Assembly (NCBI GenBank): GCA_040218145.1
Contig: JAVJQK010000134.1
Location: 1-64,000, forward strand
Direction of reading: 5' to 3'
Origin: Sandaracinaceae bacterium
Lineage (GTDB): Bacteria; Myxococcota_A; Polyangia; Polyangiales; Sandaracinaceae
Length of the DNA: 64,000 nt
The position numbers and the translations under genes were made by a program. Of the stretch, positions 1 through 64,000 are shown piece after piece (position 1 is the first letter of the stretch; each line of letters opens with the position of its first letter). Under the pieces are notes generated by a model, which searched no databases, had not been told where the DNA came from, and was given only the letters and a program-made list of their open reading frames with translations.

Positions 1-110
1 GCGATTACATCCATTTCTTCTACAATCTCGAGCGGCGCCACTCGCTGCTGGGTTACCTCAGCCCCGTCGAGTTCGAACTGAAGACCCAGGTCGCCGCGTT
101 GGCGGCATAG
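1..110 (+). CDS. IS3-family transposase (OrfB) C-terminal end, partial
   Basis: Frame 3 from the window edge is open to a TAG at 108-110 and encodes the last 35 residues of a transposase. The segment FYNLERRHSLLGYLSPVEFE is the typical end of the DDE integrase core of IS3-family OrfB proteins, where the last acidic residue lies just before this stretch. Only the tail is in the window, so intactness of the gene cannot be judged. It is followed within 35 bp by an IS-end-like sequence, which fits the family. The family call rests on this conserved tail and is fairly firm. Confidence 0.85.
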   Translation, partial: DYIHFFYNLERRHSLLGYLSPVEFELKTQVAALAA

Positions 111-141
111 TCAGACTGTCCACGAGACCGGGGGAACCTCA
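1..141 (+). mobile_element. Right end of an IS3-family insertion sequence
   Basis: After the transposase stop, the sequence at about 115-141 (TGTCCACGAGACCGGGGGAA, then CCTCA) resembles the terminal inverted repeat of IS3-group elements, which commonly end in TCA. The left end lies outside the window, so neither the matching inverted repeat nor a target duplication can be checked. The exact end at 141 is inferred. Confidence 0.65.
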
Positions 142-198
142 AAGCGGGTGCGGAAGCGGGTGCGGAAGCGGGTGCGGAAGCGGGTGCGGAAGCGGGTG
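142..198 (+). repeat. 12-bp tandem repeat (GCGGAAGCGGGT), about 4-5 copies
   Basis: Directly after the IS end, AAGCGGGTGCGG is repeated in tandem about four and a half times with no visible mismatch until it runs into AGCGGGTGGTGG. No coding frame is supported. The unit shares GCGGAAGCGG with the repeat inside the FecR-like gene at 742-948, read on the minus strand. Confidence 0.8.
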
Positions 199-283
199 GT
201 GGTTTGCAACTCAGGTAGACGGTCGCCCACGCGGTCCCGGATGCGGTAGCGGCAGCGGGTGGTGGCTCGCAATCCAGGTAGAC
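191..283 (+). repeat. Two direct copies of a ~30-bp repeat
   Basis: Positions 191-220 and 254-283 carry the same 30-bp unit, AGCGGGTGGTGG followed by a slightly varied centre and CAGGTAGAC. They differ at only four positions. The 33 bp between them is GC-rich spacer. The pair lies between the IS end and the FecR-like gene and could be debris of a larger repeat array. No function is visible. Confidence 0.65.
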
Positions 284-382
284 CACCGCAGACGCTGCGA
301 TCGTGGGCGGGCGCTTCGTGCCCGACCCCCGCGACCGTCAGCTCATCGAGCCGCGCCCGAAGAGCTCAGCCGGCGCAGTGTC

Positions 383-1582
383 TCAGTCTCTGGGCGGCCC
401 CAGCGCCAGCAGCCGCTCCCGGGCCTGGCTCGCCAACCGCTCCGGCAGGCCCAGCGCGATCGCGCGCGCGAACGCGGCCCGCGCGCGCGACGGGCGGTTC
501 AGCTGGTCCATCTCGAGCCGCCCGAGCGTGTAGGCGGCGATGGCGGCGCGCGGGTCGTCACGGCGCAAGCTGATCTGCCGGTAGAGCCGCGCCGCGCCGC
601 GCGCGTCCCCGCGCGCCCGGGCCGCGTCGGCCTCGGCCATCATCGCCGAGACGCTGGTCGTGTCGGGGGCCACCGGGGCGGGCGGCGCCGCGCGAGAGGG
701 GCGGGGGCGGCGCCGGAGGGGCCTCGCCTCTGCCACCGCCGCCACTGCGTCTGCTTCCGCCACCGCGTCCGCTTCCGTCACCGCGTCCGCTTCCGCGTCC
801 GCTTCCGCCACCGCGTCCGCTTCCGCTTCCGCCACCGCGTCCGCTTCCGTCACCGCGTCCGCTTCCGCTTCCGCGTCCGCTTCCGCCACCGCGTCCGCTT
901 CCGCTTCCGCCACCGCGTCCGCTTCCGCCACCGCGTCCGCGTCCGCTGCCGTCGGGGGACGAGACCCCGTCACCTCACTCGTGAGCGGGTTCTCGCGGCT
1001 CGCCACGGGCTCGGCGGCGACCTCGATGCTGCGGCCCGCGGTGAGGCGGGCGACCCGCTCGGGGACGCGCTCGCCGCGCACGAGGACCACGCCGCGCTCG
1101 ACCTCGACGCGGAGCGACGCGTCGTCGCGCGCGACGCTGAAGACCGTGCCGACCACCTCCACCGTGGCCAGCCCGCCCTCGACGACCCAGCGACGCGGGC
1201 CGCCGGGCGTGACGGAGAAGCGGGCGCGGCCGCGGGCGAGGAGCACGCCGAAGCGGTCGCCGTCGTTCTCGACCGTCTCGAGCCGCGCGCCCGGCTCGAG
1301 ACGGATCTCCGAGCCGTCGTCGAACGAGAGGGTGCGCGAGGCGCCGCTGGCCTCGACGACGGAGGGAGCCTCGCCCGACGCGAGCGCGAGCGGCCCGGGC
1401 GTCGGCCACAGCCAGAGCGCCCCCGCTGCGGCCAGGGCGCTCGCCGCGAGCAGCCCCACGACGAACGGGCCTCGCCCGCGCGGGCGCTCCCGCCGGTCGC
1501 GGATGTTCGACCACATGCGCGAGATCCGGACCTCGTCCGCGGTCTCGTCCAGGTGGGAGGCCAGGCGCCGTCCACGCCTCAT
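383..1582 (-). CDS. FecR-like anti-sigma/regulatory membrane protein with acidic Ala repeat
   Basis: Encodes 399 residues. The N-terminal ~45 residues look cytoplasmic, followed by one membrane segment (VVGLLAASALAAAGALWLW). Next is a FecR-type beta domain of about 130 residues with SRTLSFDDGSEIRLEPGA, GRARFSVTPGGPRRWVVEG and VEVVGTVFSV. Then comes ~75 residues of Ala-Asp-Glu repeats (ADAV, AEAD), then a Pro-rich stretch and a C-terminal ~75-residue helical TPR-like part (ARLYRQISLRRDDPRAAIAA). The ATG at 1582 overlaps the sigma factor stop by 4 nt (ATGA), implying translational coupling. FecR proteins relay envelope signals to a partner ECF sigma factor; that role is inferred here. The repeat probably acts as a spacer in the periplasm. 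Confidence 0.85.
   Translation of the reverse strand: MRRGRRLASHLDETADEVRISRMWSNIRDRRERPRGRGPFVVGLLAASALAAAGALWLWPTPGPLALASGEAPSVVEASGASRTLSFDDGSEIRLEPGARLETVENDGDRFGVLLARGRARFSVTPGGPRRWVVEGGLATVEVVGTVFSVARDDASLRVEVERGVVLVRGERVPERVARLTAGRSIEVAAEPVASRENPLTSEVTGSRPPTAADADAVAEADAVAEAEADAVAEADAEAEADAVTEADAVAEAEADAVAEADAEADAVTEADAVAEADAVAAVAEARPLRRRPRPSRAAPPAPVAPDTTSVSAMMAEADAARARGDARGAARLYRQISLRRDDPRAAIAAYTLGRLEMDQLNRPSRARAAFARAIALGLPERLASQARERLLALGPPRD
742..948 (-). repeat. Hexamer-based in-frame repeat in the FecR-like gene
   Basis: On the plus strand this stretch is built almost wholly from GCGTCC, GCTTCC, GCCACC and GTCACC units, giving Ala-Asp, Ala-Glu, Val-Ala and Val-Thr steps in the minus-strand protein. 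All units are multiples of 3 bp, so copy-number change would keep the frame. Length variation between strains is likely. Confidence 0.85.
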
Positions 1583-2169
1583 CGGCCCGCCTCCGCGTCC
1601 CCGTCGTCGTCGGGGTGGAGATCGGCGCCGAGGTGGGCCTCGATGCAGTCCTTCGCCTTGCGGATCCAGCGCTTGACCGTCGCGAGCGAGCAGTTGCACG
1701 CGTCCGCCGCCTCGGGGAGCGAGAGCCCCTCCACTTCGTGGAGCATCCACGCGATGCGATGGTCCGGCGCCACCTCGCGCAGCGCCGCGTCGATGCCCGC
1801 GAGCTCCAGGAGGACGTCCGGCGGCGTGGTCGGGCTCGCGAAGCGCTCCAGGGTCGCGTCGTCCACCGTGTGATCGAGCCCGAACGAGCGCATGAGCTTG
1901 CGGCGTCGGAGCTTGCCCCGCGCCCGGTTCATCGCGATCCGCAGGAGCCACCGCGGGAAGAGTGAGGGGTCTCGCAGCGAGTCGAGCTTCGTGAACGCCT
2001 TGAGGAAGGTGTCTTGCACCACGTCCTCGGCCTCGTCCGAGCGCCCGAGCACGCGCGTGGCCGCGTCGGTGACGCGGCGCACGTGACGGCGATAGAGCGC
2101 CTCCTCGGCCCACCGGTCGCCCTCTCGCGCGCGCCGCACGAGCTCGGCGTCGTCCGCCGGGCTCGCCAT
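1579..2169 (-). CDS. ECF-family RNA polymerase sigma factor
   Basis: Encodes 196 residues from the ATG at 2169. Sigma region 2 is clear (SDEAEDVVQDTFLKAFTKLD, then WLLRIAMNRARGKLRRRKL), and region 4 carries HEVEGLSLPEAADACNCSLA followed by TVKRWIRKAK, a helix-turn-helix. There are no region 1 or 3 domains, as expected for ECF sigma factors. The ATG at 2169 has GAGG about 8 nt upstream; a GTG at 2226 in the same frame would add 19 Pro/Arg-rich residues and is less likely. It is co-transcribed with the overlapping FecR-like gene downstream, which probably controls it. The target promoters are not visible. Confidence 0.92.
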   Translation of the reverse strand: MASPADDAELVRRAREGDRWAEEALYRRHVRRVTDAATRVLGRSDEAEDVVQDTFLKAFTKLDSLRDPSLFPRWLLRIAMNRARGKLRRRKLMRSFGLDHTVDDATLERFASPTTPPDVLLELAGIDAALREVAPDHRIAWMLHEVEGLSLPEAADACNCSLATVKRWIRKAKDCIEAHLGADLHPDDDGDAEAGR

Positions 2170-2294
2170 CTCCCGGACCTCGCCGACGCGAGGAGGGCTG
2201 GAGCGCGGTCTGGGTGCGGTGGTCACGTGGAGGTCGATGCCCGGGCGCCCGCGACCGGCTCACCGTCGGCGCGGCGCGCCCCGAGAGGAGAGCG

Positions 2295-2660
2295 TCAAGG
2301 AGAGGGTACGACCAGGGTGGTCTGCATGCCGCCCGGATCGGTCCCCTCGAACTGCCACACGCTGAGGGTGTCGTCCGGCTCCGCCGCGATCCGCAGCTCG
2401 AAGTCGCCGGTCATCACGTCGGAACGCACCAGGACGCCCATCTCGGTGCGCTCGTTGAGGCACCCCACGAAGGCGCCCTCACGCGCGTTGCCGCGGACCG
2501 TCACCAGGCCGTCCGCGTCGGGCGGCCCCTCGACGAGCGCCATCGGCGGCGGCAGCGGCAGGGTCGGCGCCGCGCAGCCGGGGCCGAGCGCCACGCAGGC
2601 GATCGCCGCGGTGAGCGCCAAGCCGAAGAAAGCACGCCCGATGGGTCCCTGGGTCCACAT
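2295..2660 (-). CDS. Small predicted lipoprotein
   Basis: Encodes 121 residues starting MWTQGPIGR, then a hydrophobic stretch ([20 protein letters not shown]) ending in a lipobox-like LGPGC, so the mature protein would start at Cys and be membrane-anchored. The remaining ~90 residues contain [20 protein letters not shown] and GMQTTLVV. I recognise no family. An alternative ATG at 2684 adds eight residues. The gene lies upstream of the sigma/FecR pair on the same strand and is divergent from gyrA, so the 233-bp gap at 2661-2893 should hold promoters for both. Confidence 0.6.
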
Positions 2661-2785
2661 GTCCACCGACGAAGATAGCAACATCGATGCCTCCGCGCGA
2701 CCGGGGGCTGGAGCGCTGTTTTCAGGGGATCGTGCGCAAATGCGTTGCCCGAGTTGCCAACGCTGTTGGCGCTTTGCTCCGCCCT

Positions 2786-2836
2786 CGCGCGCGCGCGCAC
2801 ACACGCGCGCGAGCGCACGCGCGTACGCACGCGCGT
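2786..2836. repeat. Alternating purine-pyrimidine tract (Z-DNA-prone) upstream of gyrA
   Basis: Positions 2786-2811 alternate pyrimidine and purine perfectly for 26 bp (CG and CA steps). After a one-step phase break at 2812-2813 the alternation continues for 24 bp to 2836. CG/CA alternation is the sequence class that most readily flips to left-handed Z-DNA under negative supercoiling. It sits 58 bp before the gyrA start. Confidence 0.75.
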
Positions 2837-2849
2837 CGTGCTAGGGTCC

Positions 2850-2876
2850 CGGGCCTTCCACGCGGGCGTAGGCCCG
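2850..2876 (+). promoter_or_regulatory. Inverted repeat in the gyrA leader
   Basis: CGGGCCT at 2850-2856 is complementary to AGGCCCG at 2870-2876, with a 13-nt loop. It ends 17 nt before the gyrA ATG, so as RNA it would form a stem just upstream of the ribosome site. It could equally be a protein-binding site or have no function. Confidence 0.35.
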
Positions 2877-2893
2877 CACGAGTCAGGACTTTC

Positions 2894-5578
2894 ATGGCGG
2901 AACAGCAAACCATCCCGGTCACCATCGAAGACGAGATGCGCTCCTCGTACCTCGCGTACGCGATGAGCGTCATCGTCGGCCGGGCGATCCCGGACGTGCG
3001 TGACGGCCTGAAGCCCGTGCACCGGCGCGTCATGTACTCGATGCACGAGCAGGGCGTTCGCTGGAACAGCTCCTACAAGAAGTCCGCGCGCATCGTCGGT
3101 GACGTCCTCGGCAAGTACCACCCGCACGGCGACTCGGCCGTCTACGACGCCCTCGTGCGGATGGCGCAGGACTTCTCCATGCGGTACCCGCTCGTCGACG
3201 GGCAGGGCAACTTCGGCTCGGTCGACGGCGACCCGCCCGCGGCCATGCGGTACACCGAGGTGCGCATGGCTCGGATCGCCTCCGAGCTGCTCGCCGACAT
3301 CGACAAGGAGACGGTCGACTTCCAGTCGAACTTCGACGACTCGGAGATGGAGCCGACCGTCCTCCCGAGCCGCGTCCCGAACCTGCTGATCAACGGCACG
3401 TCGGGCATCGCGGTCGGGATGGCGACCAACATCCCGCCTCACAACCTGTCCGAGATCGTCGACGCGGTCATCCGGCTCATCGAGAACCCGGACCTGACCA
3501 TCGACGAGCTGATGGTCGACGATCCGGAGACGGGGCGGCTCGGCGTCAAGGGGCCCGACTTCCCGACCGCGGGCTTCATCTACGGCACCAGCGGCATCCG
3601 CGCCGCGTACCACACCGGCCGCGGCCGCGTGGTGATGCGCGCCCGCGCCAGCATCGAGGAGATGCCCGGCAAGACCGAGCGCGAGCAGATCGTCATCACG
3701 GAGATCCCCTACCAGGTCAACAAGGCGGATCTGCTCAAGAAGATCGCGCAGCTCGTGCGCGAGAAGAAGCTCGAGGGCATCAGCGATCTGCGCGACGAGA
3801 GCGACCGCGACGGGATGCGCATGGTCATCGAGCTGAAGCGCGAGGCGCACGGCGAGATCGTGCTGAACCACCTCTACGCGCAGACCGCGCTCCAGAGCAC
3901 GTTCGGCGTCAACTGCCTCGCCATCGTCAACGGCCAGCCGCAGGTCCTGACGCTCAAGCAGGCGCTCGAGCACTTCATCTGGCACCGCCGCGAGGTCGTC
4001 ACCCGCCGCACGCGCCACGATCTCCGCAAGGCGATCGAGCGCCGCGACGTGGTCGAGGGCCTCGGCATGGCCGTCACCGACGTCGACCTCGTCGTCAGCA
4101 CCATCCGCAAGTCGCGGGACGCCGAGGAGGCCCAGCGAGAGCTCATGAAGCTGCCGCTGAAGGGGCTCGAGGAGTTCGTGCGCCGGGCGGGTCGCCCCGA
4201 GGACGAGATCGCCGCCGCGAAGGCGAAGGGCGACTACTTCCTCAGCGAGGGGCAGGCCAAGGCCATCCTCGAGATGCGCCTCAGCCGCCTGACGGGGCTC
4301 GAGCGCGAGAAGCTGGCCACCGAGTACGGCGAGATCTGCGACCTCATCGCCTACCTCGAGGCCATCCTCGCGAGCGAGACCCGCCTGCTCGAGGTGATCA
4401 CCGAGGAGCTGCAGGAGATCCGCGAGCGCTACGCCGACGGCCGCCGCACCGAGATCGTGCAGGCCGAGGGTGACATCGACATCGAGGACCTCATCGCGAA
4501 CGAGCCGATGGTCGTCGTCATCACGCGCGGCGGGTACGTCAAGCGCGTCCCGCTCACCGAGTACGAGGCGCAGGGCCGGGGGGGTAAGGGCAAACGCGCC
4601 GCGAAGCTCAAGGAGGAGGACTTCGTGCGCTGGCTGTTCATCGCCAACGCGCACGACTCCGTGTTCTTCCTGACCGACGCGGGCAAGGTCTACGTCAAAC
4701 GTGTGTACGAGATCCCGAGCGGCTCGCGCGCGTCCCGGGGTCGACATGTCAACAACTTCGTCGGGCTCGATCCCAAGGAGGAGTCGCTCGCGTCCATCCT
4801 GCCCATCGAGACGCTCGAGACGGACGACGCGTTCCTGCTCACCTGCAGCCGGCTCGGAAAGGTGAAGCGCACCGCGCTCAGCGCCTACGCCAACATCCGC
4901 ACCAGCGGCCTGATCGCCGTGCAGATCGAAGAGGACGATCAGCTCCTCGCCGCGCGCCTCGTGCGCGAAGACGACGAGGTCCTGCTCGGCACCGCGCACG
5001 GGCAGAGCATCCGCTTCAAGGTCCAGGACGTGCGCCCGATGGGCCGCGGCACGCGCGGCGTGCGAGGCGTCAGCCTCCAGGGCGACGACCACGTGGTGGG
5101 CCTCGACGTCATCGAGGATCAGGAGGAGCAGCAGGTGCTCGCGGTCAGCGCCAACGGCTACGGCAAGCGCACGCCGGTGAGCGAGTGGCGCCTCCAGAAC
5201 CGCGGCGGCAAGGGCATCATCGCGATGGTGACGAGCGAGCGGAACGGGCCGATGGTCAAGCTCCGCCTCGTCCGGCCGGGCGAGCAGATCATGGTCGTCA
5301 CCAACGGCGGTCAGGTCATCCGGACGCACGTCGACCAGATCCGCGAGGCGGGTCGGAACACGCAGGGCGTCATCGTGATTCGCGTCGCTCAGGGGGAGCA
5401 GGTCGTCGACGTCGAGCCGGTCGCGGAGCCGGAGGACGACGAGGAGCTGGACACGCTGCCGGAGCCCGGGGAGGGCGAGGATCTCGAGGAGGGCCCCCCC
5501 GAAGAGGAGCCCTCGGACGAGGAGCCTTCCGATGAGGACGACGCCTCTTCGGACGACCCCTCCGACGACGAGGAGTAA
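2894..5578 (+). CDS. gyrA: DNA gyrase subunit A
   Basis: Encodes 894 residues of the DNA-cleaving and religating subunit of gyrase, which works with GyrB to add negative supercoils using ATP. The breakage-reunion domain starts [40 protein letters not shown] marks the quinolone region, and AAMRYTE holds the catalytic Tyr at residue 120. The C-terminal wheel domain has the GyrA box QGRGGKG and repeated blades such as [14 protein letters not shown]. The last ~45 residues are an unusually acidic Glu/Asp/Ser tail. The ATG at 2894 is chosen because it opens the conserved N-terminus. gyrB is not in the window. Confidence 0.98.
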
Positions 5579-5611
5579 GCCGCCTTTACGGTGCCTCCGC
5601 CGCGTGCGACC

Positions 5612-6625
5612 ATGAGCGCGGCGGGGGCCATGAGTCGAGACCGGAACGATACCTACCTGCTCGACCGGACGGGCACGCTCCTCGGGGGCCGCTATCGCGT
5701 CCTCGAGCTCATCGGCGCGGGCGCCATGGGGAGCGTGTGGCTCGCCGAGCATCTCGCGCTGCGGCGCGAGGTGGTGGTGAAGTTCCACGAGTCCTTTCGC
5801 GACTCGGACGGGCTCGGTCTGCGCCGCTTCCTCCGCGAGGGGAGGGCGCTCTCGGCCGTGCGGCATCGCAACCTCGTGGAGCTCTACGAGGTGGGACACA
5901 CCGACCGCGGCGAGCCCTTCCTCATCATGGAGCGCCTCCGCGGGCGCACCCTCGCCGACCGGCTCAACCGCGAGATGAAGCTGCCCCCCGTCGAGGCGTT
6001 CGACGTCGCCATCGGGCTCGCGAGCGGGCTCGAGGCGGTCCACGCGGCTGGCATCCTCCATCGCGACGTGAAACCGGAGAACGTCATCCTCCACGAGGAG
6101 GGCGACGCCATCGTGGCCCGCCTCGTCGACTTCGGGCTCGCGCGCCCCGTCGAGGGCGGCGAGCGCATCATCACCGACAACCGCGCCATCGGGACACCCG
6201 GCTACATGGCGCCGGAGCAGGTGGTGGGCGTCGCGCGAGTGGACGCGCGCGTCGACGTCTACGCGCTGGGCGCGGTGCTCTACGAGATGCTCAGCGGGGA
6301 GCTGCCGGTCGAGGGGCAGACGGCGATGCAGCTGATGGCCGCCACGGCCGAGGACGACCCGATCCCGCTCGCGGCCTGGTGCCCCGAGCACCGGGGGCCG
6401 GTCGACGCGCTGTTGATGGCGGCCCTCGCGCGCGACCGGGACGAGCGCACGAGTGACGCGCGGACCCTGCGCCTCGCGCTCGAGGCGCTGCGTGTCGACT
6501 TGCCGCGGGGGCGATCGCGCGCCGCGCCCACGCTCCCCGGCATGTCCCACGCGATCGTGCATCCGCGGGAACGTCAGCCGACCCAGAGCGATCCGCGCCA
6601 CCGTCGGCACCCGTCCGACGATTGA
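5612..6625 (+). CDS. Soluble Hanks-type serine/threonine protein kinase
   Basis: Encodes 337 residues. The kinase domain runs from about residue 28 (YRVLELIGAGAMGSVWLAEH, glycine loop) through the ATP lysine in VVVKF (K57), the catalytic loop HRDVKPEN (150-157), DFG (173-175) and the activation/P+1 region GTPGYMAPEQ. All core catalytic residues are present. The C-terminal ~60 residues are basic and Pro-rich, with no transmembrane segment or PASTA/TPR domain, so it is likely cytosolic. Starts at 5591 (GTG) or 5630 (ATG) are also possible. It begins 33 bp after gyrA, and the next gene may overlap its stop. The substrate is unknown. Confidence 0.92.
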   Translation: MSAAGAMSRDRNDTYLLDRTGTLLGGRYRVLELIGAGAMGSVWLAEHLALRREVVVKFHESFRDSDGLGLRRFLREGRALSAVRHRNLVELYEVGHTDRGEPFLIMERLRGRTLADRLNREMKLPPVEAFDVAIGLASGLEAVHAAGILHRDVKPENVILHEEGDAIVARLVDFGLARPVEGGERIITDNRAIGTPGYMAPEQVVGVARVDARVDVYALGAVLYEMLSGELPVEGQTAMQLMAATAEDDPIPLAAWCPEHRGPVDALLMAALARDRDERTSDARTLRLALEALRVDLPRGRSRAAPTLPGMSHAIVHPRERQPTQSDPRHRRHPSDD

Positions 6626-6663
6626 CACGGGACGTCGCGCTTCTCGGCCCTATGCCCCGAGGC

Positions 6664-7443
6664 ATGACGTTTCGAGACATGTGCAAGGTGAGCGTGGGCG
6701 AGGAAGGCCTCCGCTGCGACGTGCCCGAGGGATGGGAGCAAGGCCGCGGCGCCTTCGGCGGGCTCGGCATCGGGCTCGCGCTCCGCGCGCTGGAGCGTGA
6801 GGAGCCCGAGCGGCCGCTCCGCGCGCTGACGGCGGAGCTGCCCGGACCCCTCCTCGCAGGGCCGGCGACCATCGAGACCCGGGCGCTGCGACGAGGCACG
6901 GGGCTCAGCAGCCTCGAGGCCACCCTCTCTCAGGAGGGCGAGGTCAAGGTGCGCGTCACCGGCCTGTTCGGCGTCGCCCGCGCCGAGGACGTCGCCTTCT
7001 CCCCTCCCGCTCCAGAGGTCACGCCATGGCGGGACGTGCCGCCGCTCTCGGGTGAGGCGCTCCCGCCGCGGTTCGCGCGTCACTTCCAGTATCGCGTGAC
7101 GGGGCCCCCGCCGTTCTCGGCCGGGGACGAGGCGCGCGCGAGCGGGTGGATCCAGTTCACCGAGCCGCTCGAGGCGTGGGGTGGGGCCGAGCTCGCCGCG
7201 CTCGCGGACGCCTGGTGGCCGAGCTTCTTCGCGCGCCTCGACGGCTTTCGACCGATGGGCACGGTGACCTTCACCCTGCAGCTGACCGAGGCGGCGCGGG
7301 ATCTCGATCCGACGCAGCCGCTCTACTACCGCGCGCGCAGCGAGGTCGCGTCCGCGGGCTACGTGTCCGAGCTCCGTGAGCTGTGGACGCCGGACGGGCG
7401 GCTGGTCGCGCTCAACCCGCAGACCTTCGTCGTCATCCGGTGA
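6664..7443 (+). CDS. Thioesterase-like double-hotdog protein
   Basis: Encodes about 259 residues. The pattern CDVPEGWEQGRGAFGGLGIG, then RPLRALTAELPGPLLAGPAT and ATLSQEGEVKVRVTGLFG, followed after ~120 residues by a second similar half with DEARASGWIQFTEP, fits acyl-CoA thioesterase (4HBT_3/TesB-like) double-hotdog proteins that hydrolyse acyl-CoA. No classic catalytic motif is obvious, so the substrate and even the activity are open. The start is uncertain: a TTG at 6622 overlaps the kinase stop as TTGA, a junction type common in this window, and ATG codons occur at 6652 and 6664. It is probably in an operon with the kinase. Confidence 0.7.
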   Translation: MTFRDMCKVSVGEEGLRCDVPEGWEQGRGAFGGLGIGLALRALEREEPERPLRALTAELPGPLLAGPATIETRALRRGTGLSSLEATLSQEGEVKVRVTGLFGVARAEDVAFSPPAPEVTPWRDVPPLSGEALPPRFARHFQYRVTGPPPFSAGDEARASGWIQFTEPLEAWGGAELAALADAWWPSFFARLDGFRPMGTVTFTLQLTEAARDLDPTQPLYYRARSEVASAGYVSELRELWTPDGRLVALNPQTFVVIR

Positions 7444-7482
7444 CTCTTTCCCCGCGCGCCGAGTGGGTGGCACCCTGGGCGC

Positions 7483-8115
7483 ATGAACCGCGCACTTCTC
7501 TTCGCCCTCGTCTCCCTCCTCCCGCTCCCCGTCGCCGCCGACGCCGTCGGGCCGCCGCCCGACATGTGCCCCGAGGGGAGCACCGCCGTCGACTTCTGCC
7601 ACGGCCCCGCGACCTGTCGCAGCCTGGGCTGTGAGACGGACGGGGACTGCGACGCGGGGCAGATCTGCGCCGACCGCCCGCTCTGCACGCGCGAGCACTG
7701 CTGCAGCGGGCGCTGCTGCGCGGGAGGCTGCGGGAGTGAGCCGACGACCTACACCCACGTCGAGGGGCCGTGCGGTCCGGGCAACAGCTGCACCGGCTTC
7801 GACACGACCTGCAACATGGTCAAGGTCTGCGTCACGCCCGAGCCGGGCATGGACGCGGGGCCGCCCCCCACCGACGCGGGCTCGGTCGATGACTCGGGGG
7901 TCACGCCGATGGACGCGGGCGAGGCGGAGGACGCGGGCGAGCGCGAAGACGCCGGAGAGGGGCTCGACTCGGGCGCCGAGGCCGACAGCGGCACCACCCC
8001 GCCCGAGACCGACGGCGGCTGCTGCTCCGTGTCGGGCCCGCGCAGCGCCCTCGGGGGCGCCCTCTTCCTCGCGCTCTTCGTGGTGACCCTCGGTCGTCTC
8101 CGTCGCAAGGGCTGA
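7483..8115 (+). CDS. Secreted Cys-rich protein with MYXO-CTERM-like anchor
   Basis: Encodes 210 residues. A signal peptide (MNRALLFALVSLLPLPVAAD) is followed by a Cys-rich region of ~105 residues with many pairs (HCCSGRCCAGGCG). A low-complexity linker follows, built on Asp-Ala-Gly (MDAG, EDAG, DSG). The C-terminus GGCCSVSGPRSAL, one membrane stretch (GGALFLALFVVTLG) and RLRRKG match the layout of MYXO-CTERM/GlyGly-CTERM sorting signals: a Cys/Gly motif, a hydrophobic helix and a basic end. The protein is therefore probably exported, disulfide-rich and cell-surface processed. The Cys-rich part belongs to no family I recognise. A strong terminator follows directly. Confidence 0.85.
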   Translation: MNRALLFALVSLLPLPVAADAVGPPPDMCPEGSTAVDFCHGPATCRSLGCETDGDCDAGQICADRPLCTREHCCSGRCCAGGCGSEPTTYTHVEGPCGPGNSCTGFDTTCNMVKVCVTPEPGMDAGPPPTDAGSVDDSGVTPMDAGEAEDAGEREDAGEGLDSGAEADSGTTPPETDGGCCSVSGPRSALGGALFLALFVVTLGRLRRKG

Positions 8116-8124
8116 CGGAACGAG

Positions 8125-8160
8125 AGAGGCCCGCGGCGTCTCCACCGCGGGCCTCTTCTT
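8125..8160. terminator. Rho-independent terminator between convergent genes
   Basis: AGAGGCCCGCGG at 8125-8136 pairs with CCGCGGGCCTCT at 8145-8156 over 12 bp with an 8-nt loop, followed by TCTT. It lies between the plus-strand gene ending at 8115 and the minus-strand gene ending at 8191. The plus-strand T-run is short but the stem is very stable, and it may serve both strands. Confidence 0.8.
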
Positions 8161-8190
8161 CTCGAAGGATGTCGTCTCGAGCGAGGGCGC

Positions 8191-10194
8191 TCAGCCGCCG
8201 ACGATGACGGCCCAGCCGTTCAGCGCGCCGGTGTCGGCGTCGGCGTTGTCGCTCACGCGGAGCGTCCAGGTGCCGTTCGGGTCGCCTTCGAAGGCGCTGC
8301 CCGTCGCGTCGAGGGGGAAGGTCTCGCGGAGGTCGTCCGCGCTGCTGCCGCCGCGGTCGTGGAGCACGAAGGTCTGGCCGTTCGGGGCCGTCGCCTCGAC
8401 CACGAGGTCGCCGCGCCAGCTGTGGGTGATGTCGACCTCGATGGACACGAGGCCCTCGCCCGCGCCGTCGACGGTCACGGTGCTGCTCACGCCCTCGGGG
8501 GAGTTGTCGGGGATGGCGCCGCCGGTGCCTTCGAAGCGACCCGCGCCACCGCTGGGCGGCGGCTCGACCGGGGTGCCGTCCTCGGTGCCGATGCGCAGGG
8601 TCCAGCCCTCGAGGGTGCCGACGTCGCGGCCCGCGTGGTCGCTGACCCTGAGCGTCCAGGTGCCTTCTGCCGCGAGGCCGTCGAAGCCGGTCACGTCGAA
8701 GGTCTCGCGGATGTCGTCGGCGCTGCCGCCCTCGCGGTTGTGCACCGTGCGCTCGACGCCGCCGTGGCTGAGCACCACCTGGAGGTCGCCGACGTAGGTG
8801 TGGGTGATGTCGAGCTCCACGCTGACCGTCGTGACCACTCCGTCGCCCTCGATGGTGGCGCGGCTCTCGATGCCGCTCGGGTCGTTGTCCGGGATGGCGA
8901 TGCCGCCCTCGCCGGTCGCGAGGAGCTCGCCGCCGGTCGGGGTGGGACGCTCCGGCTCACGCGACTTGGCGATGAGCATGCGGACCTGGGCGATGTCGAG
9001 GTGCGGGACCGAGCTGCGGGAGAGGCGGCGCGGGTTCCAGAGGAAGTCGGGGTGCTGGGTGCGGCTCTGGCCGACCCACTCGCCGCCGATGACCTTGCCC
9101 TCCGCGTCGACCTCGAGGATGTAGTGGAGCCGGTCGGTGCGGGTGTAGCGCGCGGCGTCGTTCGGCGTGGTCGTCGCGTGCGACTCGGTGATCCAGTCGA
9201 GGTTCATGCGGACCTCGAAGAGCTGCACCGCGTCCGCGTTGTACTCGTAGGTGTCACCGGTGCGCCCGAGGAGCTCGTTTGCCTTCGCGACGTCGATCTC
9301 GGTCTGCTGCGTGATCTCGTAGCCGACGACCGGCTGGTTCCAGACCTCGTAGTCGTAGGTGCGGTCGATGGCGAAGCCGCGGTTCTGGAGGCCGAGGTAG
9401 TTGGTGACGATGACGTGCATCGCGCCCGGGTTGCTGTCGCGGCACTCGACGTCGACCGCGCGGCCGTGCTCGTCGCGCTCGACCGTGGTGTCGCCGCTGC
9501 CCACGTTGCAGCGCCCGCCGATCATGTCGGCCGGAGCGCGGTTGTAGGCGGCGATGATGAGCGCCTCCATGTCGGCGACCTCGAAGCGGACGCCGTTGTG
9601 CTCGACCGCGCGGAGCGGGCGCTCCTCGAGGATCGCGGCGGGGACCCAGGCGTGACAGAGGCCCCACCAGGTCTCGACGTCCCAGTCACCCTCGGGCGCG
9701 CCACCCGCCTCGAGCGCCATGCTGCGGTCGCGGCCGTTGCCCATGCGATCCGAGATGTGCGACGCGAGCGGGCCCTGCTGCTCGTAGTAGGCCGGGTCCC
9801 AGTCCTCGTTCGGCACCGGGTTGCTGCGGTCGAAGGGGCGGAGCTCCGAGAAGCCCGCCGGCGGGGTCCAGCCGTTGAACGCCGCGTCGTACTTCTGCGC
9901 GGGCGACATCTCGCCGGCGAGCCAGCGGACGTTGATCGAGTCCTCGTAGGTCGGCCAGTACGTCGACGGCCACGACTCGTTCTCCGAGACGCCCTCGAGG
10001 GGCAGGTCGGTCGCGTGGTAGTTGAACTCGCCGTCGAAGCGCTCCGGGTCGTTCGCCCGATTCCAGCGGTCCTCCTTGCCGCCGGCCGCGGCGGGGTCGT
10101 CGACCTTGGAGCTGGGGTCCGCGGTGAGGGGGGCGCAGCCGCTGAGCGCGAGGATCGCGCCGAGGGTGGCCGTGAGGATCTGCGTCTTGGTCAT
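8191..10194 (-). CDS. Lipoprotein: transglutaminase-elicitor-like domain plus two P domains
   Basis: Encodes 667 residues. MTKTQILTATLGAILALSGC is a lipoprotein signal with lipobox LSGC. Residues ~40-415 resemble the TGase_elicitor family, known from oomycete GP42. They hold a candidate nucleophile in WWGLCHAWVPA (C180), a His in GAMHVIVTN and an acidic site near DRTYDYEVWNQPVVGYEI, which could make a Cys-His-Asp triad. Two P (proprotein-convertase) domains of ~100 residues follow, each with ITHTYVGDL or ITHSWRGDL, a GGSADDIRETF-type stretch and GTWTLRVSD. Transglutaminases crosslink Gln and Lys side chains. Activity is inferred and family membership is from recall. GGGAG lies 10 nt before the ATG. 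Confidence 0.78.
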   Translation of the reverse strand: MTKTQILTATLGAILALSGCAPLTADPSSKVDDPAAAGGKEDRWNRANDPERFDGEFNYHATDLPLEGVSENESWPSTYWPTYEDSINVRWLAGEMSPAQKYDAAFNGWTPPAGFSELRPFDRSNPVPNEDWDPAYYEQQGPLASHISDRMGNGRDRSMALEAGGAPEGDWDVETWWGLCHAWVPAAILEERPLRAVEHNGVRFEVADMEALIIAAYNRAPADMIGGRCNVGSGDTTVERDEHGRAVDVECRDSNPGAMHVIVTNYLGLQNRGFAIDRTYDYEVWNQPVVGYEITQQTEIDVAKANELLGRTGDTYEYNADAVQLFEVRMNLDWITESHATTTPNDAARYTRTDRLHYILEVDAEGKVIGGEWVGQSRTQHPDFLWNPRRLSRSSVPHLDIAQVRMLIAKSREPERPTPTGGELLATGEGGIAIPDNDPSGIESRATIEGDGVVTTVSVELDITHTYVGDLQVVLSHGGVERTVHNREGGSADDIRETFDVTGFDGLAAEGTWTLRVSDHAGRDVGTLEGWTLRIGTEDGTPVEPPPSGGAGRFEGTGGAIPDNSPEGVSSTVTVDGAGEGLVSIEVDITHSWRGDLVVEATAPNGQTFVLHDRGGSSADDLRETFPLDATGSAFEGDPNGTWTLRVSDNADADTGALNGWAVIVGG

Positions 10195-10354
10195 CTGGGT
10201 GGTTCTCCCGAAAGCGTTGTCACGTCTCTCCGCATCAGGTGTGCCATCCGGCTACGGCCCATGAAGAGGGGGCGGCGGCGCGGGATCGGCCAGTCGGCCG
10301 ACCACCGATCGCCGGAGGGGTGGCCACCGGAAGAGCCACGGCTACGCTGCGCGC

Positions 10355-10918
10355 GTGGCCCCGACCGATCTCGACGAGCGCTATCTCGAGGAGCTCCGCG
10401 CCGAGTTCCCCGGGCTGCGCACCGTCGACAAGGACGAGGACGCCTTCAGCCGCCTGATCGACCGCGCGCTGCGGCTGCTGACCCTCGGCGGCCAGTCCGC
10501 CTACCTCACGCGATATGTCACCACCATGGGACGCACGCTCTACTTCCCGACCGGGTGGCGCGCGCGCTCGCCCGAGAGCCGCTACGTCACGCTCCGCCAC
10601 GAGGCGGTGCACCTGCGGCAGTTTCGACGCTTCGGGCGGGTGGGGACGGCGCTGATCTACCTCCTGCCGATCGCCCCTCTCGGGCTGGCCTGGGGACGCG
10701 CGCGCCTCGAGTGGGAGGCCTATCGCGAGACGCTGCGGGCCACGGCGGAGCTCCACGGGATGGACGCGGCGCGCGATCCCGCCCTCCACGCGCACATCCG
10801 GACGCAGTTCGTGGGACCCGCCTACGGCTGGATGTGGCCGTTTCCGAAGATCGTGCAGGGCTGGATCGATCGCGCCATGGAAGAGATCGCGGTGGAGATC
10901 CGCGGGGCCAACCAGTAG
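10355..10918 (+). CDS. Predicted zinc-metallopeptidase-like protein (HExxH)
   Basis: Encodes 187 residues from a GTG. The motif [15 protein letters not shown] contains HEAVH, a zinc-binding HExxH, followed by a hydrophobic stretch ([18 protein letters not shown]) and EWEAYRET, whose Glu could be the third metal ligand as in gluzincins. No signal peptide is present. The stop is 13 nt before the Hsp70 start, so the three genes here (this one, Hsp70, J-domain) probably form one operon and may act together in protein quality control. That role is inferred; I do not recognise a named family. Confidence 0.65.
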
Positions 10919-10931
10919 AGTCGGAGGCTCC

Positions 10932-13382
10932 GTGGCAGCGGCGTTGGGCATCGATCTGGGCACCACCAACTCCGTGGTCTGCGTGACTGATGGAGCTGGG
11001 GTTCGGGTGCTCCCCGATGGGGACGGCAACCTCCTCATCCCTTCCGTGGTGAGCTTTCACCCGGCGGGGGACGTGCTCGTCGGCCACCCGGCCCGAGAGC
11101 GGCGGCTGCTCGACGCGCGGAACACCGTCTACTCGGTCAAGCGCCTGATCGGCCGCCCGTACCGGAGCCCGGAGGTCACCCGCGCGCAGGAGCGTTTCCC
11201 GTTCGAGCTGCGCGAGGGGCCCACGCAGGGCGTGCTCGTGGCCGCGCGGGGCGAGACCTACACCCTGCCGGAGATCAGCGCGTTCGTGCTGCGGGAGGTC
11301 CGTCGCATCGCGGAGGAGCACCTCGGACAGGGGGTGGCGCGCGCGGTCATCACCGTCCCGGCGAACTTCAACGAGCTGCAGCGGAGCGCGACCAAGGCGG
11401 CGGGGCGGGTGGCCGGCCTCGACGTGCTCCGCATCCTCAACGAGCCCACCGCCGCGGCGCTGGCGTACGGCTACGGCAAGGGCTCGCGCGAGCGCATCGC
11501 GGTCTTCGATCTCGGCGGCGGCACCTTCGACATCACGATCCTCGAGCTGGCGGGCGACGTCTTCGAGGTGCTCAGCACCGCGGGCGACACGTTCCTCGGC
11601 GGCGACGACATCGATCTGCTCGTGGCGGAGAAGATGGCCGACGCGTTCCTCGAGCATCACCGCTTCGATCCGCGCCAGGACCCACAGGCCTTCGAGCGGC
11701 TGCGCGCCGCCTCGGAGTGGGCGAAGTGCCAGCTGTCGACCGAGGAGGAGGTGCAGCTCCGCGTCGAGGAGCTGGCCTACGGGGAGGGCGGCGCGTCGCT
11801 CGACCTGACCTTCGGCTTCAAGCGGAGCGCGCTCGAGCGCCTCGCCCGGCCGCTCATCGGGCGCGCGTTCGACGTGTGCGAGGACGCCATGCGGGTGGCG
11901 GGCATCCGCCCCACGCAGCTCGACAACGTCATCCTGGTCGGCGGCTCGACGCGCATGCCGCTCGTCCGGGCGATGGTCGCCGACTACTTCGGCAAGGAGC
12001 CCCTGGCCACGATCGATCCGGACCTGGTCGTGGCGCACGGCGCGGCGCTGCAGGCCGCGGCGCTCGCGCCGGACCGCCCGTCGGCCGCGCCCAAGGCGCT
12101 CGCCAAGGTCGCGCTGAAGAAGGTCTCGCTCCAGGACCTGAAGGCGAAGAACGCGCGGCGCGAGGAGCTGCGCGAGGAGGCCGCGCAGGCGCGCCCCGCG
12201 CAGCCCGCGTTCCAGCCGCCCCGCCCCGTCGCGCCGCCCCCTCCGGCGGTCCCCATGTGGGACGAGATGGACGAGCTGCCGACGCGCATCGCGTCTGCGC
12301 AGCAGCGCCCGACCTCGGAGCAGGCGTCGGAGGAGCTGTCCGACGAGCGGACGACCGCCGCGAGCGCCCCGGACGGCGACGACGCGCCCACGAGGGTGGG
12401 CGAGCGCCCCATCGCGGACGACGGGACCCATCAGCCGACCGCGCACGCCACGAGCGGCTACGACCAGCGCGCCGCCCGCGCCTCGAAGCCTCCGCCGGCT
12501 CCGACCGCGCGCGGCACCGGCCAGGTCCCGGTGGGCCAGGTCAAGCTGGCCAAGGCGCCCGTGCCCCCCAAGGCGATGCCTCCGCGTGAGGCCCCGCCCC
12601 CCGAGGGCGTCCCGATGGCGCAGGTTCCCTTGCGAAAGGCCGGCCCTCCGGCCGCGCCACCCGCGCCCCCGCCGGCCGCGCCACCCGCGCCTCCGGCCGC
12701 CGCCGCGCCGCCTCCGCCACCGCCGACGCCTCCGGCCGCGCAGCCTCCGCGGCGTCGCGCGCGCAACGCGCCGGGGGGGAGCACCCTCGGGTTCGGCTCC
12801 GGGGGCCTGCCCGTCCCGGACTTCGCCCGCGAAGAGCCGCCGCCGCCGCCGCCGATCGATCCGGTCGCGCCCGCCGCCCCCGCGACGCCTGGCGCCCACG
12901 CGCCCGGGCTCCCGCCCGCGGCCGCGCAGCCGGCTCCGCAGCCGGTCGCGCCGCAGCCCGCCGCGCCGCCGCCGCTCCTGCTCGACGTGACCCCGCACAC
13001 GCTCGGCATCGAGACGGTCGGCGGCTACTGCGAGGGTGTGATCGGCCGGAACGCCGCCATCCCGGTGGAGCAGACGCGTGTCTTCAGCACCGGGTCGGAT
13101 GGGCAGGACTCCGTCTCGGTCCGCATCGTCCAGGGCGAGTCCCGGCGCCTCGACGAGAACCAGCCGCTCGGTCAGGTGGATCTCACCGGCCTGCGGCAGG
13201 CCGCGCGCGGTGAGGTGAAGATCGAGGTCACCTTCTTGATGGACGCGGACGGAACGCTCGGCGTGCGCGCGCTCGACCAGGAGACGGGCCGCCAGCAGAC
13301 CATCCGCATCAACCTGCTCGGCGGCGTCTCCGAGGACGAGATCCATCGCATGCAGGCGCGGCAGCAGCAGCTGATGGGCTGA
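10932..13382 (+). CDS. Hsp70 (DnaK-like) with ~300-residue Pro/Ala-rich interdomain insertion
   Basis: Encodes 816 residues from a GTG with GGAG upstream. Residues 1-379 are a complete Hsp70 nucleotide-binding domain: [52 protein letters not shown] and [10 protein letters not shown]. Residues ~380-681 are low-complexity Pro/Ala-rich sequence with some charged helices ([14 protein letters not shown]). Residues 682-816 resume as the substrate-binding beta domain ([14 protein letters not shown] through TIRINLLGG), and the protein ends at [16 protein letters not shown], just where the helical lid would begin. Known Hsp70s have a linker of ~10 residues here. ATPase activity looks intact; lid-type substrate locking should be lost. 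The J-domain gene follows 2 bp later. Confidence 0.95.
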
Positions 13383-13384
13383 GC

Positions 13385-13870
13385 GTGGGCGATCGACTCG
13401 ACCAGCTCGACTACTACACGCTCCTGTCCATCGAGCCGGGGGCGAGCGCCGACGCGATCCGCGACGCGTTCCACGTCTTCGCGCGTCGCTACCATCCGGA
13501 CCGCTTCGCGGCGGCGCCCCCCGAGAAGCGCAGCCGCGCGGCCGAGATCTATCGCCGCGGCGCGGAGGGATACCGGGTGTTGCTCGATCCGCAGGCGCGC
13601 ACCGCGTACGACGAGGGGCTGCAGCGCGGCCAGCTCCGCTTCGACAGGGCAGCGCCCAACCGCGACAGCTTCCGGCCGACCTCGACGAACCGCCTCACCG
13701 TGAAGTCGCCCAGGGCGCGCCCCTTCGCGACGAAGGCGTCTCAGGCGATCAAGAAGGGCGACTACCAGACGGCGAAGCTGAACCTCCGCATGGCCCTCCA
13801 GCACGAGCCCGACAACGCCCTGCTCAAGGCACGCCTGGAGGACGTCGAGCAGCGCCTCGCCAAGCCGTGA
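13385..13870 (+). CDS. J-domain co-chaperone with TPR-like tail
   Basis: Encodes 161 residues from a GTG two bases after the Hsp70 stop. Residues ~8-75 form a J domain: YYTLLSIEPGASADAIRDAF, then ARRYHPDRF with the essential HPD at 37-39, and YRVLLDPQARTAYDEG. After a ~35-residue linker, AIKKGDYQTAKLNLRMALQH, then EPDNALLKARLEDVEQRL, is a single TPR-like helical pair. Gly/Phe-rich and zinc-finger regions of classic DnaJ are absent. J domains stimulate Hsp70 ATPase, so it is almost surely the partner of the adjacent Hsp70. Confidence 0.93.
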   Translation: MGDRLDQLDYYTLLSIEPGASADAIRDAFHVFARRYHPDRFAAAPPEKRSRAAEIYRRGAEGYRVLLDPQARTAYDEGLQRGQLRFDRAAPNRDSFRPTSTNRLTVKSPRARPFATKASQAIKKGDYQTAKLNLRMALQHEPDNALLKARLEDVEQRLAKP

Positions 13871-13965
13871 CGCGTGGCTCGGCGGGCTGCGGCGCCATTC
13901 TCCTTCTACGAGTCGGATCTCTGCACTAGCCCCAAATCCAGCGCCTCGTCCCACGATGCGCCTGT

Positions 13966-14109
13966 ATTCGGGACTAGAAGCGCCGCAGGCGCGTCGTTTT
14001 CGGGTGAAGCGAAGGCGGCTTTGCCGCCGCAGCGAGGGGCTTTTGCGAAAAGCCCCTGACTAGAATTGCTAGGCTCGGAGCAAGCGCGAAGCGCTTGATT
14101 CGGGACTAG
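13966..14109. repeat. Cluster of four perfect hairpins bounded by a 12-bp direct repeat
   Basis: This lies in the 414-bp gene-free gap at 13871-14284. ATTCGGGACTAG occurs at 13966-13977 and again at 14098-14109. Between them are four perfect 3-nt-loop hairpins: 13980-13992 (5 bp), 14014-14028 (6 bp), 14036-14056 (9 bp, GGGGCTTTT/AAAAGCCCC) and 14081-14097 (7 bp). The 9-bp one could terminate the Hsp70/J-domain transcript but lacks a following T-run. The set looks like a mobile REP/MITE-type intergenic repeat. The rest of the gap (14110-14284) is GC-rich with nothing else clear; it should hold the hisB promoter. Confidence 0.6.
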
Positions 14110-14284
14110 CAGTGTCCGGCAAAGATGACTGCGCGCGCCTCGCCGGCGGGACGGCGCGCCCAGCGCGCCGAGTCGCTCCTCCGAAATGCTTCAGCACCTC
14201 GTCGTCGGCCCGGCGCGCTGGACACGCCGTCGCGCTCGGCGATGCATCGCGCGCATCTTCGCCGGACCCTGCTAGCATCCGCGC

Positions 14285-14878
14285 ATGAGCCGAAACGCCT
14301 CGCTGGTGCGCGAGACGAAAGAGACGAAGATCGAAGTGTCCCTCGACGTCGACGGGACCGGCGCGCACGACGTCCAGACCCCGATCGGGTTCCTCACCCA
14401 CATGGTGGAGCAGCTCGCCCGCCATGGCGCGCTGGACCTGCGGGTCCGCGCCGAGGGTGACACTCACATCGACGGGCACCACGTCACCGAGGATCTGGCC
14501 ATCACGCTCGGCAAGGCGCTCGCCGACGCCCTGGGCGAGAAGCTCGGCATCCGGCGCTACGGCTCGGCCACGCTGCCCATGGACGAGGCGCGGGTCACCG
14601 TGGCCCTCGATCTCTCGGGCCGCACGTTCTTCGTGTGGGACTGCGAGATGCCCAAGGCGAAGGTGGGCGAGTTCGACACCGAGCTGGCCGAGGTCTTCTT
14701 CGAGGGCTTCGCGCGCGGCGCCCAGATGAACCTGCACGTCGTCAAGCACGCGGGTGACAACCTCCATCACATCATCGAGGTCACCTTCAAGGCCTTCGCC
14801 CGCGCGCTGCGTGACGCGACCGAGCACGACCCGCGGTCCGCCGGGGTGCCGTCGACCAAGGGCACGTTGACCGAATGA
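14285..14878 (+). CDS. hisB: Imidazoleglycerol-phosphate dehydratase
   Basis: Encodes 197 residues, the usual length of a monofunctional HisB. It dehydrates imidazole-glycerol phosphate to imidazole-acetol phosphate in histidine synthesis. Metal-binding motifs are clear: GFLTHMVEQLARHG, DTHIDGHHVTEDLAITLG, and FDTELAEVFFEGFA with LHHIIEVTFKAFARAL. There is no phosphatase domain fusion. It is the first gene of a tightly overlapping hisB-hisH-hisA-hisF run; hisG, hisD, hisC and hisIE are not in the window. Its stop overlaps the hisH ATG by 4 nt. Confidence 0.97.
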   Translation: MSRNASLVRETKETKIEVSLDVDGTGAHDVQTPIGFLTHMVEQLARHGALDLRVRAEGDTHIDGHHVTEDLAITLGKALADALGEKLGIRRYGSATLPMDEARVTVALDLSGRTFFVWDCEMPKAKVGEFDTELAEVFFEGFARGAQMNLHVVKHAGDNLHHIIEVTFKAFARALRDATEHDPRSAGVPSTKGTLTE

Positions 14879-15495
14879 AGCGCGTCGTCCTGGTCGACAC
14901 GTCGATGGGCAACCTCCGGAGCGTCGCGCGCGCCCTCGATCGCGCCGGGGCCGAGATCACGCTCAGCGCCGACCCCGAGGCCGTGAGGGGCGCCGACCGC
15001 GTCGTCGTACCGGGGCAAGGACACTTCCGTGACTGCGCCAAGGCGCTCGCCGGCGGGCTCGGCGAGGCGCTCCGCGCGCACGTCGACGCCGGGCGGCCGT
15101 ATCTCGGGATCTGTCTCGGCATGCAGATCCTCTTCGAGCGCAGCGAGGAGGCGGAGGACGTGGCCGGCCTCGGCCTGTTCCCCGGGGCCGTGCGCCGCTT
15201 CGCGGACGACCTCGTCGATACGGATGGGCGCGCGCTGAAGGTGCCGCACATGGGGTGGAACGTCGTGCGCGGCGCGCACCCGCTCCTGGACCCCGAGGCG
15301 TGGCTCTACTTCGTGCACTCGTACCACTGCGTGCCCGCCGACCCGTCGCTGACCGTGGGGACCGCCGAGTACGGCGCGCCGTTCTGTGCGGCGATCGCGA
15401 AGGACAACGTGTTCGCGTGCCAGTTTCACCCCGAGAAGAGCCAGCGCGCGGGAGCGCGGGTGCTCGAACGATTCCTGGAGGACGCGTGGAGCTGA
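14875..15495 (+). CDS. hisH: Imidazole glycerol phosphate synthase, glutamine amidotransferase subunit
   Basis: Encodes 206 residues. HisH hydrolyses glutamine and channels ammonia to HisF. The class I amidotransferase triad is present: nucleophile Cys80 in YLGICLGMQ, and His185/Glu187 in QFHPEKSQ. The oxyanion strand is VPGQGHF. It overlaps hisB by 4 nt and hisA by 10 nt. The subunits HisH and HisF are encoded in one operon here with hisA between them. Confidence 0.97.
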
Positions 15496-16208
15496 TCCCT
15501 GCCATCGATCTGCTCGGCGGCGCCGTGGTGCGGCTCCACAAGGGCGACTACGACGCGGCGAAGGTGTACTCGGACGATCCCGTGGCGCAGGCGCGGGCGT
15601 TCGCGGCCGCGGGCGCGTCGCGCATCCACGTCGTCGATCTGGACGGCGCGCGGAGCGGCGAGCCGGCCCACCTCGAGGTGATCCAGTCCATCCTCGGCGC
15701 GGTGTCGGTCCGCGTGCAGGTGGGCGGCGGCATCCGGACGCGCGAGAGCGCCGAGCGCTGGCTCGAGGCGGGGGCCGAGCGCGTCGTGCTCGGCACCGTG
15801 GCCGTGAAGGATCCCGCGCTGACCGAGGCGCTCTGCAAGGCGCACCCCGGCGGCGTCGTCGTGGCCATCGACGCGCGCGGAGACGAGGTCGCGGTGGAGG
15901 GCTGGCGCGAGGGCACCGATCGGACGGTGCGGGAGCTGGCCGAGCAGGTGGACGCGTGGGGCGCGGCCGCCATCCTCTACACCGACATCGAGCGCGACGG
16001 CACGGGGCACGGACCCGCCGTGGAGCGCACGGCGGCGTTGCAAGAAGGCCTGCGCGCGACCGTGATCGCGTCCGGGGGCATCGGCGGGCTGCTGCACCTG
16101 ACGCAGCTCTACGAGGCCGGCGTGCAGGCGGCCGTGTGCGGGCGCGCGCTCTACGAGGAGCGGTTCACGCTCGAGGCCGCGATCGCCGCGTGCGGAGGCA
16201 TCGCCTGA
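15486..16208 (+). CDS. hisA: Phosphoribosylformimino-5-aminoimidazole carboxamide ribotide isomerase
   Basis: Encodes 240 residues from a GTG at 15486, which overlaps the hisH stop and begins the conserved [20 protein letters not shown]. HisA performs the Amadori isomerisation of ProFAR to PRFAR, the substrate of HisF/HisH. It is a (beta/alpha)8 barrel with the catalytic Asp of AIDLL and the second Asp in [11 protein letters not shown]. Phosphate loops VGGGIRT and ASGGIGG are visible. The start is set by homology; longer starts upstream would run inside hisH. Confidence 0.96.
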
Positions 16209-17020
16209 TGCTCGCGCGCCGCATCGTCCCGTGCCTCGACGTCAAGGCGGGCAGGGTGGTCAAGGGGGTCCAGTTCGTCGGGCTGCGCGACGCGGGAGAT
16301 CCGGTGGAGTGCGCCATCCGCTACGACCGCGAGGGCGCCGACGAGATCACCTTCCTCGACATCACCGCGTCGAGCGACGAGCGGCCGATCATCCTCGACG
16401 TGGTCGAGCGCACCGCGGCCGAGATCGCCGTGCCGCTCACCGTCGGGGGCGGCGTGCGGGAGCGCCGCGACGTCCGCGACCTGCTCCACGCCGGGGCGGA
16501 CAAGGTCTCGATGAACACCGCCGCCGTGCGCGACCCCAGCTTCGTGGCGCGCATGGCCGACGGGTACGGCTCGCAGGCCATCGTGGTCGCGATCGACGCG
16601 CGGCGTCGCGAGGGCGGCGGCTTCGAGGTGCACACCCACGGCGGCCGGCGCGGCACGGGGCTCGACGCCGTCGAGTGGGCACGCAAGGTGGCGGAGCTGG
16701 GCGCGGGCGAGATCCTCCTGACCAGCATGGACCGCGACGGGACGCGCGACGGCTACGACCTGGCGCTGACCCGCGCGGTGGCGGACGCGGTCTCGGTCCC
16801 CGTCATCGCGTCGGGCGGGGTCGGCGGCCCGGAGCACGTGCGCGCGGGGCTGGTGGAGGGTGGCGCCGACGCCGCGCTCGCCGCCTCCATCTTTCACGAT
16901 GGAGAGTTCACGATCGGGCAGGTGAAGGGGTACCTTGCGGCGCGGGGCGTCCCCGTGCGCCCCGTCGACGGCGAGCCCCTCGCCAGAGAGCCGGTCGAGG
17001 ACGAGAAGGACGACGATTGA
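16208..17020 (+). CDS. hisF: Imidazole glycerol phosphate synthase, cyclase subunit
   Basis: Encodes 270 residues. HisF closes the imidazole ring, releasing AICAR to purine synthesis. The barrel starts [20 protein letters not shown] with the catalytic Asp of CLDV, and the second Asp is in LTSMDRDGT. Phosphate-binding loops are VGGGVRE and IASGGVGG. The ATG overlaps the hisA stop by one base (TGATG). The C-terminus has a ~20-residue acidic extension ([15 protein letters not shown]) beyond the normal end. Its stop overlaps a TTG start of the next gene. Confidence 0.97.
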
Positions 17021-18558
17021 GCGAGCTGCTCGGCATCACGGTGGGCGAACTGGTCGCGACGATGAAGGAGCGCCGCGTGCGCATCCCGTCGGAGATCGGC
17101 GCCTTCATCGCGCTGGAGGTGTGCGAAGCCCTCGAGGACGGACCGGCTCCCGTGCGCTCGTCGGACGTGCGCATCGCGGATGACGGCGCCATCGGCGTCT
17201 TCGCTCCGCCGGGCAGCGCCAGCAGCGACGAGGCGGCGCGCGCGGTCGTGGCCATGCTCGGCTCGCTGCTGGTGGCCGCGGGGACGGGGGTGCCGAAGGT
17301 CCTCGTCCAGCTGCTCGAGGACGGGCCCACGTCGGGCCGCTGGGATCTCTCGAGCCTCCGCGACGACCTCGAGGCGTCGCTCGTGCCGCTGAACCGGGCC
17401 GCCGCGCGTCGCGTGCTCGCCCGGATGCTGCGCGAAGCCCAGAAGCCGCGGTCCGTCGCCCCGAGCAGCCGCCCGGCCCCGCGCGACGCGACGCTCGACG
17501 CGCAGCTCGACGATCTCCTCGGCCCGGACGAGCCCGAGCCCGCGGTCGACGAACCGGACGCCGCGCGCGATCTGGACGCGGAGCTCGACGCGACCATCGA
17601 CGAGCTCGGCGCGCCCTCGACGGCCGAGATCGAGGCGGCGCGCCGGCCGCCCTCGGAGCGGCCCGTCCCCGAGGACGACGTCACCCTGGCCGACGACACC
17701 TTCGCGAGCGCCGGCCCCTCGGAGGACGACCGGACGATCGCCAACGACGAGCCCGCGCCGGTGTCCGCGCCCCCGCGTCGCCCTCAGCGCGAGGTCGACA
17801 CGCTCACCACCGGGCTGGACGAGTCCCCGAGGCGCGCGAGCCTGGTCCCCTGGGTCCTCGCCGCCCTGGCCATCCTCGCCGCCACCGCGGCCGGGCTCGC
17901 CCTCATGCGACCGGATCTGGTCGACGCGGCGCTCGGCCGCCCGCCCGCGCCGGTGGATCCCGGGCCGACCGAAGAGGACCGCGAGCGCATGCTGCGCGAG
18001 CACCGCGGCCGGTTCGGCACGCTCTCCGTCGAGGTGCAGCCCGCCCGGGCGCAGGTGTTGATGCTCGTCGGCGAGGGGCCGGCCACGGCCGAGGAGCTGC
18101 CGCTCGGCATGGCGCTCGAATTCGTCGCGATCGCGGATGGGCGCACGCCGACGCGCGCCGTGCTGCCGGCCGACGCGTCGTGGGAGGAGACCGAGGCCGG
18201 CCACCGCTACGAGCTCGCGATGCAGACCGGCGACGCGCCGATGGCGCCCGAAGAGCTCGCGCTCGGCGAGACGCGGCTGCCGCAGGACGTCGGCGCCCCG
18301 ACCGGCGCGCTCGGCTCGGTCCGCGTGATCACCAACCCGCCCGGCGCGAAGGTCTACGTGCTCGTGGGCTTCGCGCCCTCGGTCGTGGTGGAGAACGTCC
18401 GCACGGACGCACCGATCGAGCTGCTCGTCTATCACGAAGGTCACCCGGTGCTGCGACACACGATCGCGCCGGAGGACTGGGAAGAGAACGAGGACGGGAG
18501 CAAGCGCGCGAGCGCCTCGCTGGCGCTGGAGGGCGTCGACGAGGGCGACGAAGGCTGA
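17017..18558 (+). CDS. Single-pass membrane protein with PEGA-like repeats
   Basis: Encodes 513 residues from a TTG that overlaps the hisF stop as TTGA, with AAGGA 6 nt upstream; a GTG at 17041 or ATG at 17062 are alternatives. Residues 1-150 are a helical cytoplasmic domain of unknown type. Residues ~150-265 are an acidic, disordered region ([20 protein letters not shown]). One membrane helix follows ([20 protein letters not shown]). The outer part contains two PEGA-like units, [20 protein letters not shown] and [23 protein letters not shown] domains are common in myxobacterial surface and kinase-linked proteins. Coupling to his genes may be only positional. Confidence 0.8.
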
Positions 18559-18592
18559 CGGAACCTGGCGCCGCGGCGCCTGTCTCAGCGGG

Positions 18593-19588
18593 GTGGCCGA
18601 CCCCTTCGCCCCCCGACCGCCCTGGCGGGCCCTCGCCGCGCTCTCCCTCGGCGTGGCGCTCTTCGCGGGCGTGCTGACCTGGAGGACCGTCGCGGCGCGC
18701 ATGCCGGGCGAGCGCTTCGTGGGGCGCCCGCCCGCCTCCGCGGACGAGCGACGGTGCGCGACCGCGCTCCGCCGCGACGTGGAGGCGCTCGTCGCGATGG
18801 GGGAGCGGAGCGCGCGTCGGCCGGCCGCGCTCGCGGCGGCGCGGGATCACCTCTCGCGCCGTGTGTGGGAGCTCGGCCTCGAGCCGCGACTCGACACCTA
18901 CACGTGGGAGGGCGCTCGCTACGACAACGTGCTCGCCGGCCCGCGCGACGGCGGCGTCCTCATCGGCGCCCACTATGACAGCGCCCCCGGCTCGCCGGGC
19001 GGCAACGACGACGCGAGCGGCGTCGCGGTCGTGCTGGCGCTCGCGGCCCGGTCGAGGGGCGCGCCCGGCCCCGTGCGCTACGCGCTCTTCGTCAACGAGG
19101 AGCCGCCGCGCTTTCGCACCGCCGGCATGGGCAGCCGCGTCTTGGCGGCCCGGCTGGCGCGCGAGGGGCGGCTGCCGGACGCGATGATCGCCCTCGACAG
19201 CCTCGGCCACTACAGCGCCGAGGAGGGCACGCAGCGCTACGCGACCTTCGCGCAGTCGCTCGCGTTCGGGACCCGCGGCGACTACGTCGCGTTCGTCGGG
19301 GACGACGCGTCGGAGGCGCTGCTCCGGCGATCCGTCGGCGCCTTTCGCGCGGTGGCGAGGATCCCCTCCGAGGGCGCGGTGCTCTCACGGCGCACGCAGG
19401 GGGCCGGCTGGTCCGACCATGAATCGTTCTGGCTTCAGGGCGTCCCGGCCATCCTCGTGACCGACACCGCGGCCTTCCGCGACGCGCGCTACCACACGCC
19501 CCGGGACGACGGCTCGCAGATCGACTACGTCGCGCTCGCTCGCGTGGTGGACGGCCTCGAGGCGGTCGTCCGGTCCCTCAGCGAGTGA
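18593..19588 (+). CDS. M28-family zinc peptidase, membrane-anchored
   Basis: Encodes 331 residues from a GTG. A signal-anchor (ALAALSLGVALFAGVLTW) leads into a peptidase domain with the M28 metal ligands in order: VLIGAHYDSAPGSPGGNDDA (His and Asp, bridging Asp in NDDASG), FVNEEPP (catalytic Glu/ligand pair), ALDSLGHYS (Asp) and ARYHTPRDD (His). M28 enzymes are aminopeptidases or glutaminyl-cyclase relatives, acting outside the cytoplasm here. The substrate cannot be told. Its end overlaps the end of the convergent gene by 11 nt. Confidence 0.92.
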   Translation: MADPFAPRPPWRALAALSLGVALFAGVLTWRTVAARMPGERFVGRPPASADERRCATALRRDVEALVAMGERSARRPAALAAARDHLSRRVWELGLEPRLDTYTWEGARYDNVLAGPRDGGVLIGAHYDSAPGSPGGNDDASGVAVVLALAARSRGAPGPVRYALFVNEEPPRFRTAGMGSRVLAARLAREGRLPDAMIALDSLGHYSAEEGTQRYATFAQSLAFGTRGDYVAFVGDDASEALLRRSVGAFRAVARIPSEGAVLSRRTQGAGWSDHESFWLQGVPAILVTDTAAFRDARYHTPRDDGSQIDYVALARVVDGLEAVVRSLSE

Positions 19589-20018
19589 CGCGGAGGCGCT
19601 GCACGAGCCAGTCGTCGCCCGCCTTGTGGAGCGTCCACTCCGCGGTGGCCATGCCGGTCCGCGTCCCGAGCAACCGGAGCGTCACGCGGGCCTCGCGATC
19701 CTCCACCTCGATCGCGGTCGACAGCGCGCGGAGGGAGTCGCCCATGAAGCGCGAGAGCGCGCGCTGACGTCGCTCGGCCAGCTCGGCCTCGTCGCCGGCG
19801 TCGAAGCGTCGGGACTCGCCCAGGGCGCTGAGCTCGAGCGACTGACGCTCGAGATCCACCCAGCGATCGGTGGCCGCGGCGACGCGCGCCGGCTCGAGCC
19901 GACCCGTCACGTCCTCGACGAACGCCTCGAGCCGCTCCTCGTCGGTGATCACGAGCGCGTCGTAGAGCACGAGCGCAACCATCGCCGCGCCCACCCCGAG
20001 CCAACCGCGCTTCGTCAC
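19578..20018 (-). CDS. Small membrane-anchored protein of unknown function
   Basis: Encodes 146 residues from a GTG at 20018 (VTKRGWLGVGAAMVALVLYD, one N-terminal membrane helix). The rest is a soluble alpha/beta domain with DEERLEAFVEDVTGRL, DRWVDLERQSLELS and a final beta-rich TLRLLGTRTGMATAEWTLHK, then AGDDWLVQRLRVTR. The last part resembles an NTF2/lumazine-like fold (a helix-rich start followed by antiparallel strands), but that is only a shape judgement. No Shine-Dalgarno sequence is clear. It is divergent from the next gene and convergent with the M28 peptidase. Confidence 0.6.
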   Translation of the reverse strand: MTKRGWLGVGAAMVALVLYDALVITDEERLEAFVEDVTGRLEPARVAAATDRWVDLERQSLELSALGESRRFDAGDEAELAERRQRALSRFMGDSLRALSTAIEVEDREARVTLRLLGTRTGMATAEWTLHKAGDDWLVQRLRVTR

Positions 20019-20088
20019 GTGTAAAGCATGACACGTGCTTGAAAGCGCGAAAGCGGCGTCGATATCTCCGTACGTGGGAGGAACGGCC

Positions 20089-20958
20089 GTGACCGAGCGC
20101 ATCTTGCGCGGAGACTCGAGGCTGCCGCTGACGGCGGCCGTGGCCGTGTCCCTCGGGGTCGCGACCGCCGCCCTCTGCAGCGTCACCCTCGCGTGGTGCT
20201 TCGAGGGCGTGGACCTGGCGTCGCGCGCGTTGAGCCGCGGGGACTCGGTCTGGACGGCGGCCCCCCTCTGCGCGGGCCTCGTGGTGGCGTTGGTCGCCGC
20301 GCGGCACGCGCGCGCGGCCGCCCTGGACGTCCCCGCGCTCGAGATGGCGGTGATCCCGCTCGCGATGGTGCTGTCGCTCGCGCTGCCGCCCTTCGTGATG
20401 GCGTGGACGGGTCGGCCGCTCCACCCCGGCTGCAGCGCGTGCAGCATGACGGCGCCCACCACCCTCGTCGGCATGGCGTTCGTCATGGGGGTCTGGGTGA
20501 CCGGCGCGGTGGCCGGCCTCCGGGTCGTGCTGCGCGAGCTCTCCCTGGAGCGCGCCATCGGGGCGGCGCCCGTCGCGTGGCGGCAGGTGGGCCTCTGGTG
20601 GGCGGCGCTGGGCATCCCGCTGGCCCTCTTCGCGGAGCTCTGGACGCCGCTCGGGTTCTCTCGCGTGGCGGGCTGGGGGCTGCTCTCGCTGGGTCTGACC
20701 ACGACGCTCGTCGCCACCTGCGCCGAGAACGCGCTCGTGGCCTGGCTGGCCAGAGTGGCGGCCGGTCACGTGGAGGGCTGGAGCATCGAGCCCGCGCCGA
20801 CGGCGCTCGCCGCGAACGAGGCGCTGCCGGCCGTGCTCCCGTTCACCCCCCGCGACGCGGTCCTCTATCTGCACGGCGAGGGCGCGCGAGGCCCGTTCCG
20901 CTCGCAGCCCCAGCGCGTCCCGGTGGCCGTCGTCCCCTCGAAGCTCGACGTCTCCTGA
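20089..20958 (+). CDS. Polytopic membrane protein of unknown function
   Basis: Encodes 289 residues. The GTG at 20089 is preferred over the ATG at 20035 because GGGAGGAA lies 5-6 nt upstream. About six hydrophobic segments are visible (LTAAVAVSLGVATAALC, APLCAGLVVALVAAR, MAVIPLAMVLSLALPPFVM, TTLVGMAFVMGVWVTGAVAG, VGLWWAALGIPLALFAE, LLSLGLTTTLVATC). Between segments three and four is CSACSMTAP. The cytoplasmic tail of ~60 residues has no known domain. I do not recognise the family. Confidence 0.7.
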   Translation: MTERILRGDSRLPLTAAVAVSLGVATAALCSVTLAWCFEGVDLASRALSRGDSVWTAAPLCAGLVVALVAARHARAAALDVPALEMAVIPLAMVLSLALPPFVMAWTGRPLHPGCSACSMTAPTTLVGMAFVMGVWVTGAVAGLRVVLRELSLERAIGAAPVAWRQVGLWWAALGIPLALFAELWTPLGFSRVAGWGLLSLGLTTTLVATCAENALVAWLARVAAGHVEGWSIEPAPTALAANEALPAVLPFTPRDAVLYLHGEGARGPFRSQPQRVPVAVVPSKLDVS

Positions 20959-20998
20959 GCGAGCTGGCCCGAGCGAGTTGGCCCGAGAGATCGGTCCG

Positions 20999-21661
20999 TC
21001 AGCGCTTGCGCACCATGAACAGCCCGTCGCCGATCGGGACCATGCTGGCGTCGATCCGCGCGTCTCGCCCCACCTTCTCGTTGAGCGCGCGCAGGGCCAC
21101 GGTCGCGTCCGACTCGTCCTCGGGGCGGATCACCGCGCCGCCCCAGAGCACGTTGTCGATCATCATGACGCCGCCCGGGCGAAGCAGCTCGAGGCACGCC
21201 TCGTAGTAGCGGTCGTAGCGCGGCTTGTCGGCGTCGATGAAGGCGTAGTCGAAGGTCCCCGCGCCGCCCTCGGCGAGCAGCGCGTCGAGGCTCTCGCCGG
21301 CCGGTCCGACGCGGGACTCCACCTTGTCGGCGACGCCGGCCCGCTCCCAGAAGGTGCGCGCCGTGCTCAGGTACTCCGCGCTCAGATCGCAGCAGACCAG
21401 CGCGCCGTCCTCGGGCATCGCGAGCGCGACCGCGAGGGCCGAGTAGCCGGTGAAGGTGCCCACCTCGACGCCGCGCCGGGCGCCGATCAACTTCACGATC
21501 CACGCCATGAAGGCGCCTTGCTCGGGCCCGATCTGCATCACGGCGTTGTCGCGCGCGGCGGTCTCGGAGCGCAGCTCCGCGAGGACGGGGTGCTCGTCCA
21601 CGGAGACGTCGACGAGGTACGCGTGCAGCGCGTCGGTCATCGGTAGGGTTCGGTTGGCCAT
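20999..21661 (-). CDS. SAM-dependent O-methyltransferase (caffeoyl-CoA OMT-like, class I)
   Basis: Encodes 220 residues, full length for the Methyltransf_3 family. Motifs: GARRGVEVGTFTGYSALAVA (SAM loop), LVCCDLSAEY, FDYAFIDADKPRYDRYYEAC (metal-binding Asp) and GGVMMIDNVLWGGAV (second metal Asp/Asn). These enzymes methylate catechol-type hydroxyls using Mg2+. Bacterial members are broad and the substrate cannot be predicted. It ends the minus-strand run with phosphomannomutase, separated by 3 nt from that gene. Confidence 0.93.
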   Translation of the reverse strand: MANRTLPMTDALHAYLVDVSVDEHPVLAELRSETAARDNAVMQIGPEQGAFMAWIVKLIGARRGVEVGTFTGYSALAVALAMPEDGALVCCDLSAEYLSTARTFWERAGVADKVESRVGPAGESLDALLAEGGAGTFDYAFIDADKPRYDRYYEACLELLRPGGVMMIDNVLWGGAVIRPEDESDATVALRALNEKVGRDARIDASMVPIGDGLFMVRKR

Positions 21662-21664
21662 CGC

Positions 21665-23026
21665 TCAGCTCCTCGCTTCTTCGACCGCGGCCTCGACCTC
21701 GCCCCGGATCTCGCCGAGCCGCTGGTCGCTCTCCGCCTCGAAGCGGAGGACGAGCACGGGCTGGGTGTTGCTCGCCCGGACCAGGCCCCATCCGCCTTCG
21801 AAGAGGATGCGCGCCCCGTCCACCGTGATGACGTCGTTCGTCTGCGCGAAGCGGGCCTTGATGCGCTCGACGACGTCGAACTTCTGATCGTCGGGGCACT
21901 CGACCCGGATCTCCGGGGTCGAGAAGGTCTGCGGCACGTCCGCGAGCAGCTCGTGGAGCGGCCTCCCTTCGGCCGCGAGGATCTCCAGGAGGCGGAGGGT
22001 CGCGTAGACCGCGTCGTCGAACCCGAAGAACCGATCGGCGAAGAACACGTGGCCGCTCATCTCGCCCGCGAGCAGCGCGCCCTCCTCCTTCATCTTCGCC
22101 TTGATGAGCGAGTGGCCGGTCTTCCAGAGGATGGGCCGGCCGCCGTGCTTGGCGATGTCGTCATAGAGGGTCTGGCTGCACTTCACCTCGCCGAGGATGG
22201 CGGCGCCGGGGCGCTCCTTCAGCAGGTAGCGCGAGAGCAGGATGAGCAGCCGGTCGCCGAAGAGCTGCTCGCCGCGCGCGTCGATCACGCCGATGCGATC
22301 TCCGTCACCGTCGTACGCGATCCCGACGTCGTGACCGCGCTCGAGCACCGCGGCGCGCAGCATCTCGAGGTTGTGCGGCTCCGACGGGTCGGGGTGGTGG
22401 ACCGGGAAGCGCCCGTCCGGCTCGCAGAGGAGCGCCTCGGGCTCGATCCCGGCCGCGCGCAGGGCCGCCAGGGCGGTGGGCCCCGCGGCGCCGTTGCCCG
22501 CGTCGATGGCCACGGAGAGGTCGGTCCGCGCGAGCTTCACGTTGCCGCGGATGAACCCCTCGTAGGCGGGGAGCACGTCGACCTGCTGCACGCGCCCGCC
22601 CGGGGCTTTGACGAAGTCGCGGCGCTCGATGAGCGTGCGGAGCGAGCGGATGTCGTCGCCGCTCAGCGTCGCGTGGCCGCTCATCATCTTGAAGCCGTTG
22701 TCTTCGGGGGGGTTGTGGCTGCCGGTGATCTGGACGCCGCCGTCGAGGTCCTCGTGGAAGACCGAGAAGTACATCAGCGGTGTCGGCACCACGCCGATGT
22801 CGACGAGGGTGAGGCCTGCCTCGAGCAGCCCCGCGGTGAGCGCCTCGAAGAGCCGGGGCGAGCTGAGCCGGCAGTCGCGCCCGACGGCGACGCGGCGCCC
22901 TCCGCGGCGTGACCAGAAGGTGCCGAGCGCGCGCCCGAGGTCGCGGGCCAGCGCGTCGGTCAGGTCGCGGTCGGCGACGCCTCGGATGTCGTACTCGCGA
23001 AAGACGTGGGGGTTCGGAATCGTCAT
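21665..23026 (-). CDS. manB: Phosphomannomutase/phosphoglucomutase
   Basis: Encodes 453 residues from the ATG at 23026. It belongs to the alpha-D-phosphohexomutase family (AlgC/ManB type), interconverting hexose 6- and 1-phosphates. Visible parts: FREYDIRGVADRDLT, the phosphoserine loop QITGSHNPPEDNGFK (Ser103), the metal loop GDGDRIGV, the sugar-binding GEMSGHVFF and the phosphate-binding RASNTQPVLVLRFEA. With the guanylyltransferase nearby it should supply mannose-1-phosphate for GDP-mannose. The gene symbol could equally be algC, since specificity is not readable. Confidence 0.93.
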   Translation of the reverse strand: MTIPNPHVFREYDIRGVADRDLTDALARDLGRALGTFWSRRGGRRVAVGRDCRLSSPRLFEALTAGLLEAGLTLVDIGVVPTPLMYFSVFHEDLDGGVQITGSHNPPEDNGFKMMSGHATLSGDDIRSLRTLIERRDFVKAPGGRVQQVDVLPAYEGFIRGNVKLARTDLSVAIDAGNGAAGPTALAALRAAGIEPEALLCEPDGRFPVHHPDPSEPHNLEMLRAAVLERGHDVGIAYDGDGDRIGVIDARGEQLFGDRLLILLSRYLLKERPGAAILGEVKCSQTLYDDIAKHGGRPILWKTGHSLIKAKMKEEGALLAGEMSGHVFFADRFFGFDDAVYATLRLLEILAAEGRPLHELLADVPQTFSTPEIRVECPDDQKFDVVERIKARFAQTNDVITVDGARILFEGGWGLVRASNTQPVLVLRFEAESDQRLGEIRGEVEAAVEEARS

Positions 23027-23079
23027 CGCGCCGGTTGTCGCGCAGCCGGGGCGGCGGCGCAAGCGCGTCAGCACGCCCG

Positions 23080-23850
23080 TCAGAGCGCGTCCGGGTCGAC
23101 GCCCAGCTCGCGCAGCTTCGCGGCCAGCCGCTCCGCGCGGCGGCTCTCCTCCTCGGCGCGGCGGCTCTCCTCCTCGGCGCGGCCGATCGCGTCATCCACC
23201 ATGCCGGTGAGCCGATCGATCAGCTCTCGCGCGTGCGGCAAGGGCGCCACGCCGGCGAAGAACCGCAGCTGGCCCTCGTCCAGACCCAGCTCGAGCTCGA
23301 GCACGGTGGACGCCCAGCGCCCGCCCTGCGGCATGATGGGCTCGTAGGTGCGGCCGTCCGGCGGGCTGAGGCGATGCCCGCTGATGCGGCGCGCGAGGGG
23401 CTCGAACACGAAGTACTCGGGCACGCCCAGGCGCGCGAGCTTCTCCACCTGGTCGCGGGTGTCCTTCAGCCGGTTCCCCGCCACGTGGATCTCGAGCACG
23501 AAGTCGAGCCCCTGGCCCTCCTCCGCGACGACCCAGCTCATCCGTTCGTGCTTGGAGACGTCGAGGACCGCGATCAGGTCGGGCGCGAAGACGCGCTCGT
23601 CGGGGTAGTAGACGGGCAGCTCGGAGGCGATGTAGACGCTCCGACCGCGACGGGAGAACCAGTCGTCGAGCGCCTCGCGCGCGCGGTTCTTCGGGATCGA
23701 GTGCGGATCGCCCTCCGGTGGCGCGGCGCGCGGGAGCTCCGACGGGAGCGAGGCCACGACCCGACGCCGCTGCTCGGGCGTCATCGCGGCCCACACCTCC
23801 ATCGAGGGGGCGCGCGGGTCGTCCGGATCGATCTCGTAGGGGGCGCCCAT
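23080..23850 (-). CDS. Uma2-family putative endonuclease-fold protein
   Basis: Encodes 256 residues. The core VYIASELPVYYPDERVFAPD, then LIAVLD and GLDFVLEIHVAGNRLKDTRD, gives the PD...ExH/K-type arrangement of Uma2 proteins, which have a PD-(D/E)XK nuclease fold. The C-terminus is a charged helix containing a short direct repeat (RRAEEES twice). Uma2 genes are abundant in cyanobacteria and some Myxococcota, and their role is unknown. It sits between the manB-like and manC-like genes with short gaps and may have been inserted into that set. Confidence 0.85.
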   Translation of the reverse strand: MGAPYEIDPDDPRAPSMEVWAAMTPEQRRRVVASLPSELPRAAPPEGDPHSIPKNRAREALDDWFSRRGRSVYIASELPVYYPDERVFAPDLIAVLDVSKHERMSWVVAEEGQGLDFVLEIHVAGNRLKDTRDQVEKLARLGVPEYFVFEPLARRISGHRLSPPDGRTYEPIMPQGGRWASTVLELELGLDEGQLRFFAGVAPLPHARELIDRLTGMVDDAIGRAEEESRRAEEESRRAERLAAKLRELGVDPDAL

Positions 23851-23889
23851 CGACGTCCCCAGGATAGCACTCGCGGTCCGAACAGCCGC

Positions 23890-24954
23890 TCAGAGCGCTT
23901 CGGGCTTGGCCACCTTCAGCGCTTCGACGATCTTCTTGACGTCCTGGGCGCGCTCTCTCGGCATGACCAGCAAGGCGTCTTCCGTGTCCACGACGACCAT
24001 GTCCTCGAGCCCGATCAGCGCCACCACCTTGCCGGCGGGCGCCTTCACGTAGCACCCCTTGCTGTCGACCAGGATCGCGTCCTCGGGGGCGACGTTGGCG
24101 CCTTCGCCCTCGGCGGAGAGCTCCCACGCGCTCGCGAAGCTGCCGAGATCGCTCCAGCCGAAGTCGGCGGGCACGACCGCGACCTCGTTCACCTTCTCCA
24201 TCACGCCGTGGTCGATCGAGACCGAGGGGAGGGTGGGGAAGAGCTCTCGCACGACGGCTCCCTCGTCCTCGAGCGCGGCGGCCCGGAAGCGGTCGAGGGC
24301 CTCACCGAGGCCGGGGAGGTGCGCGTGGATCGCCTCGAGCATCTCGCCCGCGCGGAAGAAGAACATGCCGCTGTTCCAGAGGAAGCTGCCCGCGGCGAGG
24401 AACTGCTCGGCGCGCTGACGGTTCGGCTTCTCGACGAAGCGGCGCGCCCGGTAGACCTCCTCCGCGATCGGCTCGCCCATCTCGATGTAGCCGTACCCGG
24501 TCTCGGGGCGGCTCGGGCGGATGCCGACCGTCACCACGCCGCCGTCCTTCGCCGCTTCCACCGCGAGCTTCAGGACCCGCGCGTACTCGGCCTCGTCGCC
24601 GATGTGATGGTCGGCGGGGAGCACGACGCACACCGCGTCCGGGTCCTGGCGCGCGACCCGCGTGGCCGCCCAGCCGATGCACGGGGCGGTGTTCCGACCG
24701 ACGGGCTCGGCGAGCACGTTCTCCTCCGGGAGCTGCCAGAGCTGCTCTCGGGTGGGCGCGGCGAGCCGCTCGCTCGTCACCACCAGCACGTCCTCGGGGC
24801 GGGTGACCTGGGTCGCCCGGCGCACCGTGGCCGCGAGCAGCGACTCCTCACCGCCCGCGAGGGGCAAGAGCTGCTTCGGGCGTCCGGCCCGCGACAAGGG
24901 CCAGAAGCGGGTGCCGGAGCCCCCCGCCATCACGATGGTGAATGCGCGCGTCAC
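23890..24954 (-). CDS. manC: Mannose-1-phosphate guanylyltransferase
   Basis: Encodes 354 residues from a GTG at 24954, the only start that gives the normal N-terminus VTRAFTIVMAGGSGTRFWPL. Nucleotidyltransferase motifs: GGSGTRFWPLSRAGRPKQ (11-28), EPVGRNTAPCIGWAA, VVLPADHHIG, GIRPSRPETGYGYIE and FLWNSGMFFF. It makes GDP-mannose from mannose-1-phosphate and GTP. It lacks the C-terminal isomerase domain of bifunctional ManC/AlgA. One nt separates it from the uppP stop (TGAAGTG), with GGGAG upstream inside uppP, so it is translationally coupled to uppP. Confidence 0.95.
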   Translation of the reverse strand: MTRAFTIVMAGGSGTRFWPLSRAGRPKQLLPLAGGEESLLAATVRRATQVTRPEDVLVVTSERLAAPTREQLWQLPEENVLAEPVGRNTAPCIGWAATRVARQDPDAVCVVLPADHHIGDEAEYARVLKLAVEAAKDGGVVTVGIRPSRPETGYGYIEMGEPIAEEVYRARRFVEKPNRQRAEQFLAAGSFLWNSGMFFFRAGEMLEAIHAHLPGLGEALDRFRAAALEDEGAVVRELFPTLPSVSIDHGVMEKVNEVAVVPADFGWSDLGSFASAWELSAEGEGANVAPEDAILVDSKGCYVKAPAGKVVALIGLEDMVVVDTEDALLVMPRERAQDVKKIVEALKVAKPEAL

Positions 24955-24955
24955 T

Positions 24956-25771
24956 TCAATCTCCCGCGAAGAGCGGCCAGAGCACGAGGCCCGCGCCCAG
25001 CGGTACCAGATACAGGGCAAAAAGCCAGAACCGCCCCTGATTGACGATGTGACGCAGCCAGAGCAGCGCGAGGTAGCCCACGACGAGCGCGACCACGCCG
25101 CCCACGACGGCGCCGATGCCCAGCGCCCGGATCTCGTCGAGGTGTCGCAGGGACAGGAGGGTGGCGCCCGCCACCGCGGGCAGCGAGAGGAGGAACGAGA
25201 AGCGGAACGCGGCGGGCCCGCTGAGCCCGAGCAGCATGCCGACGGCGATGGTGGTGCCGCTGCGGCTCAGGCCAGGCATCACCGCCAGGCCCTGGGCGAG
25301 CCCGACGAGGAGCGCGAGCTTCAACGGCAGGATGGTCCGCTCTCCGCCGCCGCGCCGCGTGCTCAGCACCATCACCGCGGATCCGAGGAGGCACAGCCCC
25401 ACGATCCACGGGACGCGCCCGAAGGCCTCGACGTGCTCCTCGAGCCCCAGCCCGATCACGGCCGTGGGCACCGACGCCAGCAGGATTCCGGCCACGAGCT
25501 GACCCTGCTCGGTCTCCATCCAGGCCTTCGGATCCCGCAGCCCGCCCAGGCTCTTCAAGAGCTCGAGCACGTCCTGGCGGAAGAGCGCGATCGTCGCGAT
25601 CAGCGTGCCGAAGTGGAGCAGGACCACCATCGACAGCGGCATGTCGTCGCTGATGCCGAAGAGCATCGCGCCCAGCGAGACGTGTCCGCTGCTCGAGACG
25701 GGCAGGAACTCGGTCGCGCCCTGGACCGCGCCGAGCACGGCGGCGGTCCCTACGTCGATGGGTCCGGGCAT
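24956..25771 (-). CDS. uppP: Undecaprenyl-diphosphatase
   Basis: Encodes 271 residues of a polytopic membrane enzyme that recycles undecaprenyl pyrophosphate to the lipid carrier used for peptidoglycan and polysaccharide export. Both family motifs are intact: QGATEFLPVSSSGH near the N-terminus and MPGLSRSGTTIAVG in the middle. Eight or so hydrophobic segments span the protein. It is first of a minus-strand run with manC, which links lipid-carrier recycling to GDP-mannose supply. Confidence 0.96.
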   Translation of the reverse strand: MPGPIDVGTAAVLGAVQGATEFLPVSSSGHVSLGAMLFGISDDMPLSMVVLLHFGTLIATIALFRQDVLELLKSLGGLRDPKAWMETEQGQLVAGILLASVPTAVIGLGLEEHVEAFGRVPWIVGLCLLGSAVMVLSTRRGGGERTILPLKLALLVGLAQGLAVMPGLSRSGTTIAVGMLLGLSGPAAFRFSFLLSLPAVAGATLLSLRHLDEIRALGIGAVVGGVVALVVGYLALLWLRHIVNQGRFWLFALYLVPLGAGLVLWPLFAGD

Positions 25772-25815
25772 CGGCGCGAGAAGCTAGCACCCGGTGCCCT
25801 TAAGGAAAGCGCCCG

Positions 25816-26823
25816 CTACTGGATGCGCGCGCTGATCTGCACCGCCTGGTTCCAGGCCTCTCCGCGGCCGGAGCGCCGCTCCTCCTCGAACAGCGCGGGG
25901 ATCGCGCCCGCGAGGCAGGGCTCGAAGCCGCTCTCCGCCGTCGTCGTCTGGCTCACCTCGAGCTCGGGCTCGTAGACGTCGTAGCTGCCCATGTCGCGGA
26001 GCCGGGTCGCGTAGCGGATCACCAGCTCCGCGGACGCGCTGCGGTCGTGGCGCTCGTCCCAGTCGGAGATGAAGCACTCGGCGATCGCGCGCTGCCCCTC
26101 CTCGGACGCGAGCCGCTCCCGGATGGCGGTGTGGCTGGTCATCTCGCGGCCCTCGAGGTCGGGCATCTGCACGGAGACCTGCACCGCGTCGACCGTGGGG
26201 CGGCTCTGCTCGCCGGTGAAGAAGCGCTCGGCCGGCTCGTCGCCATCGAAGGTCGTGATGTCGAGGCCCTCGTAGCGCAGGCGCGCCAGCGCGCGGCGCA
26301 CGGCGACCCGGCCGGGGTAGCCGGGCACCGTCGAGCGGAAGCAGTGGTCGGCGGTGCGGGCGCCGCGCTCGCGCGCCTCGGCGTCGCGGGCCGTGCGCAA
26401 GATCAGCTCCGCCGCGCCGCAGGCGATGTCCGGAGGCACGGGGGCGTCCTGCTCGCGGAACCGGTCGAAGGAGATCTGGTAGGTGTCGATGGCGCCCTCC
26501 CAGTCTCCGGCCTCCGCCTGCGCCTCCGCGGCCGCCGCGAGCACCTCCGCCGCCACCGACGTGATCCGGTACTGGCAGCGGTGCTCGACGCAGATCTGAT
26601 CGCTCGTGCAATCGTCTCGCCCGCTGCAGGTGGAGCCCGCGGCGGGGCGCCGCGACGCTTGCGCGCGCTGCCCGCGGTCGTCGACCGGTGCGGGCCCCTC
26701 GCCCGTGCCCTCGTCGCCACGCTCCTCGGCTGCGGGCTCCTCCGCGCCGAGCGGCTCGGCCTTGGGGCGGCAGCCGGCGATGAGGCAGAGCGAGGCGAGC
26801 GCGAGGATCCAGCGTGAGCTCAT
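25816..26823 (-). CDS. Predicted lipoprotein with helical-repeat region
   Basis: Encodes 335 residues. MSSRWILALASLCLIAGC is a lipoprotein signal (lipobox IAGC). After a charged linker there is a short Cys-containing segment, CSGRDDCTSDQICVEHRCQ, typical of myxobacterial secreted proteins. Then come TPR-like helices (LAAAAEAQAEAGDWEGAIDT), and a C-terminal half of unknown fold with FDGDEPAERFFTGEQSRP. It lies 45 bp upstream of uppP and 73 bp after the DUF3570 gene, all on the minus strand. I recognise no specific family. Confidence 0.75.
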   Translation of the reverse strand: MSSRWILALASLCLIAGCRPKAEPLGAEEPAAEERGDEGTGEGPAPVDDRGQRAQASRRPAAGSTCSGRDDCTSDQICVEHRCQYRITSVAAEVLAAAAEAQAEAGDWEGAIDTYQISFDRFREQDAPVPPDIACGAAELILRTARDAEARERGARTADHCFRSTVPGYPGRVAVRRALARLRYEGLDITTFDGDEPAERFFTGEQSRPTVDAVQVSVQMPDLEGREMTSHTAIRERLASEEGQRAIAECFISDWDERHDRSASAELVIRYATRLRDMGSYDVYEPELEVSQTTTAESGFEPCLAGAIPALFEEERRSGRGEAWNQAVQISARIQ

Positions 26824-26896
26824 GGCGGCGAACGCTACTCAGACTGGGCGTCGGACGCCAGCGCCAAGCCGATCGCCGGGTCCCCCGGGAGACGCC

Positions 26897-28123
26897 TCAG
26901 AAGACGACCTCGAGCCCGAGCGTCGCGTTGATGGAGTTGTTGTTCGGGACGCCCACGCGCCCGTAGCGGAAGCTCGGGAACTCGTGGTGCACGAACGCGC
27001 CGGCGAGGACCAGGCGGAAGCTCTGGAAGGGGCCGAGCGAGGCCCCCTCGCTGCCCGGCGTCACGGTCCAGATCAGCTGCGCGCCGGCCAGGTAGCTCTC
27101 CATGTCGCTCAGCTCGCGGTCGCCCGTGAAGTACTGGCCGCGTGGACGCAGCGCGTAGTCGTCCGAGAAGAACGCGGCCGCGCCCTGTCGGTAGTAGCGG
27201 CCGCGGACCCGGAAGCGCAGCGCGCCGTCGATCGACTGCTCGTAGGCCAGCTCCGCGGTGATCGAGCGGACGTCCCAGTTGTCCCGGTAGGCGCGGCCGC
27301 TGGCCTGCAACGCGCCGCTCAGGGGCTCGATCCAGAGTCGCGCCGCGAGCGCGCCCGCGTACCGGAACCGATGCTCCGGGTGGTTCTCCTGGGCCGCGGA
27401 TCGGCCCAGCCAGACGGCGCGATAGGGGTTGCTCTGGAAGCCGTCGACGAGCTGCGCGGTGACGGTGGCCTGGGTCACGAAGATGGGCGCCCAGGCCTGG
27501 GTCCAGCTGCCCTGGAAGGTCTGGAGATCGATGTCCAGCGAGGCGCGATCGGTGTCGGTGTCGTCGAAGCAGCCCTCGCTCGAGTCGAGTCGCCGGCGCT
27601 CGACCGCCTCCTGGACGCGTGGCTGGTTGAGGTTGCACACCTGGTCGAAGCCGCGCGCGTAGCTGAGATCGAAGGTCGTGTTGCGCTCGAAGAGATCCGT
27701 GCGCGCGCCGACGGTGAAGCTGTGTGAGCGGTAGTCGTTCTCGAAGCCGTAGCTGTAGCTCGCGCGGAGGCTGCCGTACTGGCTGCGCGCCTGGAAGCCG
27801 CCCGTCACCACCGACCGGAAGTCCGTGAGGCTCGCGCTCGAGATCGCGTCCACGTCCGCGCTCGGCGCGTCGACGATGGCCACGCTCGCGCCGCTGACGA
27901 TGTCGGCGTCATAGCTCACGTTGAGGGTCAGCTCGTCCGCGGGGTCGATCCGGAGGTTGGCCCGCGGGTTGATCACGAGCATCTCGAGCGGGCCGCCGAA
28001 CTCGTAGAAGAGCGTCGAGTAGAGATCGAACTGACCCGCGTCCGCCGTCGCCACGCTCGGCGACGCGACCGCGCCTGCGAGGAGCGACGCGAGCAGGAGC
28101 GCGCGCTGGGCTCTCAGTTGCAC
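26897..28123 (-). CDS. DUF3570 outer-membrane beta-barrel-like protein
   Basis: Encodes about 408 residues from a GTG at 28123, which overlaps the DUF4266 stop by 10 nt. Signal peptide: VQLRAQRALLLASLLAGAVA, then SPSVATADA. The mature part is rich in amphipathic strands (NLRIDPADELTLNVSYDADI, RSHSFTVGARTDLFERNTTF) and ends LGLEVVF with a terminal Phe, as in outer-membrane barrels. The length and layout match DUF3570 proteins, which are generally found beside DUF4266 genes as here. The molecular function is not established. Confidence 0.85.
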   Translation of the reverse strand: MQLRAQRALLLASLLAGAVASPSVATADAGQFDLYSTLFYEFGGPLEMLVINPRANLRIDPADELTLNVSYDADIVSGASVAIVDAPSADVDAISSASLTDFRSVVTGGFQARSQYGSLRASYSYGFENDYRSHSFTVGARTDLFERNTTFDLSYARGFDQVCNLNQPRVQEAVERRRLDSSEGCFDDTDTDRASLDIDLQTFQGSWTQAWAPIFVTQATVTAQLVDGFQSNPYRAVWLGRSAAQENHPEHRFRYAGALAARLWIEPLSGALQASGRAYRDNWDVRSITAELAYEQSIDGALRFRVRGRYYRQGAAAFFSDDYALRPRGQYFTGDRELSDMESYLAGAQLIWTVTPGSEGASLGPFQSFRLVLAGAFVHHEFPSFRYGRVGVPNNNSINATLGLEVVF

Positions 28124-28341
28124 CCGCAGCCGCCTCCGGTGACCGCGCCGGCGCCGTAGCTGCCCTCGCGGTTGGTCAAGACGTGCTCCTCCTGCGCCGC
28201 GGCGGTGCCCTCGGAGCCGAAGGTCATGGCCGGATCGGCGAGGTACTCGCGCTCCTCGGGCCTCACCATCACGCACCCGGAGGCGAGCACGAGCGCGAGG
28301 AGCACCAAGAGGAGCGCGCTAAAAGAAGACCGTGAATCCAC
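28114..28341 (-). CDS. DUF4266 small lipoprotein
   Basis: Encodes 75 residues from a GTG. MDSRSSFSALLLVLLALVLA is followed by the lipobox ASGC. The mature ~52 residues hold the DUF4266 signature VRPEEREYLADPAM and end in the strongly conserved GGGCGCN, with two closely spaced Cys residues. It overlaps the gene upstream by 23 nt and the DUF3570 gene by 10 nt, so all three are surely co-expressed. The C-terminal Cys pair could bind metal or be modified; no function is established. Confidence 0.9.
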   Translation of the reverse strand: MDSRSSFSALLLVLLALVLASGCVMVRPEEREYLADPAMTFGSEGTAAAQEEHVLTNREGSYGAGAVTGGGCGCN

Positions 28342-29107
28342 CGGTGATCTCCTCGAGCGCGGTCACGCGATCTTCGTCGAAGAAGGCATAGCCGCGCGCT
28401 TCGATGCGGAAGGTGAGGCGGTAGCGGAAGCCGAAGCGCAGGCCGCCGCCGCCATAGAGGACGCCGACCATGCCGCTCTCGAAGAGGAACGTGTCCGCGT
28501 TCGGGTCGACGACCGCGAAGCCGCCTCCCACCGTGAAGAAGGGGACGACGGGGGACTCGGGCCAGATGTTGATGAGCGGGCCGCCCGACGCCATCAGCAG
28601 CCGCCCCGAGTCGCCGACCGAGCCGCCGAGGTTCAGCTCCAGCTCGAGCTCCGGCGCGAGGTTGAGGGCCGGGCGGACGGCCATGAACCCGTTGAAGAAC
28701 CCGAGGATGCCGAACTGAACCGCGATCTCGCCGGTGGCCGAGGGCAGCGGCGGGGGCGCGAACACCTCCGGCAGGAATCGTCCGCCGGTCGCCTCCTCCT
28801 GCGAGACCTGGTGGTTGTAGACGGTGTCGCCATGGATCCAGGCGAACGTCCCGTCGGGCAGCTCGACCCGGAACCAGTAGCCGGTGCTCGCGCGCTGGGC
28901 GACGCGGAACACGTCCCCTCGCTCGGCGCTCCGTACCCGCTGGAAGCTGCCGCCCGGGCCGGAGCGGAGATCGGTCCGCTCGACGATCACCCGCGCGTAG
29001 ACCCCCTGGGCCATCTCCTCCTCGCCCTCGGCCGCCTCGCCCTGCGCGAAGGCCACGCCGGAGGAGAGCAGCAGGGACACGGCGAGGGCCGCGAGAGATC
29101 GCGTCAA
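28319..29107 (-). CDS. SH3-domain plus beta-barrel-like envelope protein
   Basis: Encodes 262 residues from a TTG that overlaps the upstream stop as TTGA. Signal peptide: LTRSLAALAVSLLLSSGVAF, cut near AQG. Residues ~35-100 form a bacterial SH3 domain (RVIVERTDLRSGPGGSFQRV, WFRVELPDGTFAWIHGD). The rest, from GEIAVQFGILGFFNGFMAVR onward, alternates polar and hydrophobic residues, is Gly-rich and ends GGFTVFF with terminal Phe, like a small outer-membrane barrel. SH3 domains of this type often bind peptidoglycan, so it may bridge wall and outer membrane. That is inference. Confidence 0.75.
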   Translation of the reverse strand: MTRSLAALAVSLLLSSGVAFAQGEAAEGEEEMAQGVYARVIVERTDLRSGPGGSFQRVRSAERGDVFRVAQRASTGYWFRVELPDGTFAWIHGDTVYNHQVSQEEATGGRFLPEVFAPPPLPSATGEIAVQFGILGFFNGFMAVRPALNLAPELELELNLGGSVGDSGRLLMASGGPLINIWPESPVVPFFTVGGGFAVVDPNADTFLFESGMVGVLYGGGGLRFGFRYRLTFRIEARGYAFFDEDRVTALEEITGGFTVFF

Positions 29108-29577
29108 AGCGCGCCTCGGCTGATCCACTGCGCGATCATGTCGGCGCAGGGGTCCGACTCCGGGAAGATCTGCCGCGGGTGCGAGTCCAGGTTGGTCGGG
29201 CGCCGATAAAAGGCGCTCGAGAGCGGATCGGACTGCACGGTGGCGCGCACCTCTTCGAGGTTGAAGATGTAGTCCGCGCTGATGTCCCCTCCCACCACGA
29301 CGCCATCCTCGCATACGGGAGGCGCGTCGGTGGTGTCCATCAACGTCAGCTGAGCGCGCTCGGCGTGGCAGCCGCTCTCGCCCGACTCGCCGCCCGCGCA
29401 GCTCTTGGCCGTGAGGATGTTCGGCTGGATCTCACAGTAGAAGAAGTCCTCGTCGAGCTGCAGATCCGGCGGCACGATGTTGTCGCCGAGGTCCACCGTG
29501 CCGCATGCGGCGAGGGCGCCACCCGAGAGGATCACGAGGACCGCCGCCCCAACGGCCGCGTAGAGGGAACACCGCAT
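29104..29577 (-). CDS. Small lipoprotein with cytochrome-c-like CH motif
   Basis: Encodes 157 residues. MRCSLYAAVGAAVLVILSGG, then ALAAC, is a lipoprotein signal. The mature part starts CGTVDLGDNIVPPDLQLDED and contains YCEIQPNILTAKSCAGGESG followed by ESGCHAE. This resembles the QPIL...C..C.GCH segment of secreted cytochrome-c-like domains, though the spacing between Cys residues is larger than CxxCH, so heme binding is uncertain. The C-terminus has SHPRQIFPESDPCADMIAQW, also seen near such domains. First gene of the overlapping SH3-DUF4266-DUF3570 run. Confidence 0.7.
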   Translation of the reverse strand: MRCSLYAAVGAAVLVILSGGALAACGTVDLGDNIVPPDLQLDEDFFYCEIQPNILTAKSCAGGESGESGCHAERAQLTLMDTTDAPPVCEDGVVVGGDISADYIFNLEEVRATVQSDPLSSAFYRRPTNLDSHPRQIFPESDPCADMIAQWISRGAL

Positions 29578-29725
29578 CACGCGCAAGAGTGCCAAAGCTC
29601 TCCTTCCAGGGTCAACGCGCCACGGTGCGCGGGGCGGTCGTTCTCGCCACCGCGGTCGATTCGGTCGGGCACCAGAGGGAGATTGAGCGAGCGCGGGCCG
29701 TCTCCTACTCTTCCGCGCAGAGGGG

Positions 29726-30313
29726 ATGAACATGATTCCGAACAGATGGGTCGGGGTAGGGTTGGCGAGCGCGCTCGCGCTCGGGTGCGGAGGCGCGCAG
29801 GACGTCGGCGAGACGACCGGGGGGCCGCTCGAGGAGGCGCCGCCCGAGCCGGCGGGGCCGGTGTCGGCGAGCGGCACCGAGGAGGCGCGCGTCACGGTGG
29901 GCGAGGCCGGCGGGACGCTCTCGCTGACGAACGGGGCGCGGCTCGAGATCCCTCGGGGCGCGCTGGCCGGAGACACCGAGGTGGCGCTCCAGGTCGGCGC
30001 GGACGGACGCGCCTTCTCGGACGCCGAGCGTCAGCGCCCCCTCGGCCCCATGATCAACGTCAACCCCGCGATCCTCGCGATCGAGGGGACGGCGTTCACG
30101 GTCTCGATCCCCGAGCAGCCGCTGCCGAGCGGCTTCGAGCAGAGCGATCTCGCCTTCGCGATGGAGGAGGTCGACGCGGAGCAGCGCGCGATCGACACGC
30201 TGGGCACGCAGACCCGCTGGCAGTTCTATCCGGTCCGGGTCGAGAACGGCCGCTTCCGCGCAGAGATCGGGGGCCTGCCCGGGCACCGCCTGCAGTTCGG
30301 CGTGGCTCGTTGA
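29726..30313 (+). CDS. Lipoprotein with ZU5-like domain
   Basis: Encodes 195 residues; ATG codons at 29726 and 29732 are both possible, with AGAGGGG just upstream. Signal: MIPNRWVGVGLASALALGC (lipobox ALGC). After a Glu/Pro-rich linker, TVGEAGGTLSLTNGARLEIP, then RGALAGDTEVAL, has the GG...IPxGAL pattern of ZU5-like beta domains, which occur in bacterial surface proteins. The rest (INVNPAILAIEGTAFTVSIP) is beta-rich. Its stop overlaps the TTG start of the dipeptidase gene (TTGA), so the two are coupled. Confidence 0.75.
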   Translation: MNMIPNRWVGVGLASALALGCGGAQDVGETTGGPLEEAPPEPAGPVSASGTEEARVTVGEAGGTLSLTNGARLEIPRGALAGDTEVALQVGADGRAFSDAERQRPLGPMINVNPAILAIEGTAFTVSIPEQPLPSGFEQSDLAFAMEEVDAEQRAIDTLGTQTRWQFYPVRVENGRFRAEIGGLPGHRLQFGVAR

Positions 30314-31362
30314 ACGTCTCTACGCCAGACGAGGTCGCGGCCCGCCTCGCGGGCGTCTCGCTCGACGCCGTGCAGCTCGTGCGCAGCGTCGAGGTGGTCG
30401 ATCTGCACCTCGAGACCTTCATCCCGCCGCGCCTCTTCCGCTACGACCTGCACGCGCGCCACGACCGGCACTGGCTCGGGGGGCGCTTCTTCGGTCACCT
30501 CGACTTCCCGCGCGCGCTCGACGCGGGCCTGACCGGTGGCATGTGGTCCATCGCGACCAACATCGCGCGCGGGGCCGAGGGGCGATGGCGCGCGCTGAGG
30601 GACAACGTGCGCGGGCTTCGCGCGGCGCTCGAGGGGACGGGCGGCCGCTTCGAGGTCGTGCGGGATCACGCCGGCTACCGGGCGGCGCGCGAGCGAGGGG
30701 CGCACGCCGCGCTGATCTCGGTGCAGGGCGGCAACGCGCTCGAGGCCGCGCCCTCCGCCGCGGCGCTCGAGGACATCGTGCGCGTGACCGTGGTGCACCT
30801 GAGCAACTCGGTCTTCGGCGCCACCTCGAGCCCCGTCTCCTTCGGCCGGGCCGGGCTCACCGCCGCGGGGCGGCGACACGTGGAGGAGCTGAACGCGGCG
30901 CGCATCTTCGTCGATCTCTCCCACATCGATCGCCGCGGCTTCTGGGACGCGCTCGACGTGCACGCGCGCGACTTGCCGCCGATCGTCACGCACACCGGGC
31001 TGACCGGGGTCAAGGATCACTGGCGCAACATCGACGACGAACAGGCTCGCGCGATCGCCGATCGGGGCGGCGTGGTCGGGATCATGTTCGAGCCCAACTT
31101 CCTGCGCGCGCGCGGCATGCCGAACGACGCCTCGATGGTGGTCGCGCACCTCGAGCACCTGGTGAACGTGGCCGGAGAGGACGCGGCGGCCCTCGGCAGC
31201 GACTACGACGGCGCGATCACCCCGCCGCCCGATCTGCGCGACGGGTTCACGGCGTACTACCGCGTGGTGCAGCGACTGCTGGACGCGGGGTGGGCGGAGC
31301 CCCGGATCGAGAAGGTGCTCGGCGCGAGCTTCCTCCGCTCCTTCGCCGCGCTGCGGCCCTGA
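30310..31362 (+). CDS. M19 (renal dipeptidase-type) homologue with altered metal ligands
   Basis: Encodes 350 residues from a TTG overlapping the previous stop. The fold and landmarks of membrane dipeptidase are present: VVDLHLETF near the start, ALISVQGGNALE, IFVDLSHIDRRGFWDAL (H205), PPIVTHTGL (H228), DHWRNIDDEQARAIA and GSDYDGAI. In known M19 enzymes the two zincs are bound by HxD, a bridging Glu in EGG, and two His. Here the first motif is H33-L-E35 and the EGG position is Q139-G-G, so two acidic ligands differ. It has no signal peptide and is probably cytosolic. It may be a one-metal enzyme, or act on another substrate. Confidence 0.88.
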   Translation: MNVSTPDEVAARLAGVSLDAVQLVRSVEVVDLHLETFIPPRLFRYDLHARHDRHWLGGRFFGHLDFPRALDAGLTGGMWSIATNIARGAEGRWRALRDNVRGLRAALEGTGGRFEVVRDHAGYRAARERGAHAALISVQGGNALEAAPSAAALEDIVRVTVVHLSNSVFGATSSPVSFGRAGLTAAGRRHVEELNAARIFVDLSHIDRRGFWDALDVHARDLPPIVTHTGLTGVKDHWRNIDDEQARAIADRGGVVGIMFEPNFLRARGMPNDASMVVAHLEHLVNVAGEDAAALGSDYDGAITPPPDLRDGFTAYYRVVQRLLDAGWAEPRIEKVLGASFLRSFAALRP

Positions 31363-31374
31363 GCGGGCGCCGCC

Positions 31375-31764
31375 TCAGCGCTCGGCGATGCAGATGTCGA
31401 GCTCTCGCTGCGCGCGCGCGCCGATCGGGGGACAGGCGGTCGTGGCCGAGGCCCACCGGTCGCGGCACGTCGCGCAGGGCTGCGCCTCGAAGAGACAGTC
31501 GTCGAGCGCGAAACGCGCCCGCTCCATGCACAGCGTGTTGTCGATGATCTGGTCGGTGAAGCGCTCGTAGACCGCGTCGAAGCAGAGCGCCTCGATCTCG
31601 TTGAGCCGGTACGGCGGGCAGCCCTCGTCCGGCCAGGCGCCGCACGCGCAGAAGCGGGTGATGGGGATCTCGACGTTCTGGTGCCGCGCCCCCGCCCCCG
31701 ACGGGGGAGGGCTGCTGCAGGCGGCGAGGCAGAGGCACGCGGCGATCGCCGCTCGAACGTCCAT
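31375..31764 (-). CDS. Small Cys-rich lipoprotein
   Basis: Encodes 129 residues. MDVRAAIAACLCLAAC is a lipoprotein signal (lipobox LAAC). The mature protein has about eleven Cys residues in short spaced groups: FCACGAWPDEGC, EALCFDAVYERF, DNTLCMERARFALDDC and QPCATCRDRWASATTAC. Probably several disulfide-bonded helical pairs in the envelope. No family is recognised. It is convergent with the dipeptidase gene (12 nt between stops) and divergent from the inositol monophosphatase gene. Confidence 0.7.
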   Translation of the reverse strand: MDVRAAIAACLCLAACSSPPPSGAGARHQNVEIPITRFCACGAWPDEGCPPYRLNEIEALCFDAVYERFTDQIIDNTLCMERARFALDDCLFEAQPCATCRDRWASATTACPPIGARAQRELDICIAER

Positions 31765-31834
31765 GTGCACGACCGACGAATACCGCAGTCTCGCCCCACA
31801 TCGAAGCGCGTAATCCGTTTCGCACCGCGCGGCG

Positions 31835-31883
31835 AGCGCGTAAGCCGCTACGCGCTGTGGTGCCCCGAATTCACAGCGTGAAT
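31835..31883. promoter_or_regulatory. Two inverted repeats upstream of the inositol-phosphatase gene
   Basis: AGCGCGTA (31835-31842) pairs with TACGCGCT (31849-31856) across a 6-bp spacer, and ATTCAC (31869-31874) pairs with GTGAAT (31878-31883) across AGC. The second, a 15-bp palindrome, has the size and form of a dimeric regulator operator. Both lie in the divergent gap between 31764 and 31967. The rest of the gap holds nothing I can name. Confidence 0.35.
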
Positions 31884-31966
31884 CACCGGCCTCGCCCTCG
31901 GTTCCGGCCACCTGGCCGAAATTGGTCCCGCGGCCCGTTGGTCCGCCCGTTGCTTTGCTTCCGGGC

Positions 31967-32788
31967 GTGGACGACCTCCCCGCGCTGCTGGAACGGACCG
32001 TCGCGATCGCCGAAGAGGCGGGCGCGCTCCTCCTCGAGGGGTTCCGTGGCGCGCCCGCCGTGGAGGCGAAGGGGGAGGGCGGGGACCTCGTCACGGCGTA
32101 CGACCGACGCTGCGAGGCGCTGCTGCGGGACCGGCTCTCACCCCTCGTACCGGGCGCCCGCGTCGTCGGTGAGGAGGGCGGCGGCGAGCCGGGCGGGCTG
32201 GCGTGGTACGTCGACCCGATCGACGGCACGAACAACTTCGCCCACGGCCACCCCTGGTTCTGCCTCTCGATCGGCCTCTGGGACGGCGACGCGCCGCTCC
32301 TCGGTGTGGTGCACGCGCCGGCGATGCACCTGATGTACGCCGCGGCGTCGGGACTCGGCTGCCGGCGCAACGGCGCGCCCGCCCACGTCTCCAGCGCGAC
32401 GTCACTGGACGAGGCGCTGATGGCCACGGGGTTCCCGCACGACCGCGCGCGCCGGCCGGACAACAACTACCGGCCCTTCGTCACCCTCGACGCCCGGAGC
32501 CACGGCGTCCGGCGCTGCGCGGCCGCGGCCCTCGAGCTCTCCATGGTCGCGGACGGCGCGTACGACGCCTTCTGGGACGCCGGGTTGAAGCCCTGGGACC
32601 TCGCGGCAGGCATCTTGCTCATCCAGGAAGCAGGCGGGCGCGTCACCGACTTCGCGGGCGCTCCCGTCCGGTTCGTCGACGCCCCACATCCGGGACAAAT
32701 CGTGGCCACGAATGGCCCTCTACATCAGCCCCTGCAGGATGCGCTGGCGCACGCCCGTGCCTTGCCTCCGATCACACAGGTGACATAG
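31967..32788 (+). CDS. Inositol monophosphatase family protein
   Basis: Encodes 273 residues from a GTG. All magnesium-site motifs of the IMPase family are present: GEEGGG (usually GEE), WYVDPIDGTNNFAHG and KPWDLAAGILLIQEAGG. The family hydrolyses myo-inositol phosphate, and some members act on fructose bisphosphate or PAP. Because the inositol-3-phosphate synthase gene is two genes downstream, inositol phosphate is the likely substrate. It starts a long co-directional series that runs to 45282. Confidence 0.95.
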   Translation: MDDLPALLERTVAIAEEAGALLLEGFRGAPAVEAKGEGGDLVTAYDRRCEALLRDRLSPLVPGARVVGEEGGGEPGGLAWYVDPIDGTNNFAHGHPWFCLSIGLWDGDAPLLGVVHAPAMHLMYAAASGLGCRRNGAPAHVSSATSLDEALMATGFPHDRARRPDNNYRPFVTLDARSHGVRRCAAAALELSMVADGAYDAFWDAGLKPWDLAAGILLIQEAGGRVTDFAGAPVRFVDAPHPGQIVATNGPLHQPLQDALAHARALPPITQVT

Positions 32789-32878
32789 TCGCGCCCGGTC
32801 CAGACCGGGTGGGGGGCGGCTGGCGCCAAGCCACGATCAGTGGCACAAGCCCGCCGCCGCCGGAAGGAAGCAGTTCCG

Positions 32879-34537
32879 ATGGAGTCCAGCGAAGCCCAAC
32901 CTCGAGCGTCCGTCAGCTCGACCGAAGAGAAGCGCACGCCGACGCGTGTGAACGGCTCTCGTAAGCCCGTCGATCCCGGTCGCAAGCTCAAGCAGACGAT
33001 CTACCCGCCCGTGGTCGGGCAGGCGTTCTGGGCCACCGCGCAGGTGCGCGTGAAGATGTGGGACCGCGCGCTCCGTCGCCTCCGCGACGCGCAGGAGTCC
33101 ACGCTGCTCCGCTTCGTTCGGCACGCGCAGGACACCGAGTACGGCAAGCGCTACGGCTTCGGCACCATCCGCCGCTACGAGGACTACCGCCAGCGCGTCC
33201 CGGTCGGCGACTACGACTCCTTCGCCCCGAGCATCGAGCGCATGCGCCGCGGCGAGCGCAACGTGCTCGTCCCCGAGCTCATCAAGTACTTCGGCAACAG
33301 CTCCGGCAGCTCCAACAAGGGCAAGTCGAAGTTCCTGCCCATCTCCGAGCGGCAGATCAAGTTCCAGCGCGGCAGCGCCGCCGACTCGCTCTACCGCTAC
33401 CTCGTCTGGCGCGGCGAGAACGACTTCACGAGCGGCTTCACGCTCGGGCTCTTCCCGCCCACGACGATGAAGAAGGACGGGCCCACCTGGGTCACGACGA
33501 ACCCGTCGCTCCAGTCGCTGAAGATGCCGGCCTTCGCCAAGCCCGCGCAGCTCCCGGACAAGGACATCCGCGAGATCGACGACTACGACGCGAAGCTCGA
33601 GCAGATCGTCGACCGCTACTTCGACTACGACATCCGCGCCGTCGCGGGCACCACCTGCTGGTTCTCGCTCCTCTTCGACAAGCTGCTCGAGAAGGCGCGC
33701 GACAAGGGCCGTCACGTCGACAGCGTCAGCGAGATCTGGCCGAACCTCCGCGTGCTGGTGGGCGGCGGCGTGAGCGCCGACCCGTACCTCCCGGTCATCC
33801 GCGAGCGCATGGGCCGCGACGACGTCGTGCTCGTCGACACCTACAACGCGACCGAGGGCGGCATCTTCGCCGCGACCGATCACAGCGGCCTGCCCGGCAT
33901 GCTGATGATCCCCGACCGCGGCGTCTTCTTCGAGTTCGTGCCCGTCGAGGAGGCCGACGATCCGTGGCCGACCCGCGTGCCCCTCTGGGAGGTCGAGAAG
34001 GACCGCCTCTACGCGATCCACGTCACGACCCCGAGCGGCCTCTACAGCTACCGCCTCGGTGACCTCGTGCGCTTCCCCTCGCTCGACCCGCTCCGCGTGG
34101 AGTTCGCGGGCCGGCTCAGCGGCTGCCTCAGCACGACGCAGGAGCTGACGACCCACGTCGAGATCCAGCGCTCGGTCGAGGCCGCGCTCGAGGCGACGGG
34201 CACCCGCAGCGTCGACTACGGCGCCGCGGCCGACGTCGGCATCGACGGCACCGCCAAGAGCCGCTACGTGGTCTTCGTGGAGCTGCTCGGCGACGCTGGC
34301 GGGCTCGACCGCGAGAAGTTCATCGACGCCTTCGACGCGAAGCTCTGCGAGCAGAACCGCGTCTACCGCGAGCACCGAGACGGAGAGATCGCGATCCTCC
34401 GCCCCGAGCTCGTCGTGCTGCCCCCCGGTTCCGTGCGTCGCTTCATGGGCGACATCGGCAACCACAGCGTTCAGACCAAGTTCCCCCGGATCTTGGACGA
34501 CGACCGCAAAGAGATTCTCCGTTCGTATCTCCGCTGA
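32879..34537 (+). CDS. GH3-family acyl-acid amido synthetase homologue
   Basis: Encodes 552 residues from the ATG at 32879 with AAGGAAG upstream. The protein matches the plant GH3 (auxin-responsive) adenylating family across its length: EYGKRYGFGTIRRYEDYRQR, the ATP loop GNSSGSSNKGKSKFLPISE, VLVGGGVSADPYLP, DTYNATEGGIFA, SYRLGDLVRF, and a C-terminal domain with LVVLPPGSVRRFMGD. Plant GH3 enzymes adenylate an acid (auxin or jasmonate) and join it to an amino acid. Bacterial substrates are not known to me. The N-terminal ~45 residues are disordered and basic. It lies between inositol-phosphatase and inositol-phosphate-synthase genes. Confidence 0.9.
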   Translation: MESSEAQPRASVSSTEEKRTPTRVNGSRKPVDPGRKLKQTIYPPVVGQAFWATAQVRVKMWDRALRRLRDAQESTLLRFVRHAQDTEYGKRYGFGTIRRYEDYRQRVPVGDYDSFAPSIERMRRGERNVLVPELIKYFGNSSGSSNKGKSKFLPISERQIKFQRGSAADSLYRYLVWRGENDFTSGFTLGLFPPTTMKKDGPTWVTTNPSLQSLKMPAFAKPAQLPDKDIREIDDYDAKLEQIVDRYFDYDIRAVAGTTCWFSLLFDKLLEKARDKGRHVDSVSEIWPNLRVLVGGGVSADPYLPVIRERMGRDDVVLVDTYNATEGGIFAATDHSGLPGMLMIPDRGVFFEFVPVEEADDPWPTRVPLWEVEKDRLYAIHVTTPSGLYSYRLGDLVRFPSLDPLRVEFAGRLSGCLSTTQELTTHVEIQRSVEAALEATGTRSVDYGAAADVGIDGTAKSRYVVFVELLGDAGGLDREKFIDAFDAKLCEQNRVYREHRDGEIAILRPELVVLPPGSVRRFMGDIGNHSVQTKFPRILDDDRKEILRSYLR

Positions 34538-34586
34538 CGCGCGAATACGATTCTAGTCAACGTCCCTTTCGAGAAAAGTGAGTCCG

Positions 34587-35798
34587 ATGCAGAACAAGCT
34601 CGGTGTGGCCATCATCGGCGTCAACGGCGCCGTCGCTTCGACCCTCATCGCCGGTGCGCGCCTCATGGCGCGTGACCTGGCCCCGCGCCTCGGCATGCTC
34701 ACCGAGCCCGGTGGCAACCCCGCTCCCGGCGAGCAGGTGACCGATTTCCTCCAGTTCCCGAAGATCGAAGAGATCTACTTCGGCGGCTGGGACCTCGCGC
34801 ACGGCAACGTCTACGACGCGGCCGTCCACCACAACGTATTGCCCAAAGAGAAGCTCGACGCGATCAAGGACGAGCTCCAGGGCATGAAGCCGTGGCCGGC
34901 CGTCTTCTCGGGCGAGTACGCCGAGAACTGCAAGGGCGACAACGTCGTCACCGCCAAGGACTTCCGCGGCGAGCTCGAGCACATCACGGGCTGCATCGAG
35001 AAGTTCAAGAGCGACAACGGCCTCGACACCGTGGTGATGGTCAACCTCGCCTCGACCGAGCGCTGGATGGAGCTCAGCGAGTCGCACAAGACGCTCGCGA
35101 ACTTCGAGAAGGGCCTCGACGCGAACGACCCGTCGATCTCGCCGGCGATGCGCTACTTCTACGTGGCCAACAAGCTCGGCTGCCCGTACGTCAACTTCGC
35201 CCCCAGCCTCACGAACGTCCCGGCGCTCGAGGAGCAGGCGAACGAGCTCGGCAACCCCTACGCGGGCATGGACGGCAAGACCGGCCAGACCCTGCTCAAG
35301 ACCGCGCTCGCGGCGATGTTCAAGGTCCGGAACATCAAGGTCGAGGGCTGGTACTCGGTCAACTTCCTCGGCAACAACGACGGCCTCGTCCTCGACTCGC
35401 CGGCCTCGAACAAGACCAAGGTCCTCTCGAAGGCGGCCGTGCTCGACTCCATCGTCGGCTACCGCGTCGAGAACCACCAGGTCCACATCCACTACTACAA
35501 GCCCCGCGGTGACGCGAAGGAGGCCTGGGACAACATCGACATGGTCGGCTTCGCCGGCGTGCCGATGCAGATGAAGATCAACTTCCTCTGCCAGGACTCG
35601 ATCCTCGCCGCGCCCCTCGTCATGGACCTCGTCCGCCTCTGCGACGCGGCCAAGCGCAAGGGAGAGAAGGGCATCCAGCGCCAGCTCTCGATCTACTTCA
35701 AGAGCCCCTACACCTCGCCCGGCGAGCAGGCGCAGCACAACCTCTTCGACCAGGAGCAGCTGCTCGTCGACTGGGCGAAGAAGCACGCGGACAAGTGA
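34587..35798 (+). CDS. ino1: Inositol-3-phosphate synthase
   Basis: Encodes 403 residues. It turns glucose-6-phosphate into inositol-3-phosphate with internally recycled NAD. Visible: an N-terminal Rossmann GVAIIGVNGAVASTLIAGA, VVMVNLASTERWMEL, SPAMRYFYVANKLGCPYVNF, the catalytic-region DGKTGQTLLKTALAAMFK, GWYSVNFLGNNDG and NKTKVLSK. It is the shorter bacterial type and lacks long eukaryotic insertions. The ATG at 34587 starts the conserved N-terminus; a GTG at 34578 adds three residues. With the phosphatase at 31967 it gives the cell a complete route to myo-inositol. Confidence 0.96.
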   Translation: MQNKLGVAIIGVNGAVASTLIAGARLMARDLAPRLGMLTEPGGNPAPGEQVTDFLQFPKIEEIYFGGWDLAHGNVYDAAVHHNVLPKEKLDAIKDELQGMKPWPAVFSGEYAENCKGDNVVTAKDFRGELEHITGCIEKFKSDNGLDTVVMVNLASTERWMELSESHKTLANFEKGLDANDPSISPAMRYFYVANKLGCPYVNFAPSLTNVPALEEQANELGNPYAGMDGKTGQTLLKTALAAMFKVRNIKVEGWYSVNFLGNNDGLVLDSPASNKTKVLSKAAVLDSIVGYRVENHQVHIHYYKPRGDAKEAWDNIDMVGFAGVPMQMKINFLCQDSILAAPLVMDLVRLCDAAKRKGEKGIQRQLSIYFKSPYTSPGEQAQHNLFDQEQLLVDWAKKHADK

Positions 35799-35804
35799 GC
35801 GCGT

Positions 35805-35822
35805 GGGGCGCGAGAGCGCCCC
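35805..35822 (+). terminator. Stable hairpin with GAGA tetraloop after ino1
   Basis: GGGGCGC (35805-35811) pairs with GCGCCCC (35816-35822) around a GAGA loop, 7 nt after the ino1 stop. There is no T-run after it, so it may stabilise the 3' end or weakly attenuate read-through to the aminotransferase gene rather than terminate. Confidence 0.4.
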
Positions 35823-35886
35823 GCCTCTCCCCTTTGCCTCTGCCCCTGCCCCAGCCCGAGCCCGCGTGACCGCGGCATCGGGAACG

Positions 35887-35917
35887 ACGGGGTCTCGTGT
35901 GACCCACGGGACCCCGT
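35887..35917 (+). repeat. Inverted repeat before the aminotransferase gene
   Basis: ACGGGGTC (35887-35894) pairs with GACCCCGT (35910-35917) with a 15-nt loop. It lies in the 180-bp gap between ino1 and the aminotransferase gene. It may be a second weak terminator or an operator; there is no further evidence. Confidence 0.35.
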
Positions 35918-35978
35918 TCGTGCATCCAGGCTCCTCCCCACCGAAGACGCTCAGCCCCCGTTCAGAAGGAGACAGCGC

Positions 35979-37313
35979 ATGTCGTCGAAGCTCGCGATCC
36001 GCGGCGGCACCCCGGTCCTGACCGCCGAAGACCACCGCACCTGGCCGCAGGTGGAGGCGGAGGAGAAGGACGCCGTCATGGCCGTGCTCGAGCGCGGCAT
36101 CCTCAGCGGGGGGGACGCCCCCGAGGCGCGCGCCTTCGAGGAGGCGTTCGCCGAGTTCGTCGGCACGAAGCACGCGCTGTTGACGCACGCGGGCACGAGC
36201 GCGCTCCAGATCGCCGTCTCAGCCGCGGGCGTGAAGGCGGGCGACGAGGTCATCGTCCCCGCGTACTCGTTCATCGCGACCGCCCTGTGTGTCCTCGACC
36301 AGGGCGCGATCCCGCGCTTCGTCGACGTGGACGCCGAGAGCGGCAACCTCGACCCCGCGCTGGTCGAGGCGGCGATCGGCCCGCGCACCAAGGCCATCAT
36401 GCCGGTGCACGTGCACGGCAACCCGGCCGACATGGACGAGCTGCTCGCGATCGCGAAGAAGCACGGCCTCGTCGTGCTCGAAGACGCGGCGCAGGCGCAC
36501 GGCGCCACCTACAAGGGCCGCAACGCGGGCACGCTCGGCGCGGCCGCGGGCTTCTCGCTGCAGTCCAGCAAGAATCTCTCGGCGGGCGAGGGCGGCGTCT
36601 TCGTCACCGACGACGACGGCCTGATGGAGCACGCCAACCAGGCGCGCAACTTCGGTCAGGACCTGCGCCTCGCCGACCGCGGCCACTTCGACGCGAGCCG
36701 TCCGCTCGACGGCGGCCGGGCGCTGACCAGCCAGTTCCCGGGGCAGATGTTCCGCGGCAACGAGATGATGGCGGCCTTCGCCCGGGCGCAGCTGGCCAAG
36801 CTCCCCGCGCGGACGCGGGCGGCGCAGGAGAACGCCGCGCGCTTCGCGGCCGCGCTCGAGGAGCTCCCCGGGCTGCGGGCCCAGCGCATCCCGGACGATC
36901 GGCAGAGCGTGCACCACAAGCTGCGCATCTTCTTCGACGGCGCCGAGGCCGGCGTGGACTTGCCGCCGCGCAAGCTCCGGGACGCGCTCAAGGCCGCGCT
37001 CACGGCCGAGGGCGCCAACTGCGTGCTCTGGCAGGACCACGCGCTGCCCGAGCATCCGCTCTTCACGCGCTTCGAGGGGTTCGGGGGCGGCTGGCCGTTC
37101 CGGCTCGCCGAAGACCCCGAGGCGTTGCGCGCGAGCTACGATCCGGCCAACTTCCCTCGGACGAGGGCGCTCCTCGACGGCTCGGTGGTGCTCTTCTCCC
37201 AGACGCGCCCGCTCATCGCGCAAACGCCCGAGACCGTGGACCGCTACGCGGAGGCTCTCCGCAAGGTGTGGACGCACCGCAGCCAGCTGGTCGAGATCGC
37301 CGCCGAGCTCTGA
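35979..37313 (+). CDS. DegT/DnrJ/EryC1/StrS-family PLP aminotransferase
   Basis: Encodes 444 residues. It opens SSKLAIRGGTPVLTAEDHRT as this family does, with THAGTSALQIAVSAAGV, DEVIVPAYSFIATA, EDAAQAHGATYKG and the PLP lysine K198 in LQSSKNLSAGEGG. These enzymes transfer an amino group to keto-sugars or keto-cyclitols, e.g. scyllo-inosose in aminoglycoside synthesis. Next to an inositol-making pair, a keto-inositol substrate is a reasonable idea but is inference. AGGAGA lies 6-10 nt before the ATG. The next gene starts 8 nt after its stop. Confidence 0.93.
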   Translation: MSSKLAIRGGTPVLTAEDHRTWPQVEAEEKDAVMAVLERGILSGGDAPEARAFEEAFAEFVGTKHALLTHAGTSALQIAVSAAGVKAGDEVIVPAYSFIATALCVLDQGAIPRFVDVDAESGNLDPALVEAAIGPRTKAIMPVHVHGNPADMDELLAIAKKHGLVVLEDAAQAHGATYKGRNAGTLGAAAGFSLQSSKNLSAGEGGVFVTDDDGLMEHANQARNFGQDLRLADRGHFDASRPLDGGRALTSQFPGQMFRGNEMMAAFARAQLAKLPARTRAAQENAARFAAALEELPGLRAQRIPDDRQSVHHKLRIFFDGAEAGVDLPPRKLRDALKAALTAEGANCVLWQDHALPEHPLFTRFEGFGGGWPFRLAEDPEALRASYDPANFPRTRALLDGSVVLFSQTRPLIAQTPETVDRYAEALRKVWTHRSQLVEIAAEL

Positions 37314-37320
37314 GACACCC

Positions 37321-38376
37321 ATGGATCGAGACGCCCGAGACGACGTGTCCGCCGACGAGGTCGAAGAGACCTCGGAGGGGCGCGACCGTCTCCGGCTCCT
37401 CAAGAGCGTCGGTCGGTGGCTCCTCTTCGTCTTCGGGGTCGGCGGGCTCGTGTACCTCGTGCACGACGCGGGGCCGGAGGCGGTGTGGTCCACGCTCTAC
37501 GGCGCGGGCGTCTTCCTGCCCCTGATCATGCTCTGCGAGGTCGGCTTCGTGGGCATGGACGTGATCTCGCTCCGCCTCATGTTCGGAGAGCGCGCGCGCG
37601 AGGTGCCGTTCACGGTCTGGCTGCGCAGCGCGATGATGGCCTACGGCATCATGATCCTGCTGCCGGCCGGGCGCGCGGGCGGTGAGGTGATGCGCGCGGC
37701 CAACCTCGCGCCCTACATCGGCGGCGCGCGGGCCGCGGCCGGCGCCGCGCTGCTGCAGGGCGTGACCCTCTGGGGCAACACGCTGATCTCCATCCCCTGC
37801 TACGTCGCGGTGGCCTACGAGTCGGGCCCCACGTCGTGGCTCGCGCTCCTCGTGGCCGCCAACGGCATCGCGACCGGCGTGCTCGGCTCGGTCCTGCTCT
37901 TCGGCGCCCGCATGTCGCGCATCGGCGGCTGGCTGGGCCGCCGCGTCAAGGCGCTCGCGACGCACGGCGCGCACTTCGACGAGTCGCTCAAGGAGATGCA
38001 CGCGGTGCCGGCGCGCCCCATCGCGGCCGCGCTCGTCGGGCGCCTCTTCCAGTCGCTCCAGTACGGCCTCATCCTCCTCGCCGTCGGAGGCGCGCTCACC
38101 GCGGGCACCGCGCTGGTCTCGCAGGCGATCCACCTGGTCGGCGCCGGCCTCGGTGACATGGTGCCCAACCAGATGGGCATCACCGAGGGCGCCTACCGCA
38201 TCTTCCTGGAGTACCTCCCCGCGTTGACCGAGGCCCAGGCCATCGGCATCGCGCTGGTGCACAGGGTCTGTCAGTTCCTCCTCGCCGGCACGAGCCTGGC
38301 GATCGGCGCGCTCTGGCGTCCCGCCGAGGCGGCCGAAGAATCGGGCGCGATGAACGCAGGTGAGAGAGCCGCTTGA
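37321..38376 (+). CDS. LPG-synthase-TM (UPF0104/AglD-like) membrane protein
   Basis: Encodes 351 residues. After a charged N-terminus there are about seven hydrophobic segments (RWLLFVFGVGGLVYLV, GVFLPLIMLCEVGFVGMDVI, RSAMMAYGIMILLPAGRAGG, LALLVAANGIATGVLGSVLL, LFQSLQYGLILLAVGGALTA). The signature ILLPAGRAGGEVMRA and the GDMVPNQMGITEGAY loop match the lysylphosphatidylglycerol-synthase transmembrane family, whose members flip or modify lipids. The aminoacyl-transferase domain of MprF is absent. It overlaps the MMPL gene by one base. Confidence 0.88.
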   Translation: MDRDARDDVSADEVEETSEGRDRLRLLKSVGRWLLFVFGVGGLVYLVHDAGPEAVWSTLYGAGVFLPLIMLCEVGFVGMDVISLRLMFGERAREVPFTVWLRSAMMAYGIMILLPAGRAGGEVMRAANLAPYIGGARAAAGAALLQGVTLWGNTLISIPCYVAVAYESGPTSWLALLVAANGIATGVLGSVLLFGARMSRIGGWLGRRVKALATHGAHFDESLKEMHAVPARPIAAALVGRLFQSLQYGLILLAVGGALTAGTALVSQAIHLVGAGLGDMVPNQMGITEGAYRIFLEYLPALTEAQAIGIALVHRVCQFLLAGTSLAIGALWRPAEAAEESGAMNAGERAA

Positions 38377-40967
38377 TGGCCGACCGCGATCCCCAAGCAC
38401 CGAACGACGCGCCCCGGCCGTCCTTCGCCGAGCGCCTCGCGCGCGCCCAGCTCGAGGGGCCCTGGCGCTTCGTCGCCGCCGCCTTCCTGCTCGGCCTCGC
38501 TGCGCTCCCGGTCATCATCGGGGTCCCCGGTCTGACCGACGGACTGACCCTCAACAGCGACTTCACCGCGCTTCTGCCGCGCAGCGCGCCGAGCGTGCGC
38601 GACATGGACGAGATCCAGGAGCGCTTCGGCGGTCAGCAGGCGCTGATGATGACCGTCGAGGCCGACGATCAGGAGTCGCTGCACGCGTTCGTGCGGCAGC
38701 TCGCGCCGCGCATCGAGGCGATGGAGGCGCGCAAGGTCGTCGCGGTCGACTGGAACCTCTCGTCCTTCGAGGAGTTCGTCGAAGAGAACCGCCACCTCTA
38801 CGCCGACCTCGAGGACCTCGAAGAGATCCGCGACGCCCTGCAGGCGCGGCTCGACTACGAGCGCGCCACCGCGAACCCCTTCTACATCGACCTCGGCGAG
38901 GAGCCTCCGCCCGACCCGCGCGAGACGATCGAGCGGATCGAGGGCGACGCCGAGAGCGCCCGCAACGAGATGCGCGAGCGCTACCCCGGGGGCTTCTTCC
39001 AGCACCCGGATCGCACCCTGGTGCTGCTCGTGGTCCACACCCGGATCCGGGGCGGCGAGACGGCGGAGACCCAGGCGCTGGTCGACGCGATCGACGCCGA
39101 GGTCGCCGACATCGATCCCGGAGGGGAGGTCGAGGGCCTCGCCGTCCGGTACGGCGGGACGCTCATCGAGGTGCGCGACGAGACGGACTCGCTCGTCGCC
39201 GCGGTGCGCAACGCCACCCTGCTGACGATCGCGCTCGTGATGCTCGCGATCTACGTCTTCTTCCTGCGGGTCCGGCCCATCCCGCTGCTGAGCTTGGCGC
39301 TGATCCCGCCGGTCCTGATGACCTTCGGCTTCGCCGAGCTCTTCGTCGACTACCTCAACGCCTCGAGCGCGTTCCTCTCGAGCATCGTCGTGGGCAACGG
39401 GATCAACCCGAACGTGATCTGGCTCGCGCGGTACTTCGAGCTGCGCCGGGACGGCAAGGGCGTCTACGCCTCCGTGCTCGCGAGCCACCGCGGGACCTGG
39501 AAGGGCACGTTGACGGCCTCCCTCGCGGCTGGCGTCGCCTATGGCTCGCTGATGAGCACCGACTACCGCGGCTTCCGCGACTTCGGCATCGTCGGCGGCA
39601 TCGGCATGGTGCTCTGCTGGGTGGCCGCGTACAGCCTCTTGCCCGCGCTCGCCGTCGCCTTCGAGCGGTTCCGGCCGCTCGAGTTCAACCGGACCAAGAA
39701 CCACAAGGGCTTCTACGGCGTCCTCTTCGCGAAGATCGCGCTCGGTCACCCGCGAACTGTGCTCGTGACGTCGCTCGTCCTCACCGTCGCCGCGGCCGGC
39801 ATGGTGGGCTTCGCGATCATGCAGGACCCGCTCGAGTACGACTTCCGCAACCTCCGCAGCGAGCGGGATCCGGGCTCGGACGTCGAGTACGTGCGCGAGG
39901 CGAGCCTCCCCATCCTCGACGAGACCAAGGTGGGCAGCGCGCTCGCCGTGCTGGCGGCGAGCCGCGAGGAGGCGCAGCGCCTCAAGGCCGCGTTCGAGGC
40001 CCAGCGCGACGACTACCCGCAGGCCTACGGCGACGTGCAGTCGATCGAGCGGCTGATCCCGGACGAGCAGGAGGCCAAGCTCGCCGTGATCGGTGAGCTG
40101 CGCGCGCTGATGCTGGAGATCCGTCCGCGCGTGGACGCGGAGATGCAGGCGCTGATCGACGAGCAGCTCCCTCCGGAGACGCTCTCCGCGGTCCTGCCCG
40201 ACCACCTGCCGCGCTCGGTCGCGCGCCCCTTCACCGAGCGCGACGGCACCCGCGGCCGGCTCGTCTTCGTCGAGCACCACCCAGCGGAGAACAACTGGGA
40301 CGGCCGCTACACCGCGCGCTGGGCCGAGGCGGCGCGGGAGATCTCCGCCGAGGACGACGACGATCCGCCGCCGGTCGCCGGCACCGCGGTGGTCTTCGTC
40401 GATCTCGTCGACACGATCTTCGAGGACGGCCCCCGCGCCATCGGCATCGCCATGCTCGCGACCATGCTGCTCTTGGCCGTCACCTTCCGGAAGCACCGAG
40501 AGCGCTGGCTGACCCTCACGTCGCTGCTGGTCGGCATCATCTGGATGGCGGGTACGATGGCGATCTTCGGCATGCGGCTGAACTTCCTCAACTTCGTCGC
40601 CTTTCCGATCACGTTCGGGAACGGGGCCGACTACGGCGTGAACGTCATGCGGCGGGTGGACGAGGAGGAAGAAGAGGGAAAGAGCCCCCTGGACGCCATC
40701 CGCGCGTCGGTCGAGGGCACGGGCGGGGCGGTGATCCTCTGCTCGCTCACCACGGTCATCGGCTACATCTCGATCTACACGAGCAGCAACCAGGCGCTGA
40801 ACAGCTTCGGCGCTGCGATGGCCATCAGCGAGGTCACCTGCCTCGCGGCCGCGGTTCTGGCGCTGCCCGCCGCGCTCCACCTCTGGGCCGAGCGCTCGGC
40901 CAAGAAGGCGAAGCCGGAGGGTCGCGAGAGCCATCCCGGTCGAGACGTCCGCGCTTCGGAAGTGTAG
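38376..40967 (+). CDS. MMPL/RND-superfamily transporter
   Basis: Encodes 863 residues. Two repeated halves are visible, each with one N-terminal membrane helix, a large periplasmic domain and a group of five helices. In the first half is LLTIALVMLAIYVFFLRVRP, then SSIVVGNGINPNVIWLARYF. In the second is IGIAMLATMLLLAVTFRKHR, then FPITFGNGADYGVNVMRR. The paired FGNG.DYG/VGNGINPN segments lie in the usual position of proton-relay residues. Family members export lipids, e.g. hopanoid or mycobacterial lipid transporters. It overlaps the gene before it and is followed by an MCE gene. Confidence 0.93.
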   Translation: MADRDPQAPNDAPRPSFAERLARAQLEGPWRFVAAAFLLGLAALPVIIGVPGLTDGLTLNSDFTALLPRSAPSVRDMDEIQERFGGQQALMMTVEADDQESLHAFVRQLAPRIEAMEARKVVAVDWNLSSFEEFVEENRHLYADLEDLEEIRDALQARLDYERATANPFYIDLGEEPPPDPRETIERIEGDAESARNEMRERYPGGFFQHPDRTLVLLVVHTRIRGGETAETQALVDAIDAEVADIDPGGEVEGLAVRYGGTLIEVRDETDSLVAAVRNATLLTIALVMLAIYVFFLRVRPIPLLSLALIPPVLMTFGFAELFVDYLNASSAFLSSIVVGNGINPNVIWLARYFELRRDGKGVYASVLASHRGTWKGTLTASLAAGVAYGSLMSTDYRGFRDFGIVGGIGMVLCWVAAYSLLPALAVAFERFRPLEFNRTKNHKGFYGVLFAKIALGHPRTVLVTSLVLTVAAAGMVGFAIMQDPLEYDFRNLRSERDPGSDVEYVREASLPILDETKVGSALAVLAASREEAQRLKAAFEAQRDDYPQAYGDVQSIERLIPDEQEAKLAVIGELRALMLEIRPRVDAEMQALIDEQLPPETLSAVLPDHLPRSVARPFTERDGTRGRLVFVEHHPAENNWDGRYTARWAEAAREISAEDDDDPPPVAGTAVVFVDLVDTIFEDGPRAIGIAMLATMLLLAVTFRKHRERWLTLTSLLVGIIWMAGTMAIFGMRLNFLNFVAFPITFGNGADYGVNVMRRVDEEEEEGKSPLDAIRASVEGTGGAVILCSLTTVIGYISIYTSSNQALNSFGAAMAISEVTCLAAAVLALPAALHLWAERSAKKAKPEGRESHPGRDVRASEV

Positions 40968-41014
40968 GATGCCGGCCGTCGACGCTCCGGGATCGAGCGC
41001 GCGTGAAGTAGACG

Positions 41015-42523
41015 ATGGGCGATAGGGTCAAGGCGGCGAAGGTGGGAGCGCTCGTGATCGCCGCGGTGGTGGCGGCGTTCGGCATCTGGCGCCTGGTCGA
41101 CGAGCGGGCCGGCACCGACGACGGCCGGCGCGTCTGCGCCGTCTTCGACAACGCGCACGGCCTGATCACCAAGAGCCGGGTCACGATCGCGGGCATCCCC
41201 GTCGGCTACATCGAGTCGATCGAGCTCGAGGGGGCCCGCGCGCGGGTGGAGATGACGATCGAAGATCGCGTCGAGCTCTTCGAGAACGCGCAGATCGAGC
41301 GGCGCAGCGCGTCCCTGCTCGGCGAGTACATCCTCGCGATCGACCCCGGGAACGCCACCGCCGACCCGCTCCCCGCGGGGCACTGCATCCCGCAGGTCAC
41401 CGAGACCCCGGACACGGCCGACATCATGGCCGACGTCGGGGCGATCGCGGGCTCGGTCCGCGCGGTGGCGGCGCAGGTGGAGCGCGTCTTCGGCACCGAC
41501 GAAGGCGGGCGGCAGATGGCCGCCGCGCTCCGGAACCTCACCGAAGCCCTCGAGGCGGTCAATCGCACCATCCAGGCCAACGAGGCCGCGGTCACCACGA
41601 CGCTCCAGAACATCGAGCGCATCACGACCAACGCCGAGCCCGAGCTCGCCTCGATCCTTTCCAACGTCGAGGCGGTGACGCGCGACATGCGCAGCATCAT
41701 CGAGCACAACCGGGACGGCCTCGACGAGGGCGTGGGGGAGGTCGGACCGACCATCGCCTCGATCAACCGCGCGTCGCAGCAGCTCGAGCGCGTGCTCGAG
41801 GACGTGGGCGAGATCACCGAGCGCACCGCGGCGGGCGAGGGGACCATCGGGCGGCTGACTTCGGACGAGCACCTGATCGACGAGGCGGAGGAGGTCGTCG
41901 AGGGCATCAACAACCTCGTCGGCGGCTTCGCGCGGCTGCGCACGATCGTCTCGCTCCGCAGCGAGTACCTCTTCCTCGCGAACGCCTTCAAGAACTACCT
42001 CGAGATCCGGATCGCGCCGAGCGAGGACCGCTACTTCCTCATCCAGCTCGTCGACGACCCGCGCGGCCAGACCCAGTTCACGACGACCCAGGTGCGCACG
42101 AGCCCCCCACGCGAAGGTGAGCCCGCCTTCTACGAGGAGCGCCGCGCCACCACCACCGAGAGCCTGCTCTTCTCGCTGCAGCTCGCGAAGCGCCTCTACT
42201 TCGTCACCTTCCGGTTCGGCATCCTCGAGTCGAGCGGCGGCATCGGGTTCGATCTGCACCTCTTCGAGGACCGGTTCGAGATGAACGCCGACCTGTTCCG
42301 CTTCGGCGACCAGACGTTCCCGAACCTGCGGGTACGCTTCAACTACGAGATCGTCAGCACGCTCTACCTGGTCGGCGGCCTCGACAACATCCTGAACGCC
42401 GACGCCACCGTGCCCTCTCAGAACGGCGCCGACTTCTTTCTGGGCGCCATGCTCCGCTTCGACGATCGCGACCTCGTCGGCCTGTTCCCGTTCCTCGGCG
42501 GCCTCGCCGGCGCCGCGAACTAG
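41015..42523 (+). CDS. MlaD/MCE protein with C-terminal barrel-like domain
   Basis: Encodes 502 residues. One N-terminal membrane helix (VGALVIAAVVAAFGIW) is followed by a single MCE domain (~45-130: CAVFDNAHGLITKSRVTIAG, IPVGYIESIELE, SASLLGEYILAIDPGN). Then ~190 residues of coiled-coil-prone helix (AAVTTTLQNIERITTNAEPE) and a C-terminal ~170-residue beta-rich part (NYLEIRIAPSEDRYFLIQLV, FGILESSGGIGFDLHLFEDR, LVGLFPFLGG). MCE proteins form lipid tunnels across the envelope. No MlaE permease or MlaF ATPase is near, and the MMPL gene 47 bp upstream may be the inner-membrane partner. Confidence 0.92.
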   Translation: MGDRVKAAKVGALVIAAVVAAFGIWRLVDERAGTDDGRRVCAVFDNAHGLITKSRVTIAGIPVGYIESIELEGARARVEMTIEDRVELFENAQIERRSASLLGEYILAIDPGNATADPLPAGHCIPQVTETPDTADIMADVGAIAGSVRAVAAQVERVFGTDEGGRQMAAALRNLTEALEAVNRTIQANEAAVTTTLQNIERITTNAEPELASILSNVEAVTRDMRSIIEHNRDGLDEGVGEVGPTIASINRASQQLERVLEDVGEITERTAAGEGTIGRLTSDEHLIDEAEEVVEGINNLVGGFARLRTIVSLRSEYLFLANAFKNYLEIRIAPSEDRYFLIQLVDDPRGQTQFTTTQVRTSPPREGEPAFYEERRATTTESLLFSLQLAKRLYFVTFRFGILESSGGIGFDLHLFEDRFEMNADLFRFGDQTFPNLRVRFNYEIVSTLYLVGGLDNILNADATVPSQNGADFFLGAMLRFDDRDLVGLFPFLGGLAGAAN

Positions 42524-42618
42524 AGCGCGCCCGAGACTGGCGGGTGGGAGAGGCGGCGCAGGTTGCGCACATTGCTCCTTTACCGTGAGTGCGTACCTCG
42601 CTCCGGCTGGGGGGCACG

Positions 42619-44274
42619 ATGGAGACGCGAGATCTTCGAGACGCGGCGGGGGACCTCGTCGTCGACACGGACGTTTGCATCGTCGGGACGGGGCCGGCGG
42701 GGATCGCGGTGGCGCTCGAGGTCGCGCGGAGCGGCGCGCGGGTGGTGCTGCTCGAAGGCGGCGGGCGCTCGCGGGAGCCCGACACGCAGGCCCTCTACGA
42801 CCTGGAGTCGGTCGGCCACCCGTGGGGCGTGGAGGGGGCGGAGCGACGCGTGCGCGTGCTGGGCGGGTCGTCCACCGCGTGGTCGGGGCGCTGCGCGACC
42901 TTCTCGCCCATGGAGCTCCGCGCCCGCTCCTGGATCCTCGAGTCGGGCTGGCCGCTGTCGCCGGACGCGCTCGCGCCGCACCTCGAGCGCGCGGCGAAGC
43001 TGCTCGGGCTCGGCCCGCTCTTCGATGAAGACCCCGACGCCGCGTGGGACCGGTTCGGGGTCTCGCCGCCGACGCCGCGCCTCGACCCGGGACGACTCCG
43101 CACCCGGCTGTGGCAGTTCAGCCGCAACGGGGAGGGCGGCTACGTCGACGCGGCGCGTGACCTGATGCCGCGCCTCGACGTGCACCGGAAGGTCAATGTG
43201 TACCTGCACGCGAACGTGACGCGCGTGTTGAGCTCCGAGGGCGGGCGGGTGACCGGCGTGCGCGCCGCGAGCCTCGGAGGGCCGCAGCTCTGGGTGCGCG
43301 CGCCGCGGGTGGTGCTCGCGTGCGGTGGGCTCGAGAACGCGCGCCTCTTGCTGGCCTCGGACGATCGTCGCCCCGAGGGCCTCGGCAACGGGCACGACCT
43401 CGTGGGCCGCTATCTCCAGGAGCACCCGTCGCCCGTGCTGGGGACCTTCGCGCCGCGCGACGCGGAGCGCGTGCTCGATCGGCTCGGGCACTACTGGCTC
43501 GATGGATCCGGCGGTCGCCACGTCTACGCGGTGGGCGTCGGTCTCCCGGCGCGCGTCCAGGAGCGACTCGGCCTGCCGAGCGCGGTGGCCTACGTGAACG
43601 CGGAGCTGCGCGAGGACGCGGCCTGGCTCTCGCTGCGGCGGCTCGCGCGCGCCGACCTGGGCCCCTCCGAGCGGGCCAAGGAGGCGTGGAACGTGGTCCG
43701 CCGACCGCGGGAGCTGCTCGGCGCCGTCCTGCGACGCGCGCGGCATCGTCCCGAGATCCTCCCGGTGCGCCGCCTCTCGATGGTGTGCAACCCCGAGCCG
43801 ATCCCGAGCCCCGAGAGCCGCGTGACGCTGGCGCGGCGAAGGGACGCGCTCGGCGTGCCGCTCCTGCGCGTGGACTGGCGCATCGACTCCCGAGGGCGCG
43901 ACGCCTCGCTCGCGATGCTCGGCGCGCTCGAGCGGGAGCTGCCGCGGCTGGGCCTGCCGCGGCTGACGCCCAGCGACTGGACCCAGGACCGGGCGGACTG
44001 GCGCGCCGCGTTCGTCGATCACGCGCACCCGATGGGGACCACGCGCATGGCCTCGAGCCCTCGCCGCGGGGTGGTCGACGAAGACGGCCAGGTGCACGAC
44101 GTGCCGGGGCTGTTCGTGGCCGGGGCGTCGGTGTTCCCGACGGGCGGCACGGCCCACCCCACGCTGATGATCGCCGCGCTCGCGAGCCGCCTCGGCGCTC
44201 ACGTGCGGGCGCTCGTCGAGGCCGAGGTGAGCCCGCAGGTGAAGTCGACGGAGCGCGTGGCGCACGTGGCCTGA
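42619..44274 (+). CDS. GMC-type FAD-dependent oxidoreductase
   Basis: Encodes 551 residues from the ATG at 42619 with a G-rich site just upstream; a GTG at 42589 is possible. FAD-binding DVCIVGTGPAGIAVALEVAR is near the N-terminus, VLGGSSTAWSGRC follows, and the C-terminal catalytic part has VDHAHPMGTTRMASSP and GGTAHPTLMIAALASRLG. The usual active-site pair is His/His or His/Asn; here both motifs carry His. Family members oxidise primary or secondary alcohols, including sugars and cyclitols. Inositol oxidation is an attractive but unproven fit to its neighbours. Confidence 0.93.
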   Translation: METRDLRDAAGDLVVDTDVCIVGTGPAGIAVALEVARSGARVVLLEGGGRSREPDTQALYDLESVGHPWGVEGAERRVRVLGGSSTAWSGRCATFSPMELRARSWILESGWPLSPDALAPHLERAAKLLGLGPLFDEDPDAAWDRFGVSPPTPRLDPGRLRTRLWQFSRNGEGGYVDAARDLMPRLDVHRKVNVYLHANVTRVLSSEGGRVTGVRAASLGGPQLWVRAPRVVLACGGLENARLLLASDDRRPEGLGNGHDLVGRYLQEHPSPVLGTFAPRDAERVLDRLGHYWLDGSGGRHVYAVGVGLPARVQERLGLPSAVAYVNAELREDAAWLSLRRLARADLGPSERAKEAWNVVRRPRELLGAVLRRARHRPEILPVRRLSMVCNPEPIPSPESRVTLARRRDALGVPLLRVDWRIDSRGRDASLAMLGALERELPRLGLPRLTPSDWTQDRADWRAAFVDHAHPMGTTRMASSPRRGVVDEDGQVHDVPGLFVAGASVFPTGGTAHPTLMIAALASRLGAHVRALVEAEVSPQVKSTERVAHVA

Positions 44275-44334
44275 CACGCCGCGCTCCTCGCTTTGAAATA
44301 GCCTCCCGACGCGATACGTACGCGTGGGGAGCCG

Positions 44335-45282
44335 ATGGGACTGAAGGACGGAGCGAAGGCGGTGGCGGGCAAGGCGGTCTCGCTCCCGAAGGCGACGGTG
44401 GTCGGCTTCTGGAAGGGGCTCGCCTATCCCTTCAAGGGCGCCAAGCTCGTCTTCTTCCAGCACCCGAAGCTCGCGCGCTTCTGGATCGTGCCGATCCTCA
44501 TCACCGTCGTGCTCCTGACGGGCGCGCTGTGGGGAGGCTGGGCCGCGCACGAGAGCGTGACGGACTGGATCTGGGCCGATCCCACCGACGCGGCGAACGC
44601 GCTCAAGGCCATCGCGACCGAGAGCCTGAAGGACAAGCCGCGCGACAAGCTCCTGGTCCTGGCCACCGAGCCGGGCTTCTGGGCCGAGGCCGGGCACTGG
44701 GCGCACTCCGCGCTCGAGGTCCTGATCCTGTTGGTGCTGTGGACGGTCGGCATCCTCGCCGTGGTCATGCTCACCAACGTCGTGGCGGCTCCCTTCAACG
44801 ACTTCCTCAGCGAGGAGGTCGAGCGCATCGTCACCGGCAAGCAGGGGCCCCCGTTCTCGCTGAAGGTGATCCTGCGCGACACCGTGCGCACGGTCGGGCT
44901 GGAGATCCTCAAACTCGTCATCTACGCGATGATCATGATCCCGCTGTTCTTGCTGGCGCAGCTCCTGCCGGCCGTGGGTCACGTCATCTACTCGGTGTTC
45001 GCGTTCCTGTTCACGGCGCTCTACTTCGCCGTCGACTACCTCGACTGGCCCGCGTCGCGTCGGAACCGCTCCGTCACCTACCGGTTCGGGCTGCTGACCG
45101 ACCACTTCATGCCGATGTTCGGCTTCGGCACCGGGGTGTGGCTGTTCCTGTTCATCCCGCTGGTGAACCTGCTCTTCATGCCCGCCGCGGTGGCGGGCGG
45201 GACGCTGCTGTTCCTGGACGTCGAGGGCCGCGCGCTCGGACCCGACCCCGCCGCGGACGCGACCTCCGAACAGAGCGGCTGA
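44335..45282 (+). CDS. EI24/CysZ-like membrane protein
   Basis: Encodes 315 residues. The N-terminal ~40 residues include GFWKGLAYPFKGAKLVFFQH, then PKLARFWIVP, the typical opening of EI24-domain proteins. Membrane segments: VPILITVVLLTGALWGGW, SALEVLILLVLWTVGILAVV, LEILKLVIYAMIMIPLFLLA and FLFIPLVNLLFMPAAVAGGT. NVVAAPFNDFLSEEVE is a family landmark. CysZ relatives import sulfate, but for EI24-type proteins in these bacteria the role is unknown. It is last in the co-directional series. Confidence 0.85.
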   Translation: MGLKDGAKAVAGKAVSLPKATVVGFWKGLAYPFKGAKLVFFQHPKLARFWIVPILITVVLLTGALWGGWAAHESVTDWIWADPTDAANALKAIATESLKDKPRDKLLVLATEPGFWAEAGHWAHSALEVLILLVLWTVGILAVVMLTNVVAAPFNDFLSEEVERIVTGKQGPPFSLKVILRDTVRTVGLEILKLVIYAMIMIPLFLLAQLLPAVGHVIYSVFAFLFTALYFAVDYLDWPASRRNRSVTYRFGLLTDHFMPMFGFGTGVWLFLFIPLVNLLFMPAAVAGGTLLFLDVEGRALGPDPAADATSEQSG

Positions 45283-45418
45283 ATCTTTCGGGTTTCGGGG
45301 CGTCGATGTCGGTCGTACCCCGCTTGAGGGGGCGTCCGGCCGCAGATATGCTCCCCGGGCGCCGACGGGGGCTCGTGCGCAGGCCCCAACGTTTTCGGGC
45401 TGGGTCTTGGAGGACCTC

Positions 45419-46417
45419 ATGAGGAGAAAGACCATCGTCAACCTCACGGTGATCGCGAGCTTGCTCTGCCTGCTCGCCGTCACCGTGGAAGCGCAGCGCG
45501 GCCGCCGCGGCCGACGCGGGAGCCGTCAGGCGAGTCAGCAGCCGCAGGCCGCCCCGAACAGCGAGGCCATCGCGGGCGCGCTGGGCGACCTGCGCTGGGG
45601 CATGGAGCCACGGGCGGTGCACCAGTACTTCTCGAACCGCATCCAGGAGCGCTACCGGGCGCGTCTCTCGAAGGCGCCCGGCGCGATCGAGGAGGACCGC
45701 ATCCGCCGGGAGCAGTCGGACGAGATCCGTCGCCTGCGCGAGAGCTACGTGCGCTTCGACGGAGAGCGCAGCGGCTGGGACCTCTCGTTCCTCCGCGGCG
45801 AGTTCACCCACGGCAACCGCGAGTCGATGCTCGTCTACCGCGACGAGAACTCGCAGAACTTCTACTTCTTCATCAACGGCCGACTGTGGAAGTGGTTCAA
45901 GGCGTTCGACGCCAGCGTCTTCCACGGCCAGAGCTTCGAGCAGTTCGCCACCGCCGTGCAGGGCCGCTTCGGAGAGGGTCGCGAGCAGTCGGGCGAGTCC
46001 GGCGGCCGGCCCCAGCACTGGCTGGAGTGGCAGGACGCGAACACGCGCCTCCGCGCCATCGACCAGACCCGGTTCTACGGCTTCTACTGCCTCGTCTTCG
46101 AGGACAAGGGCACGCTGAATCGGCTGGACGAGCTGCGGACGAACACCATCGAGTCCGGGCAGGGGGATGGCCACGCGCTGGTCGACTCCGTGCTGCTCCC
46201 GGAGGATGGCGAGACGGGCAGCTCGGGCGACGGCAACGCCGACATCGCCGATCGGATCACGGGGCGCATCCGACGCCGCCAGCAGGCGCCCGAGGGCTCG
46301 ACCGGCTCTCGGGGCCGCTCCGGGTCGAGCGGCTCCAGCTCGGGGTCGAGCGGCAGCTCCGGGTCGAGCGGCTCGCGCGGCTCGAGCGGCGGTGGGCTCG
46401 ACCTGTCGGATCTCTGA
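45419..46417 (+). CDS. Secreted protein of unknown function with Ser/Gly-rich tail
   Basis: Encodes 332 residues. The ATG has an ideal GGAGG 5 nt upstream. Signal peptide: MRRKTIVNLTVIASLLCLLA, then VTVEAQR. After a basic, Gln-rich segment, residues ~45-235 form a folded domain: LGDLRWGMEPRAVHQYFSNR, LRESYVRFDGERSGWDLSFL, SQNFYFFINGRLWKWFKAFD and FEQFATAVQGRFGEG. The end is a long RGRSGSSGSS-type repeat and LDLSDL. I recognise no family. A strong terminator follows 25 bp after the stop. Confidence 0.75.
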   Translation: MRRKTIVNLTVIASLLCLLAVTVEAQRGRRGRRGSRQASQQPQAAPNSEAIAGALGDLRWGMEPRAVHQYFSNRIQERYRARLSKAPGAIEEDRIRREQSDEIRRLRESYVRFDGERSGWDLSFLRGEFTHGNRESMLVYRDENSQNFYFFINGRLWKWFKAFDASVFHGQSFEQFATAVQGRFGEGREQSGESGGRPQHWLEWQDANTRLRAIDQTRFYGFYCLVFEDKGTLNRLDELRTNTIESGQGDGHALVDSVLLPEDGETGSSGDGNADIADRITGRIRRRQQAPEGSTGSRGRSGSSGSSSGSSGSSGSSGSRGSSGGGLDLSDL

Positions 46418-46442
46418 CCGGTCCGCTGCTCCCATCTCCCGA

Positions 46443-46471
46443 GGGGACGGCGTGTCACGCCGTCCCCTTTT
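46443..46471 (+). terminator. Rho-independent terminator
   Basis: GGGGACGGCGT (46443-46453) pairs perfectly with ACGCCGTCCCC (46457-46467) around a 3-nt loop, followed by TTTT. It lies 25 bp after the secreted-protein stop and is the cleanest terminator in the window. Confidence 0.9.
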
Positions 46472-46570
46472 CGCGTCTCGTCGCCAATTCGTCCGCTGAC
46501 GGTGTCGCTGTTCGTTTTCCGTGGTCGCAATGCGAGACGCACTTCCGTACAATCGCGGGAGAGGACGGTC

Positions 46571-47419
46571 TTGCCGCGTTTTCGACTGCGATTCCTGCTC
46601 CAGGAGTTCGATCTGGTGGGTCCCGAGGTGGTCCTGGGGCGGAGCCCCGACTGCCACATCACCATCGAAGATCCGCTGATCTCGCGCCGACACGCGAAGA
46701 TCTCGATCCGCGAGGAAGAGGCGAAGATCGCCGACCTCGGGAGCCGGAACGGCGTGCGCGTGAACGGTCGCTCCATCGACGAGGAGCACGTCCTCTCGGA
46801 CGGAGACCGGATCCGCCTCGGCACCCAGGAGCTGCTCTTCAGCGTCGTGCGGCGCAAGGATCGGCCGGCCCGGCCGACGGGCTACATGCGGGTCTGCCAC
46901 AGCTGCGGCACCCCGTACCCCGAGGGCAGCCCGAGCTGCCCCCACTGCGGCGCGCCGGCCCTCGAGGAGGAGGACACGGTCAGCGGCATGATGGTGGAGC
47001 CGCGGCGCAACTGGACCTTCCAGCTGCTCGGAGAGGTCATCGAGCGAGCCCTGTCGACGGGGCGCGCGGCCGAGGCCGACCGCCTCATGAGGCGCGCGGC
47101 CAAGGAGGTCGACGACCGGCTCTCCGCGGGCGAGCGGCTCGACACCGAGCACATCTCGATGATCTCCAGCTTCGCGGTGCGGCTCGCGCGCCTCGTCGGT
47201 GGGAGCGAGTGGGTCGCGTGGGCGCTGACGCTGCACCGCCGGCAAGGCAAGATGCTCTCGGACGAGGTGATCGACAGGCTCGCGGAGATCGATCTGTCGT
47301 CGCTGCCCGACGTGCCCGTGGTGCTCGAGAGCTACGTGGGCTGGTACAAGACGAGCCCGCCCGCGGCGCCGAGCCCGGACCTCGCGCGCCTGGCTCGCCT
47401 CGAGCAGATGCTCGGCTGA
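46571..47419 (+). CDS. FHA-domain protein with zinc ribbon
   Basis: Encodes 282 residues from a TTG at 46571 that matches the start of its paralogue at 48261 and has GAGGA 6 nt upstream; a start at 46502 is also open. The N-terminal FHA domain has VVLGRSPDCHITIEDPLISR, RHAKI and DLGSRNGVRVNG, with the phosphothreonine-binding Arg, Ser, His and Asn intact. Then comes a zinc ribbon (CHSCGTPYPEGSPSCPHCG), and a ~150-residue helical domain shared with the paralogue. It probably binds phosphorylated partners of Ser/Thr kinases. Confidence 0.92.
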   Translation: MPRFRLRFLLQEFDLVGPEVVLGRSPDCHITIEDPLISRRHAKISIREEEAKIADLGSRNGVRVNGRSIDEEHVLSDGDRIRLGTQELLFSVVRRKDRPARPTGYMRVCHSCGTPYPEGSPSCPHCGAPALEEEDTVSGMMVEPRRNWTFQLLGEVIERALSTGRAAEADRLMRRAAKEVDDRLSAGERLDTEHISMISSFAVRLARLVGGSEWVAWALTLHRRQGKMLSDEVIDRLAEIDLSSLPDVPVVLESYVGWYKTSPPAAPSPDLARLARLEQMLG

Positions 47420-47454
47420 GCCCGGAGCCCGCCTGACCCGAGAGGCTGCGGCGC

Positions 47455-48261
47455 TCAGGCGCCGACGACCCGCTCGATGCCTTCCAGCCGCTGCAGCAGG
47501 AAGCGCTGACTCGGGGTGAGCGAGTCGGCGCGGCCGCGGAGGTTGGTCATGTACGACTTGAAGTGCTTGCCGCCCGGATAGCGGATGCGGCGCACCAGGT
47601 CGTGGAGGCGACCGATCGCGTCTGCGTCGAGCAGCTTGTTCGAGGCGTCGTGGATCTGGAAGACCCAGTCGAGCCAGGCGCTCTTCTTGGTGCCCTCGGC
47701 GAGCTTCAGCGCGTAGCTCGTGGCCGCGAACAGGCGCTGGTCCGAGGGCGCCTTGCCGGCCTGGGCTTCATCGAGCATGGCCGTCAGCTTCTTGCCCAGC
47801 ATGCGCTCCGCTTCCTCGAAGCGCCCGAGCGCGAGGGCCTTGTCGGCGATGCGGTCGAGCACCGACTCGGTGCGGTTGACGGTCTGCTCGTCCGGCGTCG
47901 CCTGCGGGTTCAGCACGGGCAGGTCGAGCGTCATGCCGGCCAGGGTGGGGCGGCTGCCGCGGTCGCGCGGCTCCTCACCCTGGACCTGCACGAGGAGGAG
48001 CTCCTGGGCGCCGATGACGACGCGATCCAGGTGCGAGAGCGTCTTGAGGCCCGAGATGGTCTCGCCGTTGACCTGGACGCCGTTCCGGCTGCCGAGGTCC
48101 TCGACCTTCACGTCGCTCGAGCCCACGTGGAAGACGGCGTGGCGACGCGACACGAGCGCGTCGTCGAGGGCGAGGTGGCAGCTCGAAGAGCGGCCGACCA
48201 CGAAGTCGCCCGTCGGCATCTCGAGATCGGTGCTTTGGTATCGAAGCCGAAAGCGCGCCAC
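47455..48261 (-). CDS. FHA-domain protein, paralogue of the convergent neighbour
   Basis: Encodes 268 residues from a GTG. The FHA domain has FVVGRSSSCHLALDDALVSR, RHAVF and DLGSRNGVQVNGETI, all binding residues present. It lacks the zinc ribbon found in the neighbour. The C-terminal helical half (DRIADKALALGRFEEAERML, then GKKLTAMLDEA, SAWLDWVFQIHDASNKLLDA) parallels the neighbour's second half, so both likely arose by duplication. The two genes end 35 bp apart, tail to tail. The role is inferred to be phospho-dependent signalling. Confidence 0.92.
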   Translation of the reverse strand: MARFRLRYQSTDLEMPTGDFVVGRSSSCHLALDDALVSRRHAVFHVGSSDVKVEDLGSRNGVQVNGETISGLKTLSHLDRVVIGAQELLLVQVQGEEPRDRGSRPTLAGMTLDLPVLNPQATPDEQTVNRTESVLDRIADKALALGRFEEAERMLGKKLTAMLDEAQAGKAPSDQRLFAATSYALKLAEGTKKSAWLDWVFQIHDASNKLLDADAIGRLHDLVRRIRYPGGKHFKSYMTNLRGRADSLTPSQRFLLQRLEGIERVVGA

Positions 48262-48300
48262 GCGGCTCCTCTCCCGTCGGACGCTAACACCAAAGACCGA

Positions 48301-48330
48301 CGGCCTCCAAGGATTGCTCCCGGGAGGCCG
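48301..48330 (-). terminator. Possible hairpin between FHA and Pro-rich genes
   Basis: CGGCCTCC (48301-48308) pairs with GGAGGCCG (48323-48330) with a 14-nt loop. It lies just downstream of the minus-strand gene ending at 48364, so it could terminate that gene. The T-run on the minus strand is poor, so the call is weak. Confidence 0.35.
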
Positions 48331-48363
48331 TTCGAATCGCTCGGCGGCGCTGGCCGCCTCTCG

Positions 48364-49626
48364 CTACTCCGTCCGGCGAACCGGCGCGCCGGCTTCCGTC
48401 AGCGCGGCGCTGATGGCCTGCATCAGCCGGCCCTGGATCTCGACCGTCGAGTCGATCTTGAGCTTCAGCTCGCGGATCTTCAGGAGGTACTGACCGAACG
48501 CGCCGGTCTGCTCGGCGAGCACGCCGCGGCTCGTCTGCCCGTTGATGAGCATCGCGTACTCCGCCGCGTCGGTGATCTCCTGGTCCTCGCCGCCGCTGAA
48601 GAGCGCGAACTCCCGGCCCTGTCCGCCGCGCGTCGCGCGCGCCATGACGTTGCCCTCGGTCCCCTCGGAGAGGAACACGAGGCTGCCGAAGATCCGGCCG
48701 TCCTCGGCGCGCGTGACCACGGCGCCGTACTGGGTGTTCGCCTGCTCGGCGATCTCCGTGGCCGTGCGGTCCAGCTCCTCGCGGCGCGCCTCGGGGAGCG
48801 TCTGCGCGGCCAGCGAGCTGAACTCGTGCCAGAGCGAGTCGATGTTCAGCGCGTACTGGAACAGGTCGTTGACCGTGTTCGCCTGGAGCGCGTTGTAGTT
48901 CTTGCCCGTGAAGTGGCTCAGCTCGAACGGCTTCTCGAGCGCGCGGAGCGCCTCGACCGCCTCGTAGCTCACCGCGGGGGCCGTGCCCTCCGCCTGGTTG
49001 CCAGCCGCGGCCTCGACCATGGCGTCGATGTGACCCTGGGCGGCCGTGACGGTGCTCGCGGCCTCGTCGACCGACGCGTAGACGTCCTGCGCGTCCGACA
49101 CGGTCTTGTCGAAGATCTTGTTGTTCTCGTAGGTCGAGCCGCCGAAGAAGCCGACCGCCGCGCCGACGGCGACGCAGACCACGCCGACGATGACCACGGC
49201 CATGCGCTTGCCCTTGCCGACCTCCTGGTCGGTGACGAGCTTGTCGTCGAACTCGAGCTTGACGACCTGCTGCGAGGGAGCCGCGCCGGCGCCGGCCGAG
49301 AACGGGTCCGCGGGCTGCGCGGGGGCGGGCTGTGAGGGCTGCTGGGGCCGCGCGAACGGCGGGGGGGCGACGTCGCCGCCCGGGATGCCGCCGCCGATGC
49401 CGGCCGGGGGGGCCGCCACACCGGGGGGCGGCGTGACGCCGCCCTTGGCCGCGGGAGCGCGGCTCGCGGGAGCCTCGGCCTGCGCGCCACCCAGGTTGGG
49501 CGGCGGGACGGCGCCACCGGCACCACCCGCGCCCGGAGCCGGCGCGCCGCCGCCCTGGGTCTTGGGGGTGATGGTGCGCCCGAGGCGGGCTCTCAGATCC
49601 CTCTTCTTCTTGGGCTTGTCTGCCAT
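48364..49626 (-). CDS. Pro/Gly-rich membrane protein of unknown function
   Basis: Encodes 420 residues. Residues 1-~135 are basic then Pro/Ala/Gly-rich and disordered (MADKPKKKRDLRARLGR). One membrane helix (MAVVIVGVVCVAVGAAVGFF) is at ~145-165. The outer ~250 residues are mostly helical: STVTAAQGHIDAMVEAAAGN, YEAVEALRALEKPFELSHF, and an end of ELKLKIDSTVEIQGRLMQAI. I recognise no family. The layout (disordered cytoplasmic head, helix, exported domain) is like phospho-regulated envelope proteins in these bacteria, and an FHA gene follows it on the same strand. Confidence 0.7.
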   Translation of the reverse strand: MADKPKKKRDLRARLGRTITPKTQGGGAPAPGAGGAGGAVPPPNLGGAQAEAPASRAPAAKGGVTPPPGVAAPPAGIGGGIPGGDVAPPPFARPQQPSQPAPAQPADPFSAGAGAAPSQQVVKLEFDDKLVTDQEVGKGKRMAVVIVGVVCVAVGAAVGFFGGSTYENNKIFDKTVSDAQDVYASVDEAASTVTAAQGHIDAMVEAAAGNQAEGTAPAVSYEAVEALRALEKPFELSHFTGKNYNALQANTVNDLFQYALNIDSLWHEFSSLAAQTLPEARREELDRTATEIAEQANTQYGAVVTRAEDGRIFGSLVFLSEGTEGNVMARATRGGQGREFALFSGGEDQEITDAAEYAMLINGQTSRGVLAEQTGAFGQYLLKIRELKLKIDSTVEIQGRLMQAISAALTEAGAPVRRTE

Positions 49627-49925
49627 GTGTGGGGCCTCGGCCTCTGCCTTCTTCAGGACTTGTCGGTTCTAGGCTCTGACGAGCCGCTCGTGGTCATCCC
49701 CACCGGACTGGCCTCGCCCCCCGCCGCGCGACACCACCTCGTGCCGACCCACGTCGAAGGCTCATCCGAGCTGGGATGGTGGACGATTTTGGACGCCGGA
49801 ACGTATCCGCGCGCTGCGCGGAGTGTCAAGCCTCGGACTCGTATCACGATCTCCCGGAAGGCGCGAACGATCCAGCCCAGGCGGAACCCCGCACGCGGCC
49901 CGAGTCTGCTACCTTCGCGCTCCCC
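49627..49925. other. Divergent intergenic region, no gene seen
   Basis: About 300 bp between the divergent starts at 49626 and 49926. It should hold promoters for both, but I see no clear -35/-10 pair or palindrome. An in-frame upstream start at 49776 would add 50 residues to the hydrolase; these look non-coding and are not conserved with the hydrolase fold. Confidence 0.5.
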
Positions 49926-50813
49926 ATGAAGCGCCTCGAGGTCGAAGAGCACAGGGTCGCGTCGTTCGATGACACGGAGCTGGCCTACCACGTGGTCGGA
50001 GAGGGCGCGCCGGTGCTCCTCGCCAATGGCCTGGGCGGGAGCTGGCGCGCTTGGAGTCACCAGCTGGAGTACTTCCGGGACCGCTACCAGTTCGTGTCCT
50101 GGGACTACCGAGGGCTCTATCGCTCGGGGCGCCCCCCGGACGCGGACGCCGTCGACATCGCCGATCACGCCGAGGACGCGATCGCGGTGATGGACGCGGC
50201 GGGCATCACGTCGACGGCCATCTTCGGCTGGTCGATGGGCGTGCAGGTGGCCCTGGAGATCTTCCGGCGCGCGCCGGACCGGGTCCGCGCGCTGGTGCTC
50301 GTCAACGGCGTGGCCGGCTCCCCCTGGACCACGGCCTTTCGGTCCGCCCGCATCGGCGCGCTCATCCCGCCCGTGCTGTCCCTTCTGCGCACCGTGCCGA
50401 GCCTGACCCAGGCGGCGACCGAGCGCTTCATGCAGATGCCCGAGACGGTCACGTGGGCCAAGCGGGTCGGTCTGGCCGGCCAGACGCTGGACGAGGAGAT
50501 CTTCCACCAGCTCGCGTCCTCGTTCGTCGACCTCGACATGGACCTCTACCTCCACACCCTCGAGCGCCTCGGCCAGCACGACGCCAAGGACGTGCTCGAG
50601 ACGCTGGACGTGCCGGTGCTGGTCATCACCGGGGACCGCGACCTGTTCACGCCGCGCGCGGCGGCGGAGCAGATGGTGCGCGACGTGCGCGGGGCGGAGC
50701 TCCTCGTGGTGCCCGGCGGCACGCACTACGTCGCGGTCGAGTACCCCGAGCTGGTGAACCTCCGCATCGAGAAGTTCCTCCGGGAGCGGGGCTATGTGGC
50801 GAGCGCTCTGTAG
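49926..50813 (+). CDS. Alpha/beta hydrolase
   Basis: Encodes 295 residues. The fold and triad are clear: oxyanion strand VLLANGLGGSWRAW, nucleophile Ser in IFGWSMGVQVALE, Asp in ITGDRDLFTPRAA, and His in VPGGTHYVAVEYP. This is the usual pattern of esterases and haloalkane/epoxide-type hydrolases; the substrate cannot be read. It overlaps the next lipoprotein gene by 20 nt, so the two are coupled. Confidence 0.9.
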   Translation: MKRLEVEEHRVASFDDTELAYHVVGEGAPVLLANGLGGSWRAWSHQLEYFRDRYQFVSWDYRGLYRSGRPPDADAVDIADHAEDAIAVMDAAGITSTAIFGWSMGVQVALEIFRRAPDRVRALVLVNGVAGSPWTTAFRSARIGALIPPVLSLLRTVPSLTQAATERFMQMPETVTWAKRVGLAGQTLDEEIFHQLASSFVDLDMDLYLHTLERLGQHDAKDVLETLDVPVLVITGDRDLFTPRAAAEQMVRDVRGAELLVVPGGTHYVAVEYPELVNLRIEKFLRERGYVASAL

Positions 50814-51366
50814 CCTCCTGCTCCTGCTCCCGCTGATGCCGGGGTGTGGAGAGGAGGAGGCCATCACGCCCCCCAACCTCGCGGCGGACGTCGAGGCTCT
50901 GCGGCTCGTCATGATCCAGGACCCCGCGCACCAGCCGCTCGAGGAGATGGAGCGCGTGGCGGAGGACCGCCCCTACGAGGCGGCGCGGCTGCTGCGCACG
51001 GGGGTGATCCCGGCCGCTGAGCGGCAGCTCGCCCGCGCCGAGGCCGTCTCGGTGCGCACCGACGAGGGCGGGCAGCTCAAGCGTCGCCTCGCGCGCGCCT
51101 ACCGGGATCGGGTGGCCGCCCTGCGCGACTACCGAGAGGTGCTGGAGGACGGCGCGCGGGACCCGGACGCGCTGATGGCCGCGCTGCGCGCGCAGTCGGG
51201 CGCGGACCGCGCGGTGCTCGACGTGGACGCGGAGATGGAGCGCCTGGTGTCCACGGCGCCGAGCCCGCCGGTGAATCGCCCCACGGAGGAGGCGCCGGGC
51301 GACGGGGACGACGAGGCGCAGGACTCGCCTCGCGAACCGCAGGGACCGCGCCTCCCGCGCCGTTGA
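50794..51366 (+). CDS. Predicted lipoprotein, helical
   Basis: Encodes 190 residues, starting within the hydrolase gene. [18 protein letters not shown] is a lipoprotein signal (lipobox MPGC). The mature protein is highly charged and helical: [40 protein letters not shown], with a disordered acidic/Pro C-terminus. No family is recognised. It is followed 55 bp later by trpG. Confidence 0.75.
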
Positions 51367-51421
51367 CGTTTCGGAGCGGCAAACGCTGTGGCGAGGTACT
51401 ACTTCCTATCTGAGAGAGCGC

Positions 51422-52024
51422 ATGATCACCGTCGTCGACAATTACGATTCCTTTACATATAACCTCGTCCAGTATCTCGCCGAGCTCGGGGCCGAGGTCC
51501 GCGTGTTTCGCAACGACGCCATCGACGTCGCGGGCCTCCGCGCGCTGAAGCCAGAGGGGATCCTCCTGTCACCCGGGCCCGGCACGCCCGACGACGCCGG
51601 CGTCACGCTCGACGTGATCGAGGCGCTCGCCGGGGAGATCCCGCTCTTCGGCGTCTGCCTCGGTCACCAGTCCATCGCCCAGGCGTACGGCGGCCGCGTG
51701 GTGCGGGCGGACCGGCTGATGCACGGGCGCACGTCGCCCATTCACCACGAGAAGGGCGGCGTGTTCGGCGCGCTCCCGAGCCCCATGACGGCCACGCGCT
51801 ACCACTCGCTCCTGGTCGAGCGGGCGTCGCTGCCCGAGTGCCTCGAGATCACCGCCTGGACCGAGGAGGGCGAGATCATGGGCCTGCGTCATCGCGCGCT
51901 CGAGGTCGAAGGCGTGCAGTTCCACCCCGAGTCGTTCCTCACCGAGCACGGGCACGCGCTCCTCGACGCGTTCCTCGCGCGCCTCCCCGAGCGGGGGGCC
52001 AGGCCCGACCGGAGCGCGGCGTGA
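51422..52024 (+). CDS. trpG: Anthranilate/aminodeoxychorismate synthase glutamine amidotransferase
   Basis: Encodes 200 residues. Class I amidotransferase with Cys79 in [17 protein letters not shown] and the His/Glu pair in [16 protein letters not shown]. The start [19 protein letters not shown] is typical. It supplies ammonia to the synthase subunit (TrpE or PabB), which is not in the window; by context with trpD and trpC it serves tryptophan synthesis, though it may also serve folate. It overlaps trpD by 4 nt (GTGA). Its first codons include AT-rich ones (TTT ACA TAT), unusual here. Confidence 0.95.
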
Positions 52025-53025
52025 TCCGGGACGCGATCCGGACCGCGGTCTCTGGCGATTCGCTGACCGGCGCCCAGATGGCGGGCGCGATGGAGACCAT
52101 CCTCGCGGGTGAGGCGTCGCCCGCCCAGATCGCGGCGCTCGCGATCGCGCTGCGCATGCGGGGCGAGACGGCCGAGGAGCTCTCGGCGGCGGCGCGCGTC
52201 CTGCGCGACCGCGCGGTGCCGCTCTCGCTCTCGGTCGACGGGCCGCTGCTCGACACCTGCGGCACGGGCGGCGATCGGAGCGGGACCTTCAACATCAGCA
52301 CGACCGCGGCCATCGTGGTCGCCGCGTGCGGCGTGAAGGTGGCCAAGCACGGCAACCGCGCGGTCAGCAGCCAGTCGGGGAGCGCCGACGTGCTCGAGGC
52401 GCTCGGGGTGAAGCTCGAGGGTGACCCCGCGGCCGCCTCGGCCTCGCTCGCGCGGCTCGGCCTGGCGTTCCTCTTCGCGCCGGCCTTTCACGGCGCCCTG
52501 AAGCACGCGGCCCCGGTGCGGCGCGAGCTCGGCCTGCGGACCTTCTTCAACCTGCTCGGTCCCCTCGCGAACCCGGCCTCGGCCAGTCATCAGCTGCTCG
52601 GCGTCTACGATCCGAAGCGGCTCCGGCAGATCGCCGAGGTGCTGGGCTCGCTCGGCGTGCGCGGCGCGTGGGTGGTGCACGGCGAGGGCGGCCTGGACGA
52701 GGTGTCTCCCTGCGGTCCGACGCACGTCGCCATCCTGAAGGACGGCGCGGTCGAGGAGACCACCGTCGAGCCGGGCGACTTCGGGCTGGAGGCGGTGGCG
52801 TTCGAGGGCCTGGTCGGGGGCGACGCGCGCGCGAACGCCGACATCATCGGCGCCGTGCTCGACGGCGCGGCGGGGGCGCCCCGGGTCGCGGTCGTGATCA
52901 ACGCGGCCGCCGCGCTCCTCGCCGCGGGCGCCGAGCGCGACCCGAAGTCGGCCCGCCAGAGGGTCGAGGAGGCCATCGACGCGGGACGCGCCCGTGACCT
53001 GCTCGCGCGCTGGGTCAGTGCATGA
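52021..53025 (+). CDS. trpD: Anthranilate phosphoribosyltransferase
   Basis: Encodes 334 residues from a GTG overlapping the trpG stop. It joins anthranilate to PRPP. Motifs: [20 protein letters not shown] (PRPP loop), [40 protein letters not shown], and [17 protein letters not shown]. Full length and intact. The stop overlaps the trpC ATG by 4 nt. Confidence 0.97.
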
Positions 53026-53828
53026 GCGGAGATCTGCTGGCCCCCATCCTCGCGCGGAAGGCGAAGGAGAACGCGCGTCGGCGCGCGCACCTGAAGCTCT
53101 TCGACCCGGGGCTCTTGGACGCGGACGGCGAGCGGTCGGCGCCCGAGGGAGCGCTCACGGCCCTGCGACGCGACGGCGCGTGGCCGAAGGTGATCGCCGA
53201 GGTGAAGTTCCAGAGCCCGAGCGCGGGCGCGATCCGGCCCCGGGCCGCGGGGGATGGCGTGGCGATCGCGCGTGGCTACGCCCGCGCCGGCGCGGCGGCG
53301 ATCAGCGTGCTCTGCGATCGCGCGGGCTTCGGCGGCTCCGTGCTGGAGCTGCGCCGCGTGGCCCAGGCCGTCGACCGGCCGGTGCTCTTCAAGGAGTTCG
53401 TGCTCGACCCGCTGCAGCTCGACCTCGCGCGCGTCGCCGGAGCGTCGATGGTGCTCTTGCTGGTGCGCGCCCTCGACGAGGCGACGCTGACCTCGCTGGT
53501 GGACGGCTGCCTCGCGCGCGGGCTCGAGCCGGTCGTCGAGGCGGCCGACGAGGCGGAGGTCGAGCGCGCCGTCGCCACCCGGGCGCGGGTCATCGGGGTC
53601 AACGCGCGGGACCTCTCCACGTTCCGTGTCGACCCGGCCGCGGCCGCGCGCGCCGTCCGAAAAATCCCCAACGAGCGAGTGAAGGTGTACATGAGCGGGG
53701 TGTCGACGCGAGCGGAGCTGCGCGAAGTCGCCGAGACAGGCGCCGACGCGGTCCTGATGGGAACGGCGCTCATGCGTGCGCCCGATCCGGGTGAGCGCCT
53801 GGCGGAGCTGCTCGGAGGCGCGCGATGA
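53022..53828 (+). CDS. trpC: Indole-3-glycerol-phosphate synthase
   Basis: Encodes 268 residues of a (beta/alpha)8 barrel that closes the indole ring. Motifs: KVIAEVKFQSPSAGAIRP (catalytic Lys), ISVLCDRAGFGGS, VLFKEFVLDPLQLDLARVAG, VIGVNARDLSTFRVD and MSGVSTRAELREV. It is not fused to TrpF. trpE, trpF, trpA and trpB are absent from the window. It overlaps the epimerase gene by 4 nt. Confidence 0.96.
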   Translation: MSGDLLAPILARKAKENARRRAHLKLFDPGLLDADGERSAPEGALTALRRDGAWPKVIAEVKFQSPSAGAIRPRAAGDGVAIARGYARAGAAAISVLCDRAGFGGSVLELRRVAQAVDRPVLFKEFVLDPLQLDLARVAGASMVLLLVRALDEATLTSLVDGCLARGLEPVVEAADEAEVERAVATRARVIGVNARDLSTFRVDPAAAARAVRKIPNERVKVYMSGVSTRAELREVAETGADAVLMGTALMRAPDPGERLAELLGGAR

Positions 53829-54919
53829 GCCCTCGAAAGGAAGCGCTCGGCAAGGGCGACACCGTGCTCGTCACCGGCGCCGCCGGGACGGTCGGCCACT
53901 ACGCCATCGCGCTCGCCGAGGCGGCGGGGTACCGCGTCATCGCGAGCGACCTGACCGCGAAGGGCGTGCAGCAGCCCGTGCGCGGCGAGGTCCGCCCGGG
54001 CGACCTCCGGGACGGGGAGTTCGTCACGCGGCTGGTTCAGGGCTGCGACGCGGTCATTCACACCGCGGCGCTCCTCGACGTCGGCGCTCCCGAGGACGCG
54101 CTCCGCGAGGTCAACACCGAGGTGGTCGCGCGCCTCTACGAGGCCGCGGCGGCGGCGAACGTGCAGCGTTTCGTGCAGGTGTCGACGGCCATGCTCTACG
54201 CCGAGCGAGCCGAGCAGCCGCTCGCGGAGACGTCCGAGATCGCGCCCCGCGGCCCGTACGGGCGCAGCAAGCTGGGCGCGGAGGAGGTGCTCCGGGCGCG
54301 GGCGGGCGACGGCCCCGCGTGGACCATCCTGCGCGCGGCGCCGCTCTACGGCAGGCGCGGGCGGCACTTCGCGGCCGCGATGCTCTCGGTCGCGCCGACG
54401 CTCCGCCTCGTCACGCCCATCCTGCCGCAGCCCTCGGGCGGGCCCACCGCGACCATGGTGCACGCGGAGGACGTCGCGCGGGCGGCGATCTTCGTGCTCG
54501 GACGCGAGGACACCAAGCACGAGATCTACAACGTGGCCGACGAGGACGCGCTGACGCTCGGGGACCGGATCACCGAGACGATGCGCGCCTACGGGCTGCC
54601 CACGGTCGGGACGGGCGCGTTGCCTCGCGGGGTGCTCGACCGCATCGCGAAGATCTTCGTGCAGCCGGGCGCGTACCACGCGGCGGACTCCGTGGCGCTG
54701 GGCATGTGGAAGCTCGTCGTGCTCCGCCACGGGCTCAAGCCGGCGCTCCGGGTCCGGCTCGATCGCGAGGCGCTCACGCTCCTCTACGACGACCTGATCC
54801 TCGACACCTCCAAGCTGCGCGCGCTGGGCTGGTTGCCGCGCTATCCTCGGTTTGCCGAAGGCTGGCGTCAGGTGTTGCGCTGGTACCAGGCGGAGCAGTG
54901 GGTGCCGCGGTTTGCGTGA
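53825..54919 (+). CDS. NAD(P)-dependent SDR epimerase/dehydratase
   Basis: Encodes 364 residues. An extended SDR: cofactor loop TVLVTGAAGTVGHYAIALAE, VIHTAALLDVG, active-site Ser in QVSTAMLYAE and YGRSK (YxxxK). The C-terminal ~120 residues bind substrate and lack membrane segments. Related proteins include 3-beta-hydroxysteroid-type and sugar epimerases; specificity cannot be told. It overlaps trpC by 4 nt but no tryptophan role is evident. Confidence 0.9.
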   Translation: MSPRKEALGKGDTVLVTGAAGTVGHYAIALAEAAGYRVIASDLTAKGVQQPVRGEVRPGDLRDGEFVTRLVQGCDAVIHTAALLDVGAPEDALREVNTEVVARLYEAAAAANVQRFVQVSTAMLYAERAEQPLAETSEIAPRGPYGRSKLGAEEVLRARAGDGPAWTILRAAPLYGRRGRHFAAAMLSVAPTLRLVTPILPQPSGGPTATMVHAEDVARAAIFVLGREDTKHEIYNVADEDALTLGDRITETMRAYGLPTVGTGALPRGVLDRIAKIFVQPGAYHAADSVALGMWKLVVLRHGLKPALRVRLDREALTLLYDDLILDTSKLRALGWLPRYPRFAEGWRQVLRWYQAEQWVPRFA

Positions 54920-55580
54920 GAGGCTGAAGATCCTGGGGCGCGAGGCGAGCGCGGTGGCGCGCCAGGGGACCTTGATGTTCCTCGGGCGCGGTCGGCCCCG
55001 CCCCGCGCTCGACGCCCCGCGGGTGGTCGCCTTCGTGCACGGCTACGGCGCGGGCGGCGCCGTCTTCGACCCCCTGCGACGCGCGGTCGAGGGCGAGCTC
55101 GGGCTTCCGACCCTCGACTTCACCTACCGCTCGAGCTGGCCGTTCTCGCGCGTGCTCGACGCGCTCGACGCGGAGCTGGCCCGCGTCGGCGACGCGGAGC
55201 TCGACCTCGTCGGACACTCCCTCGGCGGCCTCGTCGCCCGCTGGTGGGTCCAGGAGATGGGAGGCGCCGAGCGCACGCGTCGGGTCGTGACCTTGGCCAC
55301 TCCGCACGCGGGTACCCGCAGCGCCCGGGTCGCGCCGGGCCCGCTCCGCGCCGCGCTGATGCCGCAGGGTGCCATCGTCCGCCGCCTCGCCGCGGGCCGG
55401 CACCGCGCGACCGCCGTCTCCCACACCGCGCTCGTGGCCGCGGCCGACCTCATGGTCACGCCGCCCTCGAGCGCCGCGGCCCTCGAGGACGCCGACGTCG
55501 AGTGGTTCGACGGCCTCGGGCACAACGCGATGCTCTTCGACCCTCGCGTCCACGCCCGCGTCGTCACCGCGCTGCGCTGA
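54912..55580 (+). CDS. Lipase-like alpha/beta hydrolase
   Basis: Encodes about 222 residues if the TTG at 54912 (overlapping the epimerase stop by 8 nt) is used; an ATG at 54975 gives 201. The fold shows RVVAFVHGYGAGGAVFDPLR, the nucleophile in LDLVGHSLGGLVARWW, VVTLATPHAGTRSARV and a His in FDGLGHNAMLFD. GHSLGG and ATPHAGT are characteristic of triacylglycerol lipases and GPI-type deacylases. No signal peptide is present. It is convergent with the histidine kinase gene (18 bp apart). Confidence 0.82.
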   Translation: MRERLKILGREASAVARQGTLMFLGRGRPRPALDAPRVVAFVHGYGAGGAVFDPLRRAVEGELGLPTLDFTYRSSWPFSRVLDALDAELARVGDAELDLVGHSLGGLVARWWVQEMGGAERTRRVVTLATPHAGTRSARVAPGPLRAALMPQGAIVRRLAAGRHRATAVSHTALVAAADLMVTPPSSAAALEDADVEWFDGLGHNAMLFDPRVHARVVTALR

Positions 55581-55598
55581 GCCGCGAGAGCGGGTCAC

Positions 55599-57341
55599 TC
55601 AGCCGTGCTCGCGGGCCTGCGCCTCGGCCCCTGTCGCCTCGGTCCCTGGCACTTCGTCCCCTGTCGCTTCGTCCCCTGTCGCTTCGGCCCCTGTCGCCTC
55701 GGCCCCTGTCGCCTCGGCCGTGGGCGCCTCGGGGGGCAGATGCACGCGGAACGTCGCGCCCTCGCCGGGCTGGCTCTCGACCGTGATCGCGCCACCGTGC
55801 GCCTCGACGATCTGTCGGACCAGGGCGAGACCGAGGCCGACGCCGTGCTGGCGCCGGCTGTAGAACATGTCGAAGAGGTGGGCGCGATCCTCGTCGGAGA
55901 TGCCCGGGCCCTCGTCGCTCACCGCCAGGCAGGGGCGCGCGTCGTCGTCCCAGCCGACCTCCACCCGGACCATGCCCCCGGGGGGTGAGAACTGGAGCGC
56001 GTTCTTCACCAGGTTCCAGAGCACCTGACGGAGCTGGTCCGGGTCGGCGTGCACCCGGACCGGATCGGCCGGCGCGATCACCTCCACCCGGCCGGAGACC
56101 CCTGGCCGCGCGACCTTCGTCACTTCGCTGGCCAGGGCGCACAGGTCCACGCCGATCGGGTCGGGGGTCCGCGGTTTGCCGACCTCCAGCATGGTGCTGA
56201 CGAGGTCGTTCAGCCGGTCCACCTCGCCGAGCACGAGTGAGAGCAGCTTGCGATCCTCCGGGTCGAGCTGCCGCGCCTCGCGGACCATCTCCACCGATCC
56301 GCTGATCGAGCTCAGCGGGTTGCGGATCTCGTGCGCGAGGCCCGCGGCGAGGCGCCCGAGCGCGGCGAGGCGCTCGGCCCGCTCGGCCTTCTCCCGGAGC
56401 TGGCTGAGCTCGGTCAGGTCCTGGAAGAGCACCAGGCTCCCGCGCACGGCGCCCTCCGCGTCGCGCAGCGGGGAGCAGCTGAACCCCACCGGGAAGCGCG
56501 TCCCGTCGACCCGGACCGCCTCGCCGTCGCCGCGGTCGATCATCGAGACCCGCGGCGGATCGAGCGGCAGGTGCGCGTCGATCGAGGTCCCCTCGAACTC
56601 GCCCTGTGCGCCGCCGAGCAGCGCCGCCCCCGCGGGGTTGATGCGGGTGACCACACCCTCGAGGTCGGTGGTGACCAGCCCCGAGATCAGCGAGCGCAGG
56701 ATGTCCTCGTTCAGCCGCGCGAAGCCGGCCGCGCTCTGAACCGCCTCCTCGAGCTGTCCTCCGGTGCGCCGCAGCCGCTCCGCCAGCGCGCCGGCCAGCA
56801 GCCCCACGAGCACGAAGCCGACCAGGTTCCGCAGCACGGCGAGCGCCAGCTCGTCCAGGGGGAGCAGAGCGTGGGAGTCCGTGGCCGGGGGAAGCCAGCC
56901 GTTGGCCACGGCCAGCGCGATGCCCACGAACGCGATGAGGGCCGACGCGGTGGTGACCTGCGCCGCGCGGGAGCCGAGGGTGAGGGCGGCGGCCAGGATC
57001 ACCACGCCGTAGAGGAAGCTGAAGCCGCTCGCCGCGCCGCCGAAGGCGTAGACGAGGGTGGTCACCAGCCCGAGGTCCCACACGATCTGGATGCCCGCGA
57101 GCAGCGTCGGCCGGCGGGTGCGCGGCAGCAGCACCGCCACGACGAGAGACATCGCGAAGGTCCCCGCGATGGAGACCATGAGGGCGTCCGCGACGAACGC
57201 GCCCATGCTGGTCTCGTCTGCGAGGACGAGGCTGCCGCCGAGCAGGAGCGTCGTGACGACCAGACGCCCGCCGAGCAAGAGTAGCTGACGGGAGATCGGC
57301 GGCCGCGGGGCCTCGTCTGCTGCGCCTGCGGCGCCCTCCAC
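55599..57341 (-). CDS. pilS: PilS-like sensor histidine kinase with PAS domain
   Basis: Encodes 580 residues from a GTG 2 nt after the pilC stop. About six membrane segments (~20-200) are followed by a PAS domain (ITRINPAGAALLGG region), HisKA with the phospho-His in AAGLAHEIRNPLSSISGS, and an ATPase domain (N-box WNLVKNALQFSPPGG, VSDEGPGIS, HGVGLGLALVRQIVEAHGG). The six-helix plus PAS layout and position after pilT-pilC fit PilS, which with PilR controls pilin transcription. No PilR gene is adjacent. The C-terminal ~40 residues are an EATGAE-type repeat of unknown role. Confidence 0.85.
   Translation of the reverse strand: MEGAAGAADEAPRPPISRQLLLLGGRLVVTTLLLGGSLVLADETSMGAFVADALMVSIAGTFAMSLVVAVLLPRTRRPTLLAGIQIVWDLGLVTTLVYAFGGAASGFSFLYGVVILAAALTLGSRAAQVTTASALIAFVGIALAVANGWLPPATDSHALLPLDELALAVLRNLVGFVLVGLLAGALAERLRRTGGQLEEAVQSAAGFARLNEDILRSLISGLVTTDLEGVVTRINPAGAALLGGAQGEFEGTSIDAHLPLDPPRVSMIDRGDGEAVRVDGTRFPVGFSCSPLRDAEGAVRGSLVLFQDLTELSQLREKAERAERLAALGRLAAGLAHEIRNPLSSISGSVEMVREARQLDPEDRKLLSLVLGEVDRLNDLVSTMLEVGKPRTPDPIGVDLCALASEVTKVARPGVSGRVEVIAPADPVRVHADPDQLRQVLWNLVKNALQFSPPGGMVRVEVGWDDDARPCLAVSDEGPGISDEDRAHLFDMFYSRRQHGVGLGLALVRQIVEAHGGAITVESQPGEGATFRVHLPPEAPTAEATGAEATGAEATGDEATGDEVPGTEATGAEAQAREHG
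55621..55730 (-). repeat. 15-bp in-frame tandem repeat, ~7 copies, in the pilS tail
   Basis: GCCTCGGCCCCTGTC (plus-strand reading) recurs in seven imperfect 15-bp copies, encoding the EATGA/EATGD pentapeptide on the minus strand. Unit length is a multiple of three, so copy-number change keeps the frame. Confidence 0.85.
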
Positions 57342-57343
57342 GG

Positions 57344-58555
57344 CTACTCCGATTGGATGTTGCCGGCGATGCTGAAGATCGGCAGGTACATCGCGACGAG
57401 GATGAACCCGACCATGCCGCCCACGACGACGAGCATGATCGGCTCGAGCATCGAGGTGAGCGCGGCGACGGCCACGTCGACCTCGTCTTCGTAGAAGTCC
57501 GCGATCTTGTTGAGCATCTGATCGAGCGCGCCGGTCTGCTCACCGACGCCGATCATCTGCACCACCATCGGGGGGAAGACCTTCGTCTCCATCAGCGGCT
57601 CGGCCATCGTGCGGCCCTCGCGGATCTTCTCCGACGTGACGAGGATGGCCCGCTCGACGATGACGTTGCCCGCGGACTTGGCCACCACGTTCATCGCGTC
57701 GAGGATCGGGACGCCCGACGAGAGCAGGGTGCCGAGGGTCCGCGTGAAGCGCGCGACCGCGATCTTGCGCATCACCGGGCCCAGGACGGGTACGGTCAGC
57801 AGCAGGCGGTGCCAGAACTGCTTGCCTCCCTTCGTGCGATAGCTGCCCACGATGCCGACCGCGATCGCGATGAAGAGGGGGATCAGCCAGTAGAGGTTCC
57901 CGACGAAGCCCTGGCTCACGTCGATGACGAACTTCGTGATGCCGGGGAGGGCGTCTTCGCCGCCGAAGTCCATGAACATCGCCTGGAACGAGGGGATGAC
58001 CCAGGTCAGCAGGACGAAGAGCACGATGCCCGCGACGAACGCGATGATGCTCGGGTAGACGAGCGCGCCGCGCACCTGCCGCTTCAGCTTCACGCGCTTC
58101 TCGATGTAGACCGCGAGCCGCTGCAGGATGGTGTCGAGGATGCCGCCCAGCTCGCCGGCCGCGACCAGGTTCACGAACAGCTCGTCGAACACCTTCGGGT
58201 GACGCTTGAGCGCATCGGAGAACGTGCCGCCCTGCTCGACGTAGTTCTTGATGTCCTTGAGGATGTTCGTGAACTGCTTGTTCTCGCCCTGGGCAGCCAG
58301 GATCTCGAGGCACTGCACGAGGGGCAGGCCCGCGTCGATCATCGTCGCGAACTGCCGCACGAAGACCACCAGCTCCTTCTCGCTGACGGGCGAGCCGAAC
58401 TGGATGTTGATCTCTTTCGGCTTCTTCTTGACCTTGACCGGGTTGAGGTTCTGCGCCTTGAGGCGGTTTTGCACCGCCTCGACGCTCTCGGCCTCCATGA
58501 CACCCTTCTTGGTCTCACCGGTCCGAGCCTTGGCTTCGTAAACGAATTCGGCCAT
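57344..58555 (-). CDS. pilC: Type IV pilus inner-membrane platform protein PilC
   Basis: Encodes 403 residues, the normal length. The two homologous GspF halves are visible: FVRQFATMIDAGLPLVQCLE with ALKRHPKVFDELFVNLVAAG, and FTRTLGTLLSSGVPILDAMN with TKVFPPMVVQMIGVGEQTGA. Three membrane segments: IIAFVAGIVLFVLLTWVIP, LYWLIPLFIAIAVGIVGS and IMLVVVGGMVGFILVAMYLP. It anchors the PilB/PilT motors to the pilus base. It lies between pilT and the pilS-like gene on one strand. Confidence 0.97.
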   Translation of the reverse strand: MAEFVYEAKARTGETKKGVMEAESVEAVQNRLKAQNLNPVKVKKKPKEINIQFGSPVSEKELVVFVRQFATMIDAGLPLVQCLEILAAQGENKQFTNILKDIKNYVEQGGTFSDALKRHPKVFDELFVNLVAAGELGGILDTILQRLAVYIEKRVKLKRQVRGALVYPSIIAFVAGIVLFVLLTWVIPSFQAMFMDFGGEDALPGITKFVIDVSQGFVGNLYWLIPLFIAIAVGIVGSYRTKGGKQFWHRLLLTVPVLGPVMRKIAVARFTRTLGTLLSSGVPILDAMNVVAKSAGNVIVERAILVTSEKIREGRTMAEPLMETKVFPPMVVQMIGVGEQTGALDQMLNKIADFYEDEVDVAVAALTSMLEPIMLVVVGGMVGFILVAMYLPIFSIAGNIQSE

Positions 58556-58661
58556 CTGGTCTTTCGCAGCCCGCGCAGCGGCGAGCGCCGGGGAAGCTTA
58601 GCCGGGGCGTTCGCTCGTGGTCAAAAACGGCTGGCCGATTCCAGCGTGAGCGGCCCCATCC

Positions 58662-59774
58662 TCAGCGGGCCGGCCGACGGCTCTGCGCCTGGTTCTGGGC
58701 GTGCGTGATCATGTTGCGGAGCTCGCCGGGGTCGTTGGACCGCCCGATCGCGTCCTCGAGGCTGATGATCCGCCGCGACAGCAGGGCCAGCAGCGACTGG
58801 TTCATCGTCTGCATCCCGCTCGTGGCCTGCCCCGTCTGCATGGAGGAGTAGATCTGGTGCACCTTGTCCTCGCGGATCAGGTTCCGGATCGCGGCGTCGG
58901 GGACCAGCACCTCGAGGGCGAGCGCCCGCCCGGGCCCGTCGGCGCGGGCGATCAGGTTCTGGCAGAGCACGCCCTGCAGCACGAACGAGAGCTGCGCCCG
59001 GACCTGCGACTGCTGGTAGGCGGGGAACACGTCGATGATGCGGTTGATCGAGCTGATCGCGCCGTTGGTGTGGAGCGTCGCGAAGACGAGGTGACCCGTC
59101 TCGCTGATGGTCAGCGCCGCCTCGATGGTCTCGAGGTCGCGCATCTCACCGACGAGCACCACGTCCGGGTCCTGACGCAGCACGTACTTCAGCGCCTCCT
59201 TGAACGAGCTCGTGTCGGCGCCGATCTCCCGCTGGTTGACCACGCAGAGCTTGTTGGGGTGGAGGTACTCGATCGGGTCCTCGATGGTGAGGATGTGCTG
59301 CCGCCGCTCCCGGTTGATCTTGTCGATCATGGCCGCGAGCGTGGTCGACTTGCCCGACCCGGTCGGTCCCGTCACGAGCACCAGCCCGCGCGGCAGGTTG
59401 GCCAGGTTCGAGACCACGGCCGGCAGCCCCAGCTCCTCGAACGTCAGCACCTTGAAGGGGATGGTGCGGAAGGCGCCCGCGACCGCCCCGCGCTGCATGA
59501 AGAGGTTGGCGCGGAAGCGGCTCAGGCCGCGCACGCCGAAGGAGAAGTCGAGCTCGTTCGTCTTCTCGAAGCGCACCGTCTGCTCTTCGGAGATCACCGA
59601 GTAGCAGAGCTGCTTCGTCTCGATGGGATCGAGCGGCGGCGTCTTCAGCGGCACGAGCGATCCGTCGATCCGCAGCTGCGGAGGCGAGCCCGTGGTGACG
59701 TGGAGGTCCGAGGCTCCGCGGTCGATCATGACCTTGAGGAGCTGGTGGATGGTGAAGCGCGGCTGCCCGTCCAT
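58662..59774 (-). CDS. pilT: Type IV pilus retraction ATPase PilT
   Basis: Encodes 370 residues. The N-terminal PAS-like domain (FTIHQLLKVMIDRGASDLHV) is followed by the motor domain: Walker A GPTGSGKST (136-144), the Asp box LTIEDPIEYLHPNKL, Walker B DPDVVLVGEMRDLETIEAAL and the His box ETGHLVFATLHTNGA. The C-terminal AIRNLIRE needed for retraction is present. It drives pilus disassembly for twitching motility. pilB is not in the window. Confidence 0.98.
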   Translation of the reverse strand: MDGQPRFTIHQLLKVMIDRGASDLHVTTGSPPQLRIDGSLVPLKTPPLDPIETKQLCYSVISEEQTVRFEKTNELDFSFGVRGLSRFRANLFMQRGAVAGAFRTIPFKVLTFEELGLPAVVSNLANLPRGLVLVTGPTGSGKSTTLAAMIDKINRERRQHILTIEDPIEYLHPNKLCVVNQREIGADTSSFKEALKYVLRQDPDVVLVGEMRDLETIEAALTISETGHLVFATLHTNGAISSINRIIDVFPAYQQSQVRAQLSFVLQGVLCQNLIARADGPGRALALEVLVPDAAIRNLIREDKVHQIYSSMQTGQATSGMQTMNQSLLALLSRRIISLEDAIGRSNDPGELRNMITHAQNQAQSRRPAR

Positions 59775-59801
59775 GGGCCTCAGTCTACCGCGAAGGCGCG
59801 C

Positions 59802-61340
59802 TCACAACTCCAGCTTTCCCCAGCGGCCTCGCCGCATCCACTCCTTCTTCTTGTCGGAGCGGCTGATCACGCGGGCGGCCGACCACGCGGCCAGGAAGCG
59901 CCCCTCGAGGCCGAGCCCGGGCACGACCTGGTCGTTGCAGATCACCAGGCGCTTGATCGGGGCGCGGACCGGCAGGCTGCACACCCCGAGGGAGGTCGTG
60001 ACGGGGTAGCCGTAGACGGGGCGCATCGTGTGCGGGCCTCGGTTCCATGGCTCCGGCGCGGTGCGATCGAGCCCCGCCCGCAGGTCCTGGACGCCGCGCA
60101 GGTCGTGCGGAGAGTCCATCACCTCGACGTGCTCGCCGAGGAACGGCACCAGCTCGCCCAGGCTGGCCACGATGCGCTCGCGCAGCCCCTGCACGTAGTC
60201 GGGCAGGTCCTCGACCCCGCGCCGCGGGATGAGCGCCTCGACGCAGAGCTGGCGCTTGCCCTCCGCGTCCACCGGCTCGACCTGGATCCGGAGCGCGTTG
60301 GCGGCCATGCGCGGCCGCTCGGGATCGCGCAGGTAGAACACGTCGCGGCTCATGCCCTCGGGCACCCCCGCCGCGTCCACGCGGAGGTTGAGCGTGTAGC
60401 GGTAGTAGCGGACGACGGGCTCTCCGATGCGCTCGAAGAGCTCCTCGAAGGGCGCGCGGTCGGGCACGAGCCGCACGAGCGAGGCGAGCGGCGCGCCGAC
60501 GATGATCCAGCTGGCGCCGATCTCCTCGCCGCTCGCCGCGACGCGCACGCCCTGGGCGGTGCCGCGCTTGACCCGGATGGAGTCGATCTTCTCGGGGTCG
60601 CGGACCTCTCCGCCGTGCGTCCGGATGCTCTCGACGAGCATGTCCCGGAGCGCGGCGTAGCCGCCGTCGAGCGCGGCCGCTCCGCGCCGCCAGCTCGTGA
60701 AGAGGCGCGTGGTCCTCAGCCCCGTCGTGTGATCGGGATCCATCGCGTCCGAGAAGCGCGCCGGGAGATCGACCATCCAGCGGAAGGGATGATCCTCGGC
60801 CAGCTCCGCGAGCGGGTCGACGCCGTCTCCCTCCTTGCCGAAGGGGTGCTCGGCCATCGCGCGCGCCGCCTCGCGGCGCTCGAAGAAGCTCTGCGGCGGC
60901 CACATCAGGTCGCGATCCACGATCCGGTCGAGCAGCGCGTCGTAGCGGTCCGCGGCCGCGAGGAACTCCTCGACCGGGCGCTTCACCTCGGGCAGCTCCC
61001 GCTCGATCTCGCGCTCGAGCAGCGCGTCCTCACGGGTCAGGTCGAGGCGGTGGCGCGGACCACACACCTGGAAGGCGGGGTCGACGGCCACGGCGCGGCG
61101 ACGGAAGAGCTGGTGCAGGGCGAGCTCGGCGAGCACGCGCCGGGCGGCGGGGGAGCCCGAGGCGGTGAAGGTGAACGGCTCGCGGGGGAAGACCACGCCG
61201 GGCATGGCCTCGTAGGTCGGCGGAAGCTCGTCTTGCGCGACGAGGAGGACGCGGAAGCCGCGCTTCGCGAGCAGCGCCCCGGCGAGCAGCGTCGGCAGCT
61301 GCGCGCCGACGCAGACGACGTCGTAGGCGCGGTGGGTCAT
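59802..61340 (-). CDS. FAD/NAD(P)-binding oxidoreductase (phytoene-desaturase-like fold)
   Basis: Encodes 512 residues. The N-terminus YDVVCVGAQLPTLLAGALLA, then KRGFRVLLVAQDE, is an FAD-binding Rossmann unit, with the usual GxGxxG degenerate (GAQLPT). The C-terminus KRLVICNDQVVPGLGLEGRF, then LAAWSAARVI, is the typical second FAD motif of amine-oxidase/desaturase-like proteins. The middle ~350 residues give no clear substrate site. The degenerate first motif may weaken FAD binding. It overlaps the purM stop by 4 nt (ATGA). Confidence 0.75.
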   Translation of the reverse strand: MTHRAYDVVCVGAQLPTLLAGALLAKRGFRVLLVAQDELPPTYEAMPGVVFPREPFTFTASGSPAARRVLAELALHQLFRRRAVAVDPAFQVCGPRHRLDLTREDALLEREIERELPEVKRPVEEFLAAADRYDALLDRIVDRDLMWPPQSFFERREAARAMAEHPFGKEGDGVDPLAELAEDHPFRWMVDLPARFSDAMDPDHTTGLRTTRLFTSWRRGAAALDGGYAALRDMLVESIRTHGGEVRDPEKIDSIRVKRGTAQGVRVAASGEEIGASWIIVGAPLASLVRLVPDRAPFEELFERIGEPVVRYYRYTLNLRVDAAGVPEGMSRDVFYLRDPERPRMAANALRIQVEPVDAEGKRQLCVEALIPRRGVEDLPDYVQGLRERIVASLGELVPFLGEHVEVMDSPHDLRGVQDLRAGLDRTAPEPWNRGPHTMRPVYGYPVTTSLGVCSLPVRAPIKRLVICNDQVVPGLGLEGRFLAAWSAARVISRSDKKKEWMRRGRWGKLEL

Positions 61341-62392
61341 CCCGCTTCAGCGTAGCGGACGCGGGCTTCGCCCTCGGCGTCGGGCATGGCCACCACCCGC
61401 CCGAGCAGGAACGGCTCCTCGCCCTCCGCCTCGAGGGCCGCGCGCAGCTTGCCTTCGTCGCTCGGCGGCGCGGCGATCACCAGGCCCGTGCCGAGGTTGA
61501 AGGTGCGGCGCATGTCCGCGTCGGCCACGCTCCCCGCCTCGCGGATCCGCTCGAAGATCGCGTGCGCGGGCGGCGCGCCCGGGTCGACCTCGGCGCCCAG
61601 CCCCTCGGGCAGCACGCGCGGGAGGTTGCCGGGGAGTCCGCCGCCCGTCACGTGGCAGAGGGCCCGCACGTCCGCCGCGGCGAGGGCGGCGCGGACCGCC
61701 TTGCTGTAGATGCGGGTCGGCGTGAGCAGCGCCTCTCCGAGCGGCGCGTCCAGCCCCTCGAGCCGCGCGTCGACCCCGTGCCCGGCGCGCTCGAAGAGGA
61801 CCTTGCGCGCGAGCGAGAAGCCGTTCGAGTGCAGCCCGCTCGAGGGCACGCCGACCAGCACGTCGCCCGCCTTCACCCGCGCACCGTCGAGGATCTTGCT
61901 CCGCTCGACCACGCCCACCGAGAAGCCCGCGAGGTCGTACTCGCCGTCCGGGTAGCTCCCGGGCATCTCCGCCGTCTCGCCGCCGAGCAGCGCGCACTCG
62001 CCCTGCTCGCAGCCCGCGGCGATCCCGGAGATCACGGCCTCGGCGGTGTCGACGTCGAGCTTGCCGGTCGCGAAGTAGTCGAGGAAGAACAGCGGCCGGG
62101 CGCCCACCGTGAGCACGTCGTTGACGCACATCGCGACCAGGTCGATGCCGACCGTGTCGTGCTTGCCGGCCAGGAAGGCGACCCGCAGCTTCGTGCCCAC
62201 GCCGTCGGTCCCGGAGACGAGCACCGGCTCCTCGAGCCCGCTCGGGACGCGACAGAGCCCGGCGAAGCCGCCGAGCCCGCCCAGCACCTCGGGGATCATC
62301 GTGCGCTTGGCGAGCGGTTTGATCCGGTCGACGAGGCGCTCTCCGGCCTCGATGTCCACCCCGGCGTCTTCGTAGGTCAGACCTTTGGTCAC
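61337..62392 (-). CDS. purM: Phosphoribosylformylglycinamidine cyclo-ligase
   Basis: Encodes 351 residues. PurM makes AIR from FGAM and ATP in purine synthesis. Visible: TYEDAGVDIEAGERLVDRIK, VSGTDGVGTKLRVAF, VAMCVNDVLTVGARPLFFLD, GGETAEMPGSYPDGEYDLAG, GLHSNGFSLARKV and CHVTGGGLPGNLPRVLP. Complete and of usual length. It is divergent from the oxidoreductase gene starting at 62496, about 100 bp away, and coupled to the FAD protein downstream. Confidence 0.97.
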   Translation of the reverse strand: MTKGLTYEDAGVDIEAGERLVDRIKPLAKRTMIPEVLGGLGGFAGLCRVPSGLEEPVLVSGTDGVGTKLRVAFLAGKHDTVGIDLVAMCVNDVLTVGARPLFFLDYFATGKLDVDTAEAVISGIAAGCEQGECALLGGETAEMPGSYPDGEYDLAGFSVGVVERSKILDGARVKAGDVLVGVPSSGLHSNGFSLARKVLFERAGHGVDARLEGLDAPLGEALLTPTRIYSKAVRAALAAADVRALCHVTGGGLPGNLPRVLPEGLGAEVDPGAPPAHAIFERIREAGSVADADMRRTFNLGTGLVIAAPPSDEGKLRAALEAEGEEPFLLGRVVAMPDAEGEARVRYAEAG

Positions 62393-62495
62393 GGCGCGCG
62401 CACGCTAGCGCGGCGGGCGACCGCGCGCGAGCGGTTGACCGCGGCCACGGAGCGCCGCAGACTCTTTGCCGACTCATCCGATGGGGAAACTGTAG

Positions 62496-64000
62496 ATGGT
62501 GTCAGCCCACACGCCCGCCCGGCCCTCGTCGCCCGAGCCCCTGCAGCTCGGCGAGCCCGGCCTCTCCTGGGAGGATCTGCACGCGCCGTCCGGCCTGGCG
62601 CGCCTTCTGGAGCGCTTCGAGGCCTTCCTCGGCGCCCGCGACGCGACGGGGCTGTCGCTCCTCCACGCGGCGCGTCGAGACCCGGACGCGCTCTCGGAGG
62701 CCGAGATCTCCGCGCTGGTGATCCGCCTGTCGCCCCAGGTCGGCGCGTTCCTCGCGCGGCTCTTCCGCGTGGAGCGGGAGGTCGAGGCCACCCGGCGGCG
62801 GGTCGTCTCCCACGAGCCGGTCTTCCAGTTCCGTAAGCACTTCGTGAAGAAGCGCCTGTTCAAGAAGGGCGCCGGGCCGGTCGTCGATCCGATCCAGGCC
62901 GGCGCTCTCTCGCGCGCGGCCTGGGAGGCGGTCGCGGAGCGATCCGACGACGAGGAGCACTTCGTCGCCGTCGCCACCCTCCGGCTGCTGGAGCTGCACG
63001 ACACCGCGCGCAAGGTCGCGCGCGCGGGCGGCGCGAGCTGGACCGACGCCCTGCGCGCGAGACTGGACGCCGTGCGGGCCGCGGTCGGCGGCGCGCCGGG
63101 GGAAGACGACGAGGCCTTCACCGAGCGCGTGATGGCCACGGTCGAGGCCTGCCTGCGGACCCGCTCGCGCACCCCCGGCGACGCGGCGCGCCACTGGCCT
63201 TCGCTGCACCCGACGGTGCGCCAGGACTTCGCGCGGCTCGTCCCGCTCCGGGCCAAGGGCCTCGACCACGTGGGCGACGTCGAGCGGCGGGGGCGCCCCG
63301 AGCCGTTCGCGCTGACCGACGCGCGCGAGGGCGAGCGGGAGGTGGCCGCGCAGATCGACGCCTGCCTCTACTGCCACGATCGCGGCAAGGACTCGTGTCG
63401 GGGCGGCCTCCGCGACAAGCAGGGCGAGCTCCAGACCAACCCGCTCGGCATCGAGCTGGCCGGCTGTCCCCTCGACGAGAAGATCGGCGAAGCCCAGGCG
63501 CTCCGTCGCGCGGGCGAGGTGATCGGCGCGCTCGTCGCGGTCACGCTCGACAACCCGCTCTGCCCGGGCACGGGGCACCGCATCTGCAACGACTGCATGA
63601 AGTCGTGCGTCTTCCAGAAGCAGGAGCCCGTGAACGTGCCGCGCGTCGAGACGGCCATCCTGGACGACGTGCTCGCGCTCCCCTGGGGGTTCGAGATCTG
63701 GTCGCTCCTGACGCGCTTCCACCCCCTGAACCTGCGCCGGCCGGTGCCGCGGGAGAACACGGGGCGCCGGGCGCTCGTCGTCGGGCTCGGGCCCGCCGGC
63801 TACACGCTCGCCCACTACCTCGTGAACGAGGGCTTCGGCGTGGTCGCCATCGACGGCCTGAAGATCGAGCCGCTGCCGCGGAGCTGGCTCACCGAGCCCA
63901 TCCGGGACGTGGAGGCGCTGCGAGAGCCGCTCGACCGGCGCGTGGTGCTCGGCTTCGGCGGCGTCAGCGAATACGGCATCACGGTGCGCTGGGACAAGAG
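62496..64000 (+). CDS. Large Fe-S/FAD pyridine-nucleotide oxidoreductase, 5' part
   Basis: Open from the ATG at 62496 to the window end (501 codons), so it is incomplete. Residues 1-~280 are helical with no recognised domain. From ~290 there is a Cys cluster, CLYCHDRGKDSCRGG, then ~70 residues later NPLCPGTGHRICNDCMKSC. These are ferredoxin-like Fe-S motifs as at the N-terminus of glutamate-synthase small subunit-type proteins. Then a dinucleotide fold, RRALVVGLGPAGYTLAHYLV, begins. Probably a glutamate-synthase-like electron-transfer enzyme. An upstream ATG at 62481 hits a stop after four codons, so 62496 is the start. Confidence 0.8.
   Translation, partial: MVSAHTPARPSSPEPLQLGEPGLSWEDLHAPSGLARLLERFEAFLGARDATGLSLLHAARRDPDALSEAEISALVIRLSPQVGAFLARLFRVEREVEATRRRVVSHEPVFQFRKHFVKKRLFKKGAGPVVDPIQAGALSRAAWEAVAERSDDEEHFVAVATLRLLELHDTARKVARAGGASWTDALRARLDAVRAAVGGAPGEDDEAFTERVMATVEACLRTRSRTPGDAARHWPSLHPTVRQDFARLVPLRAKGLDHVGDVERRGRPEPFALTDAREGEREVAAQIDACLYCHDRGKDSCRGGLRDKQGELQTNPLGIELAGCPLDEKIGEAQALRRAGEVIGALVAVTLDNPLCPGTGHRICNDCMKSCVFQKQEPVNVPRVETAILDDVLALPWGFEIWSLLTRFHPLNLRRPVPRENTGRRALVVGLGPAGYTLAHYLVNEGFGVVAIDGLKIEPLPRSWLTEPIRDVEALREPLDRRVVLGFGGVSEYGITVRWDK

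Follow-up and report, generated by a model that had tools for sequence, protein, structure and literature searches.

A Sandaracinaceae locus with GH3, INO1 and aminotransferase genes as a candidate system for making and exporting an N-acylated aminocyclitol

Nine adjacent genes of a Sandaracinaceae bacterium, among them an inositol synthase, an aminotransferase and a GH3-family ligase, raise the question of whether they act together and on what product. The window analysed here is a stretch of 64,000 nucleotides (assembly GCA_040218145.1, contig JAVJQK010000134.1), for which a preliminary description had proposed nine same-strand genes that make an amino-inositol, acylate it through an amide and export the resulting lipid. 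All nine open reading frames were present on the + strand between 31967 and 45282, with coding-type third-position GC (0.90-0.97), and Pfam matches confirmed the family types named for all but the LPG-synthase-TM protein. The genes are as follows.

31967..32788, + strand: inositol monophosphatase family protein (Pfam Inositol_P, 2e-60)
32840..34537, + strand: GH3-family ATP-dependent acyl-acid amido synthetase, the proposed amide-forming ligase (start may be ATG 32879)
34578..35798, + strand: myo-inositol-1-phosphate synthase INO1 of a locus-specific clade (start may be ATG 34587)
35979..37313, + strand: DegT/StrS PLP aminotransferase, the proposed amine maker (PLP lysine K198, SLQSSKNLSAGEGG)
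37321..38376, + strand: polytopic membrane protein with an MprF flippase-domain fold by model, the proposed product flippase
38373..40967, + strand: MMPL/RND-type lipid transporter (Pfam MMPL, 6.8e-38; start may be ATG 38376)
41015..42523, + strand: MCE/MlaD-domain protein with one N-terminal TM segment, accessory (Pfam MlaD, 1.9e-13)
42589..44274, + strand: GMC oxidoreductase, glucose/fructose dehydrogenase-like, judged outside the system (Pfam GMC_oxred_C, 2.1e-26)
44335..45282, + strand: EI24/CysZ-like membrane protein, probably outside the system (Pfam EI24, 1.5e-34)

The intergenic gaps measure, in gene order, 51, 40, 180, 7, -4, 47, 65 and 60 bp, so that of the two gaps remarked upon earlier, the one before the aminotransferase is real (180 bp) and the one before the MCE gene is only 47 bp long. 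A scan of the region for sigma-70-type promoters gave no match, a result that says little for this phylum.

A survey of relatives established that the nine genes are not one unit and that the first seven are grouped beyond chance. The monophosphatase, GH3, INO1, aminotransferase, MprF-like flippase, MMPL and MCE genes recur together in Sandaracinaceae, where relatives keep the same gene order, and the core of GH3, INO1, aminotransferase and flippase is recurrent across Myxococcota, with one further case in Bdellovibrionota. INO1 lies after GH3 in 28 of the 35 named loci. Where the contig continues beyond INO1, the aminotransferase comes after it in every case (22 of 22 loci), and the flippase follows the aminotransferase in 17 of 19. 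The monophosphatase, upstream of GH3 in Sandaracinaceae, is present in 13 of the 35 named loci and missing from many, MMPL is present in 14 of the 35, and MCE was found at the locus only in Sandaracinaceae genomes. The aminotransferase occurs only in genomes with GH3; in a sample of 235 Myxococcota genomes, 7 have GH3 and the aminotransferase is confined to 6 of them, counts that represent fewer independent events than genomes because related genomes share history. Divergence of GH3 and INO1 was correlated (r = 0.91), with none of 2000 permutations giving as high a value. The independent scattering of genes in relatives that had earlier been named as evidence against a joint system was not observed for these seven. 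Other conserved genes of the loci (kinase, Omp85 and FHA neighbours) were considered as members and set aside, being present in few loci only.

The last two genes had also been counted as members. EI24 adjoins the locus in the three closest genera and nowhere else, and is therefore probably not part of the system, its position being lineage-local. The window GMC oxidoreductase, put forward earlier as the maker of a keto-cyclitol, gave no match at E <= 1e-40 in other Sandaracinaceae genomes and reached at best 37% identity in 55 relatives; having no ortholog among them, it was ruled out as the keto-forming enzyme and is a chance neighbour. A different GMC oxidase (GMCb) and an aldehyde dehydrogenase lie inside the locus in other families and are unlinked here, on contig C33 (GMCb at G000:C33:22818-24692). 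Of 56 relatives, the 13 with GH3, and no others, carry a GMCb ortholog (48-57% identity; next best elsewhere, 43%), in G032 as two contig-end pieces of 54-59% identity; an aldehyde dehydrogenase ortholog (53-63%; next best elsewhere, 47%) is carried by 11 of those 13, with a contig-end piece in a twelfth. Both enzymes belong to the system, in which GMCb probably serves the acid side; the nearest families of GMCb are choline and cholesterol oxidases rather than polyol enzymes. A sterol-derived acid was considered as the general acyl part, given the MCE gene and an MMPL protein with HpnN and BstA among its nearest NCBIfam models (below cut-off). This candidate was rejected because oxidosqualene-cyclase-like genes are missing from the GH3-bearing genomes G030, G032, G053 and G008; such genes occur in several genomes without GH3.

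The ligase carries the GH3 N, M and C domains (Pfam E-values 1.3e-34, 3.7e-15 and 1.8e-13; 120.3, 56.2 and 51.6 bits against a cut-off of 23.6 each). Its nucleotide motifs SSGSS.KG..K, DTYNATE and SG[LM]Y.Y.[LI]GD, compared with those of OlsH and JAR1 (PMC12493201), are kept in 12 relatives, in all of which S155, the counterpart of the essential S115 of OlsH, is invariant. The lyso-ornithine lipid synthetase model for OlsH, NF052613, scored 236.3 bits on the window GH3, below its cut-off of 620, and 223-273 bits on the GH3 relatives, and these sequence scores make the protein a remote relative of the N-acyl-ornithine synthetase OlsH. OlsH forms N-acyl ornithine from a fatty acid, ornithine and ATP, and uses long-chain fatty acids (PMC12493201). 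The OlsH/OlsI pathway of Singulisphaera acidiphila offers a parallel, with a bacterial GH3-like ligase that joins acid and amine into an amide at the expense of ATP, conserved GH3 nucleotide motifs, and linkage of the ligase in a lipid operon (PMC12493201). In contrast, the window locus has neither OlsI nor OlsG in its conserved set, its amine branch consists of INO1 and the aminotransferase, its GH3 has a one-residue insertion in motif I, and a flippase and MMPL are attached.

INO1 matches Pfam NAD_binding_5 (5.6e-66) and Inos-1-P_synth (7.1e-35), its nearest solved structure being 7nwr (398 bits, profile). A dead or altered enzyme could be ruled out, since the catalytic residues K281, K285, K314, K375, D268 and D340 are all kept in the locus INO1 as in others. 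The locus clade is distinct from the INO1 of other Polyangiales (support 100/100) and supplies the sole INO1 of most Sandaracinaceae genomes, the window's own included; five relatives (G001, G006, G030, G032 and G053) carry one INO1 from each clade, so that a need for inositol is not enough to account for the locus INO1. No inositol dehydrogenase was found in the conserved set at the locus, and a search of the bacterium's own genome for IolG gave no family-level match (best, 27.8 bits against a cut-off of 355). Hygromycin A is an amide of an aminocyclitol. The route proposed for its aminocyclitol employs Hyg18, the phosphatase Hyg25, the dehydrogenase Hyg17 and the aminotransferase Hyg8 (PMC10949010). 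As there, INO1, a phosphatase and a DegT/StrS aminotransferase stand together in one cluster at the window locus, which differs in having no PF01408/IolG-type inositol dehydrogenase, in its GH3 ligase, and in carrying lipid transport genes rather than an antibiotic cluster.

The aminotransferase (Pfam DegT_DnrJ_EryC1, 1.5e-85) had been described as StrS-type, of a sort known to aminate inososes. The DegT/StrS assignment holds, and the fold and PLP lysine are common to the window enzyme, Fic25, BtrR and RbmB; the inosose specificity, however, was too narrow a call. Its nearest solved relative is Fic25 (8gyh) of ficellomycin synthesis (267 bits, Z 46.3, 43% identity in the structural alignment), an enzyme with a linear ligand, a diamino-hydroxy acid. 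The scyllo-/deoxy-scyllo-inosose aminotransferases BtrR and RbmB rank behind it (174-176 bits, Z 40, 29-33% identity), and the window enzyme is no closer to them than to many sugar aminotransferases.

The membrane protein at 37321..38376, called LPG-synthase-TM earlier, has no Pfam or NCBIfam match. Its AlphaFold2 model (pLDDT 88.6) aligned with flippase domains of MprF (multiple peptide resistance factor) at Z 17-19 over ~275 residues, against Z 5.5 for the next unrelated fold, the best match being 6lvf (Z 19.0, 274 residues, rmsd 3.9). By this model the protein has the MprF flippase-domain fold. The fold extends across the whole stand-alone protein of 351 residues, whereas MprF chains of ~800-830 residues align only over their first ~340, at 12-15% identity, and the C-terminal lysyl-PG synthase domain is missing from the window protein.

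Variant loci bear on how these parts fit together. At L044 a PLP decarboxylase (PF00282, 1.4e-83) stands in place of INO1 and the aminotransferase, with GH3, flippase and MMPL retained, a swap that fits INO1 and the aminotransferase jointly making the amine. At L067 and L068 a GH3 paralog is flanked by an aldehyde dehydrogenase and a GMC gene, with neither INO1 nor an aminotransferase. A PF01408 gene occurs at L069 only. A search of 56 relatives for this dehydrogenase as an unlinked partner turned up nothing at E <= 1e-40, a result that tells us little, as the search had no positive control.

As INO1, phosphatase, aminotransferase and GH3 are conserved with a flippase and MMPL, an exported acylated inositol-derived amine is the best reading. 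We give about an even chance to 31967-42523 being the main part of a system by which Myxococcota make and export an N-acylated aminocyclitol, which is most likely an amide lipid; the pathway first proposed survives in this form, shorn of the window GMC and EI24. From gene identities, linkage, co-occurrence, the INO1 clade and the folds, all shown here, we infer the reactions, substrates and transport direction. In the amine branch, INO1 would convert glucose-6-phosphate to inositol phosphate, the phosphatase would dephosphorylate this product or its aminated form, an oxidation with no gene assigned would give the ketone, and the aminotransferase would convert the ketone to the amine. In the acid branch, the GMC alcohol oxidase and aldehyde dehydrogenase would take an alcohol to a carboxylic acid, which GH3 would activate with ATP and couple to the amine. 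The MprF-like protein would then flip the product, and MMPL, with MCE in Sandaracinaceae, would move it towards the outer envelope. Against this reading stand the missing inositol-to-inosose enzyme at the locus in a genome without IolG, the closeness of the aminotransferase to an enzyme with a linear ligand, the many loci without the phosphatase, the possibility that GMCb acts on a cyclitol rather than an alcohol, and acid and amine specificities that cannot be read from sequence. More tentatively, Myxococcota may possess a modular system for previously undescribed N-acyl-aminoinositol (aminocyclitol amide) lipids, in which interchangeable amine modules (INO1 with aminotransferase, a PLP decarboxylase, or a PF01408 dehydrogenase with aminotransferase) and an alcohol-to-acid module of GMC and aldehyde dehydrogenase would serve one GH3 ligase and a shared MprF-like flippase and MMPL exporter; in such a system the locus-specific INO1 might even pass an inosose phosphate straight on to the aminotransferase. 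Nothing on point was found in the open-access literature on aminoinositol or inosamine lipids, or on inositol lipids in Myxococcota.

One variation, compatible with the preferred reading but rather unlikely, makes GMCb the missing inositol oxidase that supplies the ketone to the aminotransferase and leaves the aldehyde dehydrogenase alone on the acid side. It would fill a step otherwise without a gene and agrees with the perfect co-occurrence of GMCb and GH3, yet the choline and cholesterol oxidase kinship of GMCb argues against it, as does the GMC and aldehyde dehydrogenase pair beside the GH3 paralog of L067 and L068, where INO1 and the aminotransferase are missing. An unlikely alternative is an N-acyl amino-acid lipid resembling ornithine lipids, made by an OlsH-like GH3 while INO1 feeds a separate phosphoinositide head group. 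OlsH, which makes N-acyl ornithine (PMC12493201), is indeed the best family match (236 bits), and INO1 may also feed other inositol lipids, given that most Sandaracinaceae genomes have the locus type alone; but the score falls far under the cut-off, INO1 and the aminotransferase are co-inherited with GH3 although ornithine lipids do not require them, and a single amine-making enzyme replaces both in L044.

Less likely still, the exported product could be a soluble aminocyclitol amide, a natural product like hygromycin A, and no membrane lipid. The same steps are proposed in the hygromycin A route (PMC10949010), the nearest aminotransferase structure comes from an antibiotic pathway, and the distribution is patchy (7/235 genomes). 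The conserved set, however, contains no gene for resistance or regulation and none for further biosynthetic steps, its MprF-like flippase, MMPL and MCE belong to types that handle lipids, and the GH3 relative OlsH takes long-chain fatty acids (PMC12493201). That unrelated metabolic and envelope genes cluster by chance or as housekeeping functions, with no joint pathway, is very improbable: the window GMC and EI24 are indeed unrelated neighbours, but gene order is conserved in several families and as far as Bdellovibrionota, the genes co-occur and their divergence is congruent, and for the seven-gene set the survey of relatives refutes it.

A lipid role for bacterial GH3 enzymes was assigned only in 2025, with OlsH, and most clades of these bacterial enzymes have no known amine. 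One such clade now gains a concrete candidate, an inositol-derived amine from genes inherited with the ligase. If the proposal is true, bacterial lipids would gain a further kind of head group, it would be clear what a second, specialised inositol synthase does, and the MprF-like flippase and MMPL exporter would have a predicted cargo; all of this is testable in a cultured member of the family such as Sandaracinus amylolyticus.

The nine plus-strand genes at 31967-45282 (phosphatase, GH3, INO1, aminotransferase, flippase, MMPL, MCE, GMC and EI24) lie where the preliminary description placed them and every family call holds, including that of the LPG-synthase-TM protein, which sequence models could not confirm and fold comparison does. 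An AlphaFold model of this flippase (pLDDT 88.6) was compared with six MprF structures and matched the MprF flippase domain at Z 17-19, the next fold reaching Z 5.5. Intergenic gaps are short, save for 180 bp 5' of the aminotransferase. This gap (35799-35978) holds GC-rich inverted repeats without a T run, one (GGGGCGC-GAGA-GCGCCCC) immediately 3' of the INO1 stop codon and, beyond it, a longer one, and measures only about 22 bp in a close relative (locus L024). Three genes lie at 45407-48261: one for a 336-residue protein that matches no Pfam family, one for an FHA protein with a zinc ribbon, and one for a divergent FHA protein. Of these, the first two are found 3' of the locus in L024, L026, L027 and L037 as well.

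The order phosphatase-GH3-INO1-aminotransferase-flippase-MMPL-MCE is kept, within contig limits, in eight other Sandaracinaceae genomes (the G002 locus being read in halves), although two (L029 and L030) lack MMPL at the locus. EI24 recurs beside it only in the two nearest genera, and the window's GMC at none of the eight. A scan of GTDB genomes with the GH3 alignment yielded 35 named loci: one belongs to Bdellovibrionota and the other 34, judged by title or tree label, to Myxococcota. GH3 is followed by INO1 in 28; the other seven comprise two that end at a contig edge (L051, L070), two second GH3 paralogs (L067, L068) whose genomes carry a standard locus as well, and three variant loci (L044, L061, L069). 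INO1 is followed by the aminotransferase wherever the contig continues (22/22) and the aminotransferase by the flippase in 17 of 19 loci, while MCE is confined to Sandaracinaceae.

Co-occurrence followed the same pattern. The GH3 clade is present in 13 of 56 relatives, and 12 of these, but no other relative, have the aminotransferase subfamily; in the thirteenth, G030, which has no aminotransferase match, a contig end falls inside INO1. Of 235 evenly sampled Myxococcota genomes, seven have GH3; six of these seven, and no others, have the aminotransferase. Pairwise identities of GH3, INO1, aminotransferase, flippase and MMPL covary (r 0.71-0.91; 0/2000 permutations as high), a correlation to which common species history contributes. 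The locus INO1, with all catalytic residues retained, forms its own clade, split with full support from the INO1 of other Polyangiales. Five genomes (G001, G006, G030, G032, G053) carry INO1 genes from both deep clades, one in the locus and the other resembling that of most Polyangiales; the window's genome has the locus type only.

In several families the locus is flanked by an aldehyde dehydrogenase (ALDH) and by a GMC oxidase other than the window's, GMCb, which has about 650 residues and is closest to choline and cholesterol oxidases; both genes are present in nine of the 35 loci. In the window's genome they lie about 4 kb apart on another contig:

G000 contig C33, 17441-18991: ALDH, from ortholog search
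G000 contig C33, 22818-24692: GMCb, from ortholog search

Among the 56 relatives, GMCb orthologs (at least 48% identity; best elsewhere 43%) occur in exactly the 13 GH3-bearing genomes, that of G032 as two contig-end pieces (54-59%). ALDH orthologs (at least 53%; best elsewhere 47%) occur in 11 of the 13, and a contig-end piece at L075 adds a twelfth. The window's own GMC had no ortholog among the other relatives searched. The preliminary description, which noted that a GMC oxidoreductase could in principle make a keto-cyclitol, was thus right about the family and wrong about the gene. At L067 and L068, which lack INO1 and the aminotransferase, GMC and ALDH are likewise found with the second GH3 paralog, a pairing that points to a role on the acid side, from alcohol through aldehyde to acid. 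The Sandaracinaceae paralog loci (L067, L068, L035, L036) adjoin ALDH and a GMC oxidase with no amine gene, and look like an alcohol-to-acid module supplying a GH3 ligase. L035 and L067 are one and the same locus, and a cytochrome P450 lies near it. Several GH3-bearing genomes lack oxidosqualene-cyclase-like genes, which makes a sterol acid unlikely as the general acyl part.

GH3 enzymes adenylate an acid and then hand it to an amine. By model, the closest studied relative of the window's GH3 is OlsH, which uses ATP to join a fatty acid and ornithine into N-acyl ornithine and whose ornithine-lipid route has a matching GH3 step (PMC12493201). The window's protein scores 236 on the OlsH model, whose cut-off is 620, and so is an OlsH relative and not an OlsH. 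In the standard locus, INO1 and the aminotransferase would jointly supply the amine, GMCb and ALDH would oxidise an alcohol via the aldehyde to the acid, and GH3 would join the two as an amide; the flippase and MMPL, with MCE in Sandaracinaceae, fit export of the product and would carry it out. For hygromycin A, the aminocyclitol branch is proposed to run through INO1, phosphatase, dehydrogenase and aminotransferase (PMC10949010); the locus shares this logic but lacks the dehydrogenase and has a different ligase and different transport genes. The combination of INO1, phosphatase, aminotransferase, GH3 and transport genes was not found described in the open-access literature searched, and we file the locus as GH3-dependent amide-lipid synthesis, differing from known forms by its gene combination.

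No IolG-level enzyme was found in the window's genome. The ketone may be made by an unlinked dehydrogenase or by GMCb acting on the ring, or may be the inosose phosphate of INO1 itself; this is an established intermediate of MIPS chemistry, and its release to the aminotransferase is our speculation. Fic25 is the nearest relative of the aminotransferase (267 bits; Z 46.3) and has, according to the PDB title, a linear acid as its ligand; inosose enzymes are no nearer to the window's aminotransferase than sugar enzymes. The window's genome has a second copy of the subfamily (57% identity) at L073:8702-14039 (G000:C143), close to a YcaO protein and a haem-oxygenase-like iron protein (PF14518, below cut-off), which may mark another pathway with the same amination.

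Two variant loci bear on the amine:

L044:9908-16669 (JAHQVK010000050.1): GH3, MprF-like flippase and MMPL kept, with a PLP-dependent decarboxylase (PF00282) in place of INO1 and the aminotransferase
L069:7539-14427 (JAEUJP010000864.1), Myxococcaceae genome: PF01408 dehydrogenase, distant DegT aminotransferase, GH3, amine-oxidase-like flavoprotein and methyltransferase, consecutive

Given these variants, the gene near GH3 tends to be the amine maker, a slot that INO1 and the aminotransferase together fill in the standard locus, and the L044 gene set predicts an N-acyl amine derived from a decarboxylated amino acid.
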